Source: a virus. Taken from it: 64,000 nucleotides of DNA. The translations under genes and the position numbers were made by a program. Shown one piece after another: positions 1-64,000 of this stretch. The stretch is taken from positions 1-64,000 of IMG/VR virus record IMGVR_UViG_3300043803_002473; one strand, 5' to 3'. Below the pieces are notes generated by a model. It was not told the origin of the DNA. It was given only the letters and a program-made list of their open reading frames with translations, and made no database searches. The first letter of the stretch is position 1. The number at the start of each line of letters is the position of its first letter.

Positions 1-55
1 CTAATGTAGAATAATTGGGTATAAGATGTATGTCTTTGTAACTGAGCGATTTCAT
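1..55 (-). CDS. IMP dehydrogenase/GMP reductase-like enzyme, N-terminal start only (partial)
   Basis: Only the first 18 codons lie in the window, reading leftward from an ATG at 55 and open to the edge. They spell SYKDIHLIPNYSTL after MKSL, which resembles the N-terminal strand of IMP dehydrogenases and GMP reductases (typically YDDVLLIPxxS). If right, the product acts on guanine nucleotides, in keeping with the ribonucleotide reductase and dCMP deaminase further along the same strand. There is no clear Shine-Dalgarno sequence; the start lies 9 bases after the stop of the upstream lipoprotein gene. The call rests on a very short segment and should be checked against the sequence to the left. 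Confidence 0.4.
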   Translation of the reverse strand, partial: MKSLSYKDIHLIPNYSTL

Positions 56-64
56 TGTGTGTTG

Positions 65-181
65 TTAATAAACAAAAAGATATTTATTTGCTTTTTCTGT
101 GTTTCCCATTGACTTAGTGCTGTAGCAGCCAGACATAAAAGCTAAAGCTGCGCTAGCTAAAATTAAAATAATAAGTTTCAT
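65..181 (-). CDS. Small predicted lipoprotein (38 aa)
   Basis: A 38-residue ORF too short for most gene callers. It begins MKLIILILASAALAFMSGC: a Lys, a hydrophobic stretch of about 15 residues, and a lipobox-like MSGC, so Cys19 would be the lipidated residue after signal peptidase II cleavage. The mature peptide is about 20 residues and polar (YSTKSMGNTEKANKY). Small phage lipoproteins can be outer-membrane spanins or exclusion proteins, but nothing here decides between them. It lies between tRNA-Asn and the partial guanine-nucleotide enzyme. A second peptide of the same design sits at 8352-8465. Confidence 0.6.
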   Translation of the reverse strand: MKLIILILASAALAFMSGCYSTKSMGNTEKANKYLFVY

Positions 182-196
182 ATGTATGTGAATAAC

Positions 197-268
197 CTGA
201 CACACTTGGATTCGAACCAAGAACCGATCGGTTAACAGCCGATTGCTCTACCGTTGAGCTATGTGTCA
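197..268 (-). tRNA. tRNA-Asn (GTT)
   Basis: Read on the minus strand this folds as a full cloverleaf. The 7-bp acceptor is TGACACA/TGTGTCA, followed by T8-A9. The D arm is GCTC/GAGC. The anticodon stem is ATCGG/CCGAT with loop CTGTTAA, giving anticodon GTT (Asn). The T arm is CTTGG/CCAAG with loop TTCGAAT. CCA is not encoded. It lies between two small minus-strand genes and is probably co-transcribed with them. Confidence 0.93.
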
Positions 269-277
269 AAAATAATA

Positions 278-685
278 TTAAAGTTTAATTTTAATATTGA
301 GGTAGTGTGCGTTGTCTTCAGGTGACCAGCTACGGAAAGCGAAAATATTATCTAGTGACCAATCGCTTTTATTAGCTGAATATGAGATATCTCCTTTACT
401 GCAAGCCGAATTAGCACAACTAGAGTTAGTTGAGCTGTCTTCTTTTTTGTAGACGTCTTGTTCGAGTTTAAGCAGTCTATCAAACACAGCAGACAATGAC
501 GGCATAGAAACTTTGCAACAGTCATCAGTCGCACAACAAGCTTCTGTCTTTGTAATTTTTTCTCTGTTAGCTTTACGCAATGCTTCTTTAGCTTCTTTAA
601 TATTTTTAAATCCGGCTTGTTTTACAGCACGGGATACGGCTTTTTGTTGCTTGGCTTTTGTTTTTATTGTTGTATTTTTAGTCAT
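278..685 (-). CDS. Hypothetical protein with Lys-rich N-terminus and Cys clusters (135 aa)
   Basis: Not recognised. The first 45 residues are strongly basic (MTKNTTIKTKAKQQKA and onward), suggesting nucleic-acid or membrane-surface binding. A compact cysteine cluster follows (ACCATDDCC near residues 49-57) and another near residues 90-95 (CANSAC), which together could hold a metal ion. The C-terminus is Trp/Asp-rich. The ORF is complete, in the orientation of its neighbours, and lies just upstream of tRNA-Asn on the minus strand. The overlapping plus-strand ORF at 513-926 is hydrophobic shadow sequence and was not used. Confidence 0.55.
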   Translation of the reverse strand: MTKNTTIKTKAKQQKAVSRAVKQAGFKNIKEAKEALRKANREKITKTEACCATDDCCKVSMPSLSAVFDRLLKLEQDVYKKEDSSTNSSCANSACSKGDISYSANKSDWSLDNIFAFRSWSPEDNAHYLNIKIKL

Positions 686-709
686 ATTATTATTTATATT
701 TAAGTTAAA

Positions 710-877
710 TTATTCTTCTACAGCGGCTCGAAACTCTTTGAGTAAAGCATCAAGACGCTCAAGTGCACCGCTTTCTGGAGAGGAAATTGTTATCGGCCAA
801 TCGGCGGTCTCCCCGGTGTTGGTACGGATAAAGTCGTGCAGTTTAATTCCTGCATGTATCGCTTTGTCTTTGTTCAT
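710..877 (-). CDS. Hypothetical small helical protein (55 aa)
   Basis: Not recognised. I choose the internal ATG (MNKDKAIHAG) rather than one 8 codons upstream, because the shorter form limits overlap with the preceding gene to 35 bases. The product has two probable amphipathic helices (KAIHAGIKLHDFI and the C-terminal ERLDALLKEFRAAVEE) joined by a Pro/Ser/Thr linker. It has no Cys and no membrane segment. It is translationally coupled by overlap to the zinc-ribbon-like gene at 843-1106. Confidence 0.5.
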   Translation of the reverse strand: MNKDKAIHAGIKLHDFIRTNTGETADWPITISSPESGALERLDALLKEFRAAVEE

Positions 878-1106
878 GCTCCCAAGCTCCGCACCAATCA
901 CTTTCAGAAGTAATGGGATGCCCTGAATATGTTTTCTCGTCTTGAACTAGCATAGCTGGAGGATTCTTTTTGCATTTACCAAAATGTGGCAATCCAGTAT
1001 TAGGTTCGTTTTCTTTTAATTCAAACCAATAACGGCAATTAAGGCAATTTTCACCTTCTGTGCTTTTTGGCAATTCTACGTCTTTGTCTTTGATTTCTGT
1101 GCTCAT
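843..1106 (-). CDS. Small four-Cys zinc-ribbon-like phage protein (87 aa)
   Basis: The sequence has CLNCRYWF, then HFGKCKKNPP, then a C-terminal SDWCGAWE. This Cys-x2-Cys ... G-x-Cys ... W-Cys-G order recurs in many short phage and prophage proteins of unknown function, where the four Cys probably bind zinc. Residues between them are polar and Pro-rich. No enzymatic motif is visible. The start is the first ATG; the gene lies 5 bases from the 50-codon gene upstream and overlaps the gene downstream, so all are probably one operon. Confidence 0.6.
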   Translation of the reverse strand: MSTEIKDKDVELPKSTEGENCLNCRYWFELKENEPNTGLPHFGKCKKNPPAMLVQDEKTYSGHPITSESDWCGAWEHEQRQSDTCRN

Positions 1107-1111
1107 AAATT

Positions 1112-1264
1112 TTATTCTTCGTAATACTCTAAATACTCGTCGTAATCGTCTTTGTCAATATTTTGTAGTGATTTAATTTTTTTAAGAGCTTTTTTATTTT
1201 GTTTATCTTCTTTAATAGCTCGCTCTTTTTTTAACTTATTAGGTTTACCTTCGTTCTGTTTCAT
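1112..1264 (-). CDS. Hypothetical charged peptide (50 aa)
   Basis: A short, complete ORF with a basic front half (KPNKLKKERAIKEDKQNKKA) and an acidic, Tyr-rich tail (DKDDYDEYLEYYEE). No family is recognised. Its orientation and tight packing between tRNA-His and the zinc-ribbon-like gene support it as real; the charge polarity could suit a nucleic-acid mimic or a partner-binding peptide, which is speculation. Confidence 0.45.
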   Translation of the reverse strand: MKQNEGKPNKLKKERAIKEDKQNKKALKKIKSLQNIDKDDYDEYLEYYEE

Positions 1265-1286
1265 AATATTGTCAAATTTTTTTTTG

Positions 1287-1359
1287 GTTGCTCGAAGGGG
1301 ATCGAACCCTCACCGACAGAATCACAACCTGTAATGCTAACCTTTACACCACGAGCAAC
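1287..1359 (-). tRNA. tRNA-His (GTG)
   Basis: Reads on the minus strand with the extra 5' G typical of tRNA-His. The 8-bp acceptor is GTTGCTCG/CGAGCAAC (G-1 pairs with C73), followed by T8. The anticodon stem is ACAGG/TCTGT with loop TTGTGAT, giving GTG (His). The T arm is GAGGG/CCCTT with loop TTCGATC. CCA is not encoded as a full triplet. It starts 6 bases after the stop of the ribonucleotide reductase gene and is followed by the 50-residue gene. Confidence 0.92.
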
Positions 1360-1364
1360 ATTAA

Positions 1365-3341
1365 TTATTTAATAGGACAAGCCCCTCCCTCGCATTCTAG
1401 TCCTTCTAGAGCATCATTGCCGATATTTGATTCAATATTTTTAAGTGGCTTTACTTTGGCTTTGAGCTTTTCGTATTGCTCCTGGTTTATCTCTTCATAT
1501 GGCGCTTGCTTAAATCCATGATTTTGTCTCAAAAGAAAGCTGACAGATTTAATATTATTTTTATAGTTGTCTTTTAGCCAACCTTTTAATTCAGGTAACT
1601 CAGCTTCAGTATAATAAGCGGTAACACTAACGGCATTATCTGACCAAATTTCTTGAAGGCGTTTAACCATCTCGAGTTGTTTGATAACTCCCATATCATC
1701 AGCATAGAGAGAGCCTTCTGGAGTTTCGCAAGGAAACTCTACAACTACCGTATCGTGGTTTTCTGAGCCGTCGAAATTAACAGCATATTCAACATGGTAG
1801 CCCAATTCTCTACAATATTTTGCAAGCTGATCATTGCTAGCCATACGCACACGACGAATATAATATTTAGAATAAGCTGGGTGTACTCCTGGAGTAGATC
1901 CTGCTAATAGACTCAGTGTTCCACTGGGTTTAATCGTTGTTAACTTGATACTGCGGCTCCAACCACGCTGCTTACTCCAATCTTTATCAAACTTACGTAA
2001 TTCTTTGTAGCAAGTATCCAACCATTCGATTTTATCGATAGATTGACACACTCCAGTAACGCCAAGGCCCAGGCGCATATTTTTATGTACAACTTTATTT
2101 GTTTCCTCGTGAATAAATGGAAGAGCTGCGATAGCTTTTTGAGTTTTATAAAGAAGTTTAGCACAGTCTACTAATTCTTCTTTAGATGTGATGTTGTTCA
2201 AATAGAGCTCTGATAGATTGCAACATTCGTATGAGGCCAAGCTAATTTCTCCACAAGGGTTAGTTCCACATACGTTATCTTCATCTGTTGGGTATAGGCT
2301 AGAATCTTCCATAGGCCCGTCAGAAATTCTACCGTATTTTTGTGACAAGGGTAGGTTAAAGAATCCATATGGTTCGCCTTTAGCAAAGCCTGTTTTATTG
2401 TCTACTAAATAACCATTATTCCAAATTTCTTCAGAGATATGGCTGTAGTCGTCAGCATAAATGGTGTTGTTGCTCATGGCTCTCCAGTTGGGAATATTTC
2501 CCAAAGACCAATTTTTAGCTCTCAGGAAAAGGTAGTCGTCAGGATCTCCCAGGGCTATTTGAGCAGAACGGCGTACGTTACCGGAAACCACGATAGCTCC
2601 GATGATGTTGCAAATGTCTAGGACGTCTATGGAACGCAGTTTTTTGCCTTCACGTGATTGCATGATTTTAACGATTTTGTCAATACCGTCGATTAATATT
2701 TGAGGTCCGCTAGCTAACCCACCAAAACCGCTAATTTTTTCACCTGCTCCACGAACTAGAATAGTTGAATAATTAAAAGATTTTCCTGTAACGTAAAAAG
2801 CATTAAGAGTATTTTCTAAAAGCTTGATCCATCCCTCACGGCTATCAGGAACTATAAAATCTGCATCTTTGGTTGATTGATGTACTACGTTTACATTCTT
2901 TTTAACTTTGGGAAGTTCATGAATATCTTCACGGCGAATAGAGAAACCTACTCCACCTCCCAACATTAAATTTTCAAAAAGGAAAAGAAAAGCTTTTGGC
3001 TCGTTTATAGAAACATTCCAGCAGTTCAATAGAGAGTTGGCTCCGAACCGATCCACTGTACTTGTTCCAAGTTGCCAGAGCATGCGTCCTGCAAAATTGC
3101 ACTTGAGATTAAATATGAGATCGAAAAGTCTTTCTGCTTCTTCCCTGGTGTATTCAGCTCCCAGCTTTTGGGCACCGTTGATACAACGTTGTATGGTTTC
3201 GTACCATTCTTCTTTTTGTCCATTATCTTTGACACGGGCGTAAGTTCTTTTATAGACAATATACCCGAGACCGTTAAAGCCCCAAGCAGGTTTTTTGTCT
3301 TGATACTGTTTTGCAAATTCATTGGTGATAATTGTTGTCAT
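1365..3341 (-). CDS. nrdJ: Class II (adenosylcobalamin-dependent) ribonucleoside-triphosphate reductase
   Basis: Reduces ribonucleoside triphosphates to deoxy forms for phage DNA synthesis, probably using host cobalamin. The layout matches monomeric class II enzymes such as that of Lactobacillus leichmannii: Cys107 in LLNCWNVS, the active-site radical Cys363 in TNPCGEIS, and a C-terminal redox pair Cys650/Cys655 in CEGGACPIK, which ends the chain as in the known enzyme. Length is 658 residues, against about 739 in L. leichmannii. I start at MTTIITNEF (3341); an ATG 8 codons upstream only deepens the overlap with the deaminase gene, already 23 bases. No class I or III subunit lies nearby, and none is needed. 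Confidence 0.92.
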   Translation of the reverse strand: MTTIITNEFAKQYQDKKPAWGFNGLGYIVYKRTYARVKDNGQKEEWYETIQRCINGAQKLGAEYTREEAERLFDLIFNLKCNFAGRMLWQLGTSTVDRFGANSLLNCWNVSINEPKAFLFLFENLMLGGGVGFSIRREDIHELPKVKKNVNVVHQSTKDADFIVPDSREGWIKLLENTLNAFYVTGKSFNYSTILVRGAGEKISGFGGLASGPQILIDGIDKIVKIMQSREGKKLRSIDVLDICNIIGAIVVSGNVRRSAQIALGDPDDYLFLRAKNWSLGNIPNWRAMSNNTIYADDYSHISEEIWNNGYLVDNKTGFAKGEPYGFFNLPLSQKYGRISDGPMEDSSLYPTDEDNVCGTNPCGEISLASYECCNLSELYLNNITSKEELVDCAKLLYKTQKAIAALPFIHEETNKVVHKNMRLGLGVTGVCQSIDKIEWLDTCYKELRKFDKDWSKQRGWSRSIKLTTIKPSGTLSLLAGSTPGVHPAYSKYYIRRVRMASNDQLAKYCRELGYHVEYAVNFDGSENHDTVVVEFPCETPEGSLYADDMGVIKQLEMVKRLQEIWSDNAVSVTAYYTEAELPELKGWLKDNYKNNIKSVSFLLRQNHGFKQAPYEEINQEQYEKLKAKVKPLKNIESNIGNDALEGLECEGGACPIK

Positions 3342-3786
3342 ATTGTTTGTAGTATTCTTGTGCATTAAATGTTAAGTGTTCCATAGATATACCATACACT
3401 CGAGCGATGTCAAACGATAAGGTATCTCTATCGTAAATTTTTGGATAAACTATTCTACTTATTCCAAAAGCTCCGATTGTTTTGATACACTCTGAGCATG
3501 GTGAAAGAGTTACATATAGTGTTTTTGCCTCTCCTGGCTTTATATACCGTAAGCAGTTTAGCTCGGCATGACAAACGTATTTTCTTCGTTCGTCTCTATC
3601 GCTCCACGAAATTTCTACGTTGGGAGGAGCGCCGTTATATCCAGTGGCAGCTATACTATGGTCTTCTCGGAAAGCTGCAGCTCCGACTTTTATAAAAGGA
3701 TCTTGTGAACGCAATGAGGCAGCATAAGCCATCGACATTCCATACAGATCCCATGTAGGACGTGTGAATGTTTCTTTGTGAAGCAT
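3319..3786 (-). CDS. dCMP/cytidine deaminase family protein (dCMP deaminase)
   Basis: Deaminates dCMP to dUMP, feeding dTTP synthesis. The zinc site is visible: His73-Ala-Glu75 (CHAELNC) and Pro-Cys97-Ser-Glu-Cys100 (SPCSEC). An upstream GYNGAPP element and the N-terminal 'RSQDP..KVGA' match the dCMP deaminase/ComE branch. The length (155 residues) is usual. The gene lies directly upstream of, and overlaps, the ribonucleotide reductase gene, forming a nucleotide-supply unit. Allosteric regulation by dCTP/dTTP is known in some relatives but cannot be judged here. Confidence 0.9.
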   Translation of the reverse strand: MLHKETFTRPTWDLYGMSMAYAASLRSQDPFIKVGAAAFREDHSIAATGYNGAPPNVEISWSDRDERRKYVCHAELNCLRYIKPGEAKTLYVTLSPCSECIKTIGAFGISRIVYPKIYDRDTLSFDIARVYGISMEHLTFNAQEYYKQYDNNYHQ

Positions 3787-3789
3787 TCC

Positions 3790-3978
3790 CTAAGTTAGCA
3801 CATCAAAGGTATGTTTGCACAAGTTTTTTAAGAGATTCTCGATGTCTTCGTCCTCGATTTTTTCAAAGTGGAAAAACCTCAGTTTTCCGTTATCTACATA
3901 GGCTTTGAGCGGAGCATAATTATCATAAATTATACTTATTTCTTCAGACTCAGGATCGTAGTTAAATTCAAACGTCAT
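3790..3978 (-). CDS. Hypothetical acidic protein (62 aa)
   Basis: Not recognised. The sequence has beta-strand-like N-terminal segments (FEFNYDPESEEISIIYD) and an acidic helical C-terminus (KIEDEDIENLLKNLCKH). It ends 4 bases before the deaminase start and so heads the minus-strand nucleotide operon. Its start at 3978 lies back to back with the plus-strand promoter at 3985-4013, so this gap is a divergent control region. Confidence 0.5.
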   Translation of the reverse strand: MTFEFNYDPESEEISIIYDNYAPLKAYVDNGKLRFFHFEKIEDEDIENLLKNLCKHTFDVLT

Positions 3979-3984
3979 ATTTTA

Positions 3985-4013
3985 TTGTTTGTTATTTGTC
4001 ACTTATCTAATAT
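3985..4013 (+). promoter_or_regulatory. Sigma-70-like promoter for the beta-mid gene
   Basis: TTGTTT, 17-base spacer, TAATAT. The -10 box ends 10 bases before the ATG at 4024 (an in-frame ATG also lies at 4018), so the transcript would be nearly leaderless. There is no Shine-Dalgarno sequence. Confidence 0.45.
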
Positions 4014-4023
4014 ATTAATGTAT

Positions 4024-4716
4024 ATGAATAATTTGTCAAAGCAAGAAAAGGTTTCAAAAATTCGTGAGTATTTTAACAATATTAGACTTGACGCTTCTGT
4101 GATGGGTAAAACAATAGGTACCCCTACGAACAGGTTAACTCCTCTCATAATGTTTCAAAGCACAGGAAAACTTTTAAAAATTTACAGTCGTGAAATGCCC
4201 CAAGACGATAGAGATAATTTGTCTTTTTCAAAATTTTTAGGAGCCGAAGATTATGTGAAAGAACATATCGAATACGATGCCGGTAAGTTGCAATTAAAAG
4301 CCAAAAATAAGCTTCGTCAAAAGCGAAATCTTTCTTGGCTACACTCAGGCTTTTTCACGCCGCAAGTTAAGTCTGTATTTGTAGGTAATGCCCTAAGCCA
4401 AAACATCGAAGGGGTTAATCCTGTAGAGCAATACATGCTAGCCCATAAAGTTACAAAAATGGGTGAGGGAGGAATAGGTAGTACTGTTGGAATTCCTGAC
4501 AGCTCTCGTGGAGTTAATGAATCTCAATTTGGATTAATGGATCCTATTCAGACTGTAGAATCTGAAGCTATTGGAGTGGTTAACTTTTTTGTTAAAAATA
4601 CTCGTAAGGGTGAAGATGGAAAACTTTATCGCCTAGTAGAAACACCAGAAGGTAAAGAAGTTTGGATTGACCATCAAGAATTTCTTAACTCAGTTATTGA
4701 AGTTCCTGAAAATTAA
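4024..4716 (+). CDS. rpoB: RNA polymerase beta subunit, central fragment (rifampicin-pocket region)
   Basis: Forms part of the beta catalytic half of a phage-encoded multisubunit RNA polymerase. Residues 124-150 (LSQNIEGVNPVEQ then YMLAHKVTKMGEGG) align without gaps to E. coli beta from about 511 (LSQFMDQNNPLSE then ITHKRR..ALGPGG). They are followed by SQFGLMDPIQTVES (168-181), equivalent to THYGRVCPIETPEG, and by LYRLVETPEGKEV, equivalent to FIETPYRKV. Upstream QDDRDNLSFSKF matches the DDIDHLGNRR segment. It covers roughly E. coli 390-620 and ends about where the 16755-19742 fusion begins. A single plus-strand gene between two minus-strand blocks, it has its own promoter. ATG 4018 is an alternative start. 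Contact positions D516, H526 and S531 are replaced by E129, L139 and T144. Confidence 0.85.
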   Translation: MNNLSKQEKVSKIREYFNNIRLDASVMGKTIGTPTNRLTPLIMFQSTGKLLKIYSREMPQDDRDNLSFSKFLGAEDYVKEHIEYDAGKLQLKAKNKLRQKRNLSWLHSGFFTPQVKSVFVGNALSQNIEGVNPVEQYMLAHKVTKMGEGGIGSTVGIPDSSRGVNESQFGLMDPIQTVESEAIGVVNFFVKNTRKGEDGKLYRLVETPEGKEVWIDHQEFLNSVIEVPEN

Positions 4717-4721
4717 TGGTT

Positions 4722-7505
4722 TTAACATCCATTTGCGTTTGGGAATTGTATCTGTACAATAGGTTGTTGTGATTGTGATTGTACTTGAGCTGTAAATGGT
4801 GAGCATGGAAAATTATTCGGTGAAGAGCAGCAAACAACCATCACAACTTCTTCAACATTTCCATTTGCACAAATTCTTACCCGCTTACAACAAAATCTAA
4901 GAGTGATTTGAATAGTTTGATTTAACTCTATACCTATATTACCGTTTATTCGTACGTCGTTACAACCTACCTCTAATGAAATACTTCCTGAGAGAGGACT
5001 ATTAACTGTAACAGATCCTCCTCCAGTTAAACACGGTACGTCTACACTAGCAGACAGATCAATATTGCAGTTTGGTCCACCAGTGACAGTAGCATAAGAA
5101 GTTGTGCTGGCTTGACCAGTTCCAGTTAACTCAAAAGACGCGCCGATAGTTTTACAAAAGTCAGGAATTAAACCAAGGTTTCCGTTAATTGTGACTCCGC
5201 AATTTGGGGCATTTGTAGGACTTAACGTGATGCTGCCTGTTAAAGGTGAACTAACTATTACCTGTCCTGAAGCTTCAAAAGTTTCACAAATAGGAGGCAT
5301 CGCAATATTTAAGCCAATGTCTAGTCCGCAGTTAGGTCTTCCGGTAGAGCCCACCGTTAAGCCTCCACTCATTGGAGACGGTACAACATTGCTTGTTAAT
5401 CTTGCAGTAAACTCTTCACAAGCATTAACGTTTAAATTGCCACTTAAGTCGACTCCACACGCATTCGTTCCTCTAGCAGTTAAAGCCACATTGCCAGTTA
5501 TTTGATTTGTGAGTGTGAGGCTGTTCGAAACATCAAAACTTTCACATACGGGACCAATACCTATATTTCCACCGATGGTTACACCACATTGGTTAGCTCC
5601 TTGAGCAGTCAGTGTGAGACTTCCATTCAACGGAGAGCTGACTGTAAAACTTCCTCCGGCAGTAAAACTTTCACATACAGGGCCTATCCCAATATTTCCT
5701 TGCAGTTCTACCCCGCAACCAGGCGTGCTTCTAGGTACAAGAGTAACAGAGCCGTTCAAAGGTGCGGCTGGGGTAATTTGTCCACCTGCATCAAAGCTTT
5801 CACAAACTGCAGGTAACTGTAGTTGTAAACTTAATCCAGCCCCACAATCAGGTTTACTATTTGGGGTAAAATTGCCAGTTAAATTTCCAAATGTCGGCCC
5901 GCTAACGGTTCCTGTAACTCCCGAGAAAGTAGCCTGTTCGCAAATCGTGGGGAGAGTGATATCTAGGTCTAGCGTTCCTCCACAGTCAGGTTTACCGTTT
6001 GGTTGAAATACACCTAAAAATTGTGCTCCAGATATGCCAGTTATATTGGGAGTTACATTCATTGTAAACTCTTCGCAAACATCGAGCTGTAAACTTAGAT
6101 CAAGGTCTACTCCACAATCAGGAATAGACGTAGGAGTTACAGTAAATATAGACCCTCCCATAGCTGGGGGGAAACTTTGATTGACTGAAGTTGTGAAACT
6201 CTCACAAACTTGTAAGTTTAAATCCAGATCTAAATCTACGCCGCAGTCTGGCCAAGAACGACTTGTAGCTAAGGGAGTTATGGTATGCGCTCCATTTATG
6301 CTAGCTGTAAAGGAAGATTCAAAACTTTCGCAAACTTGCAGGACCAAAGACAGATCCATATCCAATCCGCAATTTGGTGCTGTTTTGCCGGTAGTCGAAA
6401 AACTCGAACCCGCCATAGCTGATGGAAAGCTTCGTGTTGCTGATACGGAGAACTCTTCACAAACAGGTTCCATATTTAACTGCAACGCTAAATCCAACCC
6501 GCAGTTTGGTCGATTTTTAGGTACTAGTGCAATGGAAGATCCTGCCATTATAGGTGGAAAACTTTGCTGTGTTACATTAGCTGTAAACTCTTCGCAAACA
6601 GGAATATTTAAATTGAAGTCTAATGATGCTCCACAATCAGGAGCATTACGGGGGATTACAGTTCCTAAAAATACTCCGGTAGAAATTCCTGTTATTTCGC
6701 CAGTGATATTAAAAGTAGCCTCTTCACAAACATCTAGATCTAAATTTAAATCCAGATTAATGCCGCAGTCAGGAGAATTGTTTGTTGTGGCAGTGAAAGA
6801 AGATCCCACCATAGCCGGATGAAAATTTCGAGTGAGGTTGGCTGAAAAAGTTTCACAAACATCTAACTGTAAATTTAAATCAAGATCCAGGCCACAGTCA
6901 GGAGCACTACTAGCCCTAGCAGAAAAACTAGAACCTAGCATGCTGGGAGGGAAAGATTGATTGACTGAAGTTGTGAACTGTACACAAGCCTCTAAGTTTA
7001 AATCCAGTTCTAAGTCTAGACTACAGTTTGGAGTACCTTGAGCAGTTGCGCGCAATCCTCCGGAGAGTCCTGACCCTGTGATATTTGATAGGACTCTGGA
7101 ATTAAACGTTTCACAGGCAATAACATCAATTTTACCTGTAATGTCTAAACCACAAATACGAGGGCCTGCAGCTTGTGCTGTAAAAAATCCTGTAGCTGCC
7201 CCAGTTTGTTCTACCAGCACAGTAGCTCTAAAATCTTCACAAGACTCGGGAATAACCGTTGGAGGGTTATAAATAGGAGGAGTTAGAAAGACTTGAGGAA
7301 ACGCAAATTTACAATTTAAGTCTAGTTCCTCTAAAGGAGAAAGTGGCGGCGCTTCTCGTTCTATTTCTTCAACAATAGAACATAGGACAGGCTTATCCTC
7401 TGGATTAGGATAAGCAGGTTTATACTCTGAAGTATACTCTAGTTTTCCCGAACTAGCAGATTCTTCACCTAAACTAATTTTATCTGGATCGACTTCTAGG
7501 CCCAT
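4722..7505 (-). CDS. Cys-rich tandem-repeat protein, probable virion fibre or surface protein (927 aa)
   Basis: About 17 imperfect repeats of 45-60 residues fill residues ~115-850. Each has a CG(L/V)DLDLNL-like strand, a second Cys about 11 residues on (VCESF, VCEEF), then a Ser/Thr/Gly-rich strand pair such as SFPPAMxGSSF. Two Cys per repeat at fixed spacing suggests a beta-rich rod with regular disulfides or metal sites. The C-terminus is also Cys-rich (RFCCKRV, VVCCSS, ending NANGC). There is no signal peptide. Its last codon lies 6 bases from the convergent beta-mid gene; upstream it abuts the membrane-protein gene. A fibre, decoration or adhesin role is inferred from repeat architecture only; the family is not recognised. 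Confidence 0.6.
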   Translation of the reverse strand: MGLEVDPDKISLGEESASSGKLEYTSEYKPAYPNPEDKPVLCSIVEEIEREAPPLSPLEELDLNCKFAFPQVFLTPPIYNPPTVIPESCEDFRATVLVEQTGAATGFFTAQAAGPRICGLDITGKIDVIACETFNSRVLSNITGSGLSGGLRATAQGTPNCSLDLELDLNLEACVQFTTSVNQSFPPSMLGSSFSARASSAPDCGLDLDLNLQLDVCETFSANLTRNFHPAMVGSSFTATTNNSPDCGINLDLNLDLDVCEEATFNITGEITGISTGVFLGTVIPRNAPDCGASLDFNLNIPVCEEFTANVTQQSFPPIMAGSSIALVPKNRPNCGLDLALQLNMEPVCEEFSVSATRSFPSAMAGSSFSTTGKTAPNCGLDMDLSLVLQVCESFESSFTASINGAHTITPLATSRSWPDCGVDLDLDLNLQVCESFTTSVNQSFPPAMGGSIFTVTPTSIPDCGVDLDLSLQLDVCEEFTMNVTPNITGISGAQFLGVFQPNGKPDCGGTLDLDITLPTICEQATFSGVTGTVSGPTFGNLTGNFTPNSKPDCGAGLSLQLQLPAVCESFDAGGQITPAAPLNGSVTLVPRSTPGCGVELQGNIGIGPVCESFTAGGSFTVSSPLNGSLTLTAQGANQCGVTIGGNIGIGPVCESFDVSNSLTLTNQITGNVALTARGTNACGVDLSGNLNVNACEEFTARLTSNVVPSPMSGGLTVGSTGRPNCGLDIGLNIAMPPICETFEASGQVIVSSPLTGSITLSPTNAPNCGVTINGNLGLIPDFCKTIGASFELTGTGQASTTSYATVTGGPNCNIDLSASVDVPCLTGGGSVTVNSPLSGSISLEVGCNDVRINGNIGIELNQTIQITLRFCCKRVRICANGNVEEVVMVVCCSSPNNFPCSPFTAQVQSQSQQPIVQIQFPNANGC

Positions 7506-7858
7506 TAGACAAGCTTATTAAAAAGCCCATAGAAAAACAACCCTAAAGGAAGGACTAGTAGATAAGCTGGGGATAGCAGTAAAAAAGGTAAACCTAACCA
7601 AAAACCGAAGCAAACTGGACAGGTTGTTAGTCTCACGACAAAGTAATCGTGATAATATTCTCTTAAAAATTCTGTGTAGGTTCCGCTGTAGCCGTTTTGC
7701 ACGAGTTCATTATAGTTAGAAATATAAAAAAATCGTGAAAGTTTAAATAAAGTCAAATATTCTACAAAGGCATTTGTTTTAAACCAAATAACCAGAGCAT
7801 AGCTAACTAATAGGGAGAACCCTAACACGTTTATGATAATGTCAGGGTTCCCCCACAT
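7505..7858 (-). CDS. Small multi-pass membrane protein with CPxC motif (117 aa)
   Basis: Predicted inner-membrane protein: an N-terminal hydrophobic segment (IIINVLGFSLLVSYALVIWF), a central soluble stretch rich in Tyr, then CPVCFGFWLGLPFLLL and a final hydrophobic run (YLLVLPLGLFFYGLF). The CPxCxGFW element before a membrane helix is seen in phage DUF1360-type membrane proteins, from memory. The stop shares base 7505 with the start of the Cys-repeat gene, so translation is coupled. A lysis or membrane-remodelling role is possible but unproven. Confidence 0.6.
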   Translation of the reverse strand: MWGNPDIIINVLGFSLLVSYALVIWFKTNAFVEYLTLFKLSRFFYISNYNELVQNGYSGTYTEFLREYYHDYFVVRLTTCPVCFGFWLGLPFLLLSPAYLLVLPLGLFFYGLFNKLV

Positions 7859-7870
7859 AGCTTTGGTTAA

Positions 7871-8179
7871 TTAGGCATTGCTGGCGGCTGCCAACTGTTG
7901 CCCTTCTAGCTCACCGATTTTATTTTTTAGTTCGGCCAGCAGATTTTTTTGTGCAGTAATAGCAATTTTACGAGATTGCAATTGTGTCATTCTCTCGTTC
8001 AATTGTTGGGCAGAAGTATTCACTTCTACAATACCTTCTTCAATGGTTTTCAGCTGGTCTTCGACTTGCGCAAGACCATCATCTACCAAAAGTAGAGATA
8101 CGTGTTTGTTAACTTCTGTTCCAGTAACTACAGGCAGTTCTACTCTGCCTTCAGGTTTTGTTGTTGTGTTTTCACTCAT
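7871..8179 (-). CDS. Coiled-coil protein (102 aa)
   Basis: After a 30-residue polar N-terminus the sequence is a long heptad-rich helix (AQVEDQLKTIEEGIVEV ... RKIAITAQKNLLAELKNKIGELE), predicted to form a dimeric or trimeric coiled coil, with an Ala-rich tail. There is no catalytic motif. It is 12 bases upstream of the membrane-protein gene and 7 bases downstream of the 48-residue gene, in the same operon. A role in virion assembly or as a fibre partner is only a guess. Confidence 0.55.
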   Translation of the reverse strand: MSENTTTKPEGRVELPVVTGTEVNKHVSLLLVDDGLAQVEDQLKTIEEGIVEVNTSAQQLNERMTQLQSRKIAITAQKNLLAELKNKIGELEGQQLAAASNA

Positions 8180-8186
8180 AATAGTA

Positions 8187-8333
8187 TTAGTCTTCGTTTA
8201 TTAGTTCTTTAATTTCGCTGTTAAGTCTTTTAATTTCATCGTTATAGGCTCGCATTTGATCTTTTTTATTTTTACGAACATCTTCGAGTTCTACAACAAG
8301 TTGATAGATTTTAGCTTCTTTACTTTGTTCCAT
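8187..8333 (-). CDS. Short coiled-coil peptide (48 aa)
   Basis: An uninterrupted 48-codon ORF starting MEQSKEAKIYQLVVELEDV. It is highly charged and helical throughout, with leucines or isoleucines at heptad spacing (IYQLVVELEDV, IKRLNSEIKELI). It lies between the lipoprotein and coiled-coil genes with 7- and 18-base gaps on the same strand, which supports it as genuine. No family is recognised. Confidence 0.5.
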   Translation of the reverse strand: MEQSKEAKIYQLVVELEDVRKNKKDQMRAYNDEIKRLNSEIKELINED

Positions 8334-8351
8334 ATAGATAGTTAGGTCAAA

Positions 8352-8465
8352 TTATTTTTTACAAGTTACTACAGCTTTATTGCATGGCGAAGTACATTTT
8401 TTACCTGCGCAGCCTGCCACAGTAATAATAATTAAACTTAACATTAGTGTTGTGATTACTTTCAT
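8352..8465 (-). CDS. Small predicted lipoprotein (37 aa)
   Basis: Begins MKVITTLMLSLIIITVAGC: a Lys, a hydrophobic core and a VAGC lipobox, so Cys19 would be lipidated after signal peptidase II cleavage. The 19-residue mature part has three further Cys (AGKKCTSPCNKAVVTCKK). Its design matches the lipoprotein at 65-181 (Cys at the same position 19), although the mature parts differ. An outer-membrane spanin would normally be paired with an inner-membrane spanin; none is obvious here, though the coiled-coil and membrane genes just downstream might be considered. Confidence 0.6.
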   Translation of the reverse strand: MKVITTLMLSLIIITVAGCAGKKCTSPCNKAVVTCKK

Positions 8466-8501
8466 AAGAATTCAATTTAGCTATTTTTTAAGCCGAGTCA
8501 A

Positions 8502-8542
8502 ATAAAAAAAAGAGAGGCATGAGATTTTTCTCACACCTCTCT
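8502..8542 (-). terminator. Rho-independent terminator (minus strand)
   Basis: Minus-strand hairpin with arms 8511-8524 and 8529-8542 (12 of 14 positions pair), a 4-base loop, then a run of Ts (A-tract at 8503-8510 on the plus strand). It follows the gene at 8563-8784 and separates it from the lipoprotein gene. Confidence 0.8.
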
Positions 8543-8562
8543 AAGACTACCACAAACAATCA

Positions 8563-8784
8563 CTATTTATGCGAGTTACTCACAAATTCGTAGAACATCT
8601 CGGCGGTATCTAAAATATCCTTTTTAGTGGGATAAATTTTTTCGATATCTTCGAGTGTCACATTAGTTTTCTGGTCGTTGGCTTTGAGCTGTAATGCAGC
8701 AACTTTTTCTTCAAAAAGACTCATACAATAAGTATGTGCGCTGATAAGTACATCAAGCCTGATTTCATATGCGTTTTTATTCAT
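8563..8784 (-). CDS. Hypothetical helical protein, 'YEIRLDVL' type (73 aa)
   Basis: Starts at ATG 8784, which has an AGGTGG Shine-Dalgarno sequence about 10 bases upstream; an upstream GTG (8799) overlaps that site and was rejected. The opening MNKNAYEIRLDVLISAHTY resembles small conserved proteins of T4-like phages that start with a YEIRxDVL motif, of unknown function, from memory. The rest is helical and acidic. It is the last gene before the terminator at 8502-8542, downstream of the beta-N polymerase fragment. Confidence 0.6.
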   Translation of the reverse strand: MNKNAYEIRLDVLISAHTYCMSLFEEKVAALQLKANDQKTNVTLEDIEKIYPTKKDILDTAEMFYEFVSNSHK

Positions 8785-8820
8785 GTGTGTATTCACCACC
8801 TTTCTTTGTCTAGGGACAAA

Positions 8821-9474
8821 TTAATTTATAAATAACTTGTTATAAAGTTTATCTATTTCGTCTCCACGATAAGCCATTTTGTTGGCTTGTAAAATTTCTT
8901 TCCCCCACATCGCCTGCATTTGACTGTCAGAGATTCCCAACTCTTTTAAAAGTCCGTAAAGTCGAATTTGTGTGTTTTGAATCATCATTATGAAAAGCTG
9001 TTTGTCGGGTAAAAACAATATACGTGCAGCGACTCCTGTTTTAGGAGCCGGATTTATATGCGCTTCGGCTTCACCGCTTTGACGAATTCTGCTGTATATT
9101 CCTGGAAGTAGCCGCTGTTGATGAATAGGTTCATATTCACTCCCGTTATAAATAACGGTATTTCGCTCGGTAACGACAGGTAGATTAGCGATTGTTAAAT
9201 TTTTTGATTCGAGTACTTTTCCTGACTTTTTATCCAGCAGCTCAACTGTTCCCTTTACAGGAATAGTAATGTCTTTCTTTTCTAAAACTGCCTGTTTTTG
9301 ATCTTGAATAGTGAATTGCTTAGGAACAACCTCTATTTTTTTAACTTCAATTTTATGGTCGTTTGTTTCAATCTCATTTAACTTTTTCTTAAAAGCTTCT
9401 ACAGCATAATTTTGAATGAGCTTGTTTAATGCCGGAGGATCAAAAAAATCGCGAGTATTTTCAGGAGGTTTCAT
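8821..9474 (-). CDS. rpoB: RNA polymerase beta subunit, N-terminal fragment
   Basis: Residues ~85-190 match the beta protrusion/lobe 1 region. LTIANLPVVTERNTVIYNG is equivalent to EIPLMTDNGTFVINGTERV. EPIHQQRLLPGIYSR corresponds to VIVSQLHRSPGVFF. VAARILFLPDKQLFIMMI corresponds to the ARIIPYRGSWLDFEF region, and LYGLLKELGISDSQMQAMW to the ILRALNYTTEQILDLF helix. It covers roughly E. coli beta 80-235. The first 70 residues are helical and basic. It is on the opposite strand to the other polymerase genes. The lobe-2 section (about E. coli 235-390) was not found in the window. The start overlaps the upstream gene by 14 bases. The call rests on pattern matching by eye but several motifs agree in order. 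Confidence 0.8.
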   Translation of the reverse strand: MKPPENTRDFFDPPALNKLIQNYAVEAFKKKLNEIETNDHKIEVKKIEVVPKQFTIQDQKQAVLEKKDITIPVKGTVELLDKKSGKVLESKNLTIANLPVVTERNTVIYNGSEYEPIHQQRLLPGIYSRIRQSGEAEAHINPAPKTGVAARILFLPDKQLFIMMIQNTQIRLYGLLKELGISDSQMQAMWGKEILQANKMAYRGDEIDKLYNKLFIN

Positions 9475-9673
9475 CTTTCAACTTTTTTTTAACTGCTTTT
9501 GTTACAGCTATCCAAGTGTTGTGATAGTCTTCTTCGCTTTCAAAGTCTTCTTGAGATAACTCTAATTCAAAAGTTTTACCTGGGTACAGAACTCTGTCGT
9601 TCTCTCCACCAATTTCTTCGATATATGTCCCTTTTACTTTAAGGGAAGGAATGTAAATTTGTTTAAGTCCCAT
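9461..9673 (-). CDS. Hypothetical small protein (70 aa)
   Basis: Not recognised. I start at MGLKQIYIPSLKVKG (9673), which overlaps the upstream gene by 11 bases; the longer reading would overlap by 68. The product seems to be a small beta-rich domain (IYIPSLKVKGTYIEEI, LYPGKTFELEL) followed by a basic helix (WIAVTKAVKKKLKDE). It lies immediately upstream of, and overlaps, the beta-N polymerase fragment, so the two are probably translated together; whether it is a polymerase accessory protein is unknown. Confidence 0.5.
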   Translation of the reverse strand: MGLKQIYIPSLKVKGTYIEEIGGENDRVLYPGKTFELELSQEDFESEEDYHNTWIAVTKAVKKKLKDETS

Positions 9674-10316
9674 AACCAGTTTTGTTTGTGAGTAGAGATT
9701 CAAGATACGCTCTTGATTGTGGGTCTGCAAGTATTTTTTCCATCTCGGGATACTTAGTGGTTAATTCTAACTGTTCTTTGTGCGGTGCATTTACAATGGG
9801 GGAAGTTTCAGGATTCTTCTTATCGGTATGCACAGTATCAATCATGTCGTTTGCTGTTCTAGCAGTTAAAACCGTTCTTAGTAAATTCAAGTCTAGTAAG
9901 CCTCCGGTTTTTACTCCTTTAGTAGCCATTCCTGCAAAACTCTGCACACTTCCTGGTTGAATACCTAGTGGATTACTATTGCCGCCTAAATTTATATTTA
10001 TGTTGGGTGAGGCACCAGCGCCTGCTGCACCTTTACCTCCGCCACCAAACATGCCTAATAAGGGTAAAGCCGAGGTAGCTACACTTCCCAAATCATCCAT
10101 TAAACCGCCACCAGTAACGTAATTTAACCCTTTATTAACTTGATTGTATTGTTTGAGTCCTGGCAAATTACCTGCCCAATTTTTACCTGATTCCCAAGCT
10201 CGTCCGGCAGCTCGCCCAGCTCGCCCTAAGGTGCTGTCATATAATCCACCTAGAAAAGCATCTTTTTCAAGACCTTCATCAAATCCACGCTCAAGTTCCT
10301 GTAAGTCTAATTTCAT
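9663..10316 (-). CDS. Gly/Ala-rich protein, probable virion-interior component (217 aa)
   Basis: The sequence has a helical N-terminus (LQELERGFDEGLEKDAFLGG), a low-complexity Gly/Ala/Asn section (MFGGGGKGAAGAGASPNININLGG) and a helical C-terminus. There is no catalytic motif. It belongs to a chain of tightly overlapping minus-strand genes (9461-15010) that share this Gly/Ala-rich, partly hydrophobic make-up, similar to the plus-strand group at 25029-31618. Such proteins could be internal head proteins ejected with the DNA, but this is inference from composition and context. Confidence 0.45.
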   Translation of the reverse strand: MKLDLQELERGFDEGLEKDAFLGGLYDSTLGRAGRAAGRAWESGKNWAGNLPGLKQYNQVNKGLNYVTGGGLMDDLGSVATSALPLLGMFGGGGKGAAGAGASPNININLGGNSNPLGIQPGSVQSFAGMATKGVKTGGLLDLNLLRTVLTARTANDMIDTVHTDKKNPETSPIVNAPHKEQLELTTKYPEMEKILADPQSRAYLESLLTNKTGYGT

Positions 10317-11044
10317 TTGAGGTAATAGGGTTCTAACTCTACACGAGTAGGTAATTCAGATTCCATAAAACTATCTTGGTCTTTCTCGCGCATTTTCTTT
10401 TTCAAGATGTAGGCAAGATAACCTGTTCCGCCTGCGGTACCAAGAAGACCTGTGGCACCTAGATCGATGGCAGGTTGCACTGGCTTGGCGGCGACACCTA
10501 AAGTTTTTTTAATGAGTCTTTTTATGCTGCCGTCACCAATCTCTACGTTTTCTGCAGTAGCACTGGTTTTAGCTAATTCAGGAATTAATAATTCTGTAGC
10601 CATACCGTTGCAGAAAGCGTCTACCATAGGTGTTTCTTCACCTTGTTTAATTTTTTGCAAAGTAGCTAGATAATTTTCCTGTGCGAGTCTTAGTGCTTTG
10701 TGAATTTCTTGTTTCTCCATCTCATAGTATTCGCGACGTGCTTCACTGAATCCAGCTTCACCACCAACAAGTGTGCGAATAGGATTACGATTGAACCGTA
10801 GTGCGCGCCCAATAATGCCTGGTGGTTTTCCCTCTAAATCATCTGCCTGCTTCTCCTCACTCATCTTTTGGATAGGGAGAGGAATTTTTAAAACCTCGTT
10901 AGCTTTGTGCTGTTCCACCTCTTTCATCCTATCCATCTCCTTAGTGAGTTGAATAGCGCTGAATAAGCTTTTACCTAGCAACTTGGAGGCCAGGTAAGCT
11001 TCTTCAGGTGAGAGAGGAGTTGGAGTATTAGCTAGGTTGTTCAT
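10313..11044 (-). CDS. Hypothetical helical protein with C-terminal hydrophobic segment (243 aa)
   Basis: Mostly charged helix (residues 1-150, including EARREYYEMEKQEIHKAL), a Ser/Thr/Ala stretch (ELAKTSATAENVEIGDG), then a hydrophobic Gly-rich segment near residues 195-213 (LGATGLLGTAGGTGYLAYIL) followed by basic residues, compatible with one membrane-inserting helix. The stop overlaps the next start by 4 bases (ATGA type), and the start overlaps the preceding gene by 17 bases. Probably part of the same virion-interior or ejection group. Confidence 0.45.
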   Translation of the reverse strand: MNNLANTPTPLSPEEAYLASKLLGKSLFSAIQLTKEMDRMKEVEQHKANEVLKIPLPIQKMSEEKQADDLEGKPPGIIGRALRFNRNPIRTLVGGEAGFSEARREYYEMEKQEIHKALRLAQENYLATLQKIKQGEETPMVDAFCNGMATELLIPELAKTSATAENVEIGDGSIKRLIKKTLGVAAKPVQPAIDLGATGLLGTAGGTGYLAYILKKKMREKDQDSFMESELPTRVELEPYYLK

Positions 11045-11402
11045 TTTTGTCTTTCTTCTTTCCGTAAATTATAAAAATACAATAGTTGCCTTGAGCGGTC
11101 CAGTTGTCCTTGTAATAGGAAATAATATATTGTGGATCATTCAGCAATTTATTCAGTAGTTCTCTGTCTTTATCTTTTTCAGGAGCTAAAGTGATGTTGT
11201 TGAAATTATAGTCGGCCATGTTGACACGTGGCTTTTTAATAATCCCTTTGGCTTGTTCAAATGCAGTGATTTCACGCTCGGTATCCAGAAGGTCGTTCTT
11301 GATTTCCCTCTGAACATTGCGCTTGGGTTTGGATAGGTCTTCTCCCATCCCACCGAACATATAGTGTGGGGTTTCGAAATTTTTTTCTTTAGTTGATGCC
11401 AT
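11028..11402 (-). CDS. Hypothetical protein (124 aa)
   Basis: Not recognised. A polar, basic N-terminal half (KPKRNVQREIKNDLLDTEREI) is followed by a short beta-rich region ending QGNYCIFIIYGKKKDKNE. There is no membrane segment, unlike its neighbours. It overlaps the genes on both sides by 14-17 bases, showing a tightly coupled operon. Confidence 0.45.
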   Translation of the reverse strand: MASTKEKNFETPHYMFGGMGEDLSKPKRNVQREIKNDLLDTEREITAFEQAKGIIKKPRVNMADYNFNNITLAPEKDKDRELLNKLLNDPQYIISYYKDNWTAQGNYCIFIIYGKKKDKNEQPS

Positions 11403-11760
11403 ATTCTTTCCTGATGTTTTCTGTTAATTTTTTTACCATGTGTACTTTTTCACGCTCACGATCAAGAGCTCGATTCAAATCTACCACAGAGCTTTCTAGT
11501 TCGTCAAATGTGAGACCTGCGGCGGCTCCGCCAGCAGCACTGGCGTTGAGCGCCCAACCAGGAAGACTTGTAACCGCACCAGCAAGGGGTTTTGCCACAA
11601 AGTCTTGAACTAGGCTCAATTCTCCTGCGACTTTTAGAACTCCCTCGCCGGTATTTAAATTTTTCAAACCCATCTCTAAATCTGAAAGTGTGCTGCCGTG
11701 CTTGGCTAATTCAAGCGCAAGCTCGTTTTTAATCATTTGTGCATATTTTGAAAGTTTCAT
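11389..11760 (-). CDS. Hypothetical Ala/Gly-rich protein with coiled-coil tail (123 aa)
   Basis: Starts at MKLSKYAQMIKNEL (11760), which overlaps the preceding stop by 4 bases in the classic ATGA arrangement; the longer reading adds 12 codons inside that gene. The middle has a Gly/Ala-rich hydrophobic section (LPGWALNASAAGGAAAGL) and the end is a charged helix (LDREREKVHMVKKLTENIRKEYG). It fits the group of putative virion-interior proteins. Confidence 0.45.
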   Translation of the reverse strand: MKLSKYAQMIKNELALELAKHGSTLSDLEMGLKNLNTGEGVLKVAGELSLVQDFVAKPLAGAVTSLPGWALNASAAGGAAAGLTFDELESSVVDLNRALDREREKVHMVKKLTENIRKEYGIN

Positions 11761-12128
11761 AGAAGTACCTTGTTTCTTGCTGTGGCTGAATCCCATTGAG
11801 TAAATTTTCCTGGCTGAGTCAAGCTATTCATTATTATATTTCCTAACCCAAAGCCTGCCAAGCTCATAAGTGTTTGAGCTGTTCCGCTCATCTCCCTATA
11901 TTTAGCCACTGCTAAACCTATGGCTCCACCGGCAACTCCAGCAAACAACTGTTCGGCTACATTAGGTGAGTTTAGAATAGCGAATAGGTTTTGTTTCTTT
12001 TCTTGTGAGAGTCCAAAGTCGCCCTGTATGGCTTTTTTTAAATCTTCGGGTGTGAGGTGAGGTCCAGGACCTATCAACCCCTGAAAGTCTTGCGGAAGGT
12101 TCATACCTATAGTGGTGATGGGATTCAT
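11757..12128 (-). CDS. Hypothetical protein with two Gly-zipper hydrophobic helices (123 aa)
   Basis: An N-terminal soluble part (LTPEDLKKAIQGDFGLSQEKK) precedes two hydrophobic Gly/Ala-spaced helices (LFAGVAGGAIGLAVAKY and LMSLAGFGLGNIIMNSL), a hairpin that could insert in a membrane. The hairpin design is similar to phage ejection or pore proteins, but no family is recognised. It ends one base before the ATG-overlap with the next gene and starts 1 base after the 503-residue gene. Confidence 0.45.
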   Translation of the reverse strand: MNPITTIGMNLPQDFQGLIGPGPHLTPEDLKKAIQGDFGLSQEKKQNLFAILNSPNVAEQLFAGVAGGAIGLAVAKYREMSGTAQTLMSLAGFGLGNIIMNSLTQPGKFTQWDSATARNKVLL

Positions 12129-12129
12129 A

Positions 12130-13641
12130 TCAAGTTAATTTGTTCCCTAATGCAGCCAAAGTTAATCCTCCCAGAGCAGGTAGAGCAATTTCGCGATTGA
12201 ATCGTTTTCCTGGGGTTTCATCCATGTTTTCCCTATGCTTCTCACTCACGGCTTCACGCAACTTGTTTAACCCAATCCCGCCACCAACCGCCACTGCAGT
12301 TGTGAGTCCGGGATTCTCGCCAGCTCTCCTTAAACCTCCCGATATGAGATTTTTCAAGCCGTCTACTCCACCGTTAATAAATCTGGCGGCTTCTGATGGA
12401 CCACTAAAAAAGCCATCAAAATTAGAACGTTTGTAGAGGGCTTCTTCGGGCGAGCCACCTACCCCATAATTATGGAAAAATTGTGAAGTTCCTAGAGGAT
12501 TTTTAATAGCCATGTCGGCTCCAGATCTTAAATTTCTACCTAAGTTAAAATCTCGGGATAATGGCGATCTTAACCCTCCAGCGGCTATGGGACTTTGAAA
12601 TCCGTGTTCCCACTGATTATACTTTTGTGGGATGACTTGCTGCATTTTACTGGTGATTCCCTGGGCTGCGGCATTTACCTTATCTCTTCCGCCTAGGGCA
12701 AAATTGTTGGCTTTGTCCTGTATGTTCAAAGCTGTAGGGCTCTGGGCAATTTGCCCGACTCTATTCCCTGCTGTTTCTGCCAGATTTGAAATTGTTTTGC
12801 CTGTTTGCCCCATCCTACTTACCCCTTTGGTGCCTAGACGTGTTAATGCTCCTAGCCCCTTACCTCCGAGGCTCAGGGCACCACGAGCCACACTACCAGC
12901 ACCAGGGATAAAGCTCAATGCTCCCATACCTGCAGACCCCAAGGCCGAGAGGAATCGTCCGTTCATAAGGTGTTTACCTGTGTCATGTAGCCCTGTGGCC
13001 ACACCAGTAAATGGATTGCTGTAGAGTGCCATGTCGGTGGCTAGACCTCTTGCCGCAGGATCCGCTACACTCGACAAGCCTTTTCCAAAAAGAAACTCAC
13101 CCACTCCAGCAGTTTTGACTTGGTCAGTTCCTCCCTGCATCAAAGCCTCTAAATTTACTTTAGGTGTAGACACATGCTCAGGTCCCTTCTGGTCGCCATG
13201 ACTACGGAGTTGCTGCAGTCTGGCTATCATCTTCTTTGATGGGATGTACTTCCAATTTTTACCCTCCTCATGCTCGAGTCTGAATGTGGGATTCTTGCGC
13301 CCATCAGCCAGTGTGAGGTAGATGGAGTCAGGACTGGCACGATGCACTTGTGCAGTTCCGCCACCCACCCTCTCATTCTCAAAGTCTAGTATAGGAATAT
13401 CATCGAGTTTAGCTACACGGGCTGTTTCATCACCTAATTGACCCATACCAAAGCTGTAAACACGATCACCATCAGAGAGTCTCAAACTTTCAGGAGTTTG
13501 AACATATTTCCAATTTCTCTGACCCTGAAACGATGGGAGAATGTTTTCATTCGCCATGGCTTCTAGAATGCTGGTGCTCCCACGTTTCTCCTTGAGATAG
13601 TCGTGGGCTCCCAGAGCAAAAGCTTCGATATCTAGATTCAT
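12130..13641 (-). CDS. Large Gly-rich probable virion-interior protein (503 aa)
   Basis: Starts at MNLDIEAFALGAHDYL (13641), overlapping nothing; 15 earlier codons would run into the preceding gene. The first 170 residues look globular (SLRLSDGDRVYSFGMGQL, YLTLADGRKNPTFRLEHEE). Residue ~175 (DQVKTAGVGEF) then opens a long Gly/Ala-rich, weakly hydrophobic region with repeated LSxLGSxGMGAL-type segments up to the C-terminus. The local base composition is clearly more GC-rich than in the flanking genes. No enzyme motif is seen. Together with the 455-residue gene upstream it may form an ejected internal-protein complex; this is inferred. Confidence 0.45.
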   Translation of the reverse strand: MNLDIEAFALGAHDYLKEKRGSTSILEAMANENILPSFQGQRNWKYVQTPESLRLSDGDRVYSFGMGQLGDETARVAKLDDIPILDFENERVGGGTAQVHRASPDSIYLTLADGRKNPTFRLEHEEGKNWKYIPSKKMIARLQQLRSHGDQKGPEHVSTPKVNLEALMQGGTDQVKTAGVGEFLFGKGLSSVADPAARGLATDMALYSNPFTGVATGLHDTGKHLMNGRFLSALGSAGMGALSFIPGAGSVARGALSLGGKGLGALTRLGTKGVSRMGQTGKTISNLAETAGNRVGQIAQSPTALNIQDKANNFALGGRDKVNAAAQGITSKMQQVIPQKYNQWEHGFQSPIAAGGLRSPLSRDFNLGRNLRSGADMAIKNPLGTSQFFHNYGVGGSPEEALYKRSNFDGFFSGPSEAARFINGGVDGLKNLISGGLRRAGENPGLTTAVAVGGGIGLNKLREAVSEKHRENMDETPGKRFNREIALPALGGLTLAALGNKLT

Positions 13642-13642
13642 A

Positions 13643-15010
13643 TTAGGGCTGTGTTCTATATCCAAAAGTAGCTGCGTTTCCTCCACGCTGAATTTCAGGA
13701 ATGCTGTTCGCTCCTACACCTTTAGGATCACTCCAACTGTTTATCAAGCCAGGAAGCATCTTGTATCCTGCCACGCCACCCAAAGCAGGAAGTAGCCATG
13801 AAAGCGGACCCTGTAGACCCATCTCACGACCTATAATAGATGCCAGCAAGGCTCCACCTATTCCGCCTGCCCAGTTGTTGCTCATGAATGGTAGAACACG
13901 ATTTCTATCTTGTGGTAACCCTGTTGGGTCGGTTTGTGGTGCCCCGCCTCCCAAGAGTTTAGATGCACCGTACAAACCTCCTGCGGCAAGTGCAGTTCCG
14001 CCTGTTCCTAATGTTCCAGTAGCTAGTCCACCAGCACCACCCAGAAGGCCGCCAACAGGTCCGCCAATCATAGTACCTAGACCAGCCCCAATCAATCCAC
14101 GACCCAGCCCACGACCAGGAGTGAATCGCACATGTCCAGTCCCGCCAGTAGCCAGTGGCTTCATTGAGTTAGGGGACTTTATTCCCATAGCGGCTTGTGC
14201 CTTGGCCTGTTCCATGGCGTTTGCACTCACAGCACCAGGAACCATGTTCTTGTTTCCTGGACGTAAATTCTTGAATCTCTCCATCTCCTTCATTGTCCCG
14301 GGAGTCACACCGCCAGCCTGACGACTCTCCTGCACCATGCTTTTTGCTGTTTGGTTAAACTTGTCCTGGAACGCACGTGTGTTCACGTTGGTGGCTTGAC
14401 GCCCCATTGCCCGCTCACCACTCCTTGTCAGCATTTCTCCTACACCACCAAACGGTGTTTTTTCACTCAGTAAATTTCCCAACCCCATTCTCAAGCTCCC
14501 ACGATGGACTTGATCCAGTGCTTTACCTGAGGTGGGAAGTCCTGGTGCCACGCCACGTATCATCTTGTTCACGGCCTTGTCGGCAGTCATCAAGTTCTGT
14601 GGACCTGCACCGAAGAATCCACGACCTTTAGCCACCCCTTCCAGTATAGGCTGCTTCAATCCACGCATCCCCATGTTGAGTGTGCTCATCAACCCGCCTC
14701 CAGCTAGTCGAGCCAGTGGGTTTGCCACTTTCTCCAGACCCTCCATGTACTGTGAGAGAATCTCTTCTGACTCCTTGAAAAATCCCTCGATAACAGCTTC
14801 TTCTACTCCCTCCTGGAGCATAGCCTCCTTCAGTCCACGACGAAATTCCTGACTCTCCTTCTGGGCTTCCTCTATAAACTGGTGCATGCTCCATTTCTCC
14901 ATTCCTACTTTCTGGAGCCATTCCCTCTCCGCAGACAGTTTGAGCAGTGGACTCTCGCTCCCTGCCAGCTCGTCTCCCACACCGATTAAAAAGTCTTCTT
15001 GGTTTTTCAT
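13643..15010 (-). CDS. Large Gly-zipper protein, probable virion-interior protein (455 aa)
   Basis: I start at MKNQEDFLIGVGDELAG (15010), which has GAGGAT 12 bases upstream. Residues 1-100 are charged helix (EFRRGLKEAMLQEGVEEAV). From about 290 the chain is dominated by glycine-zipper stretches such as GRGLIGAGLGTMIGGPVGGL and GGLATGTLGTGGTALAAGG, typical of membrane-inserting hairpins. Base composition is GC-rich relative to the rest of the window. Its first 383 bases overlap, in another frame, the 3' end of the Rep-like ORF; the coding character of this frame (balanced charged helices) is the better of the two. Confidence 0.5.
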   Translation of the reverse strand: MKNQEDFLIGVGDELAGSESPLLKLSAEREWLQKVGMEKWSMHQFIEEAQKESQEFRRGLKEAMLQEGVEEAVIEGFFKESEEILSQYMEGLEKVANPLARLAGGGLMSTLNMGMRGLKQPILEGVAKGRGFFGAGPQNLMTADKAVNKMIRGVAPGLPTSGKALDQVHRGSLRMGLGNLLSEKTPFGGVGEMLTRSGERAMGRQATNVNTRAFQDKFNQTAKSMVQESRQAGGVTPGTMKEMERFKNLRPGNKNMVPGAVSANAMEQAKAQAAMGIKSPNSMKPLATGGTGHVRFTPGRGLGRGLIGAGLGTMIGGPVGGLLGGAGGLATGTLGTGGTALAAGGLYGASKLLGGGAPQTDPTGLPQDRNRVLPFMSNNWAGGIGGALLASIIGREMGLQGPLSWLLPALGGVAGYKMLPGLINSWSDPKGVGANSIPEIQRGGNAATFGYRTQP

Positions 15011-15953
15011 AAATATAGTTATCCTCAAGTATTTTATTCCCTTCCCCAACTGAAGGCAAGCTGACATTTTTCACTGCCCCAGAACGAAAACCCAGCTCGC
15101 CAACACGCTTTACACCATTGAATACCCAACGAGCATTCTCTACCCAGTCCCAGGCCTTTTGATTCAGCTTCTTGAGAGGTACAACACCAACCTCACGACT
15201 GTAGGCTTTAATGGGAGTATAGACAGCATAGAGATACCTCACCAAGTTCTTGATATTTCTCACTCTACCGCCACCCATAACATCCTCTGTAGTGAATACC
15301 TGGTTGAATCTCTCGATGGGATCCTCGCCACGATAGAAGTATATAACATGGGTATGAGGGTAGTAGATGTCGTCACCCAGAGATGCCACACTCAATTCAT
15401 GACTATATAAAACCTTGATCTTCCCGTTACGAGTAATGCGCTTCAACCCCTTAACAGTAGCCCCCCAGAAGCGGTAACAGTTCTCGGTCCAATCACCCTC
15501 ACTAACATCTATATATCCATTACTAACCACACATGTAGAAGCCCGCCAACCAGAGGCTAATAAATCTGGTATTGCACGACCAGCACTCCTACTCCAAAAC
15601 TTACTTTTACATTGCTGGGCAGTTTTAGGGTTAGTGATCCTGCAATATTTACTGCGATGAGACCATTCATCACGATTAACATTACCCTCTACAATACCAA
15701 ACTCCTCACTGGAGCGTGTGGCAAGAAGCATAAGGAGAAAAGTAAGCTCATCACGTTCCTTACACCCAGAGGATACATCTTTACTGTCACTATTTAAAAT
15801 TTCTCTCAAGCGGTTCTTTGTCCCGAGTTCTTCTAGGGGAAGTTCACGACTCTTCATCAATACTTGTAGAGGGTCTGTGAAATCCATCTCATAACGAGCA
15901 TCATAGCGACCTATCTGAGGGAGTTTAAATTCTTCCATAGGGTGTGTGACCAT
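14628..15953 (-). CDS. Rep-like (HUH-type) replication initiator candidate with overlapping 3' end
   Basis: The first ~310 residues resemble rolling-circle Rep proteins: a Cys-containing segment (KYCRITNPKTAQQCKSKFW), a Trp-rich region, LYSHELSV, then YYPHTHVIYFY carrying the His-hydrophobe-His of motif 2, and NLVRYLYAVYTP where the motif-3 tyrosine would be expected. The usual Lys partner of that Tyr is not seen. The last ~128 codons overlap the next gene in another frame and look like shadow sequence (Arg/Gly/Glu-rich), so the real C-terminus is uncertain. I start at MVTHPMEEF (15953), directly downstream of the promoter at 15962-15990; an ATG at 15974 falls inside that promoter. It heads the whole minus-strand block. 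The Rep call is tentative. Confidence 0.4.
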   Translation of the reverse strand: MVTHPMEEFKLPQIGRYDARYEMDFTDPLQVLMKSRELPLEELGTKNRLREILNSDSKDVSSGCKERDELTFLLMLLATRSSEEFGIVEGNVNRDEWSHRSKYCRITNPKTAQQCKSKFWSRSAGRAIPDLLASGWRASTCVVSNGYIDVSEGDWTENCYRFWGATVKGLKRITRNGKIKVLYSHELSVASLGDDIYYPHTHVIYFYRGEDPIERFNQVFTTEDVMGGGRVRNIKNLVRYLYAVYTPIKAYSREVGVVPLKKLNQKAWDWVENARWVFNGVKRVGELGFRSGAVKNVSLPSVGEGNKILEDNYIYEKPRRLFNRCGRRAGRERESTAQTVCGEGMAPESRNGEMEHAPVYRGSPEGESGISSWTEGGYAPGGSRRSCYRGIFQGVRRDSLTVHGGSGESGKPTGSTSWRRVDEHTQHGDAWIEAAYTGRGG

Positions 15954-15961
15954 ACTTGATG

Positions 15962-15990
15962 AAGATACTTTCATTCTGTGGGTGTGTCAA
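15962..15990 (-). promoter_or_regulatory. Consensus sigma-70-like promoter for the minus-strand block
   Basis: On the minus strand: TTGACA (15990-15985), 17-base spacer, TATCTT (15967-15962). The ATG at 15953 follows the -10 box by 8 bases, so the predicted start site falls on or within two bases of the start codon (leaderless). A second TATAAT lies further upstream (about 16023-16028) without a good -35. Confidence 0.55.
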
Positions 15991-16095
15991 TGGAGAGAGT
16001 GCGTGCTATGAGAGTGGAAACATAGATTATACTCAAGAGGCGGTGCACGGGTCTTTTTATTTGCTTATTTACAGCTTCAGGAGTATGCTATCGAG

Positions 16096-16413
16096 ATGAG
16101 CGGACATAAGTATAAAGAAATGAGGAAAATCGATTCTGTCACTATACGTGGCAGACGTTATAAATTTCTCGTTAAGAAGAACTTAATAAAACGTGAAGAA
16201 GCCCATGGGTTAACCGATCCACCCAACAAGAAGGGTAAAGCTGTAATGATTGACCCTGACCAGAGTCCTAAAGAGTTATTAGCCACCTTGATAGACGAAT
16301 TTATACATTGCGGCTTGTGGGAACTTGATAACCAAGTCGTAGATGAAGTGTCGGATGACTTAGCCCATGCATTGTGGCGTTGCGGCTTGCGATTTGTTGA
16401 CGAAGAAGAATAA
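16096..16413 (+). CDS. Degenerate HExxH metallopeptidase-like protein (105 aa)
   Basis: The core 'LATLIDEFIHCGLWELDNQVVDEVSDDLAHALWR' region (residues ~62-95, cited by segments) resembles small phage proteins with a TLIHExxHA..W.LDE..V..... signature related to zinc peptidases. Here the first His is replaced by Asp (LIDEFIH), so the usual HExxH zinc site is broken and activity is doubtful. The N-terminus has beta strands (VTIRGRRYKFLV) and a VMIDPDQSPKELL linker as in that family. It opens the plus-strand block, with GGAG 13 bases before the ATG. It could be a structural or regulatory remnant. Confidence 0.55.
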   Translation: MSGHKYKEMRKIDSVTIRGRRYKFLVKKNLIKREEAHGLTDPPNKKGKAVMIDPDQSPKELLATLIDEFIHCGLWELDNQVVDEVSDDLAHALWRCGLRFVDEEE

Positions 16414-16423
16414 TGCCTATAAA
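16397..16423 (+). promoter_or_regulatory. Candidate promoter overlapping a gene end
   Basis: TTGACG, 15-base spacer, TATAAA. The -10 ends 8 bases before the ATG at 16432, so the predicted transcript would be leaderless. The spacer is short, which lowers confidence. Confidence 0.35.
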
Positions 16424-16431
16424 ATATTTGT

Positions 16432-16719
16432 ATGAATGAACAACCCGACAAAAACGGCATCTCTACATTAGGTTCCGCCGCAAAAGCCCTACTCTCAAAA
16501 GCAGCAGCTACGGTTTTTAATCCTGCGCTTACCCAGTCCCAACCTAAACCTCAAAGTTTAAGTAGCCTAATTCAAGGAATCAAACCTCCTGACTTTTCGA
16601 ATAGGCCCATACCTACAAATTTATCAAAATTAAATACAACAAGTTATAAGCCCTCAATACCCACAATTAACTTACCAGACTTTAAAAGTATTATTCCATC
16701 ATTTAAATTTGATAAATAA
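16432..16719 (+). CDS. Hypothetical Pro/Ser-rich protein (95 aa)
   Basis: Not recognised. Residues 1-30 are Ala-rich helix (LGSAAKALLSKAAATVF). The remainder is low-complexity and rich in Pro, Ser and Ile (IPTNLSKLN, SIPTINLPDFKSIIPSF), probably extended. It has no Shine-Dalgarno sequence, matching the leaderless promoter just upstream. It immediately precedes the RNA polymerase fusion gene. Confidence 0.45.
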   Translation: MNEQPDKNGISTLGSAAKALLSKAAATVFNPALTQSQPKPQSLSSLIQGIKPPDFSNRPIPTNLSKLNTTSYKPSIPTINLPDFKSIIPSFKFDK

Positions 16720-16738
16720 TAGATTTTGTATAGCTCTG

Positions 16739-16747
16739 TGCTACAAT
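16739..16747 (+). promoter_or_regulatory. Extended -10 promoter for the RNA polymerase fusion gene
   Basis: TGC followed by TACAAT (TGN extended -10). No clear -35 hexamer lies 16-17 bases upstream (TAGATT at best). The ATG at 16755 begins 8 bases after the box, so the transcript is predicted to be leaderless; there is no Shine-Dalgarno sequence. Confidence 0.45.
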
Positions 16748-16754
16748 AGCCCTA

Positions 16755-19742
16755 ATGGCTAAAAAAGAAAAATATGTTTTAATGCAGGGAAAGTTGAGGC
16801 GCGTCGCCGCCACAACTCGTGTAGACTACCGCATACCTAGCACCACAGACTTTTTTAGTCCTGTGACTAACCTTATTCCTAACCTAGGTTCGGTGTCAGG
16901 AGCCCGTGTTTTGATTGGTGATAAAAGCAGTTTGCAGGCAATGACACTTGTTAATCGCGAAGCTCCGTTAGTGCAAGCATCAGCAGATAAAAAAACAAAG
17001 AGCTTTATCGAAGAATTTGGCGAAAAACTAGTGAGTATAAAAGCCACTGTTGCAGGTAAAGTAACAAGTATAACTCCAGTTGAAATTAAAATAAAGGGAG
17101 TCGGAGGAATTACCACCATACCACTTTATGAAAACTATTTAGTGGGGAGAGAAAGCTATATTCATCACAGACCTGTAGTGAGTGTGGGAGATAGTGTGAA
17201 AGTAGGAGATCTTCTAGCTACTTCAAATTACTCCGACAGTAAAGGTAATTTGGCTCTTGGCATGAATTTAAAAACTGCTGTGATGCCGTTTCGTTCTTAT
17301 AACTTCGAAGATGCTCTCGTGATTTCCGAAGACGCAGCCAAGAAGTTGGAAGGGGAGCAATTAATTCCGCTACGTTTAGAGGTAGGTCGAGGCATTGAAA
17401 CAGATAAAAACAAATTTATATCCCTATTCCCAAACCGCTACTATAACGACCAGTTATCAAAGTTAGACTCTGATGGTGTTATTAAACGTGGCATGCGCGT
17501 TAAAACAGGTGATCCGCTGGTGCTGGCCTTTCAACCCAAAACACTTAAATCTCTAGAACTTCAATTAGGAAAACTTTCTCGAGCTTTAAAGAATGCCTAT
17601 ACAGATATTTCTAAAGAGTGGGAGTACGAACATGACGGTGAAGTTGTGGACGTAGCTAACACTGGAAAATTAATAACTGTCACCATTAAAACTACCCGCC
17701 CCATGGCGCAGGGCGACAAGCTGTCTAATCCTTTCGGTGCCAAGGGAGTCGTGAGAATTGTGTCTAATAGTGAAATGCCTCAAGATGAAAACGGTAAACC
17801 TGTAGACGTTATATTAAACTCAATGAGTGTTACATCGCGTGTTGCTCCAGGGTTAATAACTACTATGGCAATGGGTAAGCTAGCTGAAAAAAAGAACAAG
17901 TCTTTAAAATTAACTCCCTTTGTTTCAGGATCGTCAGTTGAACAGACCATTAAAGCTTTAGATAAAGAAGGAATAAAAGATACAGAAAAGCTATATGACC
18001 CAGCTACTGGAAAATACATCGAGGTATTTACAGGGCCTTCGTATTACACAAGACTACATCATATAGCCGAAGATAAAATTTCATCACGGTCTGCAGGCAC
18101 AACATACGATATAAACATGCAGCCCTCTAAAGCTGGGACAGAGGAGAAAAGCAAACGTTTAGGTAATTTAGCTACGACAGTAGCTCTTTCCAATGACGCT
18201 AAAGCTGTTTTGAGAGATGTGGCAGTAATACGCAGTACAAAAAACGACGATTTCTGGACAGCTATTAAATTGGGGCTAACACCACCACCACCTAAAGTTC
18301 CTTTTATATTTAACAAGTTTATTTCTCATTTAGAGGGTGCGGGTGTGACTGTACATCAAGATGGACCTAAATTTAATATTCTGCCACAAATAGATAAAGA
18401 CATTGAAAAACTTTCTCAGGGAGAGATTAAAATTCCTCTCACATATAAATTACGTGGAGGAGATTTAGTTCCTGAGGATGGAGGATTGTTTGATCCTGTT
18501 AATACCGGCATTTATGGAGATGCTTATAATCACTTAAATCTTTCTTTTAAAATTCCCAATCCTGTGTCTGAAGAACCGCTGAGAAAGTTGCTAGGACTGA
18601 CAAAAGCAAAGTATGAAGACTTAGTTATTACTGGAGGATTAGAACAGAAGTTAAAAGGTATAGATCTAGATAAAAAAATTGAGGAGTTTAAAGGATATAT
18701 AAAATCTAATAGAAAAACAGGAAGAGATGACGCAATAAAAGTTTTAAACTTTTTATTGATGTTGAAGAAAAACAATATGACTCCTTCGAGCTTGATTCTT
18801 TCTAAGGTCCCTATTATTCCGGCACAATATCGACCAATCATGGCTCAAGGCAATCAAGTCATGTCGGCGGATGTTAATGAGTTGTATAAAGATTTAATGT
18901 TGGTTAATAAATCTTTGGGAGATATTCCTGAAGAAACTCCCGAGGAGTTAATGAGTGCAGCTAGAAAACAACTTTATGACGGTGTTAAAGCTGTCTATGG
19001 TTTGGGAGAACCGATTTCCATTAGAAGCAAAGAGAAGAAGTTTAAAGGTCTTTTAGCCACAACGCTAGGTACTATGGGAGGTAGCGCAAAAGAGTCCATG
19101 TTTCAAGCCAAGGTTGTGAATAAGCCTATAGATCTTGTAGGTAGAGGTGTATTAATTCCAGATGGAAATTTAAATCTTAACGAAGCCTCTATACCTCAAG
19201 CAATACTGTGGAATGTCTATACTCCATTTATAATGCGTCGTTTAGTTCGCCAAGGAATACAGGCAACTAAAGCTAGAGAATATGTACAAAATAAACATCC
19301 TCTAGCTAGTCAAGCCCTACAGGAAGAGTTAAAAGATAGGCCCGGCATAGTTACTCGTGACCCACAATTAAGTAAATATAATTTTCAAGGGTTTTATTTA
19401 AAGCCTAACGCTGATCCAAAAGATTTTTCTATTAAGTTAAACCCTCTTGTATTTAAAGGTTATGGGGCAGATTCTGATGGAGATCAATTAAACGTCCAAA
19501 TTCCGGCTTCAGATGACGCAAAAGAAGAAATAAAAGAAAAGTTATTGCCGGAAAAAAACTTAATTTATCACAGAACTTTTTCACCTATATTCACACCTTC
19601 TAATGAAGCTGCTGTGGGGTTGTTCGCAGCTTCTTATGAAGATAATAAAAACAAGGCTATAAAATATGGTAATGTTGCGGAAATTGTGAGAGATTTTAAA
19701 GCAGGTAAACTTGACGTAGGGGATAGAGTTGAATTACCTTAA
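16755..19742 (+). CDS. rpoB-rpoC: RNA polymerase beta C-terminal half fused to beta-prime N-terminal half (catalytic)
   Basis: Main catalytic chain of the phage RNA polymerase. The beta part spans ~1-500: VDYRIPSTTDFFSPVTNLIP (like [20 protein letters not shown]), SYNFEDALVISE (181-192), GDKLSNPFGAKG (320-331, lysines 322 and 330 matching E. coli K1065/K1073) and HIAEDKISSRSAG (436-448). Beta-prime follows without a break: GGLFD (576-580), VPIIPAQYRP, the clamp/switch segment AKVVNKPIDLVGRGV, and GADSDGDQ (904-911), whose Asp906, 908 and 910 are the metal-binding triad. The N-terminal beta-prime zinc ribbon is absent. It ends just after the NNILSP-like segment (FSPIFTPS). Such beta/beta-prime fusions occur in some bacteria. 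The rest of beta-prime is at 20917-22779. Confidence 0.95.
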   Translation: MAKKEKYVLMQGKLRRVAATTRVDYRIPSTTDFFSPVTNLIPNLGSVSGARVLIGDKSSLQAMTLVNREAPLVQASADKKTKSFIEEFGEKLVSIKATVAGKVTSITPVEIKIKGVGGITTIPLYENYLVGRESYIHHRPVVSVGDSVKVGDLLATSNYSDSKGNLALGMNLKTAVMPFRSYNFEDALVISEDAAKKLEGEQLIPLRLEVGRGIETDKNKFISLFPNRYYNDQLSKLDSDGVIKRGMRVKTGDPLVLAFQPKTLKSLELQLGKLSRALKNAYTDISKEWEYEHDGEVVDVANTGKLITVTIKTTRPMAQGDKLSNPFGAKGVVRIVSNSEMPQDENGKPVDVILNSMSVTSRVAPGLITTMAMGKLAEKKNKSLKLTPFVSGSSVEQTIKALDKEGIKDTEKLYDPATGKYIEVFTGPSYYTRLHHIAEDKISSRSAGTTYDINMQPSKAGTEEKSKRLGNLATTVALSNDAKAVLRDVAVIRSTKNDDFWTAIKLGLTPPPPKVPFIFNKFISHLEGAGVTVHQDGPKFNILPQIDKDIEKLSQGEIKIPLTYKLRGGDLVPEDGGLFDPVNTGIYGDAYNHLNLSFKIPNPVSEEPLRKLLGLTKAKYEDLVITGGLEQKLKGIDLDKKIEEFKGYIKSNRKTGRDDAIKVLNFLLMLKKNNMTPSSLILSKVPIIPAQYRPIMAQGNQVMSADVNELYKDLMLVNKSLGDIPEETPEELMSAARKQLYDGVKAVYGLGEPISIRSKEKKFKGLLATTLGTMGGSAKESMFQAKVVNKPIDLVGRGVLIPDGNLNLNEASIPQAILWNVYTPFIMRRLVRQGIQATKAREYVQNKHPLASQALQEELKDRPGIVTRDPQLSKYNFQGFYLKPNADPKDFSIKLNPLVFKGYGADSDGDQLNVQIPASDDAKEEIKEKLLPEKNLIYHRTFSPIFTPSNEAAVGLFAASYEDNKNKAIKYGNVAEIVRDFKAGKLDVGDRVELP

Positions 19743-19772
19743 TGCTTTATTATTTAAACTTTTCATGCTACC

Positions 19773-19973
19773 ATGATCGATGAAAACATATGGTTCAGTT
19801 TAACTGACGAACAAAAGTTAAATGAGCTAGAAGCTTATCTCACCGAGTATAGACTATTAGACTCTGGAGAGCATGAGCTCTCAAAAACACGAGAAGCGGG
19901 AAAAATAAAACTTTTAAAATCTGAACTTAAAACTAAAATAAATAAAATTATAGATTTGGAGCACATCAAATGA
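19773..19973 (+). CDS. Hypothetical helical protein between RNA polymerase genes (66 aa)
   Basis: Charged and helical (IWFSLTDEQKLNELEAYLTEYRL ... IKLLKSELKTKINKII, cited in parts). No family is recognised. It overlaps the next start by 4 bases (ATGA type). Its size and charge would fit an omega-like or assembly partner, but nothing beyond position supports this. Confidence 0.5.
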   Translation: MIDENIWFSLTDEQKLNELEAYLTEYRLLDSGEHELSKTREAGKIKLLKSELKTKINKIIDLEHIK

Positions 19974-20584
19974 ACATTCAAGAACTCATCACTTCGTATA
20001 ACTCTCTAGTTAAAGAGGCGTTTATACCTAATCCTGAACAGCAAGGCCAGGAAGGTCAATTAGAGCAGGCTTATCAACAACTATCTCAACTGCTCTCAGG
20101 AATGCCTCCAGAGGTTCAGGGGCAGATTGAGCCCATGCTTCAACAGTTACAACAGCTGCCACCTACAGACCAATTAAGTCAAATTAGTGGACTGATACAG
20201 CAGCTGAGTCAGGGAGGCGCACAACAAGAGCAACCACAAGAACAAGCCCAACCACAAGAAGAGCAGAGTGGGATGGTTCCTGAAGGTGGCCATGTGAACG
20301 CTGAAAACAGTTTAGACAATACAAAAGTAACTCTCTCAGTTAGAGAGTTGTTAGATCTTTCAAGCGGCGGTAAGGCTACTCAAAGTTTACTTAAAGTTAA
20401 ACAAATGGCAGAAACACATAATAAAAAAATGGAAGCTGTACAGCAACAAGCAGAGCAAGAGCAAGTTACTCAACAGCAGCAACAGCAACAACAAGAGGCT
20501 ATGGGTCAGGGAGGAATTTATTCTCAACCTATGAATGCTAAGCCAGGTCAACCTGCACAACCTGCACCTACCCCTGCAATGTAA
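19970..20584 (+). CDS. Gln-rich low-complexity protein (204 aa)
   Basis: About a quarter of the residues are Gln, including QVTQQQQQQQQEAM near the C-terminus and Pro/Gln repeats in the middle (QQEQPQEQAQPQEEQ). A short ordered segment NTKVTLSVRELLDLSSGGKA sits near residues 120-140. The N-terminus (YNSLVKEAFIPNP) carries the hydrophobic-Lys-x-Ala pattern seen in many virion proteins here. The function is unknown; such composition is common in phage scaffold or internal proteins. It is coupled by overlap to the 66-residue gene. Confidence 0.5.
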   Translation: MNIQELITSYNSLVKEAFIPNPEQQGQEGQLEQAYQQLSQLLSGMPPEVQGQIEPMLQQLQQLPPTDQLSQISGLIQQLSQGGAQQEQPQEQAQPQEEQSGMVPEGGHVNAENSLDNTKVTLSVRELLDLSSGGKATQSLLKVKQMAETHNKKMEAVQQQAEQEQVTQQQQQQQQEAMGQGGIYSQPMNAKPGQPAQPAPTPAM

Positions 20585-20585
20585 T

Positions 20586-20915
20586 ATGACATCTTTGGAA
20601 AAAGTCAGTACTTATTTAGCTGCGTTTCAACCAGGCGACGCTAATTACGATTTTGCCTGTTTTATAAAAGAAAAATTAGCTCAAGCTGGTGTAGGTTATG
20701 GTTTTGGAGACACACCTATTCACGAAGAAGAAAATAACGATGCTCAAGAGGTAGAAACTGCAGGACTTGACAAAACCGAAGAAAATCTAGAAGGTAAAAT
20801 TATGGAGCCAGCTTTTCAAGATTTAGAGGCTTTAAACCAGATAGATAAAGAAAAACAAGAAGTTAAAACTGCTCAAACCATAAAAGCTTTTTTGGATAAG
20901 TTAAGGAGTCTTTAA
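20586..20915 (+). CDS. Hypothetical acidic protein (109 aa)
   Basis: I start at MTSLEKVSTYLAAF (20586), one base after the preceding stop; the longer reading begins inside the Gln-rich gene. The product is acidic and helical, with EEENNDAQEVETAGLDKTEE and a basic C-terminal helix (QTIKAFLDKLRSL). It ends one base before the beta-prime C-terminal gene. No family is recognised. Confidence 0.45.
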   Translation: MTSLEKVSTYLAAFQPGDANYDFACFIKEKLAQAGVGYGFGDTPIHEEENNDAQEVETAGLDKTEENLEGKIMEPAFQDLEALNQIDKEKQEVKTAQTIKAFLDKLRSL

Positions 20916-20916
20916 C

Positions 20917-22779
20917 ATGGCCATCACTACTGTAGGACGTATACTTTTAAAGCAGTATACGCCTAAACATTTACATCATTTAATAGATACTGAAATTTTA
21001 GATAAAAAAGGTATTACAACACTTTTTTCTAAATTAGTAGAATTAGAGCCTGACAATTATAGCAAGATAGCTTCTGATTTAACTAGACTAGGCTTCGAAG
21101 TTGCTACAAGACAAGGTACATCTATCACTTTAAAAGATCTTGTTTCACCGATAGACAAAGATAAAGTTTACGAAAAGTTTGAAGAATTTAAGGATAAGGT
21201 AGAAAAATCTGACGATCCGCTCAATATTAAACAACAGCGTATTTTTGATAAGTATAATACGATGATGGAAGATATAAATAAGTCTATTTTAGACGAAGGA
21301 TTAAAAAGCAATAAATCTTTGGCTAAAATTATTTTAGCAGGTTCTAGAGGATCACCATCTCAATACCGTTTCACCATCGCTACTCAGGGTGTGGTGGTTG
21401 ACGCAGAAGGTAATCCAAAAATGGATATTCCTGTAAAAAGTTCGTATGCTGAAGGGCTGAGCTTACCAGAATATCTTGTGACTTCATTCGGTACACGTAC
21501 TGGCGAAGTAGTCAAAAAGGTAGGTGTGGCTCAGGGCGGATATTCAAGCAAGCAATTTTCTAGAGCTTTGATGAATCTGCAAGTAACACAGGCAGATTGC
21601 GGAACACCTACAGGCATAACAGTGACAGTGGAAGACAAAGATTCCATAGGAGCCTTTTTAGCCGCCCCCGCAGGTAGCTATAATCGTAATAACGAAATAA
21701 CCGCCAAGATGTTGAGCGACTTGAGAAATAAAGGAATTAAATCTATATTAGTTAGATCTCCTATGACTTGTCGCGCAGGAAAACACGGACATTTTGGTTC
21801 AGTGTGTCAACTATGCGTAGGACAACGTGAAAAAGGGCTACCTGCCCCAGATACCTATATAGGTTTAGTAGCCGCAACAGCAGTTAGTGAGCCTCTAACA
21901 GAATATGCCATGAAATTGAGACACGGCGGCGGCGCAGCAACTTCTTTAGGTGGAACTGGAGGCTTTAAAGCAATAGATCAGCTAGCAAACATACCGAAAA
22001 CTTTTTTAAATAAATCCCCTTTAGCTCAGGAAGATGGAATCGTTACTTCTGTGAGGCCAGCTTCAGCTGGTGGTTATTTTATTAATGTTGGAGAAAAAGA
22101 ATACTATATAGGTATAGGACTTCAACCAAAAGTTAAAGAAGGTGATCGTGTTGAGCAAGGAGATTCTTTAAGTACAGGGCTTATAGACCCACGTGAAGTA
22201 GTTATGTATAAAGGTATCGGTGAAGGTAGAAAGTATTATGCTACTGCAATGAAGAGGGCTTTTGATGATGGTAATTTACATGTGAACCGTAGAAATTTTG
22301 AATTAATTGCTAGATCTGCAATAGACCATGTTAAAATTACGGACTCTGAGGGTTTGGGTAATTTTTTACCTGATGAAATTGTTTCATACACAGCCATGGA
22401 AAAAAACTATAAAACACGACCCTCTAGTAAAGATATGCGCGCAGATTTAACATATGGAAAATATTTAGAAAAACCTATATTGCATTATACTATAGGGACT
22501 AAAATAAATAGTCATGTAATAAAAGATTTAAAAGATCAAGGAATTGAGGCTGTTACAGTAAACGATAATCCTCCTAATTTTGAGCCTGTAATGGTTAGAC
22601 TGTTAGACGTTCCTGAGCATGTTGATGATTTTATGCATATTCTTTACAGTACTAACTTAGCTAAGCGCTTTAGTAATGCTGTTAACCAAGGAGCAGAGAC
22701 AGATATCCGAGGACCTAGCCCTATACCTGGATTGGCTTACGGGGTAGGCTTTGGAGAAACAAGCGCCTTTAAGAATTAG
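20917..22779 (+). CDS. rpoC: RNA polymerase beta-prime subunit, C-terminal half
   Basis: Completes the polymerase active centre. ILAGSRGSPSQYRF (139-152) matches the SGARGSxxQ segment. GEVVKKVGVAQGGYSSKQF (196-214) is the bridge helix. The trigger loop region is IGLVAATAVSEPLTEY then AMKLRHGGG (315-339), where His336 and Lys333 stand at E. coli H936 and R933. All four cysteines of the second zinc site are present: Cys228 (DCGT), Cys285, Cys297 and Cys300 (CRAGKHGHFGSVCQLC). It is separated from the beta-prime N-terminal half by three small genes and has a Shine-Dalgarno-like AAGGAG 10 bases upstream. The length (620) is shorter than the cellular equivalent, lacking C-terminal insertions. Confidence 0.93.
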   Translation: MAITTVGRILLKQYTPKHLHHLIDTEILDKKGITTLFSKLVELEPDNYSKIASDLTRLGFEVATRQGTSITLKDLVSPIDKDKVYEKFEEFKDKVEKSDDPLNIKQQRIFDKYNTMMEDINKSILDEGLKSNKSLAKIILAGSRGSPSQYRFTIATQGVVVDAEGNPKMDIPVKSSYAEGLSLPEYLVTSFGTRTGEVVKKVGVAQGGYSSKQFSRALMNLQVTQADCGTPTGITVTVEDKDSIGAFLAAPAGSYNRNNEITAKMLSDLRNKGIKSILVRSPMTCRAGKHGHFGSVCQLCVGQREKGLPAPDTYIGLVAATAVSEPLTEYAMKLRHGGGAATSLGGTGGFKAIDQLANIPKTFLNKSPLAQEDGIVTSVRPASAGGYFINVGEKEYYIGIGLQPKVKEGDRVEQGDSLSTGLIDPREVVMYKGIGEGRKYYATAMKRAFDDGNLHVNRRNFELIARSAIDHVKITDSEGLGNFLPDEIVSYTAMEKNYKTRPSSKDMRADLTYGKYLEKPILHYTIGTKINSHVIKDLKDQGIEAVTVNDNPPNFEPVMVRLLDVPEHVDDFMHILYSTNLAKRFSNAVNQGAETDIRGPSPIPGLAYGVGFGETSAFKN

Positions 22780-22843
22780 AGTTGCTTTTAGTATTTAAAA
22801 AACTTAAACTATTCATGAAGTAATGCAATAATAGGATAATACT

Positions 22844-25036
22844 ATGATTAAAACAGCTGCAGAAGAGTCATTAGAACAAGCTTTTTTTCAATTAGCTTAT
22901 GGGAAACTACAAGATAGTTTAAAGAATTTATTACCTTTTCTTATTGGTTTTGAAATTGTTAAGAAAAATGACGCAAATACCAAAGCTCTAGGTGTTTTCG
23001 GCTTTCGCTCACAGTCAGGACAAATTTTATACGTTCCTGCTTTTTTTGTTAACGGTAAAGTTAAAAATCTTGATCTACTTTATTCTAAAAATAACGAACA
23101 ATTTTATCCCCTAACAGAAGACTTTGCTGAGCTATTTTTAAAGGATGATTTAGTGGATTTTGGTGGGGTCAGCAATGAACCTAGAAATAAGGTATTGCAA
23201 GATATCCCACAAGGAGACTTCAGACAGATGGCTGTTCCTCCCAGAACAGGCAAATACTCTGTAGCTTCCGTCATAGACTATGTTAAAGACTCAGACAATA
23301 AAACTAAACAAGCCTTCAAGGGATTGATTGAGAAGGACGCCGAGTTTTGTGAAGCAGTTCTTAGATTTTATCCTATAGAGAAAGTTGCCGAAGCTTTGGT
23401 AGAACAAGCCGAGGAGAAGAAGGCAGAAGAAAACGACTTGAAAGTTGTTTCAGTTCAAGACAAAGACGAAGTTGCCAAATTAACTCCTAAGCAAAAAGAA
23501 ACTTTATTGACTCAAGGCTTTATTGTTATCGACAATCGTCCTACAGATAAAAAGTCTAAGTTTGGTGTTGTGGACTACATCAAGAAGTTTCAAAATCCCA
23601 CAGAGTCAGGATTTTATCCTTATGTGACTAAGGTTGGAACTCTTAACTATGGTTTAATACTTGTCCGTCCTAAACAACTTCAGCAAAATTTTGCTACAGA
23701 TGATGCTATAGTTATCAATTTAGATGCTAAAGAAAAAGGAATGGCCTATTTGACGGATGTTTCTGATGTTTTTGTTAAAGATCAGATTAAAGTCGACGAC
23801 TACTCCCAAGTGCACAAAATGATGGTTAATCCTGCTGAGGCCAAGCCCAGTTATTCAAACGTTTATGTTCTCTTGAACGAAAAGATGCAGGCTTCGCAAC
23901 CATTTCGCGTTAACGCTAATTTTAAAGACGCTGACGGTATTCGTCGTTTGAGTGTTGAGCCTTATACCTGTTATTGTCATTCTGATTGGGAAAACCGTAA
24001 AGGAGTTAAAGACCGTCCAGGTAGCGCACATGATTTACCTAGAGGTAACTTCTATGAGCATCCTAAAAAAGGTAATGAATTTTTGTTAGTGATGACCAAA
24101 AAATCCGGAGATGCTTTGAGCTACAGCGGTAAGACTGTTTATGTTCCAGCTGGCTATAAATTGTTGGAAGTTAATCTTGATCATCACTTCCATACAGCCG
24201 TTTCTGCCGATAACGCTGATAATGACGCTAGAGTAAAAGCAGAAGCCGCTAAGCGTGAAGAATGTGAAAACGGCAAACCTGGTCGTATTTGTGACCTCAA
24301 CGCTTTCTTGAGAGACAAGAACGTATTTCCAATGACTGTAAATACCAATGGTAGTGAATATTTTGTAAATATTGCAGGAGCTAAGAAGCGTTACGACGAT
24401 CCCATCAAGGCTAAGATAGCCATGACGATTGAGCACGGATTAGATTATAAAGAAGCTTGCGAGCTAATTGATGGCTTGATTATCGACAAGACTATCAATG
24501 GACATATCAAGTTGGCTTACACTGGAGACATGTATCCTACCCCATACGAAGAGACTCCATACACCAACGAAATGGGTCAGCCTACTTATGTTGGTATAGG
24601 GCAAGAAAACAGGTTAGGAGGGGAAGAATCCTATACTGGTAACCCTGCACAACTAGGCCTTGGTGTAATGCCTGAAATCGAGGGAATTGACCCAGCATAT
24701 GTCCGTCAAGCAATTCAACTAGCTCAAAGCGGTCAAAAGGAAATCTTTGATGTACAATCAATGTCAACTTTAGCTAAGTATGTCGGAGTTAACGATAAAA
24801 TTACTGAGTATCTTCCTTCAATGATAGAATCTATGGACCGTCTCGGTAGAATTTTATTTTTAATGCACTGGGATACTGAAAAGTTTGTTGATATGTATGG
24901 AAGAGGAGATTTACCGGAGTTAGTTGAATTGGTTACCAACGTATTTAAAAACATTGGGGATCTCATTATTTTCTTAAAACGCAAATCTCCCGAGCTGTCG
25001 ATAAACATGAATTCTAACGACGCGCTCGATGTCTAA
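22844..25036 (+). CDS. Large hypothetical protein, probable virion component (730 aa)
   Basis: Not recognised as a known family. The N-terminal ~110 residues are globular with beta strands (ALGVFGFRSQSGQILYVPAF, FVNGKVKNLDLLYSKNNEQF). A charged section follows near residue 190, then two Cys-containing stretches (YTCYCHSDWE; EECENGKPGRICDL) and a helical C-terminus. The opening MIKTAAEESL has the Lys-Thr-Ala pattern repeated in other virion proteins here. An AGGAT Shine-Dalgarno sequence lies 7 bases before the ATG. It is the first gene after the polymerase cluster; portal or internal head protein are both possible, and an accessory polymerase subunit cannot be excluded. Confidence 0.5.
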   Translation: MIKTAAEESLEQAFFQLAYGKLQDSLKNLLPFLIGFEIVKKNDANTKALGVFGFRSQSGQILYVPAFFVNGKVKNLDLLYSKNNEQFYPLTEDFAELFLKDDLVDFGGVSNEPRNKVLQDIPQGDFRQMAVPPRTGKYSVASVIDYVKDSDNKTKQAFKGLIEKDAEFCEAVLRFYPIEKVAEALVEQAEEKKAEENDLKVVSVQDKDEVAKLTPKQKETLLTQGFIVIDNRPTDKKSKFGVVDYIKKFQNPTESGFYPYVTKVGTLNYGLILVRPKQLQQNFATDDAIVINLDAKEKGMAYLTDVSDVFVKDQIKVDDYSQVHKMMVNPAEAKPSYSNVYVLLNEKMQASQPFRVNANFKDADGIRRLSVEPYTCYCHSDWENRKGVKDRPGSAHDLPRGNFYEHPKKGNEFLLVMTKKSGDALSYSGKTVYVPAGYKLLEVNLDHHFHTAVSADNADNDARVKAEAAKREECENGKPGRICDLNAFLRDKNVFPMTVNTNGSEYFVNIAGAKKRYDDPIKAKIAMTIEHGLDYKEACELIDGLIIDKTINGHIKLAYTGDMYPTPYEETPYTNEMGQPTYVGIGQENRLGGEESYTGNPAQLGLGVMPEIEGIDPAYVRQAIQLAQSGQKEIFDVQSMSTLAKYVGVNDKITEYLPSMIESMDRLGRILFLMHWDTEKFVDMYGRGDLPELVELVTNVFKNIGDLIIFLKRKSPELSINMNSNDALDV

Positions 25037-25964
25037 TGAAATAAACAATGTTAATCCTTTAGAAAAATACTTAGCTCTAAGAACTATTAGAGATAATGTA
25101 TTTTATCAAAAGCCATTAACATATAATGCGTTAGATATTTCTGACGATATACCTGGACCTGCAAGAGGTACAACTTTTTGGTTTTCTGATTTACCTCCCT
25201 CATTAGGAGTAATTTCAAAATCACCAGAGAAAAGGAAAGAGCAAATTGCCAAGGCAATAGCTGCCGCAAAAGAGACAAAGCAGTCTACTGGTGCCACAGC
25301 GTCACAAGCATTAAGAAACGCTGCCTCTGTAGGACTTACAGCTTTGCCAACATCCGCAGCTGTTTCTTCTTTATTTAGACTTTTAAATCCTCGCTCTCCA
25401 CTAGTAAGAGGAAAATTACGAAACCCTTTCACTCCAGGTAAAACAGTGGCAGCTTTAAAGGGTAGTCGTGATTATCGCAAACAAATGCTTAAAGAAATTT
25501 TAAATGATTCTATAACTGGAGGAATTTTTTCAGCTACTTCGGCTGCAGCTACACCCATTATTTCAGGAACCTCAAAACCTTCTGATAAAGCTCTGGAGCA
25601 GGCTGGGAAAGTTATACAAGAAGCACCCATAGCTTCAGCTATCCCTGGGGCAGATATTGTGGCTGCACTCGATACAGGAAATAATTCTTCAAGAGTTAAA
25701 AATACTGCTCTAGGGGCAGGTATAGGAGCTTCGATGGGCACCGCTGGCGCATTTTTACCAGCCATTTTAAATTTACCTAAACATTTAATTACAGGCTTGA
25801 TAAAACGTAAGCTATCATTACAAAATATAGCTAAAGATTTTTCTTCTAGCGCTAAGAAAGGGGTTCCTATAAACGCAGCAATCTTAGGAACTACAGGAGC
25901 ACTGGGAGGATTTTTGTTACCTAAAACACACCAAACAACCAATGAGCAAACGAGCAATAATTAG
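25029..25964 (+). CDS. Ala/Gly-rich hydrophobic protein, probable virion-interior protein (311 aa)
   Basis: A soluble N-terminus of about 90 residues (NVNPLEKYLALRTIRDNVF) is followed by Ala/Gly/Ser/Thr-rich helices (ALRNAASVGLTALPTSAAV, TALGAGIGASMGTAGAFLP, AAILGTTGALGGFLLP) that could insert in membranes. It overlaps both neighbouring genes. It resembles the minus-strand group at 9663-15010 in composition. An ejection-protein role is inferred only. Confidence 0.45.
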   Translation: MSNEINNVNPLEKYLALRTIRDNVFYQKPLTYNALDISDDIPGPARGTTFWFSDLPPSLGVISKSPEKRKEQIAKAIAAAKETKQSTGATASQALRNAASVGLTALPTSAAVSSLFRLLNPRSPLVRGKLRNPFTPGKTVAALKGSRDYRKQMLKEILNDSITGGIFSATSAAATPIISGTSKPSDKALEQAGKVIQEAPIASAIPGADIVAALDTGNNSSRVKNTALGAGIGASMGTAGAFLPAILNLPKHLITGLIKRKLSLQNIAKDFSSSAKKGVPINAAILGTTGALGGFLLPKTHQTTNEQTSNN

Positions 25965-27021
25965 CTTAAATAAAGTAGGATCTTTTTATAATTTTCCTAA
26001 CTGGAGATATCAAATTTATTTAAATCCATCAAAAGCTGGGTTGGCAGCTTGTTGTAAATTTCCTAAAAGTGGTGATAGTAGTCTGAGGAGATACTTACAA
26101 TATCGTGACGTTAGAGAAACTTTAGAAGTAAACTGGTCTTTTCCTCCTAGATTTCAAAAAACCGTAGACTCGTTGAGTTTAAAGAACCGACAAGTATTTT
26201 ATAAATTGTTTGGTAAAAAGTTAAAGGCTCAAAACACTAAAAAACTTTTTTGCGCCACTTTTTCAAAAAAGCATCAAATATGGGGCATCGATAAAATTAA
26301 TTCTCTGAGCGATGCATTTTTAAGAAGACTGCTTCACCATGTATCTAATTATATTTTTGATGAATATATTCAGTTTGCGGTAGGGTTAAAACACTCAAAA
26401 GAGCACGAGCATATTTTTAGGGCTATAGGTTACCACATATATGCTGGACTAAATGACCAAGAAATTTCAAAAAGGTTTAAACTTTATCGACAACAAATTG
26501 AAGCTATAAGATTTTTATTTTTTGATTTTACTCATTCTCCGCAAGAACCCACAGCTAGAGCAGCTTATTTTACACAGTTAGTAGATAATGAAATAATAAC
26601 AGATTTAGACAGGCGTTTTTACAAATTAATTGCTGAGCTAGGAGAAATAGGATTAAAGGCACACTCTAACTATCATTCTCTGACTCCGGAAGAAAAAGTG
26701 ATTGTTGAAGATTATTTAGGAAATACTATGCTAGATAATGTATTATCATTAAATTTTGCTGTTACAGATATGAAAGATGCGCTAAACTTCAATTCAGTAA
26801 TAAACAATCTAGCTTCTTTCTATATTAAGAAAGAAGAAGTTAATTATTATCGAGCAAAGGTTAGAAATTTAGATGCTAGCACGCAAAGAATTTCTAGTGA
26901 GCATAACGCAGAACTTTTAAATATTGATCCCGAGGACGAAGAAGCATTAAAATTAATTGGTAAGTTGGCTTTACAAGAAAACTCACTTCCAACCTACCCT
27001 GCAATTACTGAATTGAAATAA
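25942..27021 (+). CDS. Hypothetical helical protein with HTH-like segment (359 aa)
   Basis: All-helical, basic in the first third. Residues ~170-190 (AGLNDQEISKRFKLYRQQIE) look like a helix-turn-helix of the sigma-region-4 or LuxR kind, followed by aromatic-rich IRFLFFDFTHSP. The acidic C-terminus ends with short helices. Unlike the adjacent genes it has no Gly/Ala-rich segment. A DNA-binding head or terminase-associated role is possible; no family was recognised, so the function is left open. Confidence 0.45.
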   Translation: MSKRAIISLNKVGSFYNFPNWRYQIYLNPSKAGLAACCKFPKSGDSSLRRYLQYRDVRETLEVNWSFPPRFQKTVDSLSLKNRQVFYKLFGKKLKAQNTKKLFCATFSKKHQIWGIDKINSLSDAFLRRLLHHVSNYIFDEYIQFAVGLKHSKEHEHIFRAIGYHIYAGLNDQEISKRFKLYRQQIEAIRFLFFDFTHSPQEPTARAAYFTQLVDNEIITDLDRRFYKLIAELGEIGLKAHSNYHSLTPEEKVIVEDYLGNTMLDNVLSLNFAVTDMKDALNFNSVINNLASFYIKKEEVNYYRAKVRNLDASTQRISSEHNAELLNIDPEDEEALKLIGKLALQENSLPTYPAITELK

Positions 27022-27041
27022 TTTGAAAAACCTGATATAAA
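27013..27041 (+). promoter_or_regulatory. Sigma-70-like promoter
   Basis: TTGAAA, 17-base spacer, TATAAA, overlapping the stop of the previous gene. The -10 ends 13 bases before the ATG at 27055. TATAAATAG also matches the T4 late-promoter core, probably by chance since a -35 is present. No Shine-Dalgarno sequence. Confidence 0.5.
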
Positions 27042-27054
27042 TAGAAACAAACTT

Positions 27055-28461
27055 ATGGAACAGCCTAACGCACTTGTTAAAATAGCTTTAAACGAAGTTG
27101 TAGCGAATATCAACAGCGGGTCAACACCTACCTCTGCCTTGAAAAAAGTTGCCTCTGATCTTGATCTTAATCCAAATTATATCCATAGGGTAGGGGAAGC
27201 TTTAAATGTAGCTCTACATTACAACCACTTTAAAAAGGCTGAAGATAGATCGGCTCAATTTGAAATAGCCGACATACCAGGAACAATTAAAGATTTGTTT
27301 GATGGAACTGAAAAAACTAGTGCTCAGAAAAAAGCTGAAACTTTTTCTGATAACGGAGGAGAAGATACTGTTTTTAATTACAACAGAATTTTGAATAACC
27401 CTAAGTATAAAAAAGCTTATTTGGAGATTGTTAACGCTACTGAAACTCACGATAGCTTTCCTTTAAGTTTAAAGGGAGCATTTGAAAAATCTGCCAATTT
27501 ATTAAAAGACTTGGAGCGTGAATTAGACGAAGTCAAAACAGATAAGGTTGGGGCCGAGATAGCATTAAACCAGAAGTTTTCTTCTTTATCAGACCATTTC
27601 AGAAAAGATTCGAATTATCGTATTTCTTTTGATGAGTTTGAATCTCAGGTGTATTCTAAGCACGGAGAACAAGCCGTACCTTATTTAGACTTAATTCATA
27701 AAACGTCTAAAACCGCAGAAGACAGAGGTGTGCATGACTCAGGTTATCAAATGTTCGAACCTTCAAAAGAACTGCAATTATTTGATTCTTTTATAAAAGC
27801 TGCAGAAATTTTTGCAAAGTCAGACGAGGTCTTAAAAGAGGCTGAAGAAAAATTTAACTTTGAAAAAGAATATTATTCTGAGATAGGAAAACTTGTGGCA
27901 AATAATGGAAGTCTTTCCAAGAACGCAGAACAACAAGATCCTGTTAAAGTTAAAAAAAAAAATAAACAGAGCAAAGTTGCTGAGGAGCGAGATCCTGTTC
28001 TCTTAAGAATAGAGAAAAAGGCAAAATTTAAAAAGTCTGCAGATGTTGTAAGTTTGTTTGCTTTAACGAGACTTTTAAACCAATCTCAAACACAAGACGG
28101 ATTGGCAAAAAATATGGGCGAACGGTTCATCCGTTCTAGAGATGGAGATGCACCTAAACATAATTTGGCGTTAGAAAATATGGAGAGACAGCTCTTATTG
28201 CAAGAGTTGATAATGACAGATCCTATTTTATCTAAAGCTAACCCACAAAAAGTTGCAAAAGCCTATGAGCAAATTTTGAGGCTTTCTCCTCAAGTATCTA
28301 AAGAAAAAGAAGTAGTTCGTGCTATGTTACGTCAATCAGTAGCAGCGCAAGCTATAGCTCCATACGATGCCGATCAATGGACTAAATTGGACACAGATAT
28401 TTTAAAACGCAAAATAGTTTCTGAAAACTATTTAAAAGGAAAAACTGACATTAAATTTTAA
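27055..28461 (+). CDS. Large helical protein, probable internal virion protein (468 aa)
   Basis: Almost entirely charged helix, with coiled-coil potential near 145-185 (ANLLKDLERELDEVKTDK). It contains many hydrophobic-Lys-x-Ala sites (LKKVASD, FKKAED, FEKSAN, FIKAAE, SKVAEE) that may be processing points for the prohead protease encoded downstream. A Lys-rich patch (PVKVKKKNKQSK) divides the protein near residue 305. No enzyme motif is seen. It has its own promoter directly upstream. Confidence 0.45.
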   Translation: MEQPNALVKIALNEVVANINSGSTPTSALKKVASDLDLNPNYIHRVGEALNVALHYNHFKKAEDRSAQFEIADIPGTIKDLFDGTEKTSAQKKAETFSDNGGEDTVFNYNRILNNPKYKKAYLEIVNATETHDSFPLSLKGAFEKSANLLKDLERELDEVKTDKVGAEIALNQKFSSLSDHFRKDSNYRISFDEFESQVYSKHGEQAVPYLDLIHKTSKTAEDRGVHDSGYQMFEPSKELQLFDSFIKAAEIFAKSDEVLKEAEEKFNFEKEYYSEIGKLVANNGSLSKNAEQQDPVKVKKKNKQSKVAEERDPVLLRIEKKAKFKKSADVVSLFALTRLLNQSQTQDGLAKNMGERFIRSRDGDAPKHNLALENMERQLLLQELIMTDPILSKANPQKVAKAYEQILRLSPQVSKEKEVVRAMLRQSVAAQAIAPYDADQWTKLDTDILKRKIVSENYLKGKTDIKF

Positions 28462-28465
28462 TATT

Positions 28466-28987
28466 ATGAGTGCTATATTGAGAATAACCCGAAGTATAGA
28501 TAACCATATTTGGAAAATAACTTTTAGGTTAGACCCATCCAACTTTGCTGAGTTAGATGAACAACTTATGGCTAGGTTTGGTGAACCTGAAATTAACGTT
28601 GGTAACGTTATCGGAGGTCTGGACGCGTTGACTTCATATACTCTTCCAGAAAAATATATAAAGATACGTTCTGGGCTACCCTATACTCAAGAGTTTGATT
28701 CTCGTACTCCACCATTTGATACTTTTACTCGGAAAAAAGCAGAAGCTTATCAAGCCGCTTTTGTAACTCGTTATACACAGGCTCTAGCCGACTTGAGAGC
28801 GAACACGTTGTACTCGGCAGAATTGCTGTCAGCTCTCGAACATGCCTCCATTATCGACCAGCTACCAGTGCCCGCACCCGCACCCCTGCCCTCGGGTACC
28901 GGCGGCGGCGGAGGTGGCGGAGGTTCCGAAGGACCTGAAGAACCTCCTTTTTCTGGAGATTACGAATATTCAATAAATTTAAATTAA
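28466..28987 (+). CDS. Paralogous small virion-like protein, copy 1, with Gly-rich linker (173 aa)
   Basis: Shares a ~110-residue domain with the next gene (MSAILRITRSIDNHIWKITF; FGEPEINVG; LPEKYIKIRSGLPYT; AEAYQAAFVTRYTQAL). After that domain this copy carries an Ala/Pro run (PVPAPAPLPS), a stretch of nine glycines and an acidic tail. The DNA encoding the linker (about 28862-28925) is far more GC-rich than its surroundings. Function unknown; probably a minor head or decoration component given the location. Confidence 0.55.
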   Translation: MSAILRITRSIDNHIWKITFRLDPSNFAELDEQLMARFGEPEINVGNVIGGLDALTSYTLPEKYIKIRSGLPYTQEFDSRTPPFDTFTRKKAEAYQAAFVTRYTQALADLRANTLYSAELLSALEHASIIDQLPVPAPAPLPSGTGGGGGGGGSEGPEEPPFSGDYEYSINLN

Positions 28988-29018
28988 TTATGTACAAACA
29001 ACAACCTTTAAAATTATT

Positions 29019-29405
29019 ATGAGCGCTATATTAAAAGTAACCAGAAACATAGATAACGATATTTGGAAAATAACTTTTTCCATAGACCCATTAAAACTCT
29101 CAGAAGCCGATAAGCAATTAATGGCTAAGTTTGGTGAACCTGAAATTAACGTAGGAGGTACTATCGATGGACCTACTATACAGGGAGAAGAAACTGAATA
29201 CACTCTTCCAGCCAAGTATATAAAAATTCGCTCGGGTTTACCCTATACTCGAGAGTTTGATTCAAAAACGACTCCGTTCAATACGCATACACAAGAAAAG
29301 GCAGAGGCTTATCAAGCTGCGTTTGTTTCTCGCTATACTCAAGCTTTGGTGGAATTGAGAGCTAACGAAGACACCTTTTCTGGGGAATTTTTAGTAAATA
29401 TTTAA
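29019..29405 (+). CDS. Paralogous small virion-like protein, copy 2 (128 aa)
   Basis: A tandem paralogue of the previous gene: the same order of motifs (MSAILKVTRNIDNDIWKITF; FGEPEINVG; LPAKYIKIRSGLPYT; AEAYQAAFVSRYTQAL) at about 60-65% identity by eye, without the Gly-rich tail. It has a short insertion after GEPEINVG (GTIDGPTIQGEE). The pair is a diverged tandem duplication. Function unknown. Confidence 0.55.
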   Translation: MSAILKVTRNIDNDIWKITFSIDPLKLSEADKQLMAKFGEPEINVGGTIDGPTIQGEETEYTLPAKYIKIRSGLPYTREFDSKTTPFNTHTQEKAEAYQAAFVSRYTQALVELRANEDTFSGEFLVNI

Positions 29406-29408
29406 TTT

Positions 29409-30311
29409 ATGGAAAACGATAAGAGAGCTTTTCTTATGCCTCTTTTAGGTGGCGCAATTCCCTTTGTTGGAGGACTGTATGGCAGCACAAAGGCCATGAA
29501 ATATCTTACTCCCAAAATAATGCGGTCAGCTAAACGTAATTTAAAGCGCAGGATAGCTACCGGAAAAAAACCTACATATTTAGGAAAAAAAACAAATGCT
29601 TTATTGGGTTGGGCAGGTAAAAAAGTCAACGCTGACAATCTTTCTAGCGGTTTAGGCTTCACCGCTGGCGGCACAGCTGGTAGTATTGTAGGAGCACCCT
29701 TATTAATGGATAATCGTACTGAAGAAGAACAAAATATGAATAAATATAGCGAACATAAATTATTCGGATTTTTAAAAGCCGCTATGCTTTCTGAACTATC
29801 TCTCGAGGATACGACTAAGCTAACTAAACTTGCCTTTGGTGACTATGACTTAAAGCCTGAAGATATAGCTAGAATTAGAATGGCTCTTCAAGAAGAAGGC
29901 GTTCCTGCCCCGTATAATGATCCTTATGGCCAAGCTAACACTAACTATAATGAAAATATATTAAAAGCACGCGATACAAGCCTAGATCAAATTCCAGAAG
30001 TAGAGGGGTCTTTATCCGCCGTTAGAAAAGGCGCTATTGGCGCAGGTATAGGTGGAGCCGCTGGCTACGGGTTAGGCAGCGCTTTAAACTCTCCAAATAT
30101 TTTAGGAGGTGGTGTACCCTATGGTTTAAAAAAACGCCTTCCTGGAGCCATGGGAACAAGTGGAGTTATTTTAGGAGCGCTTCTGAGTGCGCTACCTGCC
30201 TATAAACAAAAAGTAGACCAAGTTAAGGGTTTACAAAAATTAAATTATCCTGAAAATATGCAAACACTTATAAACAGTATAGACAAGGATAAAGCTTTAT
30301 TAGCCAGCTAA
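29409..30311 (+). CDS. Gly-zipper protein, probable virion-interior protein (300 aa)
   Basis: Three hydrophobic Gly-rich segments: residues 8-25 (LMPLLGGAIPFVGGLYGS), 82-100 (GLGFTAGGTAGSIVGAPL) and 209-226 (GAIGAGIGGAAGYGLGSAL), separated by basic and acidic helices. Near residue 115 it contains KLFGFLKAAMLSELSLED, a version of the helical mini-domain seen in the scaffold-like protein. It starts 3 bases after the previous stop. An ejection or membrane-pore role is inferred from composition. Confidence 0.45.
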   Translation: MENDKRAFLMPLLGGAIPFVGGLYGSTKAMKYLTPKIMRSAKRNLKRRIATGKKPTYLGKKTNALLGWAGKKVNADNLSSGLGFTAGGTAGSIVGAPLLMDNRTEEEQNMNKYSEHKLFGFLKAAMLSELSLEDTTKLTKLAFGDYDLKPEDIARIRMALQEEGVPAPYNDPYGQANTNYNENILKARDTSLDQIPEVEGSLSAVRKGAIGAGIGGAAGYGLGSALNSPNILGGGVPYGLKKRLPGAMGTSGVILGALLSALPAYKQKVDQVKGLQKLNYPENMQTLINSIDKDKALLAS

Positions 30312-30313
30312 CT

Positions 30314-31618
30314 ATGCCACAGGAATTATCATCATTTCAAAAAGATTTAGTTACGCCAGGGTCTGGAACAGACTCTGAGCTGTATCGTGCTATAGCCCCG
30401 CTCATAGATTTAAATCGTTTACCTCAACCTAAAACTAAATTTGATCAAGACAGACTAGAAAAATTAAAAAATGACTTTAGACAGGGAACTCTGGGGTTGG
30501 AGTATTTAACCGGCTTAAAAAATAATAAAGTTGAAACTTTTTTCGATTCACATCCTACAGAAGCAACTGTTTCTAACGTTTTGGGAAATTCTGGTAGAGT
30601 AGGCTTAGGTGTTGCCGCTGGAGGTCCCCTAGTTAATGCTTTGAGACAATGGAAAAATTTAAGGAGAGAAAACGCTTTTCATGCTAGAAGAAAAGATCCC
30701 GCTCAAGAGGCAGGCCAGCGCTTAACTCCAACAACATCCGAAGGAAAAAGTAAACCTATAGACGAGGATATATTGCGCGTTTTTGGAGACGGAAGACCAC
30801 AAAATGATCCAGATATAAAATTACCAGCCAACGGTGGCGGAAGATCAGTAAAAACACTCGCTATTCAAAATCAAGATGCTTTAAAGCGTAGAGCCGAAGT
30901 TTTAGACTCGGTTAGTGGTAATTACGGTAAACCAGCTACACAAAACTTCTCAGCAGAATTAAAAAAAGCTTTGAGTATTAAAGATCCAAAAAAACGGTTA
31001 GTGGCGGCTAAAGCTTTGATGGAAAAGAGCCGAGCTTCTAAGTCTTATGGAAATTTGAAGCATTATGTAGATTTGCACACAGATTTACAGAGTTTAAGAG
31101 ATTCTGGAGGTTTGAAGGGTGGCTTTGGTTCTTCTATAGGAGATAAACTTTTTGCTAGCGATAAGTTTAATAACTTATTGAATAAGCTGCCTGCAGGATT
31201 ACAATCTCCAATAAAATCAATTATTCCACACAGTCAACAAGGGGCAGAGGATCTTATTAGAAAAAGAATACTGATGAGTCAGGCAGGTCCACATAGTGAG
31301 CCTATGCTTAGACAAATAGTTGAGGACGTGTATGGAGGTAACATCAGTGCACCTAAAACTAAGAATGATAAAATATTTCAGCGAGCTGTATTTGGCCCTA
31401 CAGGATCACTCGACAATCAGCAAAGATACAGCAGATACCTTCGCATGTTTGGAGGACCTGCTTTAATGGGTGCGGGTATTGCAGGAGCTGGACTGGGGCT
31501 AAACGAAGTAATGAAATTAATACAATCTAAGGTATACGGAAAAGAAAAAATTAAAGACTGGAAACGTAACGCCTTGAAAGCCAAAGGTGAATTTGAGGAG
31601 GCCGACAGGATTAAATAA
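30314..31618 (+). CDS. Hypothetical protein with C-terminal hydrophobic segment (434 aa)
   Basis: Polar, basic and mostly helical, with a Gly-rich loop (ANGGGRSVKTLA) near 175 and a short hydrophobic Gly/Ala segment near residue 385 (GGPALMGAGIAGAGLGLNEV). The last 30 residues are charged. The stop abuts the protease start with no gap. It belongs to the putative virion-interior group. Confidence 0.45.
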   Translation: MPQELSSFQKDLVTPGSGTDSELYRAIAPLIDLNRLPQPKTKFDQDRLEKLKNDFRQGTLGLEYLTGLKNNKVETFFDSHPTEATVSNVLGNSGRVGLGVAAGGPLVNALRQWKNLRRENAFHARRKDPAQEAGQRLTPTTSEGKSKPIDEDILRVFGDGRPQNDPDIKLPANGGGRSVKTLAIQNQDALKRRAEVLDSVSGNYGKPATQNFSAELKKALSIKDPKKRLVAAKALMEKSRASKSYGNLKHYVDLHTDLQSLRDSGGLKGGFGSSIGDKLFASDKFNNLLNKLPAGLQSPIKSIIPHSQQGAEDLIRKRILMSQAGPHSEPMLRQIVEDVYGGNISAPKTKNDKIFQRAVFGPTGSLDNQQRYSRYLRMFGGPALMGAGIAGAGLGLNEVMKLIQSKVYGKEKIKDWKRNALKAKGEFEEADRIK

Positions 31619-33049
31619 ATGATTAAATTTAATTCTACCGCAGATTGGAGTTTTGACGTTCCTCCTGTAAGCATAGTTAATGATGCTCAAGACCTCAAGA
31701 AGGTAGCAGCAGTACAAGATGAGCTTAAGGTTGAAAAAACTGCAGGTCAGACAGATGTACACGTCATTGCCTTGGGGGCGTACGAAGGGATAGGGCAAAA
31801 CAGAAATGGTGATTTGTTTAAAGAGGCGGAATGCTTAAAACATTATAAAACTTTTGTTAAGTCCGGTGCCCGCAAAGCTGACGGTACTTATGATGGAAGG
31901 GCGTTGAACAGACACCATAAGAATAAACCTGAAGATCCTAAATACGGTAATATCAAGGCGGCGGCATATAACAAAGATATGCGTCGTATTGAGTTAGTTG
32001 TTGGGCTAGATAACAACAAATGTGCTGAAGAGATTCAACGACTTTCAAAAGGAGAACAAATCAACGTCTCTATGGCTGCTAAGGTAGCTAGCGACATTTG
32101 TACATGGTGCAAACATGAAGCTAAGGATGATCGAGGTCGTTGCGAACACATTCCAACTAGTATAGGTGAATTAAACAAACAGGGAGAAATGTGCGGGATG
32201 GACAATGTTTCACCACGTTGGTTTGAACTGTCTATTGTTGGACGTCCTGCAGACAGAATAGGTATGTCGTTAAAATTGGCACATACTTACGCACCTAAGC
32301 TTGCCTCTGATTATATGCAAATATATACAGGTTTTGTTCCTCCGCAAGAAATGCACGAATTTTTAATTTCTAAAAAAGCTTCTGATAAGCGTGGGTTGTT
32401 GCACAAGCTTTCTGAGATGGAGAAGCGTATCGAAGGCATAGCTAAAATAGGTCCAAAAGATTCTAAAGAAAAGTATATATCTAATGAGGCAGTTAAATTA
32501 AACTCTGGCGATAGGTTATCTCCAGAAGTCGTTGACGAGCTTAGAAAACACGATCCCTCAAAGCTACTAAAAGCTTTAGGAGAGCATGGAATAATATTTT
32601 CTCCTGAAGACTTTGTTGAATATCTTTTTGGAGATAAGTTAAAAGATAAATCTATAGTAGATAAGATGAAGGAACGTTTACCTCTAGGTTTTAGTAATTT
32701 AGCCGACGATGAAGTTTCTTGTGATCGCTCAGTCAACAATGAGAAATTCGATCCATCAGATTTCGGCGGTATACCTAAAGAATTAAAAGGTATACTTGGC
32801 AGTATATTCGATGAGCAATCTTTATTTGACCAGCCAGCTCATGGAAGAATTATGAGAATTACTATAATCGGTAGATCTCCCAAAAAATTGAAAGCCAGCA
32901 CCGATCCAGATAAGTTAGAAAAAGATGCGGCAGCCGAAGAACTAGCTCAGCAATATTTGACTTATAAATTAGCAGCCTTGCGTTATTTAGAAGAATGCGG
33001 TAGATTAGACGATCAGGTGCTTTTAAACGCCCTCATACAGAATCGATAA
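31619..33049 (+). CDS. Prohead (head maturation) protease with long C-terminal extension (476 aa)
   Basis: Expected to cut scaffold and internal proteins during head maturation. The N-terminal domain has the expected order: VHVIALGAYEGIGQNRNGD, RALNRHHKNKPEDPKYGNI (candidate catalytic His at 99-100), IELVVGLDNNKCAEEI, INVSMAAKV (candidate Ser151), then DICTWCKHEAKDDRGRCEH, a Cys/His cluster (Cys161, 164, 175) common after the Ser in proteases of large phages, and PRWFELSIVGRPADRIG. KVEKTAGQT at residues 38-46 just before the domain may be an autoprocessing site. The ~250-residue C-terminal half is unrecognised. It lies directly upstream of scaffold and capsid genes. Confidence 0.8.
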   Translation: MIKFNSTADWSFDVPPVSIVNDAQDLKKVAAVQDELKVEKTAGQTDVHVIALGAYEGIGQNRNGDLFKEAECLKHYKTFVKSGARKADGTYDGRALNRHHKNKPEDPKYGNIKAAAYNKDMRRIELVVGLDNNKCAEEIQRLSKGEQINVSMAAKVASDICTWCKHEAKDDRGRCEHIPTSIGELNKQGEMCGMDNVSPRWFELSIVGRPADRIGMSLKLAHTYAPKLASDYMQIYTGFVPPQEMHEFLISKKASDKRGLLHKLSEMEKRIEGIAKIGPKDSKEKYISNEAVKLNSGDRLSPEVVDELRKHDPSKLLKALGEHGIIFSPEDFVEYLFGDKLKDKSIVDKMKERLPLGFSNLADDEVSCDRSVNNEKFDPSDFGGIPKELKGILGSIFDEQSLFDQPAHGRIMRITIIGRSPKKLKASTDPDKLEKDAAAEELAQQYLTYKLAALRYLEECGRLDDQVLLNALIQNR

Positions 33050-33056
33050 AAAAAAC

Positions 33057-33085
33057 TTGGAACCTATTAAAAATTAAGTTAGTAT
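33057..33085 (+). promoter_or_regulatory. Promoter upstream of the EF-hand scaffold-like gene
   Basis: TTGGAA, 17-base spacer, TAGTAT. The surrounding sequence (AAATTAAGTTAGTATAAG) is closely similar to that before the tail-sheath gene (39806-39834). A Shine-Dalgarno CGGAG lies before the ATG at 33113. Confidence 0.45.
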
Positions 33086-33112
33086 AAGAAATAATTATCT
33101 CGGAGAAACATT

Positions 33113-34129
33113 ATGAATGAACATTTTTTAAATGGCTTTGTTAAAGCCGCTCAAGCCGCAGGAATGTCAAATGCTGAAATTGAAGCATTGTTAAAACAAG
33201 CAGAACCTATGGCACCACAAGAAGAAGCTCCAATGGAAGAAGCTCCAATGGAAGAAGCTCCAATGCCCGAAGCTCCAATGGGTGAAGAAGGCGGAGAGGA
33301 AGAATTGAATCAACTACTCGCTCAGTTAAGCCCAGAAGAGATTGAACAATTAGCTCAAGAGCTTGCTGCCGAGATGGGTGGAGAATCCGCAGGCTCTAAC
33401 GAATTAGAGCAAGTTCCTGAATTAGCCGCAGCCATAGAGCAACAGCTAGGCCAAAATCCTGAAGTAGCTGAAGCCACAGCTCCATCACCCGAGATGACAG
33501 AAGAAGTTATGGCTAAACAGAGTGCCATTAATTTTATTAAATCTGCTGAATATGTAGAAGGCTTTTTAGAGCAGGCTATTGGTCGTGGAATGAATTTGAA
33601 GCAGGCTGTAGAATTGTACGACAGCGCATTTAGCACAACTTTTAATCAACTTAAAACAAGTGAGTTGAAAGGTAATCAGCACAAACTAGATGTTGATGGT
33701 GACGGTAAAATTGAAGCTGACGATCTTAAAAAACTTCGTGCAGGTAAAGCCGAAGTTAAAGAAGCCGAGCTCAAAGGCGACCAACACAAACTAGATGTTG
33801 ATGGTGACGGTAAAATTGAAGCTGACGATCTTAAAAAACTTCGTGCAGGTAAAAAAAACGAAGTAGATGAAAAGACAGCTGCTTATTACGAAGGTGTTTT
33901 AGAACGCTGTCGTGAATACGGTATGACTGATGTTCAAGCTTTGGAGCTCGTAAAAAACGCAAAAGCAGCAAAATCGTTATTTGAAGGAGCTAAAGATATC
34001 GGAAGAAAAGCCGTTAATTATGTAGCAGAAAGACCAGCTCGTGCTGCAGCCATTGGTACAGGAGTTACTGCTGCAGGCCTTGTCGGCTATAATGCTTTAA
34101 AAAAAGAAGATAAAGAAGACAAAGAATAA
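33113..34129 (+). CDS. Scaffold-like acidic protein with two EF-hand loops (338 aa)
   Basis: Located between protease and capsid, where scaffold or prohead-core proteins occur. Order: a helical mini-domain (residues 4-30), four repeats of EEAPM (37-56), an acidic Gln/Glu-rich helix (60-135), a second mini-domain (147-172), two EF-hand/dockerin-like loops DVDGDGKIEADD at 193-204 and 228-239 with all calcium ligands, a third mini-domain (258-283), and an Ala-rich basic tail. The EF-hand units are encoded by two identical 69-base segments 105 bases apart. Many Lys-x-Ala sites suggest processing by the protease. The promoter and Shine-Dalgarno sequence predict high expression. Calcium binding is inferred from the loop sequence. 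Confidence 0.65.
   Translation: MNEHFLNGFVKAAQAAGMSNAEIEALLKQAEPMAPQEEAPMEEAPMEEAPMPEAPMGEEGGEEELNQLLAQLSPEEIEQLAQELAAEMGGESAGSNELEQVPELAAAIEQQLGQNPEVAEATAPSPEMTEEVMAKQSAINFIKSAEYVEGFLEQAIGRGMNLKQAVELYDSAFSTTFNQLKTSELKGNQHKLDVDGDGKIEADDLKKLRAGKAEVKEAELKGDQHKLDVDGDGKIEADDLKKLRAGKKNEVDEKTAAYYEGVLERCREYGMTDVQALELVKNAKAAKSLFEGAKDIGRKAVNYVAERPARAAAIGTGVTAAGLVGYNALKKEDKEDKE
33680..33853 (+). repeat. Identical 69-bp direct repeats encoding EF-hand units
   Basis: Copies at 33680-33748 and 33785-33853 are base-for-base identical, including synonymous sites, with a 36-base linker (period 105). This implies recent duplication or gene conversion inside the scaffold-like gene. Confidence 0.9.
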
Positions 34130-34132
34130 CTA

Positions 34133-34161
34133 TTTACAAAAAACAAAACATTCAATATAAT
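34133..34161 (+). promoter_or_regulatory. Near-consensus sigma-70 promoter before the second scaffold-like gene
   Basis: TTTACA, 17-base spacer, TATAAT; 5 of 6 and 6 of 6 matches to the bacterial consensus. The ATG at 34185 has TAGGAG 9 bases upstream, so this transcript has a short leader with a strong ribosome site. Confidence 0.65.
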
Positions 34162-34184
34162 AAAAAAATAGGAGAAAATATATT

Positions 34185-35162
34185 ATGGGCAAATTAACAA
34201 AACACGCCGAAGTTTTAACTCAACTGCATTCTTTAGTTAAGAAGCAGGCTGAAGAGGCACAAAAAAATATTTCTGGAGTTCCTGGGGTTGAAACAAAACC
34301 TGAGAGCATTAAGGAAGAACACGAAACCACCAATAAGAATTCTGTTGGTCCTGAGAACAATCCTCAAGGTTATTCTCAGAAACCCAGCTCAGATTCTTCT
34401 GAACCTGTGGCTTCACCTAAGACTGCTGAGAGTCTTGGTAATGAAATTTTAGACCTTATTCGTAAGCACGCAGATGCACAGGACTCCGCTACAGGCGTCC
34501 CAGGAAAAGACACCAATCCTGAAAAGATTGACGAGAAGAACGAAACAACCGACAAGAACAGTGTCGGCCCAGAAAAAAATACTCCTCAAACAACCGGCGA
34601 GCAAAAAGAAAGCACCGACGACAGTAAGCCAGTAGCTTCTGCTAAGAGTGCTGGTGAAATGCCTGAAGCTTTAAAAGAGCACTTCGAAAAGAAGGAAGGC
34701 AAAAAAGAAGATAAAAGTGAAGATCATAAAGAAGATAAGAAGGCTGAAGATGAAGTTACAGAATTAGCTTCTAAAGTTGCCTCTTATGAGCTTGGTCGTC
34801 AATTCTGCGCCGCTCTTCTCAAAGCCGCCTCTGAAGGCGAGCAAGATGAAGCTCAAATGGCTAAAGAAGCTGGACGTAGAGACTTGGAACTTCTCATTGC
34901 TCAAGCTGCTCAAGATCTAACTCCAGCTGGTGAAAAACAAGCTGAGGCCGAAGGTGCTGCCTATTTTGAACAAGTTTTAAAGCAGGCCGCTTTTGACCAA
35001 GCTGTTAAAGAAAACGAAGAGCTCAAAGCTAAAGTTGCTGAACTTACCTCCAAGGAAGCTGCTGAGAAGCAGGCTGAGGAGCAAGCCAACGCGCAAGCTG
35101 AGCTGGCCGATAAAGTAGCCAGCATCGTTCTCGAAAAGCTTAAAGCTGCAGCACAAGAGTAA
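34185..35162 (+). CDS. Second scaffold-like acidic protein (325 aa)
   Basis: Highly charged and mostly helical. Residues 28-165 contain two copies of a ~90-residue unit (GVPGVETKPESIKEEHETT and GVPGKDTNPEKIDEKNETT, each followed by KNSVGPE, a spacer, and PVASPKTAE or PVASAKSAG). The C-terminal 100 residues form a coiled coil (ENEELKAKVAELTSKEAAE). The paired PVASxK(T/S)A elements may be protease sites. It has a near-consensus promoter and strong Shine-Dalgarno sequence and precedes the capsid genes, fitting a scaffold or major internal head protein. Confidence 0.6.
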   Translation: MGKLTKHAEVLTQLHSLVKKQAEEAQKNISGVPGVETKPESIKEEHETTNKNSVGPENNPQGYSQKPSSDSSEPVASPKTAESLGNEILDLIRKHADAQDSATGVPGKDTNPEKIDEKNETTDKNSVGPEKNTPQTTGEQKESTDDSKPVASAKSAGEMPEALKEHFEKKEGKKEDKSEDHKEDKKAEDEVTELASKVASYELGRQFCAALLKAASEGEQDEAQMAKEAGRRDLELLIAQAAQDLTPAGEKQAEAEGAAYFEQVLKQAAFDQAVKENEELKAKVAELTSKEAAEKQAEEQANAQAELADKVASIVLEKLKAAAQE

Positions 35163-35165
35163 TTT

Positions 35166-35321
35166 ATGCAAGAGTCTCAAGGAGTTCAACCCTCTCTGGA
35201 ACTCGAAGCTGTAAAAGCTCTAACACAACTTTCAGACGAAGATAAAAGAAAAGTATTAGAGTATATCGAAAGTTTAGTAATCTTAGAAACAACTGTAACC
35301 AATGAACAAGGAAGTATTTGA
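35166..35321 (+). CDS. Small helical protein (51 aa)
   Basis: A short ORF, MQESQGVQPSLELEAVKAL and so on, with a single amphipathic helical core (LSDEDKRKVLEYIESLVIL). It starts 3 bases after the previous stop and overlaps the next gene by 20 bases, so it sits in a coupled string. The helix pattern resembles bacterial small 'L..L..E.k..vleyi..L' proteins, with no defined function. Confidence 0.5.
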   Translation: MQESQGVQPSLELEAVKALTQLSDEDKRKVLEYIESLVILETTVTNEQGSI

Positions 35322-35697
35322 AAAGTTTGAGGTTTTTACTAAAACTGCATTGGAAGAAATTGCAGACCTTAAACAGCAGTTGGGCAGTTTGAATGAAAAA
35401 GTCGCAGCAGAAAAAGAAGCTCGTGACGAAGAATTTGAACACGCTTTAAAAAAGGCAGCTACTGCCTTATACGATTCTGATTTTATTAATGACGAATACG
35501 ATAAGCGTCGTTTTATAAAGAAGGCTAAAGAAGACAATAAATATTTAGCCGAAGTCATACAAAAAATTTGCCAAGCCTCGGATGTATCAGCTTTTGGATC
35601 AGTGGCTAATATTAAAACAGCCGGTGATCTTCAGGATGATCCCGTAATGCGTAAAGCATTTGGTTATGATGTAAATTATAATTTACTCGACGAATAA
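35302..35697 (+). CDS. Small helical capsid-region protein (131 aa)
   Basis: Coiled-coil N-terminus (FTKTALEEIADLKQQLGSLN, EKVAAEKEARDEEFEHAL) and a more globular C-terminus (DINKRR-like EYDKRRFIKKAKEDNKYL). It has FTKTALE and NIKTAGD, versions of the Lys-Thr-Ala pattern. It lies between the scaffold-like and decoration genes and may be a scaffold or prohead-core subunit. Not recognised as a family. Confidence 0.5.
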   Translation: MNKEVFEKFEVFTKTALEEIADLKQQLGSLNEKVAAEKEARDEEFEHALKKAATALYDSDFINDEYDKRRFIKKAKEDNKYLAEVIQKICQASDVSAFGSVANIKTAGDLQDDPVMRKAFGYDVNYNLLDE

Positions 35698-35699
35698 TG

Positions 35700-35728
35700 T
35701 TGACGTAAATTAAAAATTTTGAAATAAT
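35700..35728 (+). promoter_or_regulatory. Promoter for decoration and major capsid genes, with ~100-base leader
   Basis: TTGACG, 17-base spacer, AATAAT. The predicted start is near 35735, leaving a leader of about 100 bases before the ATG at 35835, with AAGGAG ahead of it. The leader contains a more GC-rich stretch at about 35757-35795 but no convincing hairpin by eye. Confidence 0.5.
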
Positions 35729-35834
35729 TTATAGATAACTTCAGCAATACAACTAGAGCGGTCCTTGATCGGAAGCCAGTCTGAGAAGCAGAAGCAAAAA
35801 TAAAAACAAACAACAATAAGGAGAAAAATAAAAT

Positions 35835-36299
35835 ATGATTAACTTCAAAAAAGGTCCAGCTCTGAGCTTGGGGCAATCAGATAAAGTTGCCAAGCCAGCT
35901 TCTGGCGAAGCTATTGAAGCGGGTCACGTTGTTCGTATTGCTTCCAATGGAGAGGCCTCACTCGGTGTGAGCGAAACTCCAGCTGCAGACTTACTCGGAT
36001 TCGCTATTACAGACGTTACCGATGGTGATGCCATCGAGTCTGGCAAAATCGGCGTTTATCTTCTCGACGGTGCAACCATCGTTGAAACAGATAAAGCAGT
36101 CGGTGCAATCAACTCAACAAACTATCCTATCGGCGCAGCTGTCACAGCTAGCGAAGCAGGTTTAGTAGCTGTTGCCAGCGAAGGCGACAGAGTAATCGGT
36201 CAAGTCGAAGGTATTCGCAACCTCCCATCGGTCGAAGTGGTCAATGGAAGAAAAATTCAAGGAACCAGAGCCTTTTTAGGTGTTAAGCTTTCTGCTTAA
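35835..36299 (+). CDS. Head decoration/stabilisation protein (154 aa)
   Basis: Small, beta-rich and low in Cys and aromatics: repeated short strands with Gly turns (GHVVRIASNGEASLGVSET, GKIGVYLLDGATIVET, ASEGDRVIGQVEGI), as in capsid decoration proteins such as those with a beta-tulip fold. It lies immediately upstream of the major capsid gene, the usual place. It has its own promoter and strong Shine-Dalgarno sequence, and codons rich in C-ending forms, consistent with very high expression. Binding to the outer capsid is inferred. Confidence 0.65.
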   Translation: MINFKKGPALSLGQSDKVAKPASGEAIEAGHVVRIASNGEASLGVSETPAADLLGFAITDVTDGDAIESGKIGVYLLDGATIVETDKAVGAINSTNYPIGAAVTASEAGLVAVASEGDRVIGQVEGIRNLPSVEVVNGRKIQGTRAFLGVKLSA

Positions 36300-36322
36300 T
36301 CTAAACGGAGAAATTAAATATT

Positions 36323-37279
36323 ATGGAAAAAATCGCAGACGTTAAAGTATTCAACGATACATTCGTTGAAATGGTGAAAGCCGGTCAGGAAAAGCAAGCC
36401 GCTGTTTCTGCTCAGCAATTCACCCGTAACAAACTTCGTGAAGAAAGCTTCGCAGAGAAAATCATCACCCCAATCGACATCAGCAATGATGAACTCGATA
36501 AGGCTGAGAATCCTGAGTTGCTCGTTAAGTGGAACGATCGTGAACCTGATACTGCTCCAGCAACAACTGTGCCCCTCGGCGTAGTTCCTGATGCTGTTCA
36601 GTTCTTCGGTACACGCTATCCTTCCTACTTCACACGCATTACTTCACCTAAGTTCAACAAAGATATCGATCATCTTCGCACATACGATTACGACATCCGT
36701 GCAATCATGCTCGAAATCAGCACAAAAGATATCGCTACAGAAATCGACACTCGTTTCATCGAGCGTGTTGACAGCGTTATCGGAACAGCTAACACAGCTA
36801 ACCCTCTGAACGGTCTCGGCCTTCCTCAGAATGTTACCATCGCTGGTGGTATCACTCGTGAGAACGTCGCCGATGCTTTCAAGGCCATCAAGCGTCTCCG
36901 TGTTCCTTTCGGACCTGCTCAGCCAGACGGCGGCGAGTCCAAGGGCGTCATGCTCATGAACACAGTTACTGCTGATGACTTCGTTAAGCTCGATCGTAGC
37001 GAAGCTGGTGGTGACCTCTCTCAGGAGATGTACATCAACGGTCTTCCTGCTAAGACCATCTACGGTGTCAAGCCCATCTATACAATCAAGCGTGACTTGA
37101 TTCCTGATGGTGTTATTTACCTCTTCTCTTCTGAGGAGTTCTTCGGTAAATACTATCGCTTGCAGCCTCTCACAGTGTTCATGAAGAACGAAGCTTACTT
37201 CTTAGAGTACTTCCAATACATGAATATCTCGATGGCTATCGGTAACGTTAAAGGTGCCGTTAAAATCACCTTCAACTAA
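36323..37279 (+). CDS. Major capsid protein (318 aa)
   Basis: Position (after protease, scaffold and decoration genes, before a terminator), size and sequence character support the HK97-fold major capsid protein. There is a helical N-arm (VFNDTFVEMVKAGQEKQAA), an E-loop-like segment with REESFAEKIITPIDISNDEL, and strands ending YFQYMNISMAIGNVKGAVK. LMNTVTADDFVKLD and VIYLFSSEEFFGKYY resemble A-domain elements of large-phage capsids. The gene is strongly biased to C-ending codons (CTC, ATC, TTC), unlike most of the window. The ribosome site CGGAG lies before ATG 36323. Confidence 0.8.
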   Translation: MEKIADVKVFNDTFVEMVKAGQEKQAAVSAQQFTRNKLREESFAEKIITPIDISNDELDKAENPELLVKWNDREPDTAPATTVPLGVVPDAVQFFGTRYPSYFTRITSPKFNKDIDHLRTYDYDIRAIMLEISTKDIATEIDTRFIERVDSVIGTANTANPLNGLGLPQNVTIAGGITRENVADAFKAIKRLRVPFGPAQPDGGESKGVMLMNTVTADDFVKLDRSEAGGDLSQEMYINGLPAKTIYGVKPIYTIKRDLIPDGVIYLFSSEEFFGKYYRLQPLTVFMKNEAYFLEYFQYMNISMAIGNVKGAVKITFN

Positions 37280-37302
37280 TCGTAGTTGACAGTAAAAAAT
37301 TA

Positions 37303-37337
37303 GCAAGGGGGAGTGAATAACTCCCCCTTCGCTTTTT
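37303..37337 (+). terminator. Rho-independent terminator after the capsid gene
   Basis: Perfect 10-bp stem AAGGGGGAGT/ACTCCCCCTT (37305-37314 with 37320-37329), 5-base loop, then CGCTTTTT. It closes the head-gene transcription unit. Confidence 0.9.
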
Positions 37338-37342
37338 ATGGG

Positions 37343-37371
37343 TTCACAACACAGGATAACTCATATATAAT
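37343..37371 (+). promoter_or_regulatory. Sigma-70-like promoter, leaderless type
   Basis: TTCACA, 17-base spacer, TATAAT, directly after the terminator. The -10 box ends 6 bases before the ATG at 37378, so transcription should start on the ATG itself. No Shine-Dalgarno sequence. Confidence 0.6.
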
Positions 37372-37377
37372 GTAGTT

Positions 37378-37593
37378 ATGAATGCTGAACATATATTAGA
37401 AGAATTTATAAAATTTGCCCAATTCAATAACGCTATACCTGGACTAGGTCAATCAAATGTAATTCAACCTCAAATACTTTCTGGACAACCACCAAAAAGA
37501 ACTTCAAATGTAACTATGGAATATGGTGGAGATAGAAATGGAAATACTGTTACCGTAAAACCTGCGACTAACTCAAAAAAGGTAAATATATAA
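37378..37593 (+). CDS. Hypothetical small protein (71 aa)
   Basis: The N-terminal helix (HILEEFIKFAQFNNA) has the phe-hydrophobic-Lys-x-Ala pattern common to virion proteins here. The rest is Pro/Gly/Asn/Thr-rich (LGQSNVIQPQILSGQPPKR, TVTVKPATNSKK). It is the first gene of the connector/tail unit and probably translated from a leaderless mRNA. The function is unknown. Confidence 0.5.
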   Translation: MNAEHILEEFIKFAQFNNAIPGLGQSNVIQPQILSGQPPKRTSNVTMEYGGDRNGNTVTVKPATNSKKVNI

Positions 37594-37596
37594 TTT

Positions 37597-38040
37597 ATGG
37601 CGCTATCAATTTTAACTCCTGAAGAAATAAGATTATTTATGCTCGATAGAGCAGAAATGAATCCGCTTTTGTTAGGTATCAGATTCACTCCGGAAATGAT
37701 CGAGCAGGCTGTAGTTAATACTGTAGATTATTTTAATTTAATGAATCCTCCTATAAACGAATATTATACAATAGAGACATTTCCATTTAGGTCTCTTTTA
37801 TTAATGGGAGCTGCTGGGTACTTATTACGCTCCGCAGCCATCAACGAAGCCTCCAATCAATTAAGCTATGCGTCAGATGGTGTTCAAGTTAACGACAAAG
37901 ACAAAGCTCAGATATTTTTAACTATTGGCGGCAATTTATGGGAAGAGTTCAAACAGATGGCTACAAATATTAGAATAAATATTAATGTAGCTCAAGTATA
38001 CGGAACTAAACACTCAGAATACATTTATAGAGTGAGATAA
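37597..38040 (+). CDS. Head-tail connector candidate (147 aa)
   Basis: Helical protein (LTPEEIRLFMLDRAEMNPLL, FTPEMIEQAVVNTVDYFNLM) with a hydrophobic helix (SLLLMGAAGYLLRSAAINE) and a C-terminal Val/Tyr-rich tail. Size, helical nature and location between capsid and tail sheath suit a head-completion or adaptor protein of the gp6/DUF3199 kind, but no family motif is decisive. Confidence 0.5.
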   Translation: MALSILTPEEIRLFMLDRAEMNPLLLGIRFTPEMIEQAVVNTVDYFNLMNPPINEYYTIETFPFRSLLLMGAAGYLLRSAAINEASNQLSYASDGVQVNDKDKAQIFLTIGGNLWEEFKQMATNIRININVAQVYGTKHSEYIYRVR

Positions 38041-38041
38041 T

Positions 38042-38260
38042 ATGGGTAGATTCGACCAAAATTGTAATAGTTTAGCGCATACGGTAGAGGTGAATACTCT
38101 AAATGAAAAATTAGTAAGAAAATTTAAAAATATAAAAAAAAATAAAAGTTTAGGTTATAGTATAATGCAGCGCGTTATTGAAACTAATAATCCTGCAGTA
38201 TTTGCCTTTAAAACAAGTTCTTGGTTTGTACAAAAAATTAAAAATGTTTTTGATCAATGA
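38042..38260 (+). CDS. Hypothetical basic protein (72 aa)
   Basis: Short basic protein (KLVRKFKNIKKNKSLGYSIM) with a hydrophobic C-terminal helix (VFAFKTSSWFVQKIKNVF). It starts 1 base after the preceding stop and overlaps the next start by 4 bases. Not recognised. Confidence 0.5.
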   Translation: MGRFDQNCNSLAHTVEVNTLNEKLVRKFKNIKKNKSLGYSIMQRVIETNNPAVFAFKTSSWFVQKIKNVFDQ

Positions 38261-39075
38261 AACACAACCAGACATTTTCAAAAATTTTTATGATCCCAGA
38301 CTTTGTCCGTGGACATTTTATTCAATGGGAATTAGATACTTTTTTTAATGGAGAAAAACCATATAACTTTATTTTACAGGTGAGTCAAACATTAGACTTT
38401 TCTGAAATTGCTTATGAACTGGAAGTGGGCGATAGCTTTTTTGCTATAGATAACAGTAATTATAAACAATCTTGGTCTATGAATTATAATTATAGGATTG
38501 TTTTAATTACTGGCGACTATAACCGGTATTATTCTCCATCCTTGATATTTGGACAAACTGGTACATCTCAAAGAAAATATTCTATGGCCGGAGAAATCAT
38601 CAGGAAAGAACTTTTGCTTTGTCGTTACGCAGGACATCAAGCTTGGCTATTAAAAAGAAAAACCTATGGAACTGTTTCAGCAAAAACAGCAGTATATTTA
38701 GATCCGGTATCTGGTGTACCTATAGCGGATGAAAGAAATGTTGATTATGGTGTGGGCTTAGACGAAGGATTTTTTAAACCGGTAGCCTGTGCCTATACAA
38801 TAGACAGGGCTCATATGGATAAGCAGTTAGATCCTGCAGGATTAGGTGTGAAAGAAACCACAGATATGATTGTGAGAATGCCTGGCTACCCGTCAATAGA
38901 TTCTAGAGACATTATTTGTCCTAATCTGGATGGATGGCGTTATAATGTTTTAGCTAAAGATACGGTTTATTTTCCTGGCTCAGGTATACCTATAAGCCAG
39001 AAAGTTACCTTGCGTCTTATCCCACAAACAGATACTGTTTATAACATAGAAATACCTGCGAATTTAAATGAATAA
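38257..39075 (+). CDS. Neck/head-completion candidate protein (272 aa)
   Basis: Mixed alpha/beta protein rich in Tyr and Asp. Its position between the connector candidate and the sheath suggests a neck or tail-terminator role. Segments include FMIPDFVRGHFIQWELDTF, ending in a beta-rich C-terminus (QKVTLRLIPQTDTVYNIEI). The N-terminal ~90 residues look like an immunoglobulin-like or fibronectin-like fold (FILQVSQTLDFSEIAYEL). Not assigned to a family. Confidence 0.45.
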   Translation: MKHNQTFSKIFMIPDFVRGHFIQWELDTFFNGEKPYNFILQVSQTLDFSEIAYELEVGDSFFAIDNSNYKQSWSMNYNYRIVLITGDYNRYYSPSLIFGQTGTSQRKYSMAGEIIRKELLLCRYAGHQAWLLKRKTYGTVSAKTAVYLDPVSGVPIADERNVDYGVGLDEGFFKPVACAYTIDRAHMDKQLDPAGLGVKETTDMIVRMPGYPSIDSRDIICPNLDGWRYNVLAKDTVYFPGSGIPISQKVTLRLIPQTDTVYNIEIPANLNE

Positions 39076-39796
39076 CGAAAGTGATATTATTTTTAATACG
39101 GTCGGAGGAACAATAGAGCCATGTCCACCACCGGTAGGTTATGTAAATCCTCAGTATAGGGACATAAATACTTGTGAAGATAAAAATAGAAAATTAATGT
39201 TGACTCCCTGGACGGTGCAGAACATTTGCTATGAACTCATAGCTAATTATATGTTAACTAATGATCCTAAAGAACAGGGATATGTTTTTTCTCAACGCTA
39301 CGATCGCGATCCCAGAAAAACTCAAATATTTTTAGATATTGTTTTAAATTATCGTGACGATGTGGTTCAAAAGAGACCGGCAGTGTTTGTTGGAAGAGGA
39401 CCTGCACAATATAGATATCCTACAATGAACCAACAAATAGGATCAAATTCACCCGAGTCAGAAAAAACAAAATTGGCTATTATTACTATGCCAATTGTAG
39501 TTACAGTTATAGGTACAAATGTGGGATTTACAGAGCAAGTTGCCGAGTATATTTCAAATGGTTTTTTATTTTATTTAGAACAAATTAGAACAGATTTTAA
39601 CTTTCGTATTTTTAGACTGGAAGATGTAGGTAATCCTACGCTATACTTAGAGTCTAAAGATCATTTCGCTATTCCATTAAATTTAATGACTTCTTTTGAT
39701 CTGGGCTTTACAATCAAGGGAGATCATCTAAAATTAAAGACTATCGGATATACAGTGTTTACGAGTTGTGTGGAATCACCCCTTTTAAACCAGTAA
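39068..39796 (+). CDS. Tail-terminator/neck candidate protein (242 aa)
   Basis: Overlaps the previous gene by 8 bases. N-terminal Pro-rich strand, then a mixed domain with QNICYELIANYMLTNDP, RKTQIFLDIVLNYRD, and LAIITMPIVVTVIGTNVGF, followed by EYISNGFLFYLEQI. An alpha/beta domain with a long strand and helix directly before the sheath gene fits tail-terminator or tail-completion proteins (gpU/gp15-like), but sequence alone does not prove it. Confidence 0.45.
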   Translation: MNNESDIIFNTVGGTIEPCPPPVGYVNPQYRDINTCEDKNRKLMLTPWTVQNICYELIANYMLTNDPKEQGYVFSQRYDRDPRKTQIFLDIVLNYRDDVVQKRPAVFVGRGPAQYRYPTMNQQIGSNSPESEKTKLAIITMPIVVTVIGTNVGFTEQVAEYISNGFLFYLEQIRTDFNFRIFRLEDVGNPTLYLESKDHFAIPLNLMTSFDLGFTIKGDHLKLKTIGYTVFTSCVESPLLNQ

Positions 39797-39805
39797 AAAA
39801 AAGAT

Positions 39806-39834
39806 TTGCAAAGAACAATAAATTAACTTAATAT
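39806..39834 (+). promoter_or_regulatory. Promoter for the tail sheath gene
   Basis: TTGCAA, 17-base spacer, TAATAT, with TTAGGAG before the ATG at 39864. The flanking sequence closely matches the promoter at 33057-33085 (shared AAATTAA-x-TTA-x-TATAA-x-AAATAA). Confidence 0.5.
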
Positions 39835-39863
39835 AACAAATAACAATTTAGGAGAAAAAAATT

Positions 39864-42800
39864 ATGGCATACATCGTACCAAAAGTATTAATTCAACAGG
39901 AGTTTACACAGGTTCCTGTCTATCGTGAGTTCCCAATGGCCGCTTTCATTATCGGCCCACAATACGCTCTTTTCCGCTATGACGTGGAAGACGAAAAAGA
40001 ATTCACAAAAGTCATGCACCCAACCGATGAAGCTCTCGGTAACAAATATCAGAAATCTGATGATGTTACTTACAGCTTCCCCAACGTTCCTGCGGGTGGC
40101 AAAGTTGATAAAGATTATACAAAAGTTGTTTTTGAAGATGCTGCAGCTAAATATTTCCCTAACGCTGACCTCGGTACAGAAGATCTTCAAGAAGGCGCTG
40201 ACGATGTTACATTAGTTCAAAACAGCGCAGGTGTTACATATAAAAACAGAGTTCGTTTTCCTCAGCACCTAACAGATGGTCACGGATATGCCCGTTCGTC
40301 TTGGTTCTCTAATCGTGACGTCCGCAAGGGCGACATGATTCGTTTGACTGATGAAAATGGTCTTCAGTTGACTAGCACAATTAAAGCCGTTCTTCCCGAA
40401 ACTCCTATCCAGAACGAAGATCTGGCTTCTCAAGTCGGTACAGCTGCGGCTATCAAGAAGAGCAATATCGACCCAGGTCCAGACGGAACCGTTTATGCGG
40501 GAAGCAATCGCTTCACTGCAGAATCAGGTAACTTCACAAAAGATCTCGAAGGAGAGTTTTTAACTATTCCTGGCGAAATCAACCAAACCTTCAAAATTCT
40601 TGCTGTTATCAGCCCAACAGAGCTTCTCCTTGATGAAGCTTCTACAGAAAACGAAGGTGGCCTTGCTTGGAGAATCGGTGGACAGTGGGCCGACACCAGC
40701 AACGCTGAGCCTCAGGTAGCTGACCTTGATCTCGAATTTGAAAGCGATATCGCTGGCCAAGTTGCCGGTGGATGGATGCCAACAATCGATCCAGATGGAG
40801 ATACCTACGTTGGTTACAAACATCTTCGCATTGTTAACGACATTTATACAGTCGAATTGACCCATTTTGACGGTAACTTACCTACCGCCAGATTCACCAT
40901 TTATTCCAATAGCGGTGCATTTGCTCCTAAGCAATTTCGCGCACTTTCAGGAACTAAGCTCACAGTTGATTCAGCTCGTGGCAATAACCTCGTGCTCGAT
41001 TTCGCTCAGTCCTCAGATTGGGCAGTCGGCAAATCTGTTAAAGTTATTGCAAAAGCTCAAGTTGAGTCTGCAGGCTTCGACGCTTCTGCTCCTGGTGCTC
41101 TAGGCTACACAGGTACAGCTGATCTTGTTTACAAGATTACAGTTATCCGTGGTGGACAATTCCTCAAAGCCGATAAATCCAATATCGACGTTGCTGCTAA
41201 AGTTGCAGTGACTTCCTCAGGTATTGATTCTTCTGGTTCTGTTTTGGTTGAGAAAAACGTTCCTTTCGCTATCGGTAGCTATGGCGTTTTCGCCACTTTC
41301 ACAGCTGGTTCAGTTGGTGAAGGTCTCGAAGAAGGCTTGGTTGCTGGAGACGTTTTCTATCTCGGAGCTAAGGCTGCAAGACTTGGACCTTACACAATCA
41401 TTGAATTGAATGATGAGCTTCCTGCTCCATTCCTCTATTCCGATGAAGATCCAAATCTCGACGTAGAACTCTTTGCAGTTCTTCCTAAAGCTGAAATACC
41501 TGCACTGAGAGATTTAGTCGAAGGTACAGCTAACTGGACACAACTAGAAAATTATATCACTATTTATGCTGACTCTACTACATACTTGTCTAGCTTGGTA
41601 ACTGGAGAAACTCCTGCGAGATTACCAGTCGAGCAAGCTCGTGTTTTCGTACAGCATAGAGATCTTTTACAAGACAACGTTGTCTCTATCGGAAGCGTCC
41701 GCTCTGGCGGTCAAATCGAGAAAACTCTCGGTCTTATCCATCCAGATAATCCACTCGCTCAGGGTGTTAATGACGCAGTTCTCAACGCAAACGGAGCAAT
41801 CGTGTATTACATCGGTGTTGAAAGTGATGACCTCGCTGGATATCTCGCCGCTATCGAAATTGCCAAGAAGTCTGACAAAGTTTATAGCTTTGCGCCAATG
41901 ACTTTTGATCGTGCAATTCAAGATGCAGTTGTATCACATGTTAATGCCTACAGCACACCAGAAGTTGGTCGCTGGAGAATCGCATGGCTCTCTGCTAAAG
42001 ACGACAAAACAAAAGTTATCTACGACAAGAAGGAAAATGGTTCACCATGGGTCGGAACAGTCACTGACGATCTTCAAGTTCCAGGTTCACAAAATAGATT
42101 AGTAACAATTCAAGGTGCTAAGTTTATTGATGCCGGAATTCGTCCAAATGACTCAGTCAGATTCAACTTCCGTCTTAACCCAGATGGACAGCTTGCTTAT
42201 GATGAGTTGTTCGTTGACGAAGTCAGAACTCAAACAACCCTAGCACTCACAACCAGTGTTTCAGCTCCTATCAACAGCCCAGTTAAGATGGAAATTGTCC
42301 GTCATTGGACTCGCGATGAAAGAGCAACAAACCTCTCATTAATCGGTGGCGAATACAACAACCGTCGTGTACGCGTCGTGTTCCCTGACGAATACAAGTA
42401 CGAGAGTGGTGATGGTGGCATGGTTACAAAGCAAGGCTACTTCATGGCCGCTGCTCTAGCCGGTCTCCGTTCTGGAGTTGTTCCTCACCAAGGTTTGACA
42501 AATACTCAAGTATTGGGTGCCTCTGACCTGAGCAAAGTTGTTAATGAATTCACTCCTGATCAGCTCAATGTAATGGCTGAACAAGGTATCTGGATCGTAA
42601 CACAAGAAATTGTCGGTGCTACCCCATACGCCAGACATCAGCTTACAACAGATGAGAGAAGCCTCAATACCTCAGAAGATTCAATCACAACAAACGTTGA
42701 CAATATCAGCTATGCCTTGAAACATACTCTCGAGCCATACATCGGTACTTACAACGTTAACCCAGAGAATCTGATCGTTATTAGAGATGCTATCGTCGGC

Positions 42801-42986
42801 GAACTGTCATTCCGTGCCACAAGCACAAGAACAGTCCGTGCCGGTAATCAGCTCACCAGCTTCTCTGCTGAGGATGACATCCTCCTACTTCAACAAAATC
42901 CAACATACAAGGATCGCATTGATGTAGAAGTTAAGTTGAACGTTCCATATCCTCTGAACTACATCAACTTGAAGCTGATCGTATAA
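39864..42986 (+). CDS. Contractile tail sheath protein (1040 aa)
   Basis: Builds the contractile outer tail tube. The last ~250 residues carry the conserved sheath core: VVFPDEYKYESGDGG, GYFMAAALAGLRSGVVPHQG (as PSGxVAG...R in other sheaths), EQGIWIVTQEIVGATPYAR and a C-terminal KLNVPYPLNYINLKLIV strand. The N-terminus (VPKVLIQQEFTQVPVYREFP) holds the linking strand. At 1040 residues it is larger than T4 gp18 (659), with extra beta-rich inserted domains between ~150 and 560 that would decorate the tail surface. It has its own promoter and a strong Shine-Dalgarno sequence; codon use is shifted to C-ending codons as for the capsid gene. Confidence 0.88.
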   Translation: MAYIVPKVLIQQEFTQVPVYREFPMAAFIIGPQYALFRYDVEDEKEFTKVMHPTDEALGNKYQKSDDVTYSFPNVPAGGKVDKDYTKVVFEDAAAKYFPNADLGTEDLQEGADDVTLVQNSAGVTYKNRVRFPQHLTDGHGYARSSWFSNRDVRKGDMIRLTDENGLQLTSTIKAVLPETPIQNEDLASQVGTAAAIKKSNIDPGPDGTVYAGSNRFTAESGNFTKDLEGEFLTIPGEINQTFKILAVISPTELLLDEASTENEGGLAWRIGGQWADTSNAEPQVADLDLEFESDIAGQVAGGWMPTIDPDGDTYVGYKHLRIVNDIYTVELTHFDGNLPTARFTIYSNSGAFAPKQFRALSGTKLTVDSARGNNLVLDFAQSSDWAVGKSVKVIAKAQVESAGFDASAPGALGYTGTADLVYKITVIRGGQFLKADKSNIDVAAKVAVTSSGIDSSGSVLVEKNVPFAIGSYGVFATFTAGSVGEGLEEGLVAGDVFYLGAKAARLGPYTIIELNDELPAPFLYSDEDPNLDVELFAVLPKAEIPALRDLVEGTANWTQLENYITIYADSTTYLSSLVTGETPARLPVEQARVFVQHRDLLQDNVVSIGSVRSGGQIEKTLGLIHPDNPLAQGVNDAVLNANGAIVYYIGVESDDLAGYLAAIEIAKKSDKVYSFAPMTFDRAIQDAVVSHVNAYSTPEVGRWRIAWLSAKDDKTKVIYDKKENGSPWVGTVTDDLQVPGSQNRLVTIQGAKFIDAGIRPNDSVRFNFRLNPDGQLAYDELFVDEVRTQTTLALTTSVSAPINSPVKMEIVRHWTRDERATNLSLIGGEYNNRRVRVVFPDEYKYESGDGGMVTKQGYFMAAALAGLRSGVVPHQGLTNTQVLGASDLSKVVNEFTPDQLNVMAEQGIWIVTQEIVGATPYARHQLTTDERSLNTSEDSITTNVDNISYALKHTLEPYIGTYNVNPENLIVIRDAIVGELSFRATSTRTVRAGNQLTSFSAEDDILLLQQNPTYKDRIDVEVKLNVPYPLNYINLKLIV

Positions 42987-43240
42987 TGGATCACTTTAAA
43001 GCAGGGTTTCTAAAATATGCAACAGAGTGTGGAGTGCCTGAAAATCGGGCACTCCACCTTTGGAAAAGAGCTCTAGCTTATCCTGGTACAGAAGGAGTAT
43101 TCAAAAACTTAAATATTTCTACTTCAAATACACCAGAGCAAGCACAGACTCCAGAAGAATTAGACTCTTTGTCAAAATTGATGGAGCAGGAAAAAATAAA
43201 CGCAGAATTACAACAAATTAAAACTCAATTAGGAATTTAA
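42986..43240 (+). CDS. Small protein with virion helical mini-domain (84 aa)
   Basis: Residues 3-30 (HFKAGFLKYATECG then VPENRALHLWKRAL) match the mini-domain found three times in the scaffold-like protein at 33113: aromatic-x-x-Gly-Phe-hydrophobic-Lys..., Gly, then Ala..Leu-x-Lys-x-Ala. The rest is polar, Pro/Glu/Gln-rich with a short coiled coil. It overlaps the sheath stop by one base and the next start by one base. Function unknown; perhaps incorporated in the virion. Confidence 0.5.
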   Translation: MDHFKAGFLKYATECGVPENRALHLWKRALAYPGTEGVFKNLNISTSNTPEQAQTPEELDSLSKLMEQEKINAELQQIKTQLGI

Positions 43241-43449
43241 TGAAAGTTGTAGTAACAGGAGATTTTAAAAATCCCGTATTATTAGACACTAAAGAAGCTA
43301 CCGGAATATTGATATACTCAGACAACGGAGAACCAAATACAATATACCGAATAGTTGGAAATGGTGTGGGATGGATAAGACTTACTAAGGGAGAAGATAA
43401 AAATTTTTACGATGTTGCTAGACAATTAGGTTTAATTAATATAGAATAA
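43240..43449 (+). CDS. Small beta-rich protein (69 aa)
   Basis: Alternating hydrophobic strands with turns (MKVVVTGDFKNPVLLDT, ATGILIYSDNGEPNTIYRIV, GVGWIRLTKGED). It lies between sheath and tail tube genes. Not recognised; a tail-associated accessory role is plausible from position only. Confidence 0.45.
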   Translation: MKVVVTGDFKNPVLLDTKEATGILIYSDNGEPNTIYRIVGNGVGWIRLTKGEDKNFYDVARQLGLINIE

Positions 43450-43456
43450 AATAATA

Positions 43457-43480
43457 ACAATCAAACAATCAAACAATCAA
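43457..43480 (+). repeat. Three tandem 8-bp repeats before the tail tube gene
   Basis: ACAATCAA repeated three times in the leader, ending 10 bases before the TTAGGAG ribosome site of the tail tube gene. It is probably an unstructured, A-rich translation-enhancing leader; no known operator is recognised. Confidence 0.7.
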
Positions 43481-43496
43481 CAATTAGGAGAAATAT

Positions 43497-43919
43497 ATGG
43501 CTGATTTATTCAAACGCGAGGCCGCTACTTACAAAGCGCCAATTACCGCAGATAAAGTTAAAATTAACTGGGGAGGCATAGTTACTGCCGGTATCCAAGT
43601 ACAGATTGCTTATGCTCAACAAGTATCAAGACGTCGCTCAATCGGAAATCAAGATATGGTAATTTTCGCCAGCTACCCAGTTGGACAAATCACCATAGCT
43701 AGAATGATTTGTGACGGAGCAGGAGATATTTTCGATAAGCCAGGTTGGGATCATTGCGAACCAGGAACAATTTCTATTAACCAAGAAGGTTGCGGTAGTG
43801 GATTTACATTAACAGCTAAAAATTGCGTTGTTTCTCAGTATACCCTCAGCGCTGAAGCCGAAGGTTTAACAGTTATCGATAATATCGTAATTGAGTTCCT
43901 TGAGTTGGAAAAAGGCTAG
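43497..43919 (+). CDS. Tail tube protein (140 aa)
   Basis: Small, beta-rich protein after the sheath gene, the usual tube position. KINWGGIVTAGIQVQIAY, DMVIFASYPVGQITIARMI and FTLTAKNCVVSQYTLSAEAEG give the alternating strands of tube subunits, with a final strand IDNIVIEFLELEK. The length is typical of T4 gp19-like or XkdM-like tubes. A strong Shine-Dalgarno sequence (TTAGGAG) and a terminator directly downstream suggest high, insulated expression. Confidence 0.7.
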   Translation: MADLFKREAATYKAPITADKVKINWGGIVTAGIQVQIAYAQQVSRRRSIGNQDMVIFASYPVGQITIARMICDGAGDIFDKPGWDHCEPGTISINQEGCGSGFTLTAKNCVVSQYTLSAEAEGLTVIDNIVIEFLELEKG

Positions 43920-43951
43920 TATTTATTTATATTACACTTCGTAAAATAATT

Positions 43952-43986
43952 AGAAACCCTAGGTAAAACTAGGGTTTCTTTTTTTG
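43952..43986 (+). terminator. Rho-independent terminator after the tail tube gene
   Basis: Perfect 11-bp stem AGAAACCCTAG/CTAGGGTTTCT (43952-43962 with 43969-43979), 6-base loop, then seven Ts. Confidence 0.92.
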
Positions 43987-44014
43987 TTGCAATGCCTAAG
44001 TAGCTAGATATATT
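43987..44014 (+). promoter_or_regulatory. Promoter for the baseplate unit, leaderless type
   Basis: TTGCAA, 16-base spacer, TATATT, immediately after the terminator. The -10 box ends 6 bases before the ATG at 44021, so transcription should begin on the start codon. No Shine-Dalgarno sequence. Confidence 0.55.
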
Positions 44015-44020
44015 AAATGA

Positions 44021-46420
44021 ATGGACTTATACTCTAAAAACCCAGATTTTAACACAATATCCAATAGATTTGAAAAAGGTTTTAACGTTTTTACTGGGCT
44101 CGTAATTACTTCTACTGCAGGTAGCTACACGGTCACTGTCATTAGAGAAGGCTTTGCAGGTCCTACTGGTGATGGCGGAAGCATGATGCAGGGCATTATG
44201 CTAGCGAGTCAATTATCTTCCTTTTTGGGTTTTAAAGAAGTAATTGTTCCTCAGCCCGGCTCTCGAGTTCTTTGTGCTCAGGTAGGAGCCAATAGTTGTT
44301 ATATTCTCGGGGTTATTCCACAGAATAACATGACATCCGAAAATATTCCTGGACGTAGTATGACAGGTGCAGGCGATCCACATATGGATCAAGCAAACCA
44401 AAAAGGTCACGTAGATAAAAATTCTATTTTACCTATTAATAGAAGACCTTCAGATATAGTCGACGGAGAATACGCTATTGGTGATGAGTTTGGAACTATG
44501 TTGGCGTTTTTTCAGCAGATGATTACGTTGAAGGGAAGCGAGTTGGCGCAAGTTCAATGTTTTTTGATGGACGATTTAGTAAGAATTATTAGTCATAATT
44601 TTCAACATTACACTGCTCTTGGCGAATACAATATATGGCATGACGGTAAGTCTATAATGGCTGAATTTGGGGCAACACATCAACCAGGAGAGTCTTATGG
44701 GAGGCCTTTAGTGGAATCTGATAGCGGGGCTCCAATGTTTACTAAAACAGGCTCTAACGATGTAAAAGATGACTCAGATTTTTACAAAATAGCTGAAGAT
44801 GAACGAACTAGAGCTATTGAAAGGCTTAAAATTTTTCTAGGTAGGTTGGGAGATTTCTTGCATGTTTATATGGTAAGACCTGATCCTCAAGAAACTAGAG
44901 GATTTGATAAAAAACCAAGTAAGCCAGACACCGGACTTTTTGATTTTCACTTGGGTCTAGATGGCGGTGCGCATATTCGTAGTGTTAAAGAAGTCTTTAT
45001 CGAAAAGACTAATTGGATTCGCGTTCCTCATCGTTGTAAAGACCCTGCAGACAAACAAGAGGGTGACGTTGAATACGAAAAAAATTACGAAGAAAAAAAG
45101 AAGTTTGAGTGGAAAAAAGAGTATAAGTATTTAGAGAATCCACATTACTACTTTTTACAACTTCGCGATTATGTAGCTTACGTATGCGAAAAGAAAAATT
45201 ATGAAAATTTTAAAAAGTTAGAAAAAGACTTTTACGTAAATGATAACATAGGGCAAGAAAACAGTTTAAAGCAGATAGATAAAGTAGATAAATGGACTAA
45301 GCTGGAGCAAGAAGACTATGAGTTGAGAACTGCCGGTATTTATTTAATGCCTAACGGCGGAATTGTGATACGTGATGCATGGAACTCAGCTATTGTCATG
45401 GAAGGTGGTCAAATATTTTTACAACCTGCCAAAGATCTGCATATGCAACCATTACGCAATCTAGTGGCTAAGGTAGGTGGATTTACCAGTATTGCATCTA
45501 GATATGACGTAGACTTTTCTTCATCGGAAAAAGGATTTAGACTTAAAACTGAAAAAGCTCAATATTTTTATAGTAATAAGTCTGGTGTTGTTTTCGAGGC
45601 TAATCCTGAAAAGAAAGTTCCGTATATTCCTAATCCTAAGGATAGCGACGATGCGGTTGAAGATGTGGGTGGCATAGTATTTAAATCTACTCACGGCATA
45701 TACAACTATGCTGCAAAAGAATATAAGGTTCAGTCGGAAGATCGAGCCATTATTATGAGTAAGATGATTCAGGTTAAAGCTACTCAATTATTAAGCTTAC
45801 ATTCTGATCAAGCATGGATAGGTACGTCAGATACTTCTATGATTTTACACGGCGAGACTGCAGCTCTTCTTTTATCGTTGAGCGGGGCATGCATAGCTTC
45901 AGGTAAAACTGTTTCTGCTTATGGCATGAAAGACATTTATTTGGGTGTTATGTACGACGATAAAAGTCCTTTTATAGATCCATTGAAAGGAATAGTTCCA
46001 TTAGACGAAGTTGAGGCTCAATTACGACCAGGACTAAAGGACTTAAAAAAATTCGAAGAAGCCTTTATGTTTGATAAAATTAAAACTTTTACAGACTTAG
46101 AATTTAGATTTTTAAAATCTCATAAATACGGTAATTTAGATAAACAGAAAGACGCAATTCCTATGACTATGGCCCAGCAAGAAGAAAAAGCTAGTGGCTT
46201 ATTTAAGCTGGAGACCTGGAAGGAAAAGGAAGTTAAAAATTCTTATCCTTATCCAGGTAAAGATAAGTGGGAAGAATTTTATTTGGAGGGAGAAAAACCA
46301 AAAAATTTAGAAACAAATCAATTAGGCAAAGATTCAAATAACAAGGCAGATTCAGAGGAGAAACCTGCGGAAATAACATTTAAATCATTAGGAGAATACA
46401 AAGTACAAAAGAAAAGCTAA
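44021..46420 (+). CDS. Baseplate central spike/hub protein with OB-fold (799 aa)
   Basis: The N-terminal region (residues ~20-105: GLVITSTAGSYTVTVIREG, PQPGSRVLCAQVGANSCYIL) looks like the OB-fold of gp5/VgrG-type spike proteins. The central ~250 residues are acidic and helical. Residues ~440-640 have alternating short strands, GGIVIRDAWNSAIVMEGGQI, ILLSLHSDQAWIGTSDTSMI-type repeats, as in a triple-stranded beta-prism or helix. The C-terminus is polar. It opens the tail/baseplate unit after a leaderless promoter. No lysozyme domain is seen. Spike identity is inferred from fold-like pattern and position. Confidence 0.55.
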   Translation: MDLYSKNPDFNTISNRFEKGFNVFTGLVITSTAGSYTVTVIREGFAGPTGDGGSMMQGIMLASQLSSFLGFKEVIVPQPGSRVLCAQVGANSCYILGVIPQNNMTSENIPGRSMTGAGDPHMDQANQKGHVDKNSILPINRRPSDIVDGEYAIGDEFGTMLAFFQQMITLKGSELAQVQCFLMDDLVRIISHNFQHYTALGEYNIWHDGKSIMAEFGATHQPGESYGRPLVESDSGAPMFTKTGSNDVKDDSDFYKIAEDERTRAIERLKIFLGRLGDFLHVYMVRPDPQETRGFDKKPSKPDTGLFDFHLGLDGGAHIRSVKEVFIEKTNWIRVPHRCKDPADKQEGDVEYEKNYEEKKKFEWKKEYKYLENPHYYFLQLRDYVAYVCEKKNYENFKKLEKDFYVNDNIGQENSLKQIDKVDKWTKLEQEDYELRTAGIYLMPNGGIVIRDAWNSAIVMEGGQIFLQPAKDLHMQPLRNLVAKVGGFTSIASRYDVDFSSSEKGFRLKTEKAQYFYSNKSGVVFEANPEKKVPYIPNPKDSDDAVEDVGGIVFKSTHGIYNYAAKEYKVQSEDRAIIMSKMIQVKATQLLSLHSDQAWIGTSDTSMILHGETAALLLSLSGACIASGKTVSAYGMKDIYLGVMYDDKSPFIDPLKGIVPLDEVEAQLRPGLKDLKKFEEAFMFDKIKTFTDLEFRFLKSHKYGNLDKQKDAIPMTMAQQEEKASGLFKLETWKEKEVKNSYPYPGKDKWEEFYLEGEKPKNLETNQLGKDSNNKADSEEKPAEITFKSLGEYKVQKKS

Positions 46421-46432
46421 GGAAATAACAAT

Positions 46433-46942
46433 ATGGAAGAAATAAGCGCATCATTAAAAGAAAGGTCTGCAGAAGCAGTCAAAACACCAGAACTCACGGA
46501 TGAGGACAAAGAAAAGTTTCTTAAAGCCGTATTAACAGATCAACCGTTTCAAGAAACAATAAATTTGTTTGATGGCCAATTAAAGGTAACTTTTAGAACT
46601 ATGAGTGTGGAGGAGAATAACGATATCGTTAATCAAATAGCCAAAGATAAGGAGCACGGTATTGCTGAAAATACTGATGCTTATTTTATAACTATATCTA
46701 CATATAGATTGGCTCTTTGTCTATTGTCTATAGACGATAAAGACTACTCGGACATAGTTAAAAGCTCATTTAAATCAGAAGACGCAGCAATAACTTATAT
46801 TAGGTCCAGATCTTTAAAGGTTAGAGAATGGCCTACGTTTAAACTTTCTGCATTTTTAGACGCTTTCAATAAATTTGAGGCTAAGGTAGTTAAATTGACT
46901 AATGCTGTGCAACAGCAAAATTTTTGGAAAGCCAGCGCGTAA
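46433..46942 (+). CDS. Tail assembly chaperone, short form (169 aa)
   Basis: An acidic helical protein (FLKAVLTDQPFQETINLF then DGQLKVTFRTMSVEENNDIV) with the order seen in gpG- or XkdN-type chaperones. It lies directly upstream of the tape measure gene, where two-frame chaperone pairs are conserved in long-tailed phages. Its 3' end carries the slippery heptamer A-AAT-TTT in the correct phase (46918-46924), five codons before its stop; slippage would make a long form with the next ORF. A Shine-Dalgarno-like AAGGAAA lies upstream. Confidence 0.75.
   Translation: MEEISASLKERSAEAVKTPELTDEDKEKFLKAVLTDQPFQETINLFDGQLKVTFRTMSVEENNDIVNQIAKDKEHGIAENTDAYFITISTYRLALCLLSIDDKDYSDIVKSSFKSEDAAITYIRSRSLKVREWPTFKLSAFLDAFNKFEAKVVKLTNAVQQQNFWKASA
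46918..46924 (+). other. Predicted programmed -1 ribosomal frameshift site
   Basis: Slippery heptamer A AAT TTT in the zero frame of the chaperone gene (codons CAA AAT TTT TGG). After a -1 slip (AAA TTT) translation enters the downstream ORF at TTG 46924, before the zero-frame stop at 46940-46942. The fusion would be 164 + 123 = 287 residues. This mirrors lambda G/GT and the frameshifts known upstream of tape measure genes. Confidence 0.75.
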
Positions 46943-47295
46943 AGCTATTACTCAGGGGATATCTACGTGGTTGGCTAGATTTCAAATACGTCAATAAAAC
47001 TTCCAAGCTTCGGGAAAATCTCATTATTTATAACCTTGAAAATGAGGCTTATGAGGATGCTTTATCCCATAAGCTAATGCTGGATTCTGCCTTGATAGGA
47101 GGACATCAGAATAAAACCAGAGAGATGCTGGCCTCCCTGAATAAGACCTATAATCTATATATAGGTTTGAAATTGCCAGATTTATCTACAAAGGATACAA
47201 TGGAAGAAAATTCTAAGATAACTAAAGATACTCTAGCAGATTATAAAAAGTTGTTAGAAGAAATGAAGAAGCAACAAGAAGAGAAAAATGCCTGA
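46924..47295 (+). CDS. Tail assembly chaperone, -1 frame extension (123 aa)
   Basis: An ORF in the -1 frame with no ATG or Shine-Dalgarno sequence near its start. Its first codon TTG lies exactly where ribosomes land after slipping on A-AAT-TTT, so it is probably expressed only as the C-terminal part of a fusion with the preceding gene. LLLRGYLRGWLDFKYVNK and ENEAYEDALSHKLMLDSALI match the helical T-domain role that binds the tape measure, and a charged tail follows (LLEEMKKQQEEKN). It overlaps the tape measure start by 8 bases. Confidence 0.75.
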   Translation: MESQRVKLLLRGYLRGWLDFKYVNKTSKLRENLIIYNLENEAYEDALSHKLMLDSALIGGHQNKTREMLASLNKTYNLYIGLKLPDLSTKDTMEENSKITKDTLADYKKLLEEMKKQQEEKNA

Positions 47296-50200
47296 AGTCT
47301 CATCACTACCAGCTAACCCTGATGTAAGCCAATACTCTCCCTACGGTAGAAATTACGGTAACGGATTATTAAATTTATTGGCCTTTAGTGCTTTTGGTTT
47401 TAACTACGCCCCTAAGCCTGAGGGCGCGCAAGGAATGTATGACGCCTACTACCAGAGGGAGCGGTCTAGGCAGTTTATGAATATTCAAACAGACGCCTTT
47501 GCAAACAACATGCTTTTTAAGGCAGCTGGGTTTGATCCTGAAAATAATATGTTGCAGTTTGCCGGAAAGGCTTTTGGTTCGCCTGACGGCATGGTAGCTA
47601 GAATGCTTTCTCCGTTAATAGGCGGTAACCCTATGGCTGCACAAATGCAGCTCTATGCAGGGCTTTCTGGAGCGAGTGTGATGGGTGCCTTTGGTAGGAT
47701 TGGAGACGTCTCAAAAGGAGAAACTGACGAGATGATGCGAGTTATAGAAAAAAATTTCTATAGAACTACACCTATCGAGCAAGTCTCTGAGGACATGAAT
47801 AAAGATTTTGTTAATGAACTTAAAAAAAATCCACAACTAGCCGAGCAATTAGGTATAGGTGTTCCAATAACAGAAACCGGGGAAATAGACCAAGAAGCTT
47901 CACAAAACCTAAAATCTCGAGGTATCGAACGTGAAAAGAAAGCTGCAGATTTATTAAAACTAGAACAAGAATTTAAAATTAATGAACAAGATTTAAAACG
48001 TCCATATAATCCTGAGTTAACTATTAACGCTTCTAATAGACTTCAAGGTGTTTTAAAAAACATAGGTTTATCTGAAAAAGATATTGAAGGACTAAAAAAT
48101 ACTCCTACCGGCGAAATCAATTTAACTTCAACTAGAGCAAATTTAAATAAGGCAGCTGAAAGACTTAAAACTCCTGAAAAATATACTACCCAAATAGCTG
48201 ATCGTATGGCTGAGATGATGGGTATGCCATTTAAAAAGAATTTTATTTCCAGAGAAATTCAATCTGAGGGAGGCGTACCAATTAAAATTGATGGCCGTGA
48301 TGTTCCCGTAGAATTACATACACAAGAACAAAGAGACAAGATAGCTGCCGCAAGACAAACTGCTAGCGCTATTAATTCTCCTTTACCTACCACAAAAGAT
48401 CTAGTCGATAAAAGCAACACTACCCAAAGAAGACAACAGGCTTTTGAAGAATTGGATGTAGCTAAAGATTTAGCTAAAAAAATGGGTATAGAAGATATAA
48501 ATAAACTAAGCTACGAACAAAATCAGGGAGTAATTACCAACATCAATGGAAAAAATGTACCTACCGAACTTATTTCCGCACAAAAGACAGCTATATCGAC
48601 CACAGATCAGCCTAATCTCAATCAGCCTAATCAGCCTAATCTCAATCAGCCTAACCAGCCTAGTTTAGATAATGAAGGACAGAGTAGAATACCTCCGGCT
48701 GACCCAAGTTTATATGCAGATATTGTAAAGCCTGAGGAAAATGAAAAGCGTAGAAAAGAATTAAACATAAATATACAAGAAGGGTTTAAATTAATAGATG
48801 CAATTCAGACAAATGAAAAAGGCAAACCTTACAATAAAGCGTTACAAGAAGAATTATCAGGTAGCCTAGAAAGCAGGTTGGTTGATCTAGGTGTATCGGC
48901 TGACGCTTTAGAAAATAATCGTACAAACTTAAATAGTTTTACTCCTGAATTTATTAAACAGCTGGAGGAGACTAATCAAGCAAGCACACAGAAGGTAAAT
49001 GCTTTTAATGAACAGTTGAAAACAAATCAGTTTAAGATAAATACTCCTGATTACGATATAGAAAAATCTAAACAACTCACAGCAGACATTAAAAAAATAT
49101 TAAGAGAAGATTTAAATGTATCTGATGATGAACTGCAATCTGCCACTGGAAACACTGGAGTAATAAATACAGACTTTGTTAAACAAGCAGTAGAAAAAAG
49201 AGACCAAAACATACAAGACGTTTCTGGTCTTTTTAAAGACTTAGAAACTTTAAATAATAAGAGACCTGTATCGAAAAAAGAGCTTAACGCCATATCTTCC
49301 AGCATAGAAGAACAAATAGTCCAAACAGGCAGCTTGTCTCAAGATCAAATTTCTTCAGGTAAAACAGAAGAAGGCCGGGTTTCTTCCGACTTGATGCAAA
49401 CACTCGAAAATGTAAACGAGACAGCTATTCAGGATATAAAAAACTTGGCAGGAGGATTAGAGAATAATGAATTAAAATCGGCAGCTAAAAATTATGATAA
49501 AGAATTGTCCAAGGTTATTTCTGATAAAATTAAAGAAAAGCTAGAAAAGGCTTTTGGCGCTACCGAGGCAGAACTATCCGCAGCTACAAATCAGCAAGGT
49601 GTAGTCGACCCGCAGTATGTAAGGAATAAATTAGCGGAGCAGGAGAAAAAAGTTCAAGGTATAAAACAGGAGTTTAATAGGTTGGAAGAACTGCATAAAG
49701 CTCAAGAAAAGCCTGGAGAGTTTTCAGACCCTGCCCAAATCGAAGCCAATAACGAGCGCCAAGCTGAAATACGAAAAATATTAAAAGACACTTATGGTGT
49801 TACCCAAGAACAATTAGATAAAGCAACAGATGAACAAGGAAATATTAAGTCTGAGTTTATAAAAGAAGTTTACGATAAAGAAATAGAACGCGCAGAGGTG
49901 GAAAAGGCGGGACTAGAGTTTGACAAAGTCGAAGAATTTAAACTCAGTGAGGAAGCGCCTAAAATTCGTGCTAGATACTTTGATAGACAAATGCAGGCTC
50001 AAGAATTGGGTAATTTGCAGCTAGAATTAAAAGAAGTTCAGAAGATAGATACGGAAGCAGGCAGAGCACGAGCAGTTGAGATAAACGAACAAATAGTAAC
50101 TAAGCTAAAAGCTTTAGGTGTTTCAGATAAAGAAATAGAAGAAAACTCAACATCTCAAGGAGGATTTCTAGGCATCGGGGATACAAGTTATCTGAACGAA

Positions 50201-52360
50201 GACTTTATACAAAACAAGCAGCAGGAGCTGACTAAACAGACTTATGCCGATGTCGAAGCTCAGCGGATGGTGCAGTATCAACAAGCAGGCGTTAAATATG
50301 GCGGTATAAATTTTGAAAAAACTAGAGGATTTAATATTGAAGATTTTACCTCTGCATTTACAGCAGCCAGCGACTTAAGACTCATTGGCGGCAAAGGTAC
50401 ACCTGTTGAAAAGATGGAGGGTTTTATGCAAAATGCTGGTGGTGCGATGTCCGCAGCTCGCAGTGTCTTTGGAGACGATTTGTCTGGGGGTCAGCTCGTA
50501 GGTAAAATAAGTGATTTGCTGGGCGGTAAAGCTCAAAACTTAACCTCTAGTCAAGGTTCGGAAGAAGTAGAAAAAATGCTCAGAGATGTAAAAGCAACAG
50601 CTAGAGTTGCAGGTATAAGTATAGATGCTTTGTTAGGGGTTATAGATGCTGCTAAGGAGGTGGCTAGAAATAACCCTAGATTGCGCATGATGAGTTCAGC
50701 AGCAATAACAGATATGACTATGAAAGCCTTGTCTACAACAGCATCCATGGCAGGTGTTATGAATGCTGAAGAATACCGTAGATCTGGCGGAACACAGCAA
50801 ATGACTGCACAAAAAATAGGAGAAGATCAAAAACTTCTATCTTCAGATATAGGTCAATCTGTTATGGCGTTACAGCAAAAGTTTTCAGCTAATCCCGCAC
50901 AGATGGCTGCGTTTGAAAGAGTCATGGAGGAGGGAGGTTATAACGAAACAGGCATAACTGAAAGAGATATTCCACGATTATTAAATGACTTAGCCTCTCA
51001 GCCTGAAATGGAGGGTATGAGTGCTTACGATATGGCATTTGTCATGAACGATCCGACTTTAAGAGAGTTTGCATCTAAAAATGATGAAATAGTTAATAAT
51101 ACCCGTAGGGTGATGCAAAAAGCTGCAGGATCACAATTTTTTAGAAGAGTAGAGTCTAGTACAGGACTCTCTAGAGAAGATTTAATAAACGAATTTACAG
51201 AGCGTAGAAAAACTGATGAAAATTTAACTCTTTCTGGATTTATAAGTGAGAAAGTGGGAGGTGTAGATCCAGCGGCTATGGGATTGTTTAAAGAATTGCA
51301 GCAAACAATATCTGAAGATTTTTATAGGGCAGTGGACCCAGAATATTTTAACAAGATTGACGAAACAAGAAAAAATCAAGCTGCTCTCGACGCTGAATTA
51401 GATAAAAAATTGGGTGGAAGAAATGCTCCACTCATTACACAAATTGTCGACGAACTAGCTAGAGGTGATCAGCTCGACACATCAAAAACTGAAAAAATAA
51501 TGCGGTTATTCGCAGATGAAGGCGTTTATAAGGATAAGGCTGAAATGGATAGACTCCAAACAGGCTTTACGCAAGCTATTGGAGCAGCTGCCACACAAGA
51601 TGTCGAGGGAGCTGCTGAAGGGCTGTCTGAGGCGTTAAATGTAGATATCTCAGAACGAGATATTAACGATATAGTTGCTGGTGGAAAAGTTACTGGAAAT
51701 TATAAAGAGGCGCAAAATGAATTTAGGCGATTACTTGAAAATGGTCCTCAAAACGAACAAGAGGAAGTAAGATTAAGAGCTTATCAAGCAATGGAAGAAT
51801 TGGGTTTGATAGACACTGATTCATCTTCTACAGCTAAACAAAAAGCCTTTGAAGTATTTCAATCTGGTGAGGGAGCCGCTGGAGTTGTAGCCGGTGCCGT
51901 AGAGGCTGAGAAAAATAAAAAGAACCAAGAGCAGCTGCAGGAAGTTAAAACTCAAGTAGCTACTGGTTTAATGGACGAACTCCAGGTACGAGCAAGAGAG
52001 GGTTCTGGTTTAGGTGCTGTAGATGCGGCAGAGACACAAAAATTGTTAGATTATTATAGTGATAAAGGCGGGGCGGAACAGATGATGAAAGATGCCGCCG
52101 CAGGCACGGGCGCTTTTGATAAAGAGAGTGATGTAGGAAAAACTTTCAACCAGGAAGAAGGAAGCACTATTAGCCAAGTAAAAGAGAGAATCAATACGGC
52201 TAATGAGCAAATTAATGAAACTGAGAAAAAGATTCAGGGTGAAGGTTCAGCATCTCCCGAAGAGGACGTAGCTAAACAATTAAAATCCTTGATTAAGGCT
52301 TTAGATGACAGTAAATTAACATCAGCTATTCAAAATTTAGCAGCTAACATTTCATCATAA
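47288..52360 (+). CDS. Tail tape measure protein (1690 aa)
   Basis: Sets tail length and is ejected with the DNA. Very long, with extended coiled coils through residues ~150-1100 built from loosely repeated ~90-residue helical units, each ending in a similar '(L/I)KE.(L/Y)GV(S/T)..(E/Q)L..AT...G.I...F(I/V)K' pattern (seven or more). A low-complexity QPNLNQPNQPNLNQ stretch lies near residue 445. The Gly/Ala-rich region near 1040-1160 (GGAMSAARSVFGDDLSGGQL, ASMAGVMNAEEYRRSGG) may be the membrane-active part. It follows the frameshifted chaperone pair, the standard position. If the usual ~0.15 nm per residue holds, the tail would be roughly 250 nm. Confidence 0.88.
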   Translation: MPEVSSLPANPDVSQYSPYGRNYGNGLLNLLAFSAFGFNYAPKPEGAQGMYDAYYQRERSRQFMNIQTDAFANNMLFKAAGFDPENNMLQFAGKAFGSPDGMVARMLSPLIGGNPMAAQMQLYAGLSGASVMGAFGRIGDVSKGETDEMMRVIEKNFYRTTPIEQVSEDMNKDFVNELKKNPQLAEQLGIGVPITETGEIDQEASQNLKSRGIEREKKAADLLKLEQEFKINEQDLKRPYNPELTINASNRLQGVLKNIGLSEKDIEGLKNTPTGEINLTSTRANLNKAAERLKTPEKYTTQIADRMAEMMGMPFKKNFISREIQSEGGVPIKIDGRDVPVELHTQEQRDKIAAARQTASAINSPLPTTKDLVDKSNTTQRRQQAFEELDVAKDLAKKMGIEDINKLSYEQNQGVITNINGKNVPTELISAQKTAISTTDQPNLNQPNQPNLNQPNQPSLDNEGQSRIPPADPSLYADIVKPEENEKRRKELNINIQEGFKLIDAIQTNEKGKPYNKALQEELSGSLESRLVDLGVSADALENNRTNLNSFTPEFIKQLEETNQASTQKVNAFNEQLKTNQFKINTPDYDIEKSKQLTADIKKILREDLNVSDDELQSATGNTGVINTDFVKQAVEKRDQNIQDVSGLFKDLETLNNKRPVSKKELNAISSSIEEQIVQTGSLSQDQISSGKTEEGRVSSDLMQTLENVNETAIQDIKNLAGGLENNELKSAAKNYDKELSKVISDKIKEKLEKAFGATEAELSAATNQQGVVDPQYVRNKLAEQEKKVQGIKQEFNRLEELHKAQEKPGEFSDPAQIEANNERQAEIRKILKDTYGVTQEQLDKATDEQGNIKSEFIKEVYDKEIERAEVEKAGLEFDKVEEFKLSEEAPKIRARYFDRQMQAQELGNLQLELKEVQKIDTEAGRARAVEINEQIVTKLKALGVSDKEIEENSTSQGGFLGIGDTSYLNEDFIQNKQQELTKQTYADVEAQRMVQYQQAGVKYGGINFEKTRGFNIEDFTSAFTAASDLRLIGGKGTPVEKMEGFMQNAGGAMSAARSVFGDDLSGGQLVGKISDLLGGKAQNLTSSQGSEEVEKMLRDVKATARVAGISIDALLGVIDAAKEVARNNPRLRMMSSAAITDMTMKALSTTASMAGVMNAEEYRRSGGTQQMTAQKIGEDQKLLSSDIGQSVMALQQKFSANPAQMAAFERVMEEGGYNETGITERDIPRLLNDLASQPEMEGMSAYDMAFVMNDPTLREFASKNDEIVNNTRRVMQKAAGSQFFRRVESSTGLSREDLINEFTERRKTDENLTLSGFISEKVGGVDPAAMGLFKELQQTISEDFYRAVDPEYFNKIDETRKNQAALDAELDKKLGGRNAPLITQIVDELARGDQLDTSKTEKIMRLFADEGVYKDKAEMDRLQTGFTQAIGAAATQDVEGAAEGLSEALNVDISERDINDIVAGGKVTGNYKEAQNEFRRLLENGPQNEQEEVRLRAYQAMEELGLIDTDSSSTAKQKAFEVFQSGEGAAGVVAGAVEAEKNKKNQEQLQEVKTQVATGLMDELQVRAREGSGLGAVDAAETQKLLDYYSDKGGAEQMMKDAAAGTGAFDKESDVGKTFNQEEGSTISQVKERINTANEQINETEKKIQGEGSASPEEDVAKQLKSLIKALDDSKLTSAIQNLAANISS

Positions 52361-52361
52361 T

Positions 52362-52805
52362 ATGGGTGCAGTATTTGTAACGCTTAAGGGAGGAGACATT
52401 TTTAAAGGTGTTTCAGGCATATCTCATTTAATTAAGGTACCTAAAATAGACGACATTTTAGGACAATCTGGACTAGCGCTCTATACTCAAGTGAGTGTGC
52501 AATTAGGAGAAACGTTGCAATACTTTTTAACGTTTGATGATGTTATTAAATTTATACATTTTGGCAAGGGCCTAGGTAATATTGTAGCTGACGGAATAAT
52601 GTTTTCTGAGAGAAATGGAGATTTACCTGGATTACCGCAATTTTTTCAAGCGTTTAGTTCTTTAAGAGGTAAAAAAGAAACTATTACTGTAGGGGGTGAA
52701 GCTTTCACTGTGGTTATTTCCAGCGCTAATATTACAGCTATAGGAGAGCCTGACACTATGGCGTATTTTCAAGCTGTCTTCACAATTGTAGATCATCAAT
52801 TATAA
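52362..52805 (+). CDS. Tail/baseplate beta-rich protein (147 aa)
   Basis: Small protein with repeated hydrophobic strands (GAVFVTLKGGDIFKGVSG, LALYTQVSVQLGETLQYF, ITVGGEAFTVVISSANITAI). It is directly downstream of the tape measure gene and one base after its stop. It could be a tube-initiator or hub-type protein; compare phage genes that follow the tape measure. Not assigned to a family. Confidence 0.5.
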   Translation: MGAVFVTLKGGDIFKGVSGISHLIKVPKIDDILGQSGLALYTQVSVQLGETLQYFLTFDDVIKFIHFGKGLGNIVADGIMFSERNGDLPGLPQFFQAFSSLRGKKETITVGGEAFTVVISSANITAIGEPDTMAYFQAVFTIVDHQL

Positions 52806-52807
52806 TT

Positions 52808-53716
52808 ATGGTTAATCACTACGCATCCTTACTTTTGAATTTATCTGGAGAGAATGAGGTTAATGAAAATAAATCTTATTTTACCGACCATAGCTATAGC
52901 CAGTTGGAATTACCTTCAGCTTTAAAAGAATTTTATAACCTGCTGTTTCCAGTAGGAAGTTCTTTTTATTATAGACAATTTTTATGTTATTGTTTTTTAA
53001 GGGTATTGCATTCTGCTAATATGCAAAATGAGATTATTAAATACGATAAACGAGTTTCTTATGACTTAGATCTTCTAAAGGAATATTTTAGATTGAAAAG
53101 ATCTTCAGTTCCAACAACGTCTAACCCAAGTTTCACATTGACGTTATTGGGAGAATATACTGTTACTGGAGCAAATAATTATTATTTTAATTCTTATACA
53201 ATTGCCCAAAATGGAGCTCTTCCTGAGGTATACGTATATTCTGACGTGGATAAGCTTTTTTTAAAAAAGGACAAAGTGTCCCCGGTTAAATCAGATGAAA
53301 TGCGAATACCGTTGATACCTACGTCTTCTCTTAGTATCGGAGGTAATTTTTATGCAGGAGGAGACTATATTCCTTACAGAATGACAAAAGCGGTACCGAT
53401 TGGAACAACCGGACTAAGCTTTGTTTTATTGGGTAATTTTGATGATAATGTTTTTCCTGGAGGTAAGTTTACTGACACTCCTGATAAGTATTGGAACTTT
53501 ATAGTCGAAAGCCCTTTTATATTCGAATTTATGGATTTTTTTAATAAATTAGTTATGAGAGATACTGTCGTGGCTAGGATGATAAACTATGGTGAAAGTA
53601 ATGTTACTAATTTAAATATTTTTAATAATCACTATAACGAAGCTTATAGGTTTTCTGGCTTATTAAATCTATATATAGAAAAGGTTAATGCTATATGGGT
53701 CAGAAATCAGATGTAA
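52808..53716 (+). CDS. Baseplate-region hypothetical protein (302 aa)
   Basis: A Tyr/Phe-rich mixed alpha/beta protein (FYNLLFPVGSSFYYRQFLCY; EVYVYSDVDKLFLKKDK; IGTTGLSFVLLGNF). It overlaps the next gene by 22 bases. No known family was recognised; position among hub genes suggests a baseplate component. Confidence 0.45.
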   Translation: MVNHYASLLLNLSGENEVNENKSYFTDHSYSQLELPSALKEFYNLLFPVGSSFYYRQFLCYCFLRVLHSANMQNEIIKYDKRVSYDLDLLKEYFRLKRSSVPTTSNPSFTLTLLGEYTVTGANNYYFNSYTIAQNGALPEVYVYSDVDKLFLKKDKVSPVKSDEMRIPLIPTSSLSIGGNFYAGGDYIPYRMTKAVPIGTTGLSFVLLGNFDDNVFPGGKFTDTPDKYWNFIVESPFIFEFMDFFNKLVMRDTVVARMINYGESNVTNLNIFNNHYNEAYRFSGLLNLYIEKVNAIWVRNQM

Positions 53717-55368
53717 AACTCGAAGTAACCCCACTTCCTGGCGTCACTGTCACTGGAATAACTCTCAATTTTACAGCGGGAGCTATACCTACCTGTATTG
53801 TAGATGTCGCTCCCGACGAAAAGGACGTTATCAAGATTGAGGGAACAGCTAAAGGAATTTTAGCTAATCCAGATCAAGAAAAACGCAAGAATGACATTCA
53901 GGTTAAATTAGAAGTAAAAAGTAAGAGTGGGGCCGGAGATAAAACCAGAAAGTTAGAATGGAAGGGATATTTTGACGGATTAACTGTAGGTAACACGGTA
54001 GGACAAAATACTTATCAAGCTATTTTAAAGGGGAAAGCTCAAACCTTGTTAGAGTTAACTCTTTTAACTCCAGGATTACATCCTACATCGATTAATCCAT
54101 ATCGTAATCCCCTTTACGCTATCATAGGTAACGCTAATGCTGGCGACGAGCAGAGTGAGGTAGCTATAAGTAGTTCGGAGTGGTCAGCTGATGTAGATAT
54201 AAAACAAGATCCTATAAAATTTTATACTAGTCTTATTGAGCGTTTAATAAAATTACAAAAGTCAGAATATTCTAAATTTTTAGGAAGTGAAAAGGGTACG
54301 GACGGGCAACAAGCTATTGTAAAGATTTTGAGTGAACAAAGGTACACAAAAGCTTTAACTAGGGCAGAAAAATTATGGCAAAAAATAAATACTGATGCTG
54401 TTAAATCGGGTAGCATATCTGGTTTAAAGTGCAGTAATCCTAACGCTGCTAGCGCTATGCGAAATATGATACTTCAAGGCCCTAACGTCATGTTGGAAAA
54501 CTACATGAATTTTTTAAATTTTATGGGATGTACTATGATTTTTGGCGGAGACGAAAAAATGTGGGTTGTTCCAGAGAGGTCTTTTATAAAACAAGAGCAC
54601 AGTAAACCTGGAAAGAAAAAACCATCCGATAAAGTGAATGTGGCAAACCCAGCCGATTATAATAGTTATACTTACAACGATAACGGTTATAGGGATATTT
54701 TTGCTGTCATATCCATGACTGAAGTACCTATCGGAGGCACAACAGTTTTATCTAAAGAACTCGAGCCTGGCTTTGTTGGCTGGTATTACGATGAAAATGA
54801 ATTAACTCAAGCTTCAGGTTTGCTAGTAATTAGAAATCACCCATTTTTTCCATTTTTTTCTGTTAACGACAATAACTATGCTGACGCTAAAGAAATGAAA
54901 AATAAAGCTGACGGAGGAAGCTCTTACTACGAGTCAGAAAAAAAATGGGGGCAAGAAAAAGAAAAAGAAGATCAAAAAAAGCGAGCCAAAGAGAAACAGC
55001 AAAAATACGAACAGACTTTAAAAGACTTAATAAACAACTATTCTGAGACAAAATTTTATCAAGGTCGTTATGGGGATAGACGTGGAACTATTACTATGGA
55101 TTTTAATCCAAAATGGTGTCCTGGAACAGGAGGCACATTATTCGTCAGAGAAACAGGATTTTTTATAGACTTTTGGGTTGAGAGTGTTACTCACCGAGTA
55201 GATATGACTCCTCCCGCAGGTGGGTCAGCTATAACTGTTGTTAACTTTTGCTGCGGTAGAATGGGGACTAGCCCTGTAGGAACTCAAAAAGACGTATTTT
55301 TAGGTTATGACAAGGGTAAAGAAAATCAAGTAAGAGACGCCTTTATACAAGACTTAAAAGCCCAATAA
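53695..55368 (+). CDS. Baseplate hub protein candidate, gpD/gp27-like position (557 aa)
   Basis: An N-terminal beta domain (VKLEVTPLPGVTVTGITLNF, PTCIVDVAPDEKDVIKI) and a C-terminal domain with RRGTITMDFNPKWCPGTGGT and FIDFWVESVTHRVDMTPP resemble the tube-like domains of hub proteins such as gpD or XkdQ. A charged helical insert lies near residues 420-450 (EKEKEDQKKRAKEKQQKYEQ). It ends one base before the sigma-like gene. Hub identity is inferred from domain pattern and location. Confidence 0.5.
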   Translation: MGQKSDVKLEVTPLPGVTVTGITLNFTAGAIPTCIVDVAPDEKDVIKIEGTAKGILANPDQEKRKNDIQVKLEVKSKSGAGDKTRKLEWKGYFDGLTVGNTVGQNTYQAILKGKAQTLLELTLLTPGLHPTSINPYRNPLYAIIGNANAGDEQSEVAISSSEWSADVDIKQDPIKFYTSLIERLIKLQKSEYSKFLGSEKGTDGQQAIVKILSEQRYTKALTRAEKLWQKINTDAVKSGSISGLKCSNPNAASAMRNMILQGPNVMLENYMNFLNFMGCTMIFGGDEKMWVVPERSFIKQEHSKPGKKKPSDKVNVANPADYNSYTYNDNGYRDIFAVISMTEVPIGGTTVLSKELEPGFVGWYYDENELTQASGLLVIRNHPFFPFFSVNDNNYADAKEMKNKADGGSSYYESEKKWGQEKEKEDQKKRAKEKQQKYEQTLKDLINNYSETKFYQGRYGDRRGTITMDFNPKWCPGTGGTLFVRETGFFIDFWVESVTHRVDMTPPAGGSAITVVNFCCGRMGTSPVGTQKDVFLGYDKGKENQVRDAFIQDLKAQ

Positions 55369-55369
55369 T

Positions 55370-56008
55370 ATGAAAGATAAAATTACAGTAGAAAAACTTT
55401 TAGCAGATCATAAAAAATTGATCGATTCTGAGTCTAGAAAATATGCTGTAAATGTACCTCTTGTAACAGTGCAGATTGAGGCCTACAAATTAGCTAGAAA
55501 AGCTGCTGAAACCTATACTCCCGGAGATGTGAAGTTTAGTACATATCTAGTCAATAATTTAAAAAAGTTATCTAGAATCTCTACTCAGTATGGGAGCTCT
55601 ATTCGTATGCCGGAAAATATTCAGTTTGGTATAAATAAATTGAATATAGCTGAAAAAGATTTAGAAAGCTCTTTGGGTAGGGAGGCCACCGTTTCAGAAT
55701 TATCTGACTACACCGGATTCAACCTTAAAACCGTAGACAACTTATTGAAAAACAAAAAAACAATGGTTTCTATTAATAACTTATTAACCACCCCCACCAT
55801 CATAGACAGTTCTAACGACGAATGGCTTTCTTTTGTTTATCACGATTTAACAGCTAAAGATAAAATTATATTCGAGCATAAAACCGGCTTTGGTGGTAAA
55901 AAAGTTATAGAGAATGATAAAATAGCTAAAAAATTAAATTTGTCGCAAGCACAGTTAAATAATAGAATAAATATTATCAGTGATATGATTAACCGAGGCT
56001 GGAAATAA
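55370..56008 (+). CDS. Sigma-70 family factor encoded inside the baseplate module (212 aa)
   Basis: Would direct RNA polymerase to promoters. Region 2 is recognisable: KKLIDSESRKYAVNVPL, then AYKLARKAAETYTPGDVKFS followed by TYLVNNLKKLSRISTQYGS (as [21 protein letters not shown]). It is followed by SIRMPENIQFGINKLN and a region-3-like LGREATVSELSDYTGFNLKT. The C-terminus (KIIFEHKTGFGGKKVIENDK then IAKKLNLSQAQLNNRI) is a region-4 helix-turn-helix. No region 1. It lies between the hub candidate and a small baseplate-region gene, both one base away, so it is expressed with late structural genes. It may serve the phage's split polymerase, or be packaged; neither is shown. Confidence 0.8.
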   Translation: MKDKITVEKLLADHKKLIDSESRKYAVNVPLVTVQIEAYKLARKAAETYTPGDVKFSTYLVNNLKKLSRISTQYGSSIRMPENIQFGINKLNIAEKDLESSLGREATVSELSDYTGFNLKTVDNLLKNKKTMVSINNLLTTPTIIDSSNDEWLSFVYHDLTAKDKIIFEHKTGFGGKKVIENDKIAKKLNLSQAQLNNRINIISDMINRGWK

Positions 56009-56009
56009 C

Positions 56010-56429
56010 ATGCAAGTAAAAGAACTCAAAGAATTATTTCAAAAAATAAAAAAATGGTACGAGGAGGATATACCTGACAAGCGTGAGCAAAACGACAAAG
56101 AAGGTAGACGTTGGTATACAGATTCTTTACCTTGGGATAAACCTTTGAAGGTTGAAGATTTAAAGAAAGCTACCGATAGACAGCAACTCAATCAGGAGTA
56201 CGTTCAACGATGGAAAGAAACAAAGCCACCGGCACGTAAAGGTGTTTCTGCCCATAAGCTAGAAATAAGCCAGCTTTATTCTTTTAATAAAACATTTGTG
56301 CAAAGATATAAAAGCAGATTGAGATATTACCAAGACGATACTTCTCAGAAAAAGGCCAGAATAATGTATAATGTGTGGCAGTCTTTCGCAATTTTTGATA
56401 GATTTAAAAATGAGACAATGAATGGATAG
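56010..56429 (+). CDS. Hypothetical basic helical protein (139 aa)
   Basis: Charged, Trp/Tyr/Lys-rich helices (LFQKIKKWYEEDIPDKREQ, YVQRWKETKPPARKGVSAHK, FVQRYKSRLRYYQDD). There are no membrane segments and no Cys. It follows the sigma-like gene by one base and precedes a gp25-like gene by 2 bases. A nucleic-acid binding or baseplate role is possible; no family is recognised. Confidence 0.5.
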   Translation: MQVKELKELFQKIKKWYEEDIPDKREQNDKEGRRWYTDSLPWDKPLKVEDLKKATDRQQLNQEYVQRWKETKPPARKGVSAHKLEISQLYSFNKTFVQRYKSRLRYYQDDTSQKKARIMYNVWQSFAIFDRFKNETMNG

Positions 56430-56431
56430 AT

Positions 56432-56911
56432 ATGCCCATAATTAAAGAAACATCAGACTATACCGGTCGTAAAAAAGACATCAGTATTCTGCAGTATCCA
56501 AATGTAGAAATTATTGATGGAGTTGAGGTTTTCCCAAAATTTGGAAAACCTTCTCGTTTTTGTGCCGGAGTACAGAAGCTTATTCAACGTTATATGATTC
56601 TGATGCTTACAAATATAAAATCTCAAGATTATTATCCAGATTTTGCTACAGACTTTTTATGGCCTTTACAGGCAGGTATAGGTCCGACAGACAACATCAC
56701 AGCTCGTCAAATATTTACATTGGCGGATTATGCAGCTGTAAATATAATAAAGAATTATCAAATAGACAACCCTGAGCTACCTCTAGACGAGCAGTTAGAT
56801 TTTACTACTCTTCGTAATATAAGTTTGTATGGTAGTTTTGTGTCATTTGATGTTAAACTAACTACGTTGGCTGGAGAAGCCGTAGATTTTCTAGTCCCAT
56901 TACCTAAATAA
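56432..56911 (+). CDS. Baseplate wedge protein candidate, gp25/gpW-like (159 aa)
   Basis: Immediately upstream of the J-like wedge gene, the typical location of gp25-like proteins. It has a central helix (FCAGVQKLIQRYMILMLTNI), a Pro/Trp turn (FATDFLWPLQAGIG), a second helix (FTLADYAAVNIIKNYQ) and two terminal strands (NISLYGSFVSFDVKLTTL), an arrangement similar to gp25/W. The EPR core motif typical of gp25 is not seen, so the call is moderate. Confidence 0.5.
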   Translation: MPIIKETSDYTGRKKDISILQYPNVEIIDGVEVFPKFGKPSRFCAGVQKLIQRYMILMLTNIKSQDYYPDFATDFLWPLQAGIGPTDNITARQIFTLADYAAVNIIKNYQIDNPELPLDEQLDFTTLRNISLYGSFVSFDVKLTTLAGEAVDFLVPLPK

Positions 56912-56912
56912 C

Positions 56913-58547
56913 ATGGCTGAAATATTACAAGAGACCGTAGATAGGCTTACAACATTTATTTCTGAAAATTATTCAGAGGCAGATGTTTCTCCTGGTTCTG
57001 TACTGAGTGAGTTGTTAATTAAGTTAGCCGCAGCGGTACAAAACGAACAATATAACTACATAGATAGCTTATCGCAAGGCAAAGCAATTTCACAAGTACT
57101 TAGCAATGAAACAGATAGCTATCTTTCTACAATAGATTTAATCGCATCTAACTACAACACATCTAGAAGCGAAGGTAAGAAAGTTACAGGAAATATAAAG
57201 GTAACAGTTTCTTCCCCCAACACATATTCTTTTGTAGACAATTTAACTTTTATTCAGCCTGCTCTAGGTCTTAGGTATGTTGTTACTGGAGCTTTTGATA
57301 TCGAAGAAAATCCTGATTTAACTAATGGAGAATTAAAGCTATACGAAAAAAACGGCATACACTATTTTATTTTACCTGTAGTAGCTGAAGAAGTTGGCGG
57401 TAACTACCAAGTATCTTCAGGAACTGTTTTTTCAGTTGTCGAACCCTTCTTTATAAATAATTTTGTAAAAGCTGAAGCTTACGGCAATTTTACTTCAGGT
57501 GCCCCAGTAGATACAGACAGGCAGCTGATAGCTAAGTTTAAACAAACCTTAGGTAGTTCTAGATTTGAATCGGCGGCAGGTATAGCCAACAGAATTAAGC
57601 AGCAATACCCATCATTTCAGTCACTTTCCGTTGTGGGGGCAAATGATCCTGAAATGCTGAGATCTAAACAAAATGTTTTAGGTATTTCTACTTTTGGTAA
57701 GGCGGATGTTTATGTCAGAACTTCAGTAGGACCAGAGTTAAAAACTGCTACAGTCGTAGGTACAAAGATACAGAATGGAAAATGGCGAATTCAGTTAGAC
57801 AACAGCTTTTGCTCAGGATTTTATAGACTTTCTTCTATTTTACCCGCTGTAGATGATATATCTATGAGTGGAACTTTACTTACAACAAATATCTCTTACG
57901 GTTATAGGCAGTTTTTGGGTGCTAGAAATAATGAAATTAATAACGCTCTAGAAGCTCGTTTTACAAAATATCAAACAGCCGCCATAGACTTTAGCTATAA
58001 TGAAACTCCAAATATACCTTTAGTCTCAGGGCAACAACCCCCAACTAAAGAATTTGAAATCACAGCAATTTATCAACCTTACATAGAAGAAATTCAAAAT
58101 CTACTTCTTTCGGATAGCGAACGATTTGCCTGTGCCGACTATTTGGTTAAAGCTGTTTTACCTTGTTTTGTTTCTTTAGAGATACCTGTTGTAAAAAAAC
58201 AGAGTACAGACACTTATGACTCGTTACGATTGAATAAATTAAAGCAGGATATATTTACATATATAAACACTATTCCTTTTGGAGAAGATTTGTACGCATC
58301 TAAAATTATAGATCTATGTCATAATTACGACATCGCACGTGTAGATTTACCTGTAGTTTTAAAGGGAGATATTTTTTGTAATGATGGAACAATAATTACT
58401 ATAACAGATACAGATTATTTATCTATACCTACACGAATAGAAAAAGGTGTTTCTAAAATGACTACGCTTTATTTTACAGATTATTATAGATTTGACCAAG
58501 ATGATGAGCTAGAAACCGTAGACAATATAGGAATTAAATTAATCTGA
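56913..58547 (+). CDS. Baseplate wedge protein J-like (544 aa)
   Basis: The family hallmark order is present. An N-terminal helical part (TVDRLTTFISENYSEADVSP then GSVLSELLIKLAAAVQNEQY) is followed by a beta domain (VVAEEVGGNYQVSSGTVFSV). Next come GNFTSGAPVDTDRQLIAKFK, equivalent to GGxDxESDEELRxR, and RFESAAGIANRIKQQYPSF with LSVVGANDPEMLRS (as V..V.v.ENP). In T4 terms it corresponds to gp6, which builds the wedge core. It lies between the gp25-like and next wedge genes. Confidence 0.75.
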   Translation: MAEILQETVDRLTTFISENYSEADVSPGSVLSELLIKLAAAVQNEQYNYIDSLSQGKAISQVLSNETDSYLSTIDLIASNYNTSRSEGKKVTGNIKVTVSSPNTYSFVDNLTFIQPALGLRYVVTGAFDIEENPDLTNGELKLYEKNGIHYFILPVVAEEVGGNYQVSSGTVFSVVEPFFINNFVKAEAYGNFTSGAPVDTDRQLIAKFKQTLGSSRFESAAGIANRIKQQYPSFQSLSVVGANDPEMLRSKQNVLGISTFGKADVYVRTSVGPELKTATVVGTKIQNGKWRIQLDNSFCSGFYRLSSILPAVDDISMSGTLLTTNISYGYRQFLGARNNEINNALEARFTKYQTAAIDFSYNETPNIPLVSGQQPPTKEFEITAIYQPYIEEIQNLLLSDSERFACADYLVKAVLPCFVSLEIPVVKKQSTDTYDSLRLNKLKQDIFTYINTIPFGEDLYASKIIDLCHNYDIARVDLPVVLKGDIFCNDGTIITITDTDYLSIPTRIEKGVSKMTTLYFTDYYRFDQDDELETVDNIGIKLI

Positions 58548-60385
58548 TGGACTTCGATTTTATATCTAAAAAATTTCCTTCAAATGACGCAACCGACGGT
58601 AATAAGTTATACAAATCACTTGGATCGTTTTGGACTCAGATTTTTCAAGAGAAGGGAACTCTAAAAGGTTATACTTTAGGTATGGCCGAAGAGTTAATTC
58701 AAAGTTATTACTCTCTTATCGAAGTTTTAAATTCTTATTCGATTAAAGATACTCCTATTTTTAATTTAAAGCGTTGGCAGCCTATCACTATAAAAAAATC
58801 TGAATTTAATCAGGTTTCTTTAAACTTTCAAAAAAACTCCGCTGTTTTTGGAGCTCAACCAGAAAGCGATAGATTTTATGCTGGAAAAGTTTTTCGTTTT
58901 GGTTTTCCTAAAAACACTAATAATAATGTTTTTAGCTATAAGCCAAAAATTAAGTTAAAAAAATTTAATTTGTTAGCTAACCGAATTATAGGTCCTTCTA
59001 TTTTTTACATAAATGGTGTTGATGTGATTATTGATGATTTTGATGTACTTTATTTTAATAAAAATATTTTTGAATCAAAAGAATTCCCTAAAGCCTCTAT
59101 TGTTAGCGAACATGGAGAGCCAGTAACATTTAAAGATGAAAAAGGTAACATTGTTGATGACGAATTTATTATTATTTGGGCTTATCATGCTGAATTAGAT
59201 AATGCTAATTTGTATGATAATTTTGGTCGAATTTTTGAATTAAACTTACCTTCATCTCAAAGCTATAAAGATATTTTAAATGGTATAATTAATTTGTTTG
59301 TCGCTGGCCCTACTGTTAATGCAATAAAAGCTATAATGTCGGCTTTTGGAGGGGTTGTTCCGGTGATAGAGCCCGAAGAGACAGTAGAGCAAGTTTATTC
59401 AGATAATTTAAATAAGTATGTGGTTACCGATAAAAATATATACACATTTAAACCATATCAAAATATTTTAAAAAATATAACAGTAGGTTCAACTGTTTAT
59501 GGTGGAGAGATTTTAATAGACTTGGTGCAATATTATGACCTTTTAACTACGCCCCAATGGTGGCAAAAAGAGATTACTACACCTAAACTGGCACTTTCGT
59601 CGCATATATTTTTAGGAAATTATAAGCACCAGCTTTTTTTACCTAACAATGTAGATTTAATTACTTTAACTACTCAAGACAATCTAGTTTTTCCGATTCA
59701 GGGTAGAGCAGAGGATGTCAGAGAATTTCATAAACACATAAACAAGCCAGAAAATAAACAAGAGTTAAAACAAAAGTTGGGATTAACACCTGACTCTCCA
59801 TCTACGGTAATAAATCCCGTAGACTTTGTTTTTACAAACATACTAAAAAATAATACTGCGTTATTAAAATTTAATTTTAACAATCCTGAAGAATTAGCAT
59901 ACTTTTTTAATTTTTTACCGCTAATTAAAGATTACCTACCTCCACACGTTTATTTACTGTTTTATATTAACCTTAATTTGCCTATTGATGTTTTGGATAA
60001 CTTGAATGAGCGTTACAGTTTAAAGGATTTTCCAAATATTCCTTTAAGTATAGACGGTTCTTTAGGGAATGGTCTACGTCCCCAGCTAGCTACAAACGAT
60101 ATCTCATATTACAAAGATTATATAAATAGACTTTTTTGTATTAGTGAAGGACCCTACGCTGAAGACGCTGCCCATGGAGGCACAATTCCAGCTTCTGAAG
60201 AAGATAAAGAGCCATTACACAAAGAACAAAATTTATTAAAAGTAACTATGATGACTGAAGGGCAAGGAGCGGCTATTCCTGGACAAGCTAGGGTAATTAG
60301 TGGTAAAGTTTTTACTAGCATACCTGAAACACCTGTACCGACTACTAGAGAAATTCCTACAGTGTTATTAATCGACTTTTCCTAG
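58547..60385 (+). CDS. Large baseplate wedge/tail protein (612 aa)
   Basis: Follows the J-like gene by a one-base overlap, the place of gpI/gp7-type wedge proteins. The front part (KLYKSLGSFWTQIFQEKGTL, MAEELIQSYYSLIEVLNSYS) is helical; the central part has many Asn/Asp/Phe-rich strands. INLFVAGPTVNAIKAIMSAF then GGVVPVIEPEETVEQVYS resembles segments of tail protein I of other myoviruses. The last 60 residues are Pro/Glu/Thr-rich. Not assigned to a defined family. Confidence 0.55.
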   Translation: MDFDFISKKFPSNDATDGNKLYKSLGSFWTQIFQEKGTLKGYTLGMAEELIQSYYSLIEVLNSYSIKDTPIFNLKRWQPITIKKSEFNQVSLNFQKNSAVFGAQPESDRFYAGKVFRFGFPKNTNNNVFSYKPKIKLKKFNLLANRIIGPSIFYINGVDVIIDDFDVLYFNKNIFESKEFPKASIVSEHGEPVTFKDEKGNIVDDEFIIIWAYHAELDNANLYDNFGRIFELNLPSSQSYKDILNGIINLFVAGPTVNAIKAIMSAFGGVVPVIEPEETVEQVYSDNLNKYVVTDKNIYTFKPYQNILKNITVGSTVYGGEILIDLVQYYDLLTTPQWWQKEITTPKLALSSHIFLGNYKHQLFLPNNVDLITLTTQDNLVFPIQGRAEDVREFHKHINKPENKQELKQKLGLTPDSPSTVINPVDFVFTNILKNNTALLKFNFNNPEELAYFFNFLPLIKDYLPPHVYLLFYINLNLPIDVLDNLNERYSLKDFPNIPLSIDGSLGNGLRPQLATNDISYYKDYINRLFCISEGPYAEDAAHGGTIPASEEDKEPLHKEQNLLKVTMMTEGQGAAIPGQARVISGKVFTSIPETPVPTTREIPTVLLIDFS

Positions 60386-60399
60386 CATTAACGTATAAT
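60372..60399 (+). promoter_or_regulatory. Promoter with perfect -10, near-leaderless
   Basis: TCGACT, 16-base spacer, TATAAT; the ATG at 60410 follows the -10 box by 10 bases. It overlaps the stop of the previous gene. No Shine-Dalgarno sequence. Confidence 0.5.
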
Positions 60400-60409
60400 T
60401 GTAGAAAAT

Positions 60410-60985
60410 ATGATAAACACAGAAAGTACTAATTTGAACAAGTCCATTTCCGGATTCATAAAGGTATGGAAAACCTCGCCGGAAACAGGTGAGAGCCAGT
60501 TGATCGTAGACCAGCCTAATATGATTTTGTACGGCGGGGCTAGACTAATGTCTTACGCTATTTCTGGAAGAGAAAATGCAAAAATTTGGGGAATGTACAT
60601 TGGCTTTAATAACAACCCAAATGGCGAATTTACCAGACCCGTCATAGACCCATCTTATTCTCAACCATTTGCAAATTTAGATCCTGACGATGGATTTGGT
60701 TATTTAAGAGAGCCTTTAACATTTACTCCAACTTATCTATCAGACGGCATTTATACAGATAATACCGCATTATTTAGCGTTATGGTAACGTCATCTACCT
60801 CCATTAATGCTACACCATTTTTGCATGATGTTAGCCGTATTTACGAGGTAGCTCTGGTAGGATCTTTAGATCCTTCCAACAGTACGAAGGACATAGTTTT
60901 TTCTAGAACAGGTTTTAACCCTGTTAAATATGATACTAATTTTAATTTTACAATAACTTGGGGGATCAAATTCCTCGTAGACTAA
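60410..60985 (+). CDS. Tail fibre or tail-tip protein (191 aa)
   Basis: A strand-rich protein: ISGFIKVWKTSPETGESQLI, NMILYGGARLMSYAISGREN, IWGMYIGFNNNPNGEF, TALFSVMVTSSTSINATPFL and a final FNFTITWGIKFLVD. The 'LVDQPN.ILYGGARLMS.ALSG' pattern occurs in phage tail fibre-associated proteins from memory. It has its own promoter and starts the fibre unit. It may be a hinge or base of the fibre. Confidence 0.5.
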   Translation: MINTESTNLNKSISGFIKVWKTSPETGESQLIVDQPNMILYGGARLMSYAISGRENAKIWGMYIGFNNNPNGEFTRPVIDPSYSQPFANLDPDDGFGYLREPLTFTPTYLSDGIYTDNTALFSVMVTSSTSINATPFLHDVSRIYEVALVGSLDPSNSTKDIVFSRTGFNPVKYDTNFNFTITWGIKFLVD

Positions 60986-60993
60986 TTTTAGCC

Positions 60994-63099
60994 ATGCCTA
61001 TCACACCTTGGGTTCCTACAGTAAGAACGATCAGAGACGGGGAAGAAGTTTCTCAGTCTGTGGTGAACGTACCTCTCGAACAATTAATTCAGAGGGAGCA
61101 GCACCTGTATGAAAAATTTGAAGAATTGCTCGGTAAATCTGTTCTCATTGCGTTTGGGCAACCAGTTTATCCTACAGAGCTGCAAGGGACCAAACCCCTA
61201 CACCAAGATGAACTAAATATTGTTTATTTTAGAGAAGACTCTGGTGGTCGTGGTGTGGCTAGAGCTTTAACAGGGTTTTCTTCCACTAGTACTAAGGGTA
61301 TGTATGCACCCAATAAGTCTAATTATTCTTTTGGTATTGTTAAAGCTATGTCTCCAGGAACGACTCCGTTGGTAGACACCTATATTGAGGGACTATGCGA
61401 GTTATCAATTGATTTAGACGATCCAGACCGTGGTTTAATTGAAGTCGAAAGAAACCATTTAAATGAGCCTGTCGTGGAACCTTTTGAAGTAGGTCCTTAT
61501 TATTTATCCAGAAAATATCCTGGCAAGATAACCAAAGATCCTGCAGGTATCCCAACTTATGTAGGATACGCTATATCTAAACGTAAATTTTTGTTACATG
61601 CCTCAGTTGACGAGTTTTCTCAATTTTTTATTAACTACAGATATAATGTTTTGGATCGACCAGCCGCAACACCATTACTGACAGGAAGTACTTGGACGAT
61701 ACCCACAACCGGTAATCCAAATAGGCTTGGTTGGATAGCAGCTAATTCTAATAATTTACCTGGTTATTCAATTCCTTCAGGAGCTAAGTTTTTTTATTAT
61801 ATTCCTGAAGGACTATTGCTGCCTACTTCACCAGACGCAGATTCATTGACAGAAAGTGAAAAAGTTGAGGCATCAGAATTAAAAGGATTACTTCCTCCTG
61901 TACCTTCAAACTTTGTAGAAATCAAAGCAAATGGTATTACACAACGTTTGTTAGATGAGTACACACCGGACGGTATATATAAAATAGATAACTATGGTTT
62001 ATGGTGGTTCGATGACCAGGCGGGATTTCAACCTTGGGCAGATGACATTTTGTCGGAAGGTGTTTGGACTCCGAACGACTGGCTAGAATATAGGGGTAGT
62101 AACTTTAGAAGACCTAGGCTTTTTATATCTTTTTCTAAATTTAACCCAGCTTTGAGAACACAGTTAGTTAGTTCTCTAACTCCTTATAATGATTTGGAAA
62201 ACTCTAATGTCCCTGCAGGTGAAAAAAATAATAGTGAGGAATTTATAAAGTTTTATTTAAAGGAAACAATTACTTCAGCCGTAGTCAAAGAATCTAAGAC
62301 AGGTGACTTGGCTGTAAAAGTTACACCTAAGTTTATTCCTAAAGGAGTCACAGGATCAGCTCCAATCCCACCGCAAGCACCTACAGCCACCTATACATCT
62401 GACAGAGGTGTAGCTGACCTATCTTTCGACCAAGCAGCAGGAAAGTTTGTAAAAGTTTCTACACCGGTAGTAGCTAAAATAAATGGTCAGGGCGGAATAA
62501 ATGTAACTCCGGCACAGAATCAACCAGGCGTATTCAACATATCATATATGTCTACAGGTATCTATGGTGCCATCGATTCAATAGAGCCTGTTAACGCTAG
62601 ATTGGAGTTTAGAGGATTAAGTTCTTATTTAAAATTTCCATATGCTCAAACGATAACAGTTCCTTATGGTGTCATAGGTAAAATATTATTAACTAAAAAA
62701 GCTATAGCCGCTCCCGCTAATCTCAAAATATATGTTCAAGCCTTCGGCACTGCGAGCTATGCACCAGAAGCTACCGATAAACAAATAGCTTTTACATTTG
62801 AATATGCTGCAACCACAGCTGCCAATAGTGAAGCTCCAACATCGGTCAAGATAGCAAATAAGTCTGTTTTAACTGCCGCAGTAAGCAGCTCGGTTGTTTT
62901 AACCACTCTCACACCAATAGAGGAAGGTTATACTGCGTATGATGTAGTTAATCTTGAAGGTAACCTTGTTATCCCAGCTGCTAATATAGCCGAGGACACT
63001 GTAGTAAATTTTAAATTAATGCGAAACATCACTGAAACCGGTAATTACTTAGGAGACCTAGGTATACTTGGTTTATACTGGGGTGTAGAACTAACATAA
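60994..63099 (+). CDS. Tail fibre / receptor-recognition protein (701 aa)
   Basis: I start at MPITPWVPTVRTIRD (60994), 8 bases after the previous stop; an upstream TTG only extends into the previous gene. The N-terminal 100 residues look like an attachment domain (QSVVNVPLEQLIQREQHLYE). The rest is beta-rich, Pro/Ser/Thr-rich with long strands (AKFFYYIPEGLLLPT, VAKINGQGGINVTPAQNQPG). The C-terminal ~150 residues (IEPVNARLEFRGLSSYLKFP; KIYVQAFGTASYAP) look like a jelly-roll head domain. No enzymatic depolymerase motif is seen. Confidence 0.55.
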   Translation: MPITPWVPTVRTIRDGEEVSQSVVNVPLEQLIQREQHLYEKFEELLGKSVLIAFGQPVYPTELQGTKPLHQDELNIVYFREDSGGRGVARALTGFSSTSTKGMYAPNKSNYSFGIVKAMSPGTTPLVDTYIEGLCELSIDLDDPDRGLIEVERNHLNEPVVEPFEVGPYYLSRKYPGKITKDPAGIPTYVGYAISKRKFLLHASVDEFSQFFINYRYNVLDRPAATPLLTGSTWTIPTTGNPNRLGWIAANSNNLPGYSIPSGAKFFYYIPEGLLLPTSPDADSLTESEKVEASELKGLLPPVPSNFVEIKANGITQRLLDEYTPDGIYKIDNYGLWWFDDQAGFQPWADDILSEGVWTPNDWLEYRGSNFRRPRLFISFSKFNPALRTQLVSSLTPYNDLENSNVPAGEKNNSEEFIKFYLKETITSAVVKESKTGDLAVKVTPKFIPKGVTGSAPIPPQAPTATYTSDRGVADLSFDQAAGKFVKVSTPVVAKINGQGGINVTPAQNQPGVFNISYMSTGIYGAIDSIEPVNARLEFRGLSSYLKFPYAQTITVPYGVIGKILLTKKAIAAPANLKIYVQAFGTASYAPEATDKQIAFTFEYAATTAANSEAPTSVKIANKSVLTAAVSSSVVLTTLTPIEEGYTAYDVVNLEGNLVIPAANIAEDTVVNFKLMRNITETGNYLGDLGILGLYWGVELT

Positions 63100-63104
63100 C
63101 TTAA

Positions 63105-64000
63105 ATGCCTTGGATAGATTCATTAGATTATTTAAACTTAAACTCCTTGAGACGTTATCCTTTGAGAGAAGGAACGTCTGTTAGGAGCATAGATGAACTA
63201 TTTGAAATTCCCGATACTTTAATCGTAGAATTTTCTTTGGCAGCGTCTAACGACGTCAGCAAACGTTATTATATATCAAAGTTTTTTAACAAGATCTTTT
63301 CTGCCACAATAGAGATATCAGAAATTTCTACAATCCCCGACCTCGTTGTTGGCAGCTTCGATATAGATTTTAATACACATAAAATCAACGATACTTATTA
63401 TTTAACAGCCACTAACGACTATGTTGGGGCAAGGGGAAGAATTACTTTAGGTAGTATAGAGGATCTTAAAAATCAGCCAGCCGGTAATTTTATTTTTTCA
63501 CCAGAAGCCACAGAGCTTGAGCCTAAAACAATAGTGCCGGGATTGGCTGGTGTAACAAGAATTAAATATATTGATTCAGAGTCAAATACCAGAAGTTTAA
63601 CTGGTGATGTGATTATGCAGGCTCGGAACAATATGAGATTTCAATATGAGCTTGATGAAAATCGCGTGGTTATGGATGTGGGAGATAACCTGGGGTTAAA
63701 TAAAAATTGTGAAGTAACAAACTGTATCAAGAGAATAAATGGTGTGGGTCCTGATCCTGACACAGGAAACATTAGTTTGTTAGGTATTGATTGTTTAAAT
63801 ATTTCTAGTACATCGCCATATACAATAGAGTTGGATGATAGTTGCTGCACACCTTGCTCTGGTTGTGAAGATTTGTCTGAATTAACAACCAGGCTTACAA
63901 GTTTAGAAAATAAATTTATTGAACTTAAGAATTTCTATACAACTATAAACGGACAATTAACAAATTATTTAACAACCGTTAATTCTAATTGTGAATGTCC
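63105..64000 (+). CDS. Cys-rich tail fibre-associated protein (partial, runs off the window)
   Basis: Begins at ATG 63105, 5 bases after the previous stop, and stays open for 298 codons. The first 150 residues are globular (MPWIDSLDYLNLNSLRRYP). Near residue 205 comes CEVTNCIKRINGVGPDP then DTGNISLLGIDCLNI, a motif type seen in phage tail proteins (INGVxPDxxGNI). A Cys-rich stretch (SCCTPCSGCEDL) leads into a coiled coil (LTTRLTSLENKFIELKNFY). The paired Cys recall the Cys-repeat protein at 4722-7505. The end is unknown. Confidence 0.6.
   Translation, partial: MPWIDSLDYLNLNSLRRYPLREGTSVRSIDELFEIPDTLIVEFSLAASNDVSKRYYISKFFNKIFSATIEISEISTIPDLVVGSFDIDFNTHKINDTYYLTATNDYVGARGRITLGSIEDLKNQPAGNFIFSPEATELEPKTIVPGLAGVTRIKYIDSESNTRSLTGDVIMQARNNMRFQYELDENRVVMDVGDNLGLNKNCEVTNCIKRINGVGPDPDTGNISLLGIDCLNISSTSPYTIELDDSCCTPCSGCEDLSELTTRLTSLENKFIELKNFYTTINGQLTNYLTTVNSNCEC

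Follow-up and report, generated by a model that had tools for sequence, protein, structure and literature searches.

A predicted two-helix motif at the N-terminus of otherwise unrelated phage proteins and its candidate role as a capsid-targeting tag

The capsid targeting sequence (CTS) of phage T4, for which 10 residues of IPIII suffice (PMC9026906), and the N-terminal 30 residues of P1 DarB, which target a reporter to the capsid (PMC9024508), are the closest described tags. In phage P22, the C-terminal helix-turn-helix of gp8 anchors inside the procapsid and contacts the N-arm of the capsid protein (PMC9965877), and in the large phages phiKZ and SPN3US many head and ejection proteins lose N-terminal propeptides to a maturation protease (PMC10052503, PMC5694885). 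Here we report a 27-residue motif in a genome fragment of a large uncultivated phage, referred to as the window (64,000 nucleotides, positions 1 to 64,000 of IMG/VR record IMGVR_UViG_3300043803_002473, a viral contig of 121,470 bases with mechanical gene calls). Proteins of the window are denoted by the first position of their genes.

We identified four full copies of the motif in the window, three in the 33113 protein and one in the 42986 protein (Table 1). A preliminary description had already proposed these copies, with the fourth at the N-terminus of 42986, and reciprocal models built solely from relatives in other viral records, which is a cleaner test than leaving one copy out, confirmed them. 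The 33113-family model detected one further protein in the genome, 42986 (10.4 bits, E 0.0035; runner-up 1.5 bits), and the 42986-family model detected the 33113 protein at 14.5 bits (runner-up 0.8 bits). Leave-one-out models within the window recovered the other three copies above chance, at 8-10 bits against best scores of 5.6-6.7 in 20 shuffled proteomes, and copy 1 was weak, with 3.2 bits against the model of the other three. As the first search for relatives with the 33113 protein returned mainly EF-hand repeats, those loci were used as a negative control; among the 7,276 ORFs of these loci, 79 viral ones retrieved by their EF-hand similarity, the motif model gave no match, and it scored at most 5.8 bits on their reversed sequences. 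An iterated motif model collected 57 distinct copies from the first set of capsid-gene relatives, in which G5 was invariant (57/57) and A10 and G14 were each retained in 56/57. The score of copy 1 would fit a similarity due to chance or to low-complexity helical composition; such an origin is contradicted by the cross-family models, the reversed and shuffled controls and the near-invariant G5, A10 and G14, and we regard it as extremely improbable.

Table 1. Motif copies, predicted sites and neighbouring genes of the head module, in window coordinates
Feature	Position	Strand	Sequence	Remarks
Diverged motif copy inside 29409 protein	29754..29834	+	HKLFGFLKAAMLSELSLEDTTKLTKLA	at gene fusion point
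Head maturation protease	31619..33049	+		candidate enzyme for predicted Lys-x-Ala sites; phrog_18299, E 4.8e-9
33113 protein, acidic, core/scaffold-like	33113..34129	+		motif present three times; gene lies between those of protease and capsid
Motif copy 1	33122..33202	+	HFLNGFVKAAQAAGMSNAEIEALLKQA	residues 4-30 of 33113 protein; profile models, AlphaFold hairpin
Predicted protease site	33533..33547	+	FIKSA	directly before motif copy 2; conserved in 14/14 relatives
Motif copy 2	33548..33628	+	EYVEGFLEQAIGRGMNLKQAVELYDSA	residues 146-172 of 33113 protein; aligned in 15 sequences
Two EF-hand/dockerin-like calcium-loop repeats	33662..33856	+		between motif copies 2 and 3; Pfam
Motif copy 3	33881..33961	+	AYYEGVLERCREYGMTDVQALELVKNA	residues 257-283 of 33113 protein; profile models
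Scaffold-like protein	34185..35162	+		four conserved hydrophobic-hydrophobic-Lys-x-Ala sites; 14-15/15 relatives
131-residue protein ahead of capsid gene	35302..35697	+	FVKxA, FVKKA	family sites conserved in 14/15 relatives
Major capsid protein	36323..37279	+		28% identity to annotated Arash capsid protein; weak phrog_2522 match, E 0.017
Half-motif at N-terminus of 37378 protein	37390..37419	+	HILEEFIKFA	without the motif's second helix
42986 protein, 84 residues	42986..43240	+		motif is the N-terminus; immediately 3' of tail sheath gene; conserved in relatives
Motif copy 4	42992..43072	+	HFKAGFLKYATECGVPENRALHLWKRA	residues 3-29 of 42986 protein; profile models, AlphaFold hairpin

For copies 1 and 4, AlphaFold predicted a helix-turn-helix with local confidence of about 77-93 and helices at 3-15 and 20-29 in the first and at 2-14 and 19-31 in the second; the full 33113 model, with a shallow alignment, was poor overall (pTM 0.34). 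The hairpin could be assigned to no family when the motif and its host proteins were scanned against PHROGs and Pfam, tblastn against isolated phages gave no match with either the 33113 protein or a consensus 27-mer, and Foldseek with the 42986 model against viral structures returned nothing significant. TAL-effector repeats, suggested by a PDB profile search, were rejected as relatives; these matches cover 14-15 positions only and sum many weak repeats, and the motif did not align full-length with the 34-residue DNA-reading repeats.

The 33113 family was detected in all relatives having the region, with 2-3 motif copies in each. The 33113 protein itself scored above the curated Pfam cut-offs for EF-hand_1, EF-hand_5, EF-hand_6 and Dockerin_1 in its putative calcium-loop repeats; similar repeats occur in about 80 other viral loci that lack the hairpin. 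The conserved sites of the neighbouring 34185 protein start at residues 4, 211, 225 and 264, and the same protein (34185-35162) shows an internal duplication with GVPGVETKPE and GVPGKDTNPE blocks. Further upstream, 28466-28987 and 29019-29405 encode tandem paralogous small proteins of one gene family, and parts of a multi-subunit RNA polymerase are encoded at 16755-19742 and 20917-22779, upstream of the head module.

Looser versions of the motif had also been suggested for the 29409 and 37378 proteins, and their fates differ. Over residues 118-300, the 29409 protein shows 47% identity with a separate protein of a relative (L005, 3589-4152) with the full motif as its N-terminus; hence the 29409 copy is a true diverged homologue. 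The 37378 protein, on the other hand, was missed by the motif model and does not contain the full hairpin; it shares only the short FhKxA element.

Capsid-gene searches led to 15 related IMG/VR loci, from relatives of up to 204 kb, which are not mutually independent, so that z-scores over all loci are inflated. The motif was present in 15/15 whole records searched, this record included, and is far more widespread than the preliminary description could see. Among the related viral records we counted 90 distinct proteins with the motif, whose bodies fall into 46 unrelated clusters, and in 69/90 of these proteins the first copy lies at most 20 residues from the protein start; it is thus a short N-terminal sequence shared by otherwise unrelated phage proteins. 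A phage record holds up to about a dozen copies. Several records have a separate variable locus of 4-9 tagged genes, in which closely similar N-termini are joined to unrelated bodies, and small head-module proteins beyond the 33113 and 42986 families also start with the motif. A degenerate DNA pattern scan of viral contigs revealed further carriers, some with the first helix only.

Some of the tagged proteins carry additional features. DUF3008 matches were found in two of them, and a protein in L130 (6322-7575) combines a C-terminal motif with a weak R2K ATP-grasp match. In L132 (9561-10328) and L158 (3823-4269), N-terminal segments of the form MPA[RK]SEAQQRLMG... end in LPEKKA immediately ahead of the motif. 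In the relative L133 (11359-19759), the tagged genes adjoin nuclease genes together with two DUF1501 genes and a gene for a papain-like protease, a neighbourhood which possibly points to the host.

The position of the 42986 gene, directly 3' of the sheath gene and adjoining tail genes, counts against a head cargo and would suit a general oligomerisation or protein-interaction module without any packaging role, for example in tail or DNA-ejection complexes, as would the tagged clusters that lie near nuclease and other accessory genes in relatives. We consider such a module improbable, since the copies are concentrated in the head module and in a core protein, and among the conserved tail-gene families of the aligned loci the motif was found in none but the small 42986 family. 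The diversity of the tagged proteins, which resembles that of delivered effectors, could also suggest a signal for import, for example into a phage nucleus, or for ejection by way of the tail, and the window resembles phiKZ-like jumbo phages in carrying genes for parts of a multi-subunit RNA polymerase. However, the motif is repeated within a core protein, and a search for tubulin, as distinct from the nuclear-shell protein, detected no homologue in nine records; a signal of this kind is very improbable.

Within the tag lies a shorter element, hydrophobic-x-Lys-x-Ala, which is common to most head-core proteins. It stands at the end of the first helix in 60/65 N-terminal copies versus 17/41 internal ones, and at the end of the second helix in 48/65 N-terminal copies. 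In the head genes of the window, 33113 excluded, the element occurs 36 times versus 12.9 expected from shuffling; tail genes are not enriched (11 vs 15.3), and in early genes it is slightly in excess (33 vs 23.2). Control patterns made by shifting, reversing or substituting the element stay close to their expected counts. The stricter form hhKxA makes up 14 conserved columns across the head families, versus at most 4 for control patterns, and these columns are located in the 27055, 29409, protease, 33113, 34185, 35302 and 42986 families. A literature search in open-access full texts turned up no mention of a prohead-protease site of the Lys-x-Ala type.

This element may be a site of the head maturation protease or, alternatively, a docking surface that is left uncut, in which case the hairpin would stay on the protein and keep it attached to the capsid or core of the mature virion. 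The latter would agree with the predicted hairpin of the 27-mer, as both Lys-x-Ala elements fall within its helices, and with the retention of A10 even in copies without K8. Moreover, 5/65 N-terminal copies lack the first site, and the capsid site of the window's clade lacks the hydrophobic residue, both of which count against a cut. Against a docking surface, the element is conserved without the hairpin in many other head-core proteins, with four to six copies in each scaffold-like protein; the signal is limited to five residues, with no long periodic pattern; and the element sits at the boundary of the capsid N-arm. The internal copies of the core protein mostly lack Lys at position 8 and have a conserved FIKSA-type site ahead instead, as expected if the element is a cut point and not a structural need of the hairpin. 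An uncut docking surface is therefore unlikely in our view, although less so than the readings as an interaction module or as an import or ejection signal.

Isolated relatives were reached only through the capsid, the protease and a structural protein; capsid and protease searches led to two distant ones, Salmonella phage Arash and Vibrio phage D69, with identities of 27-34%. In their head genes hhKxA is enriched just as strongly (Arash, 14 vs 3.0 expected; D69, 13 vs 2.7), and the looser pattern occurs 38 times versus 7.0 expected in Arash. Residues 25-29 of both capsid proteins read LVKEA or LTKEA and immediately precede the conserved N-arm. This site aligns with the EKQA at residues 23-26 of the window capsid protein, which faces VKEA in Arash and is predicted to mark where the mature N-arm has its edge. 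The scaffold-like proteins of Arash (gp223) and D69 contain similarly patterned hairpins in tandem (protein E 7e-5 and 0.028), and a short local match between Arash gp221 and 29409 (E 0.05) falls exactly on the motif. Mass spectrometry of Arash virions detects gp221, gp223, gp226 and RNA polymerase subunits (PMC10585845); the published table gives coverage, not mature N-termini. Among well-detected Arash virion proteins outside the head module, the excess of N-terminal sites was not significant (9 vs 6.7 expected).

The motif had been suggested to be a capsid-targeting or docking module. Its N-terminal position on many unrelated proteins, its presence in the head module, its repeats in a core protein between the protease and capsid genes, the predicted sites at helix ends and the hairpins of like pattern that isolated relatives carry in their scaffold-like proteins all favour this suggestion; packaging itself is the part that we infer, together with cleavage, the position of the cut and the docking partner. 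Judging from sequences, structure models and analogy, we think it fairly likely that a scaffold-type docking hairpin has been reused as a capsid-targeting tag which the maturation protease removes, as with the T4 CTS. The hairpin would dock proteins into the assembling head, with another hairpin, the 34185 scaffold or the capsid protein as candidate partners. Copies inside core proteins such as 33113 would form part of the internal scaffold, and a single N-terminal copy on a cargo protein would lead to co-assembly with the core, so that one phage could load many different proteins. The 31619 protease would then cut after the Ala of hydrophobic-x-Lys-x-Ala, which would release the cargo and dismantle the core.

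A portable tag of this kind would cover dozens of different proteins in a whole lineage of large phages. Tentatively, the lineage, up to the Salmonella and Vibrio phages, may share a portable, scaffold-derived cargo tag together with a head protease of previously undescribed Lys-x-Ala specificity; this broader proposal is open to more doubt than the tag itself. If it is true, a single sequence search would name likely packaged proteins that are otherwise of unknown function, the predicted protease specificity could be checked in the existing Arash virion mass spectra, and laboratories would gain a useful tool for bringing arbitrary proteins into a large capsid by means of 27 added residues.

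The likeness to the T4 CTS (IPI-IPIII) is one of function, reached by inference and not drawn from sequence homology. In both cases a short N-terminal tag stands on otherwise different proteins and the tagged set varies among phages; the CTS contains a prohead-protease site and the hairpin tag a predicted one. However, the CTS has about 10 residues and is cut by gp21, whereas the present tag has 27 residues in two helices with one or two predicted Lys-x-Ala sites, and its copies are also repeated inside a core protein, unlike those of T4. The P1 signal was shown for the one protein DarB, whereas many copies occur per record here. With P22 gp8 the motif shares a small two-helix hairpin, here predicted, but that of gp8 is C-terminal with no protease sites reported, and the present tag is mostly N-terminal. 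In SPN3US, most propeptides are 111-254 residues long with sites ending in Glu, in contrast to the 27 residues and predicted Lys-x-Ala sites found here. Capsid-loading labels are thus known in other phages, and the present tag looks new in sequence and unusually widespread, with a variable cluster of tagged genes in its relatives.
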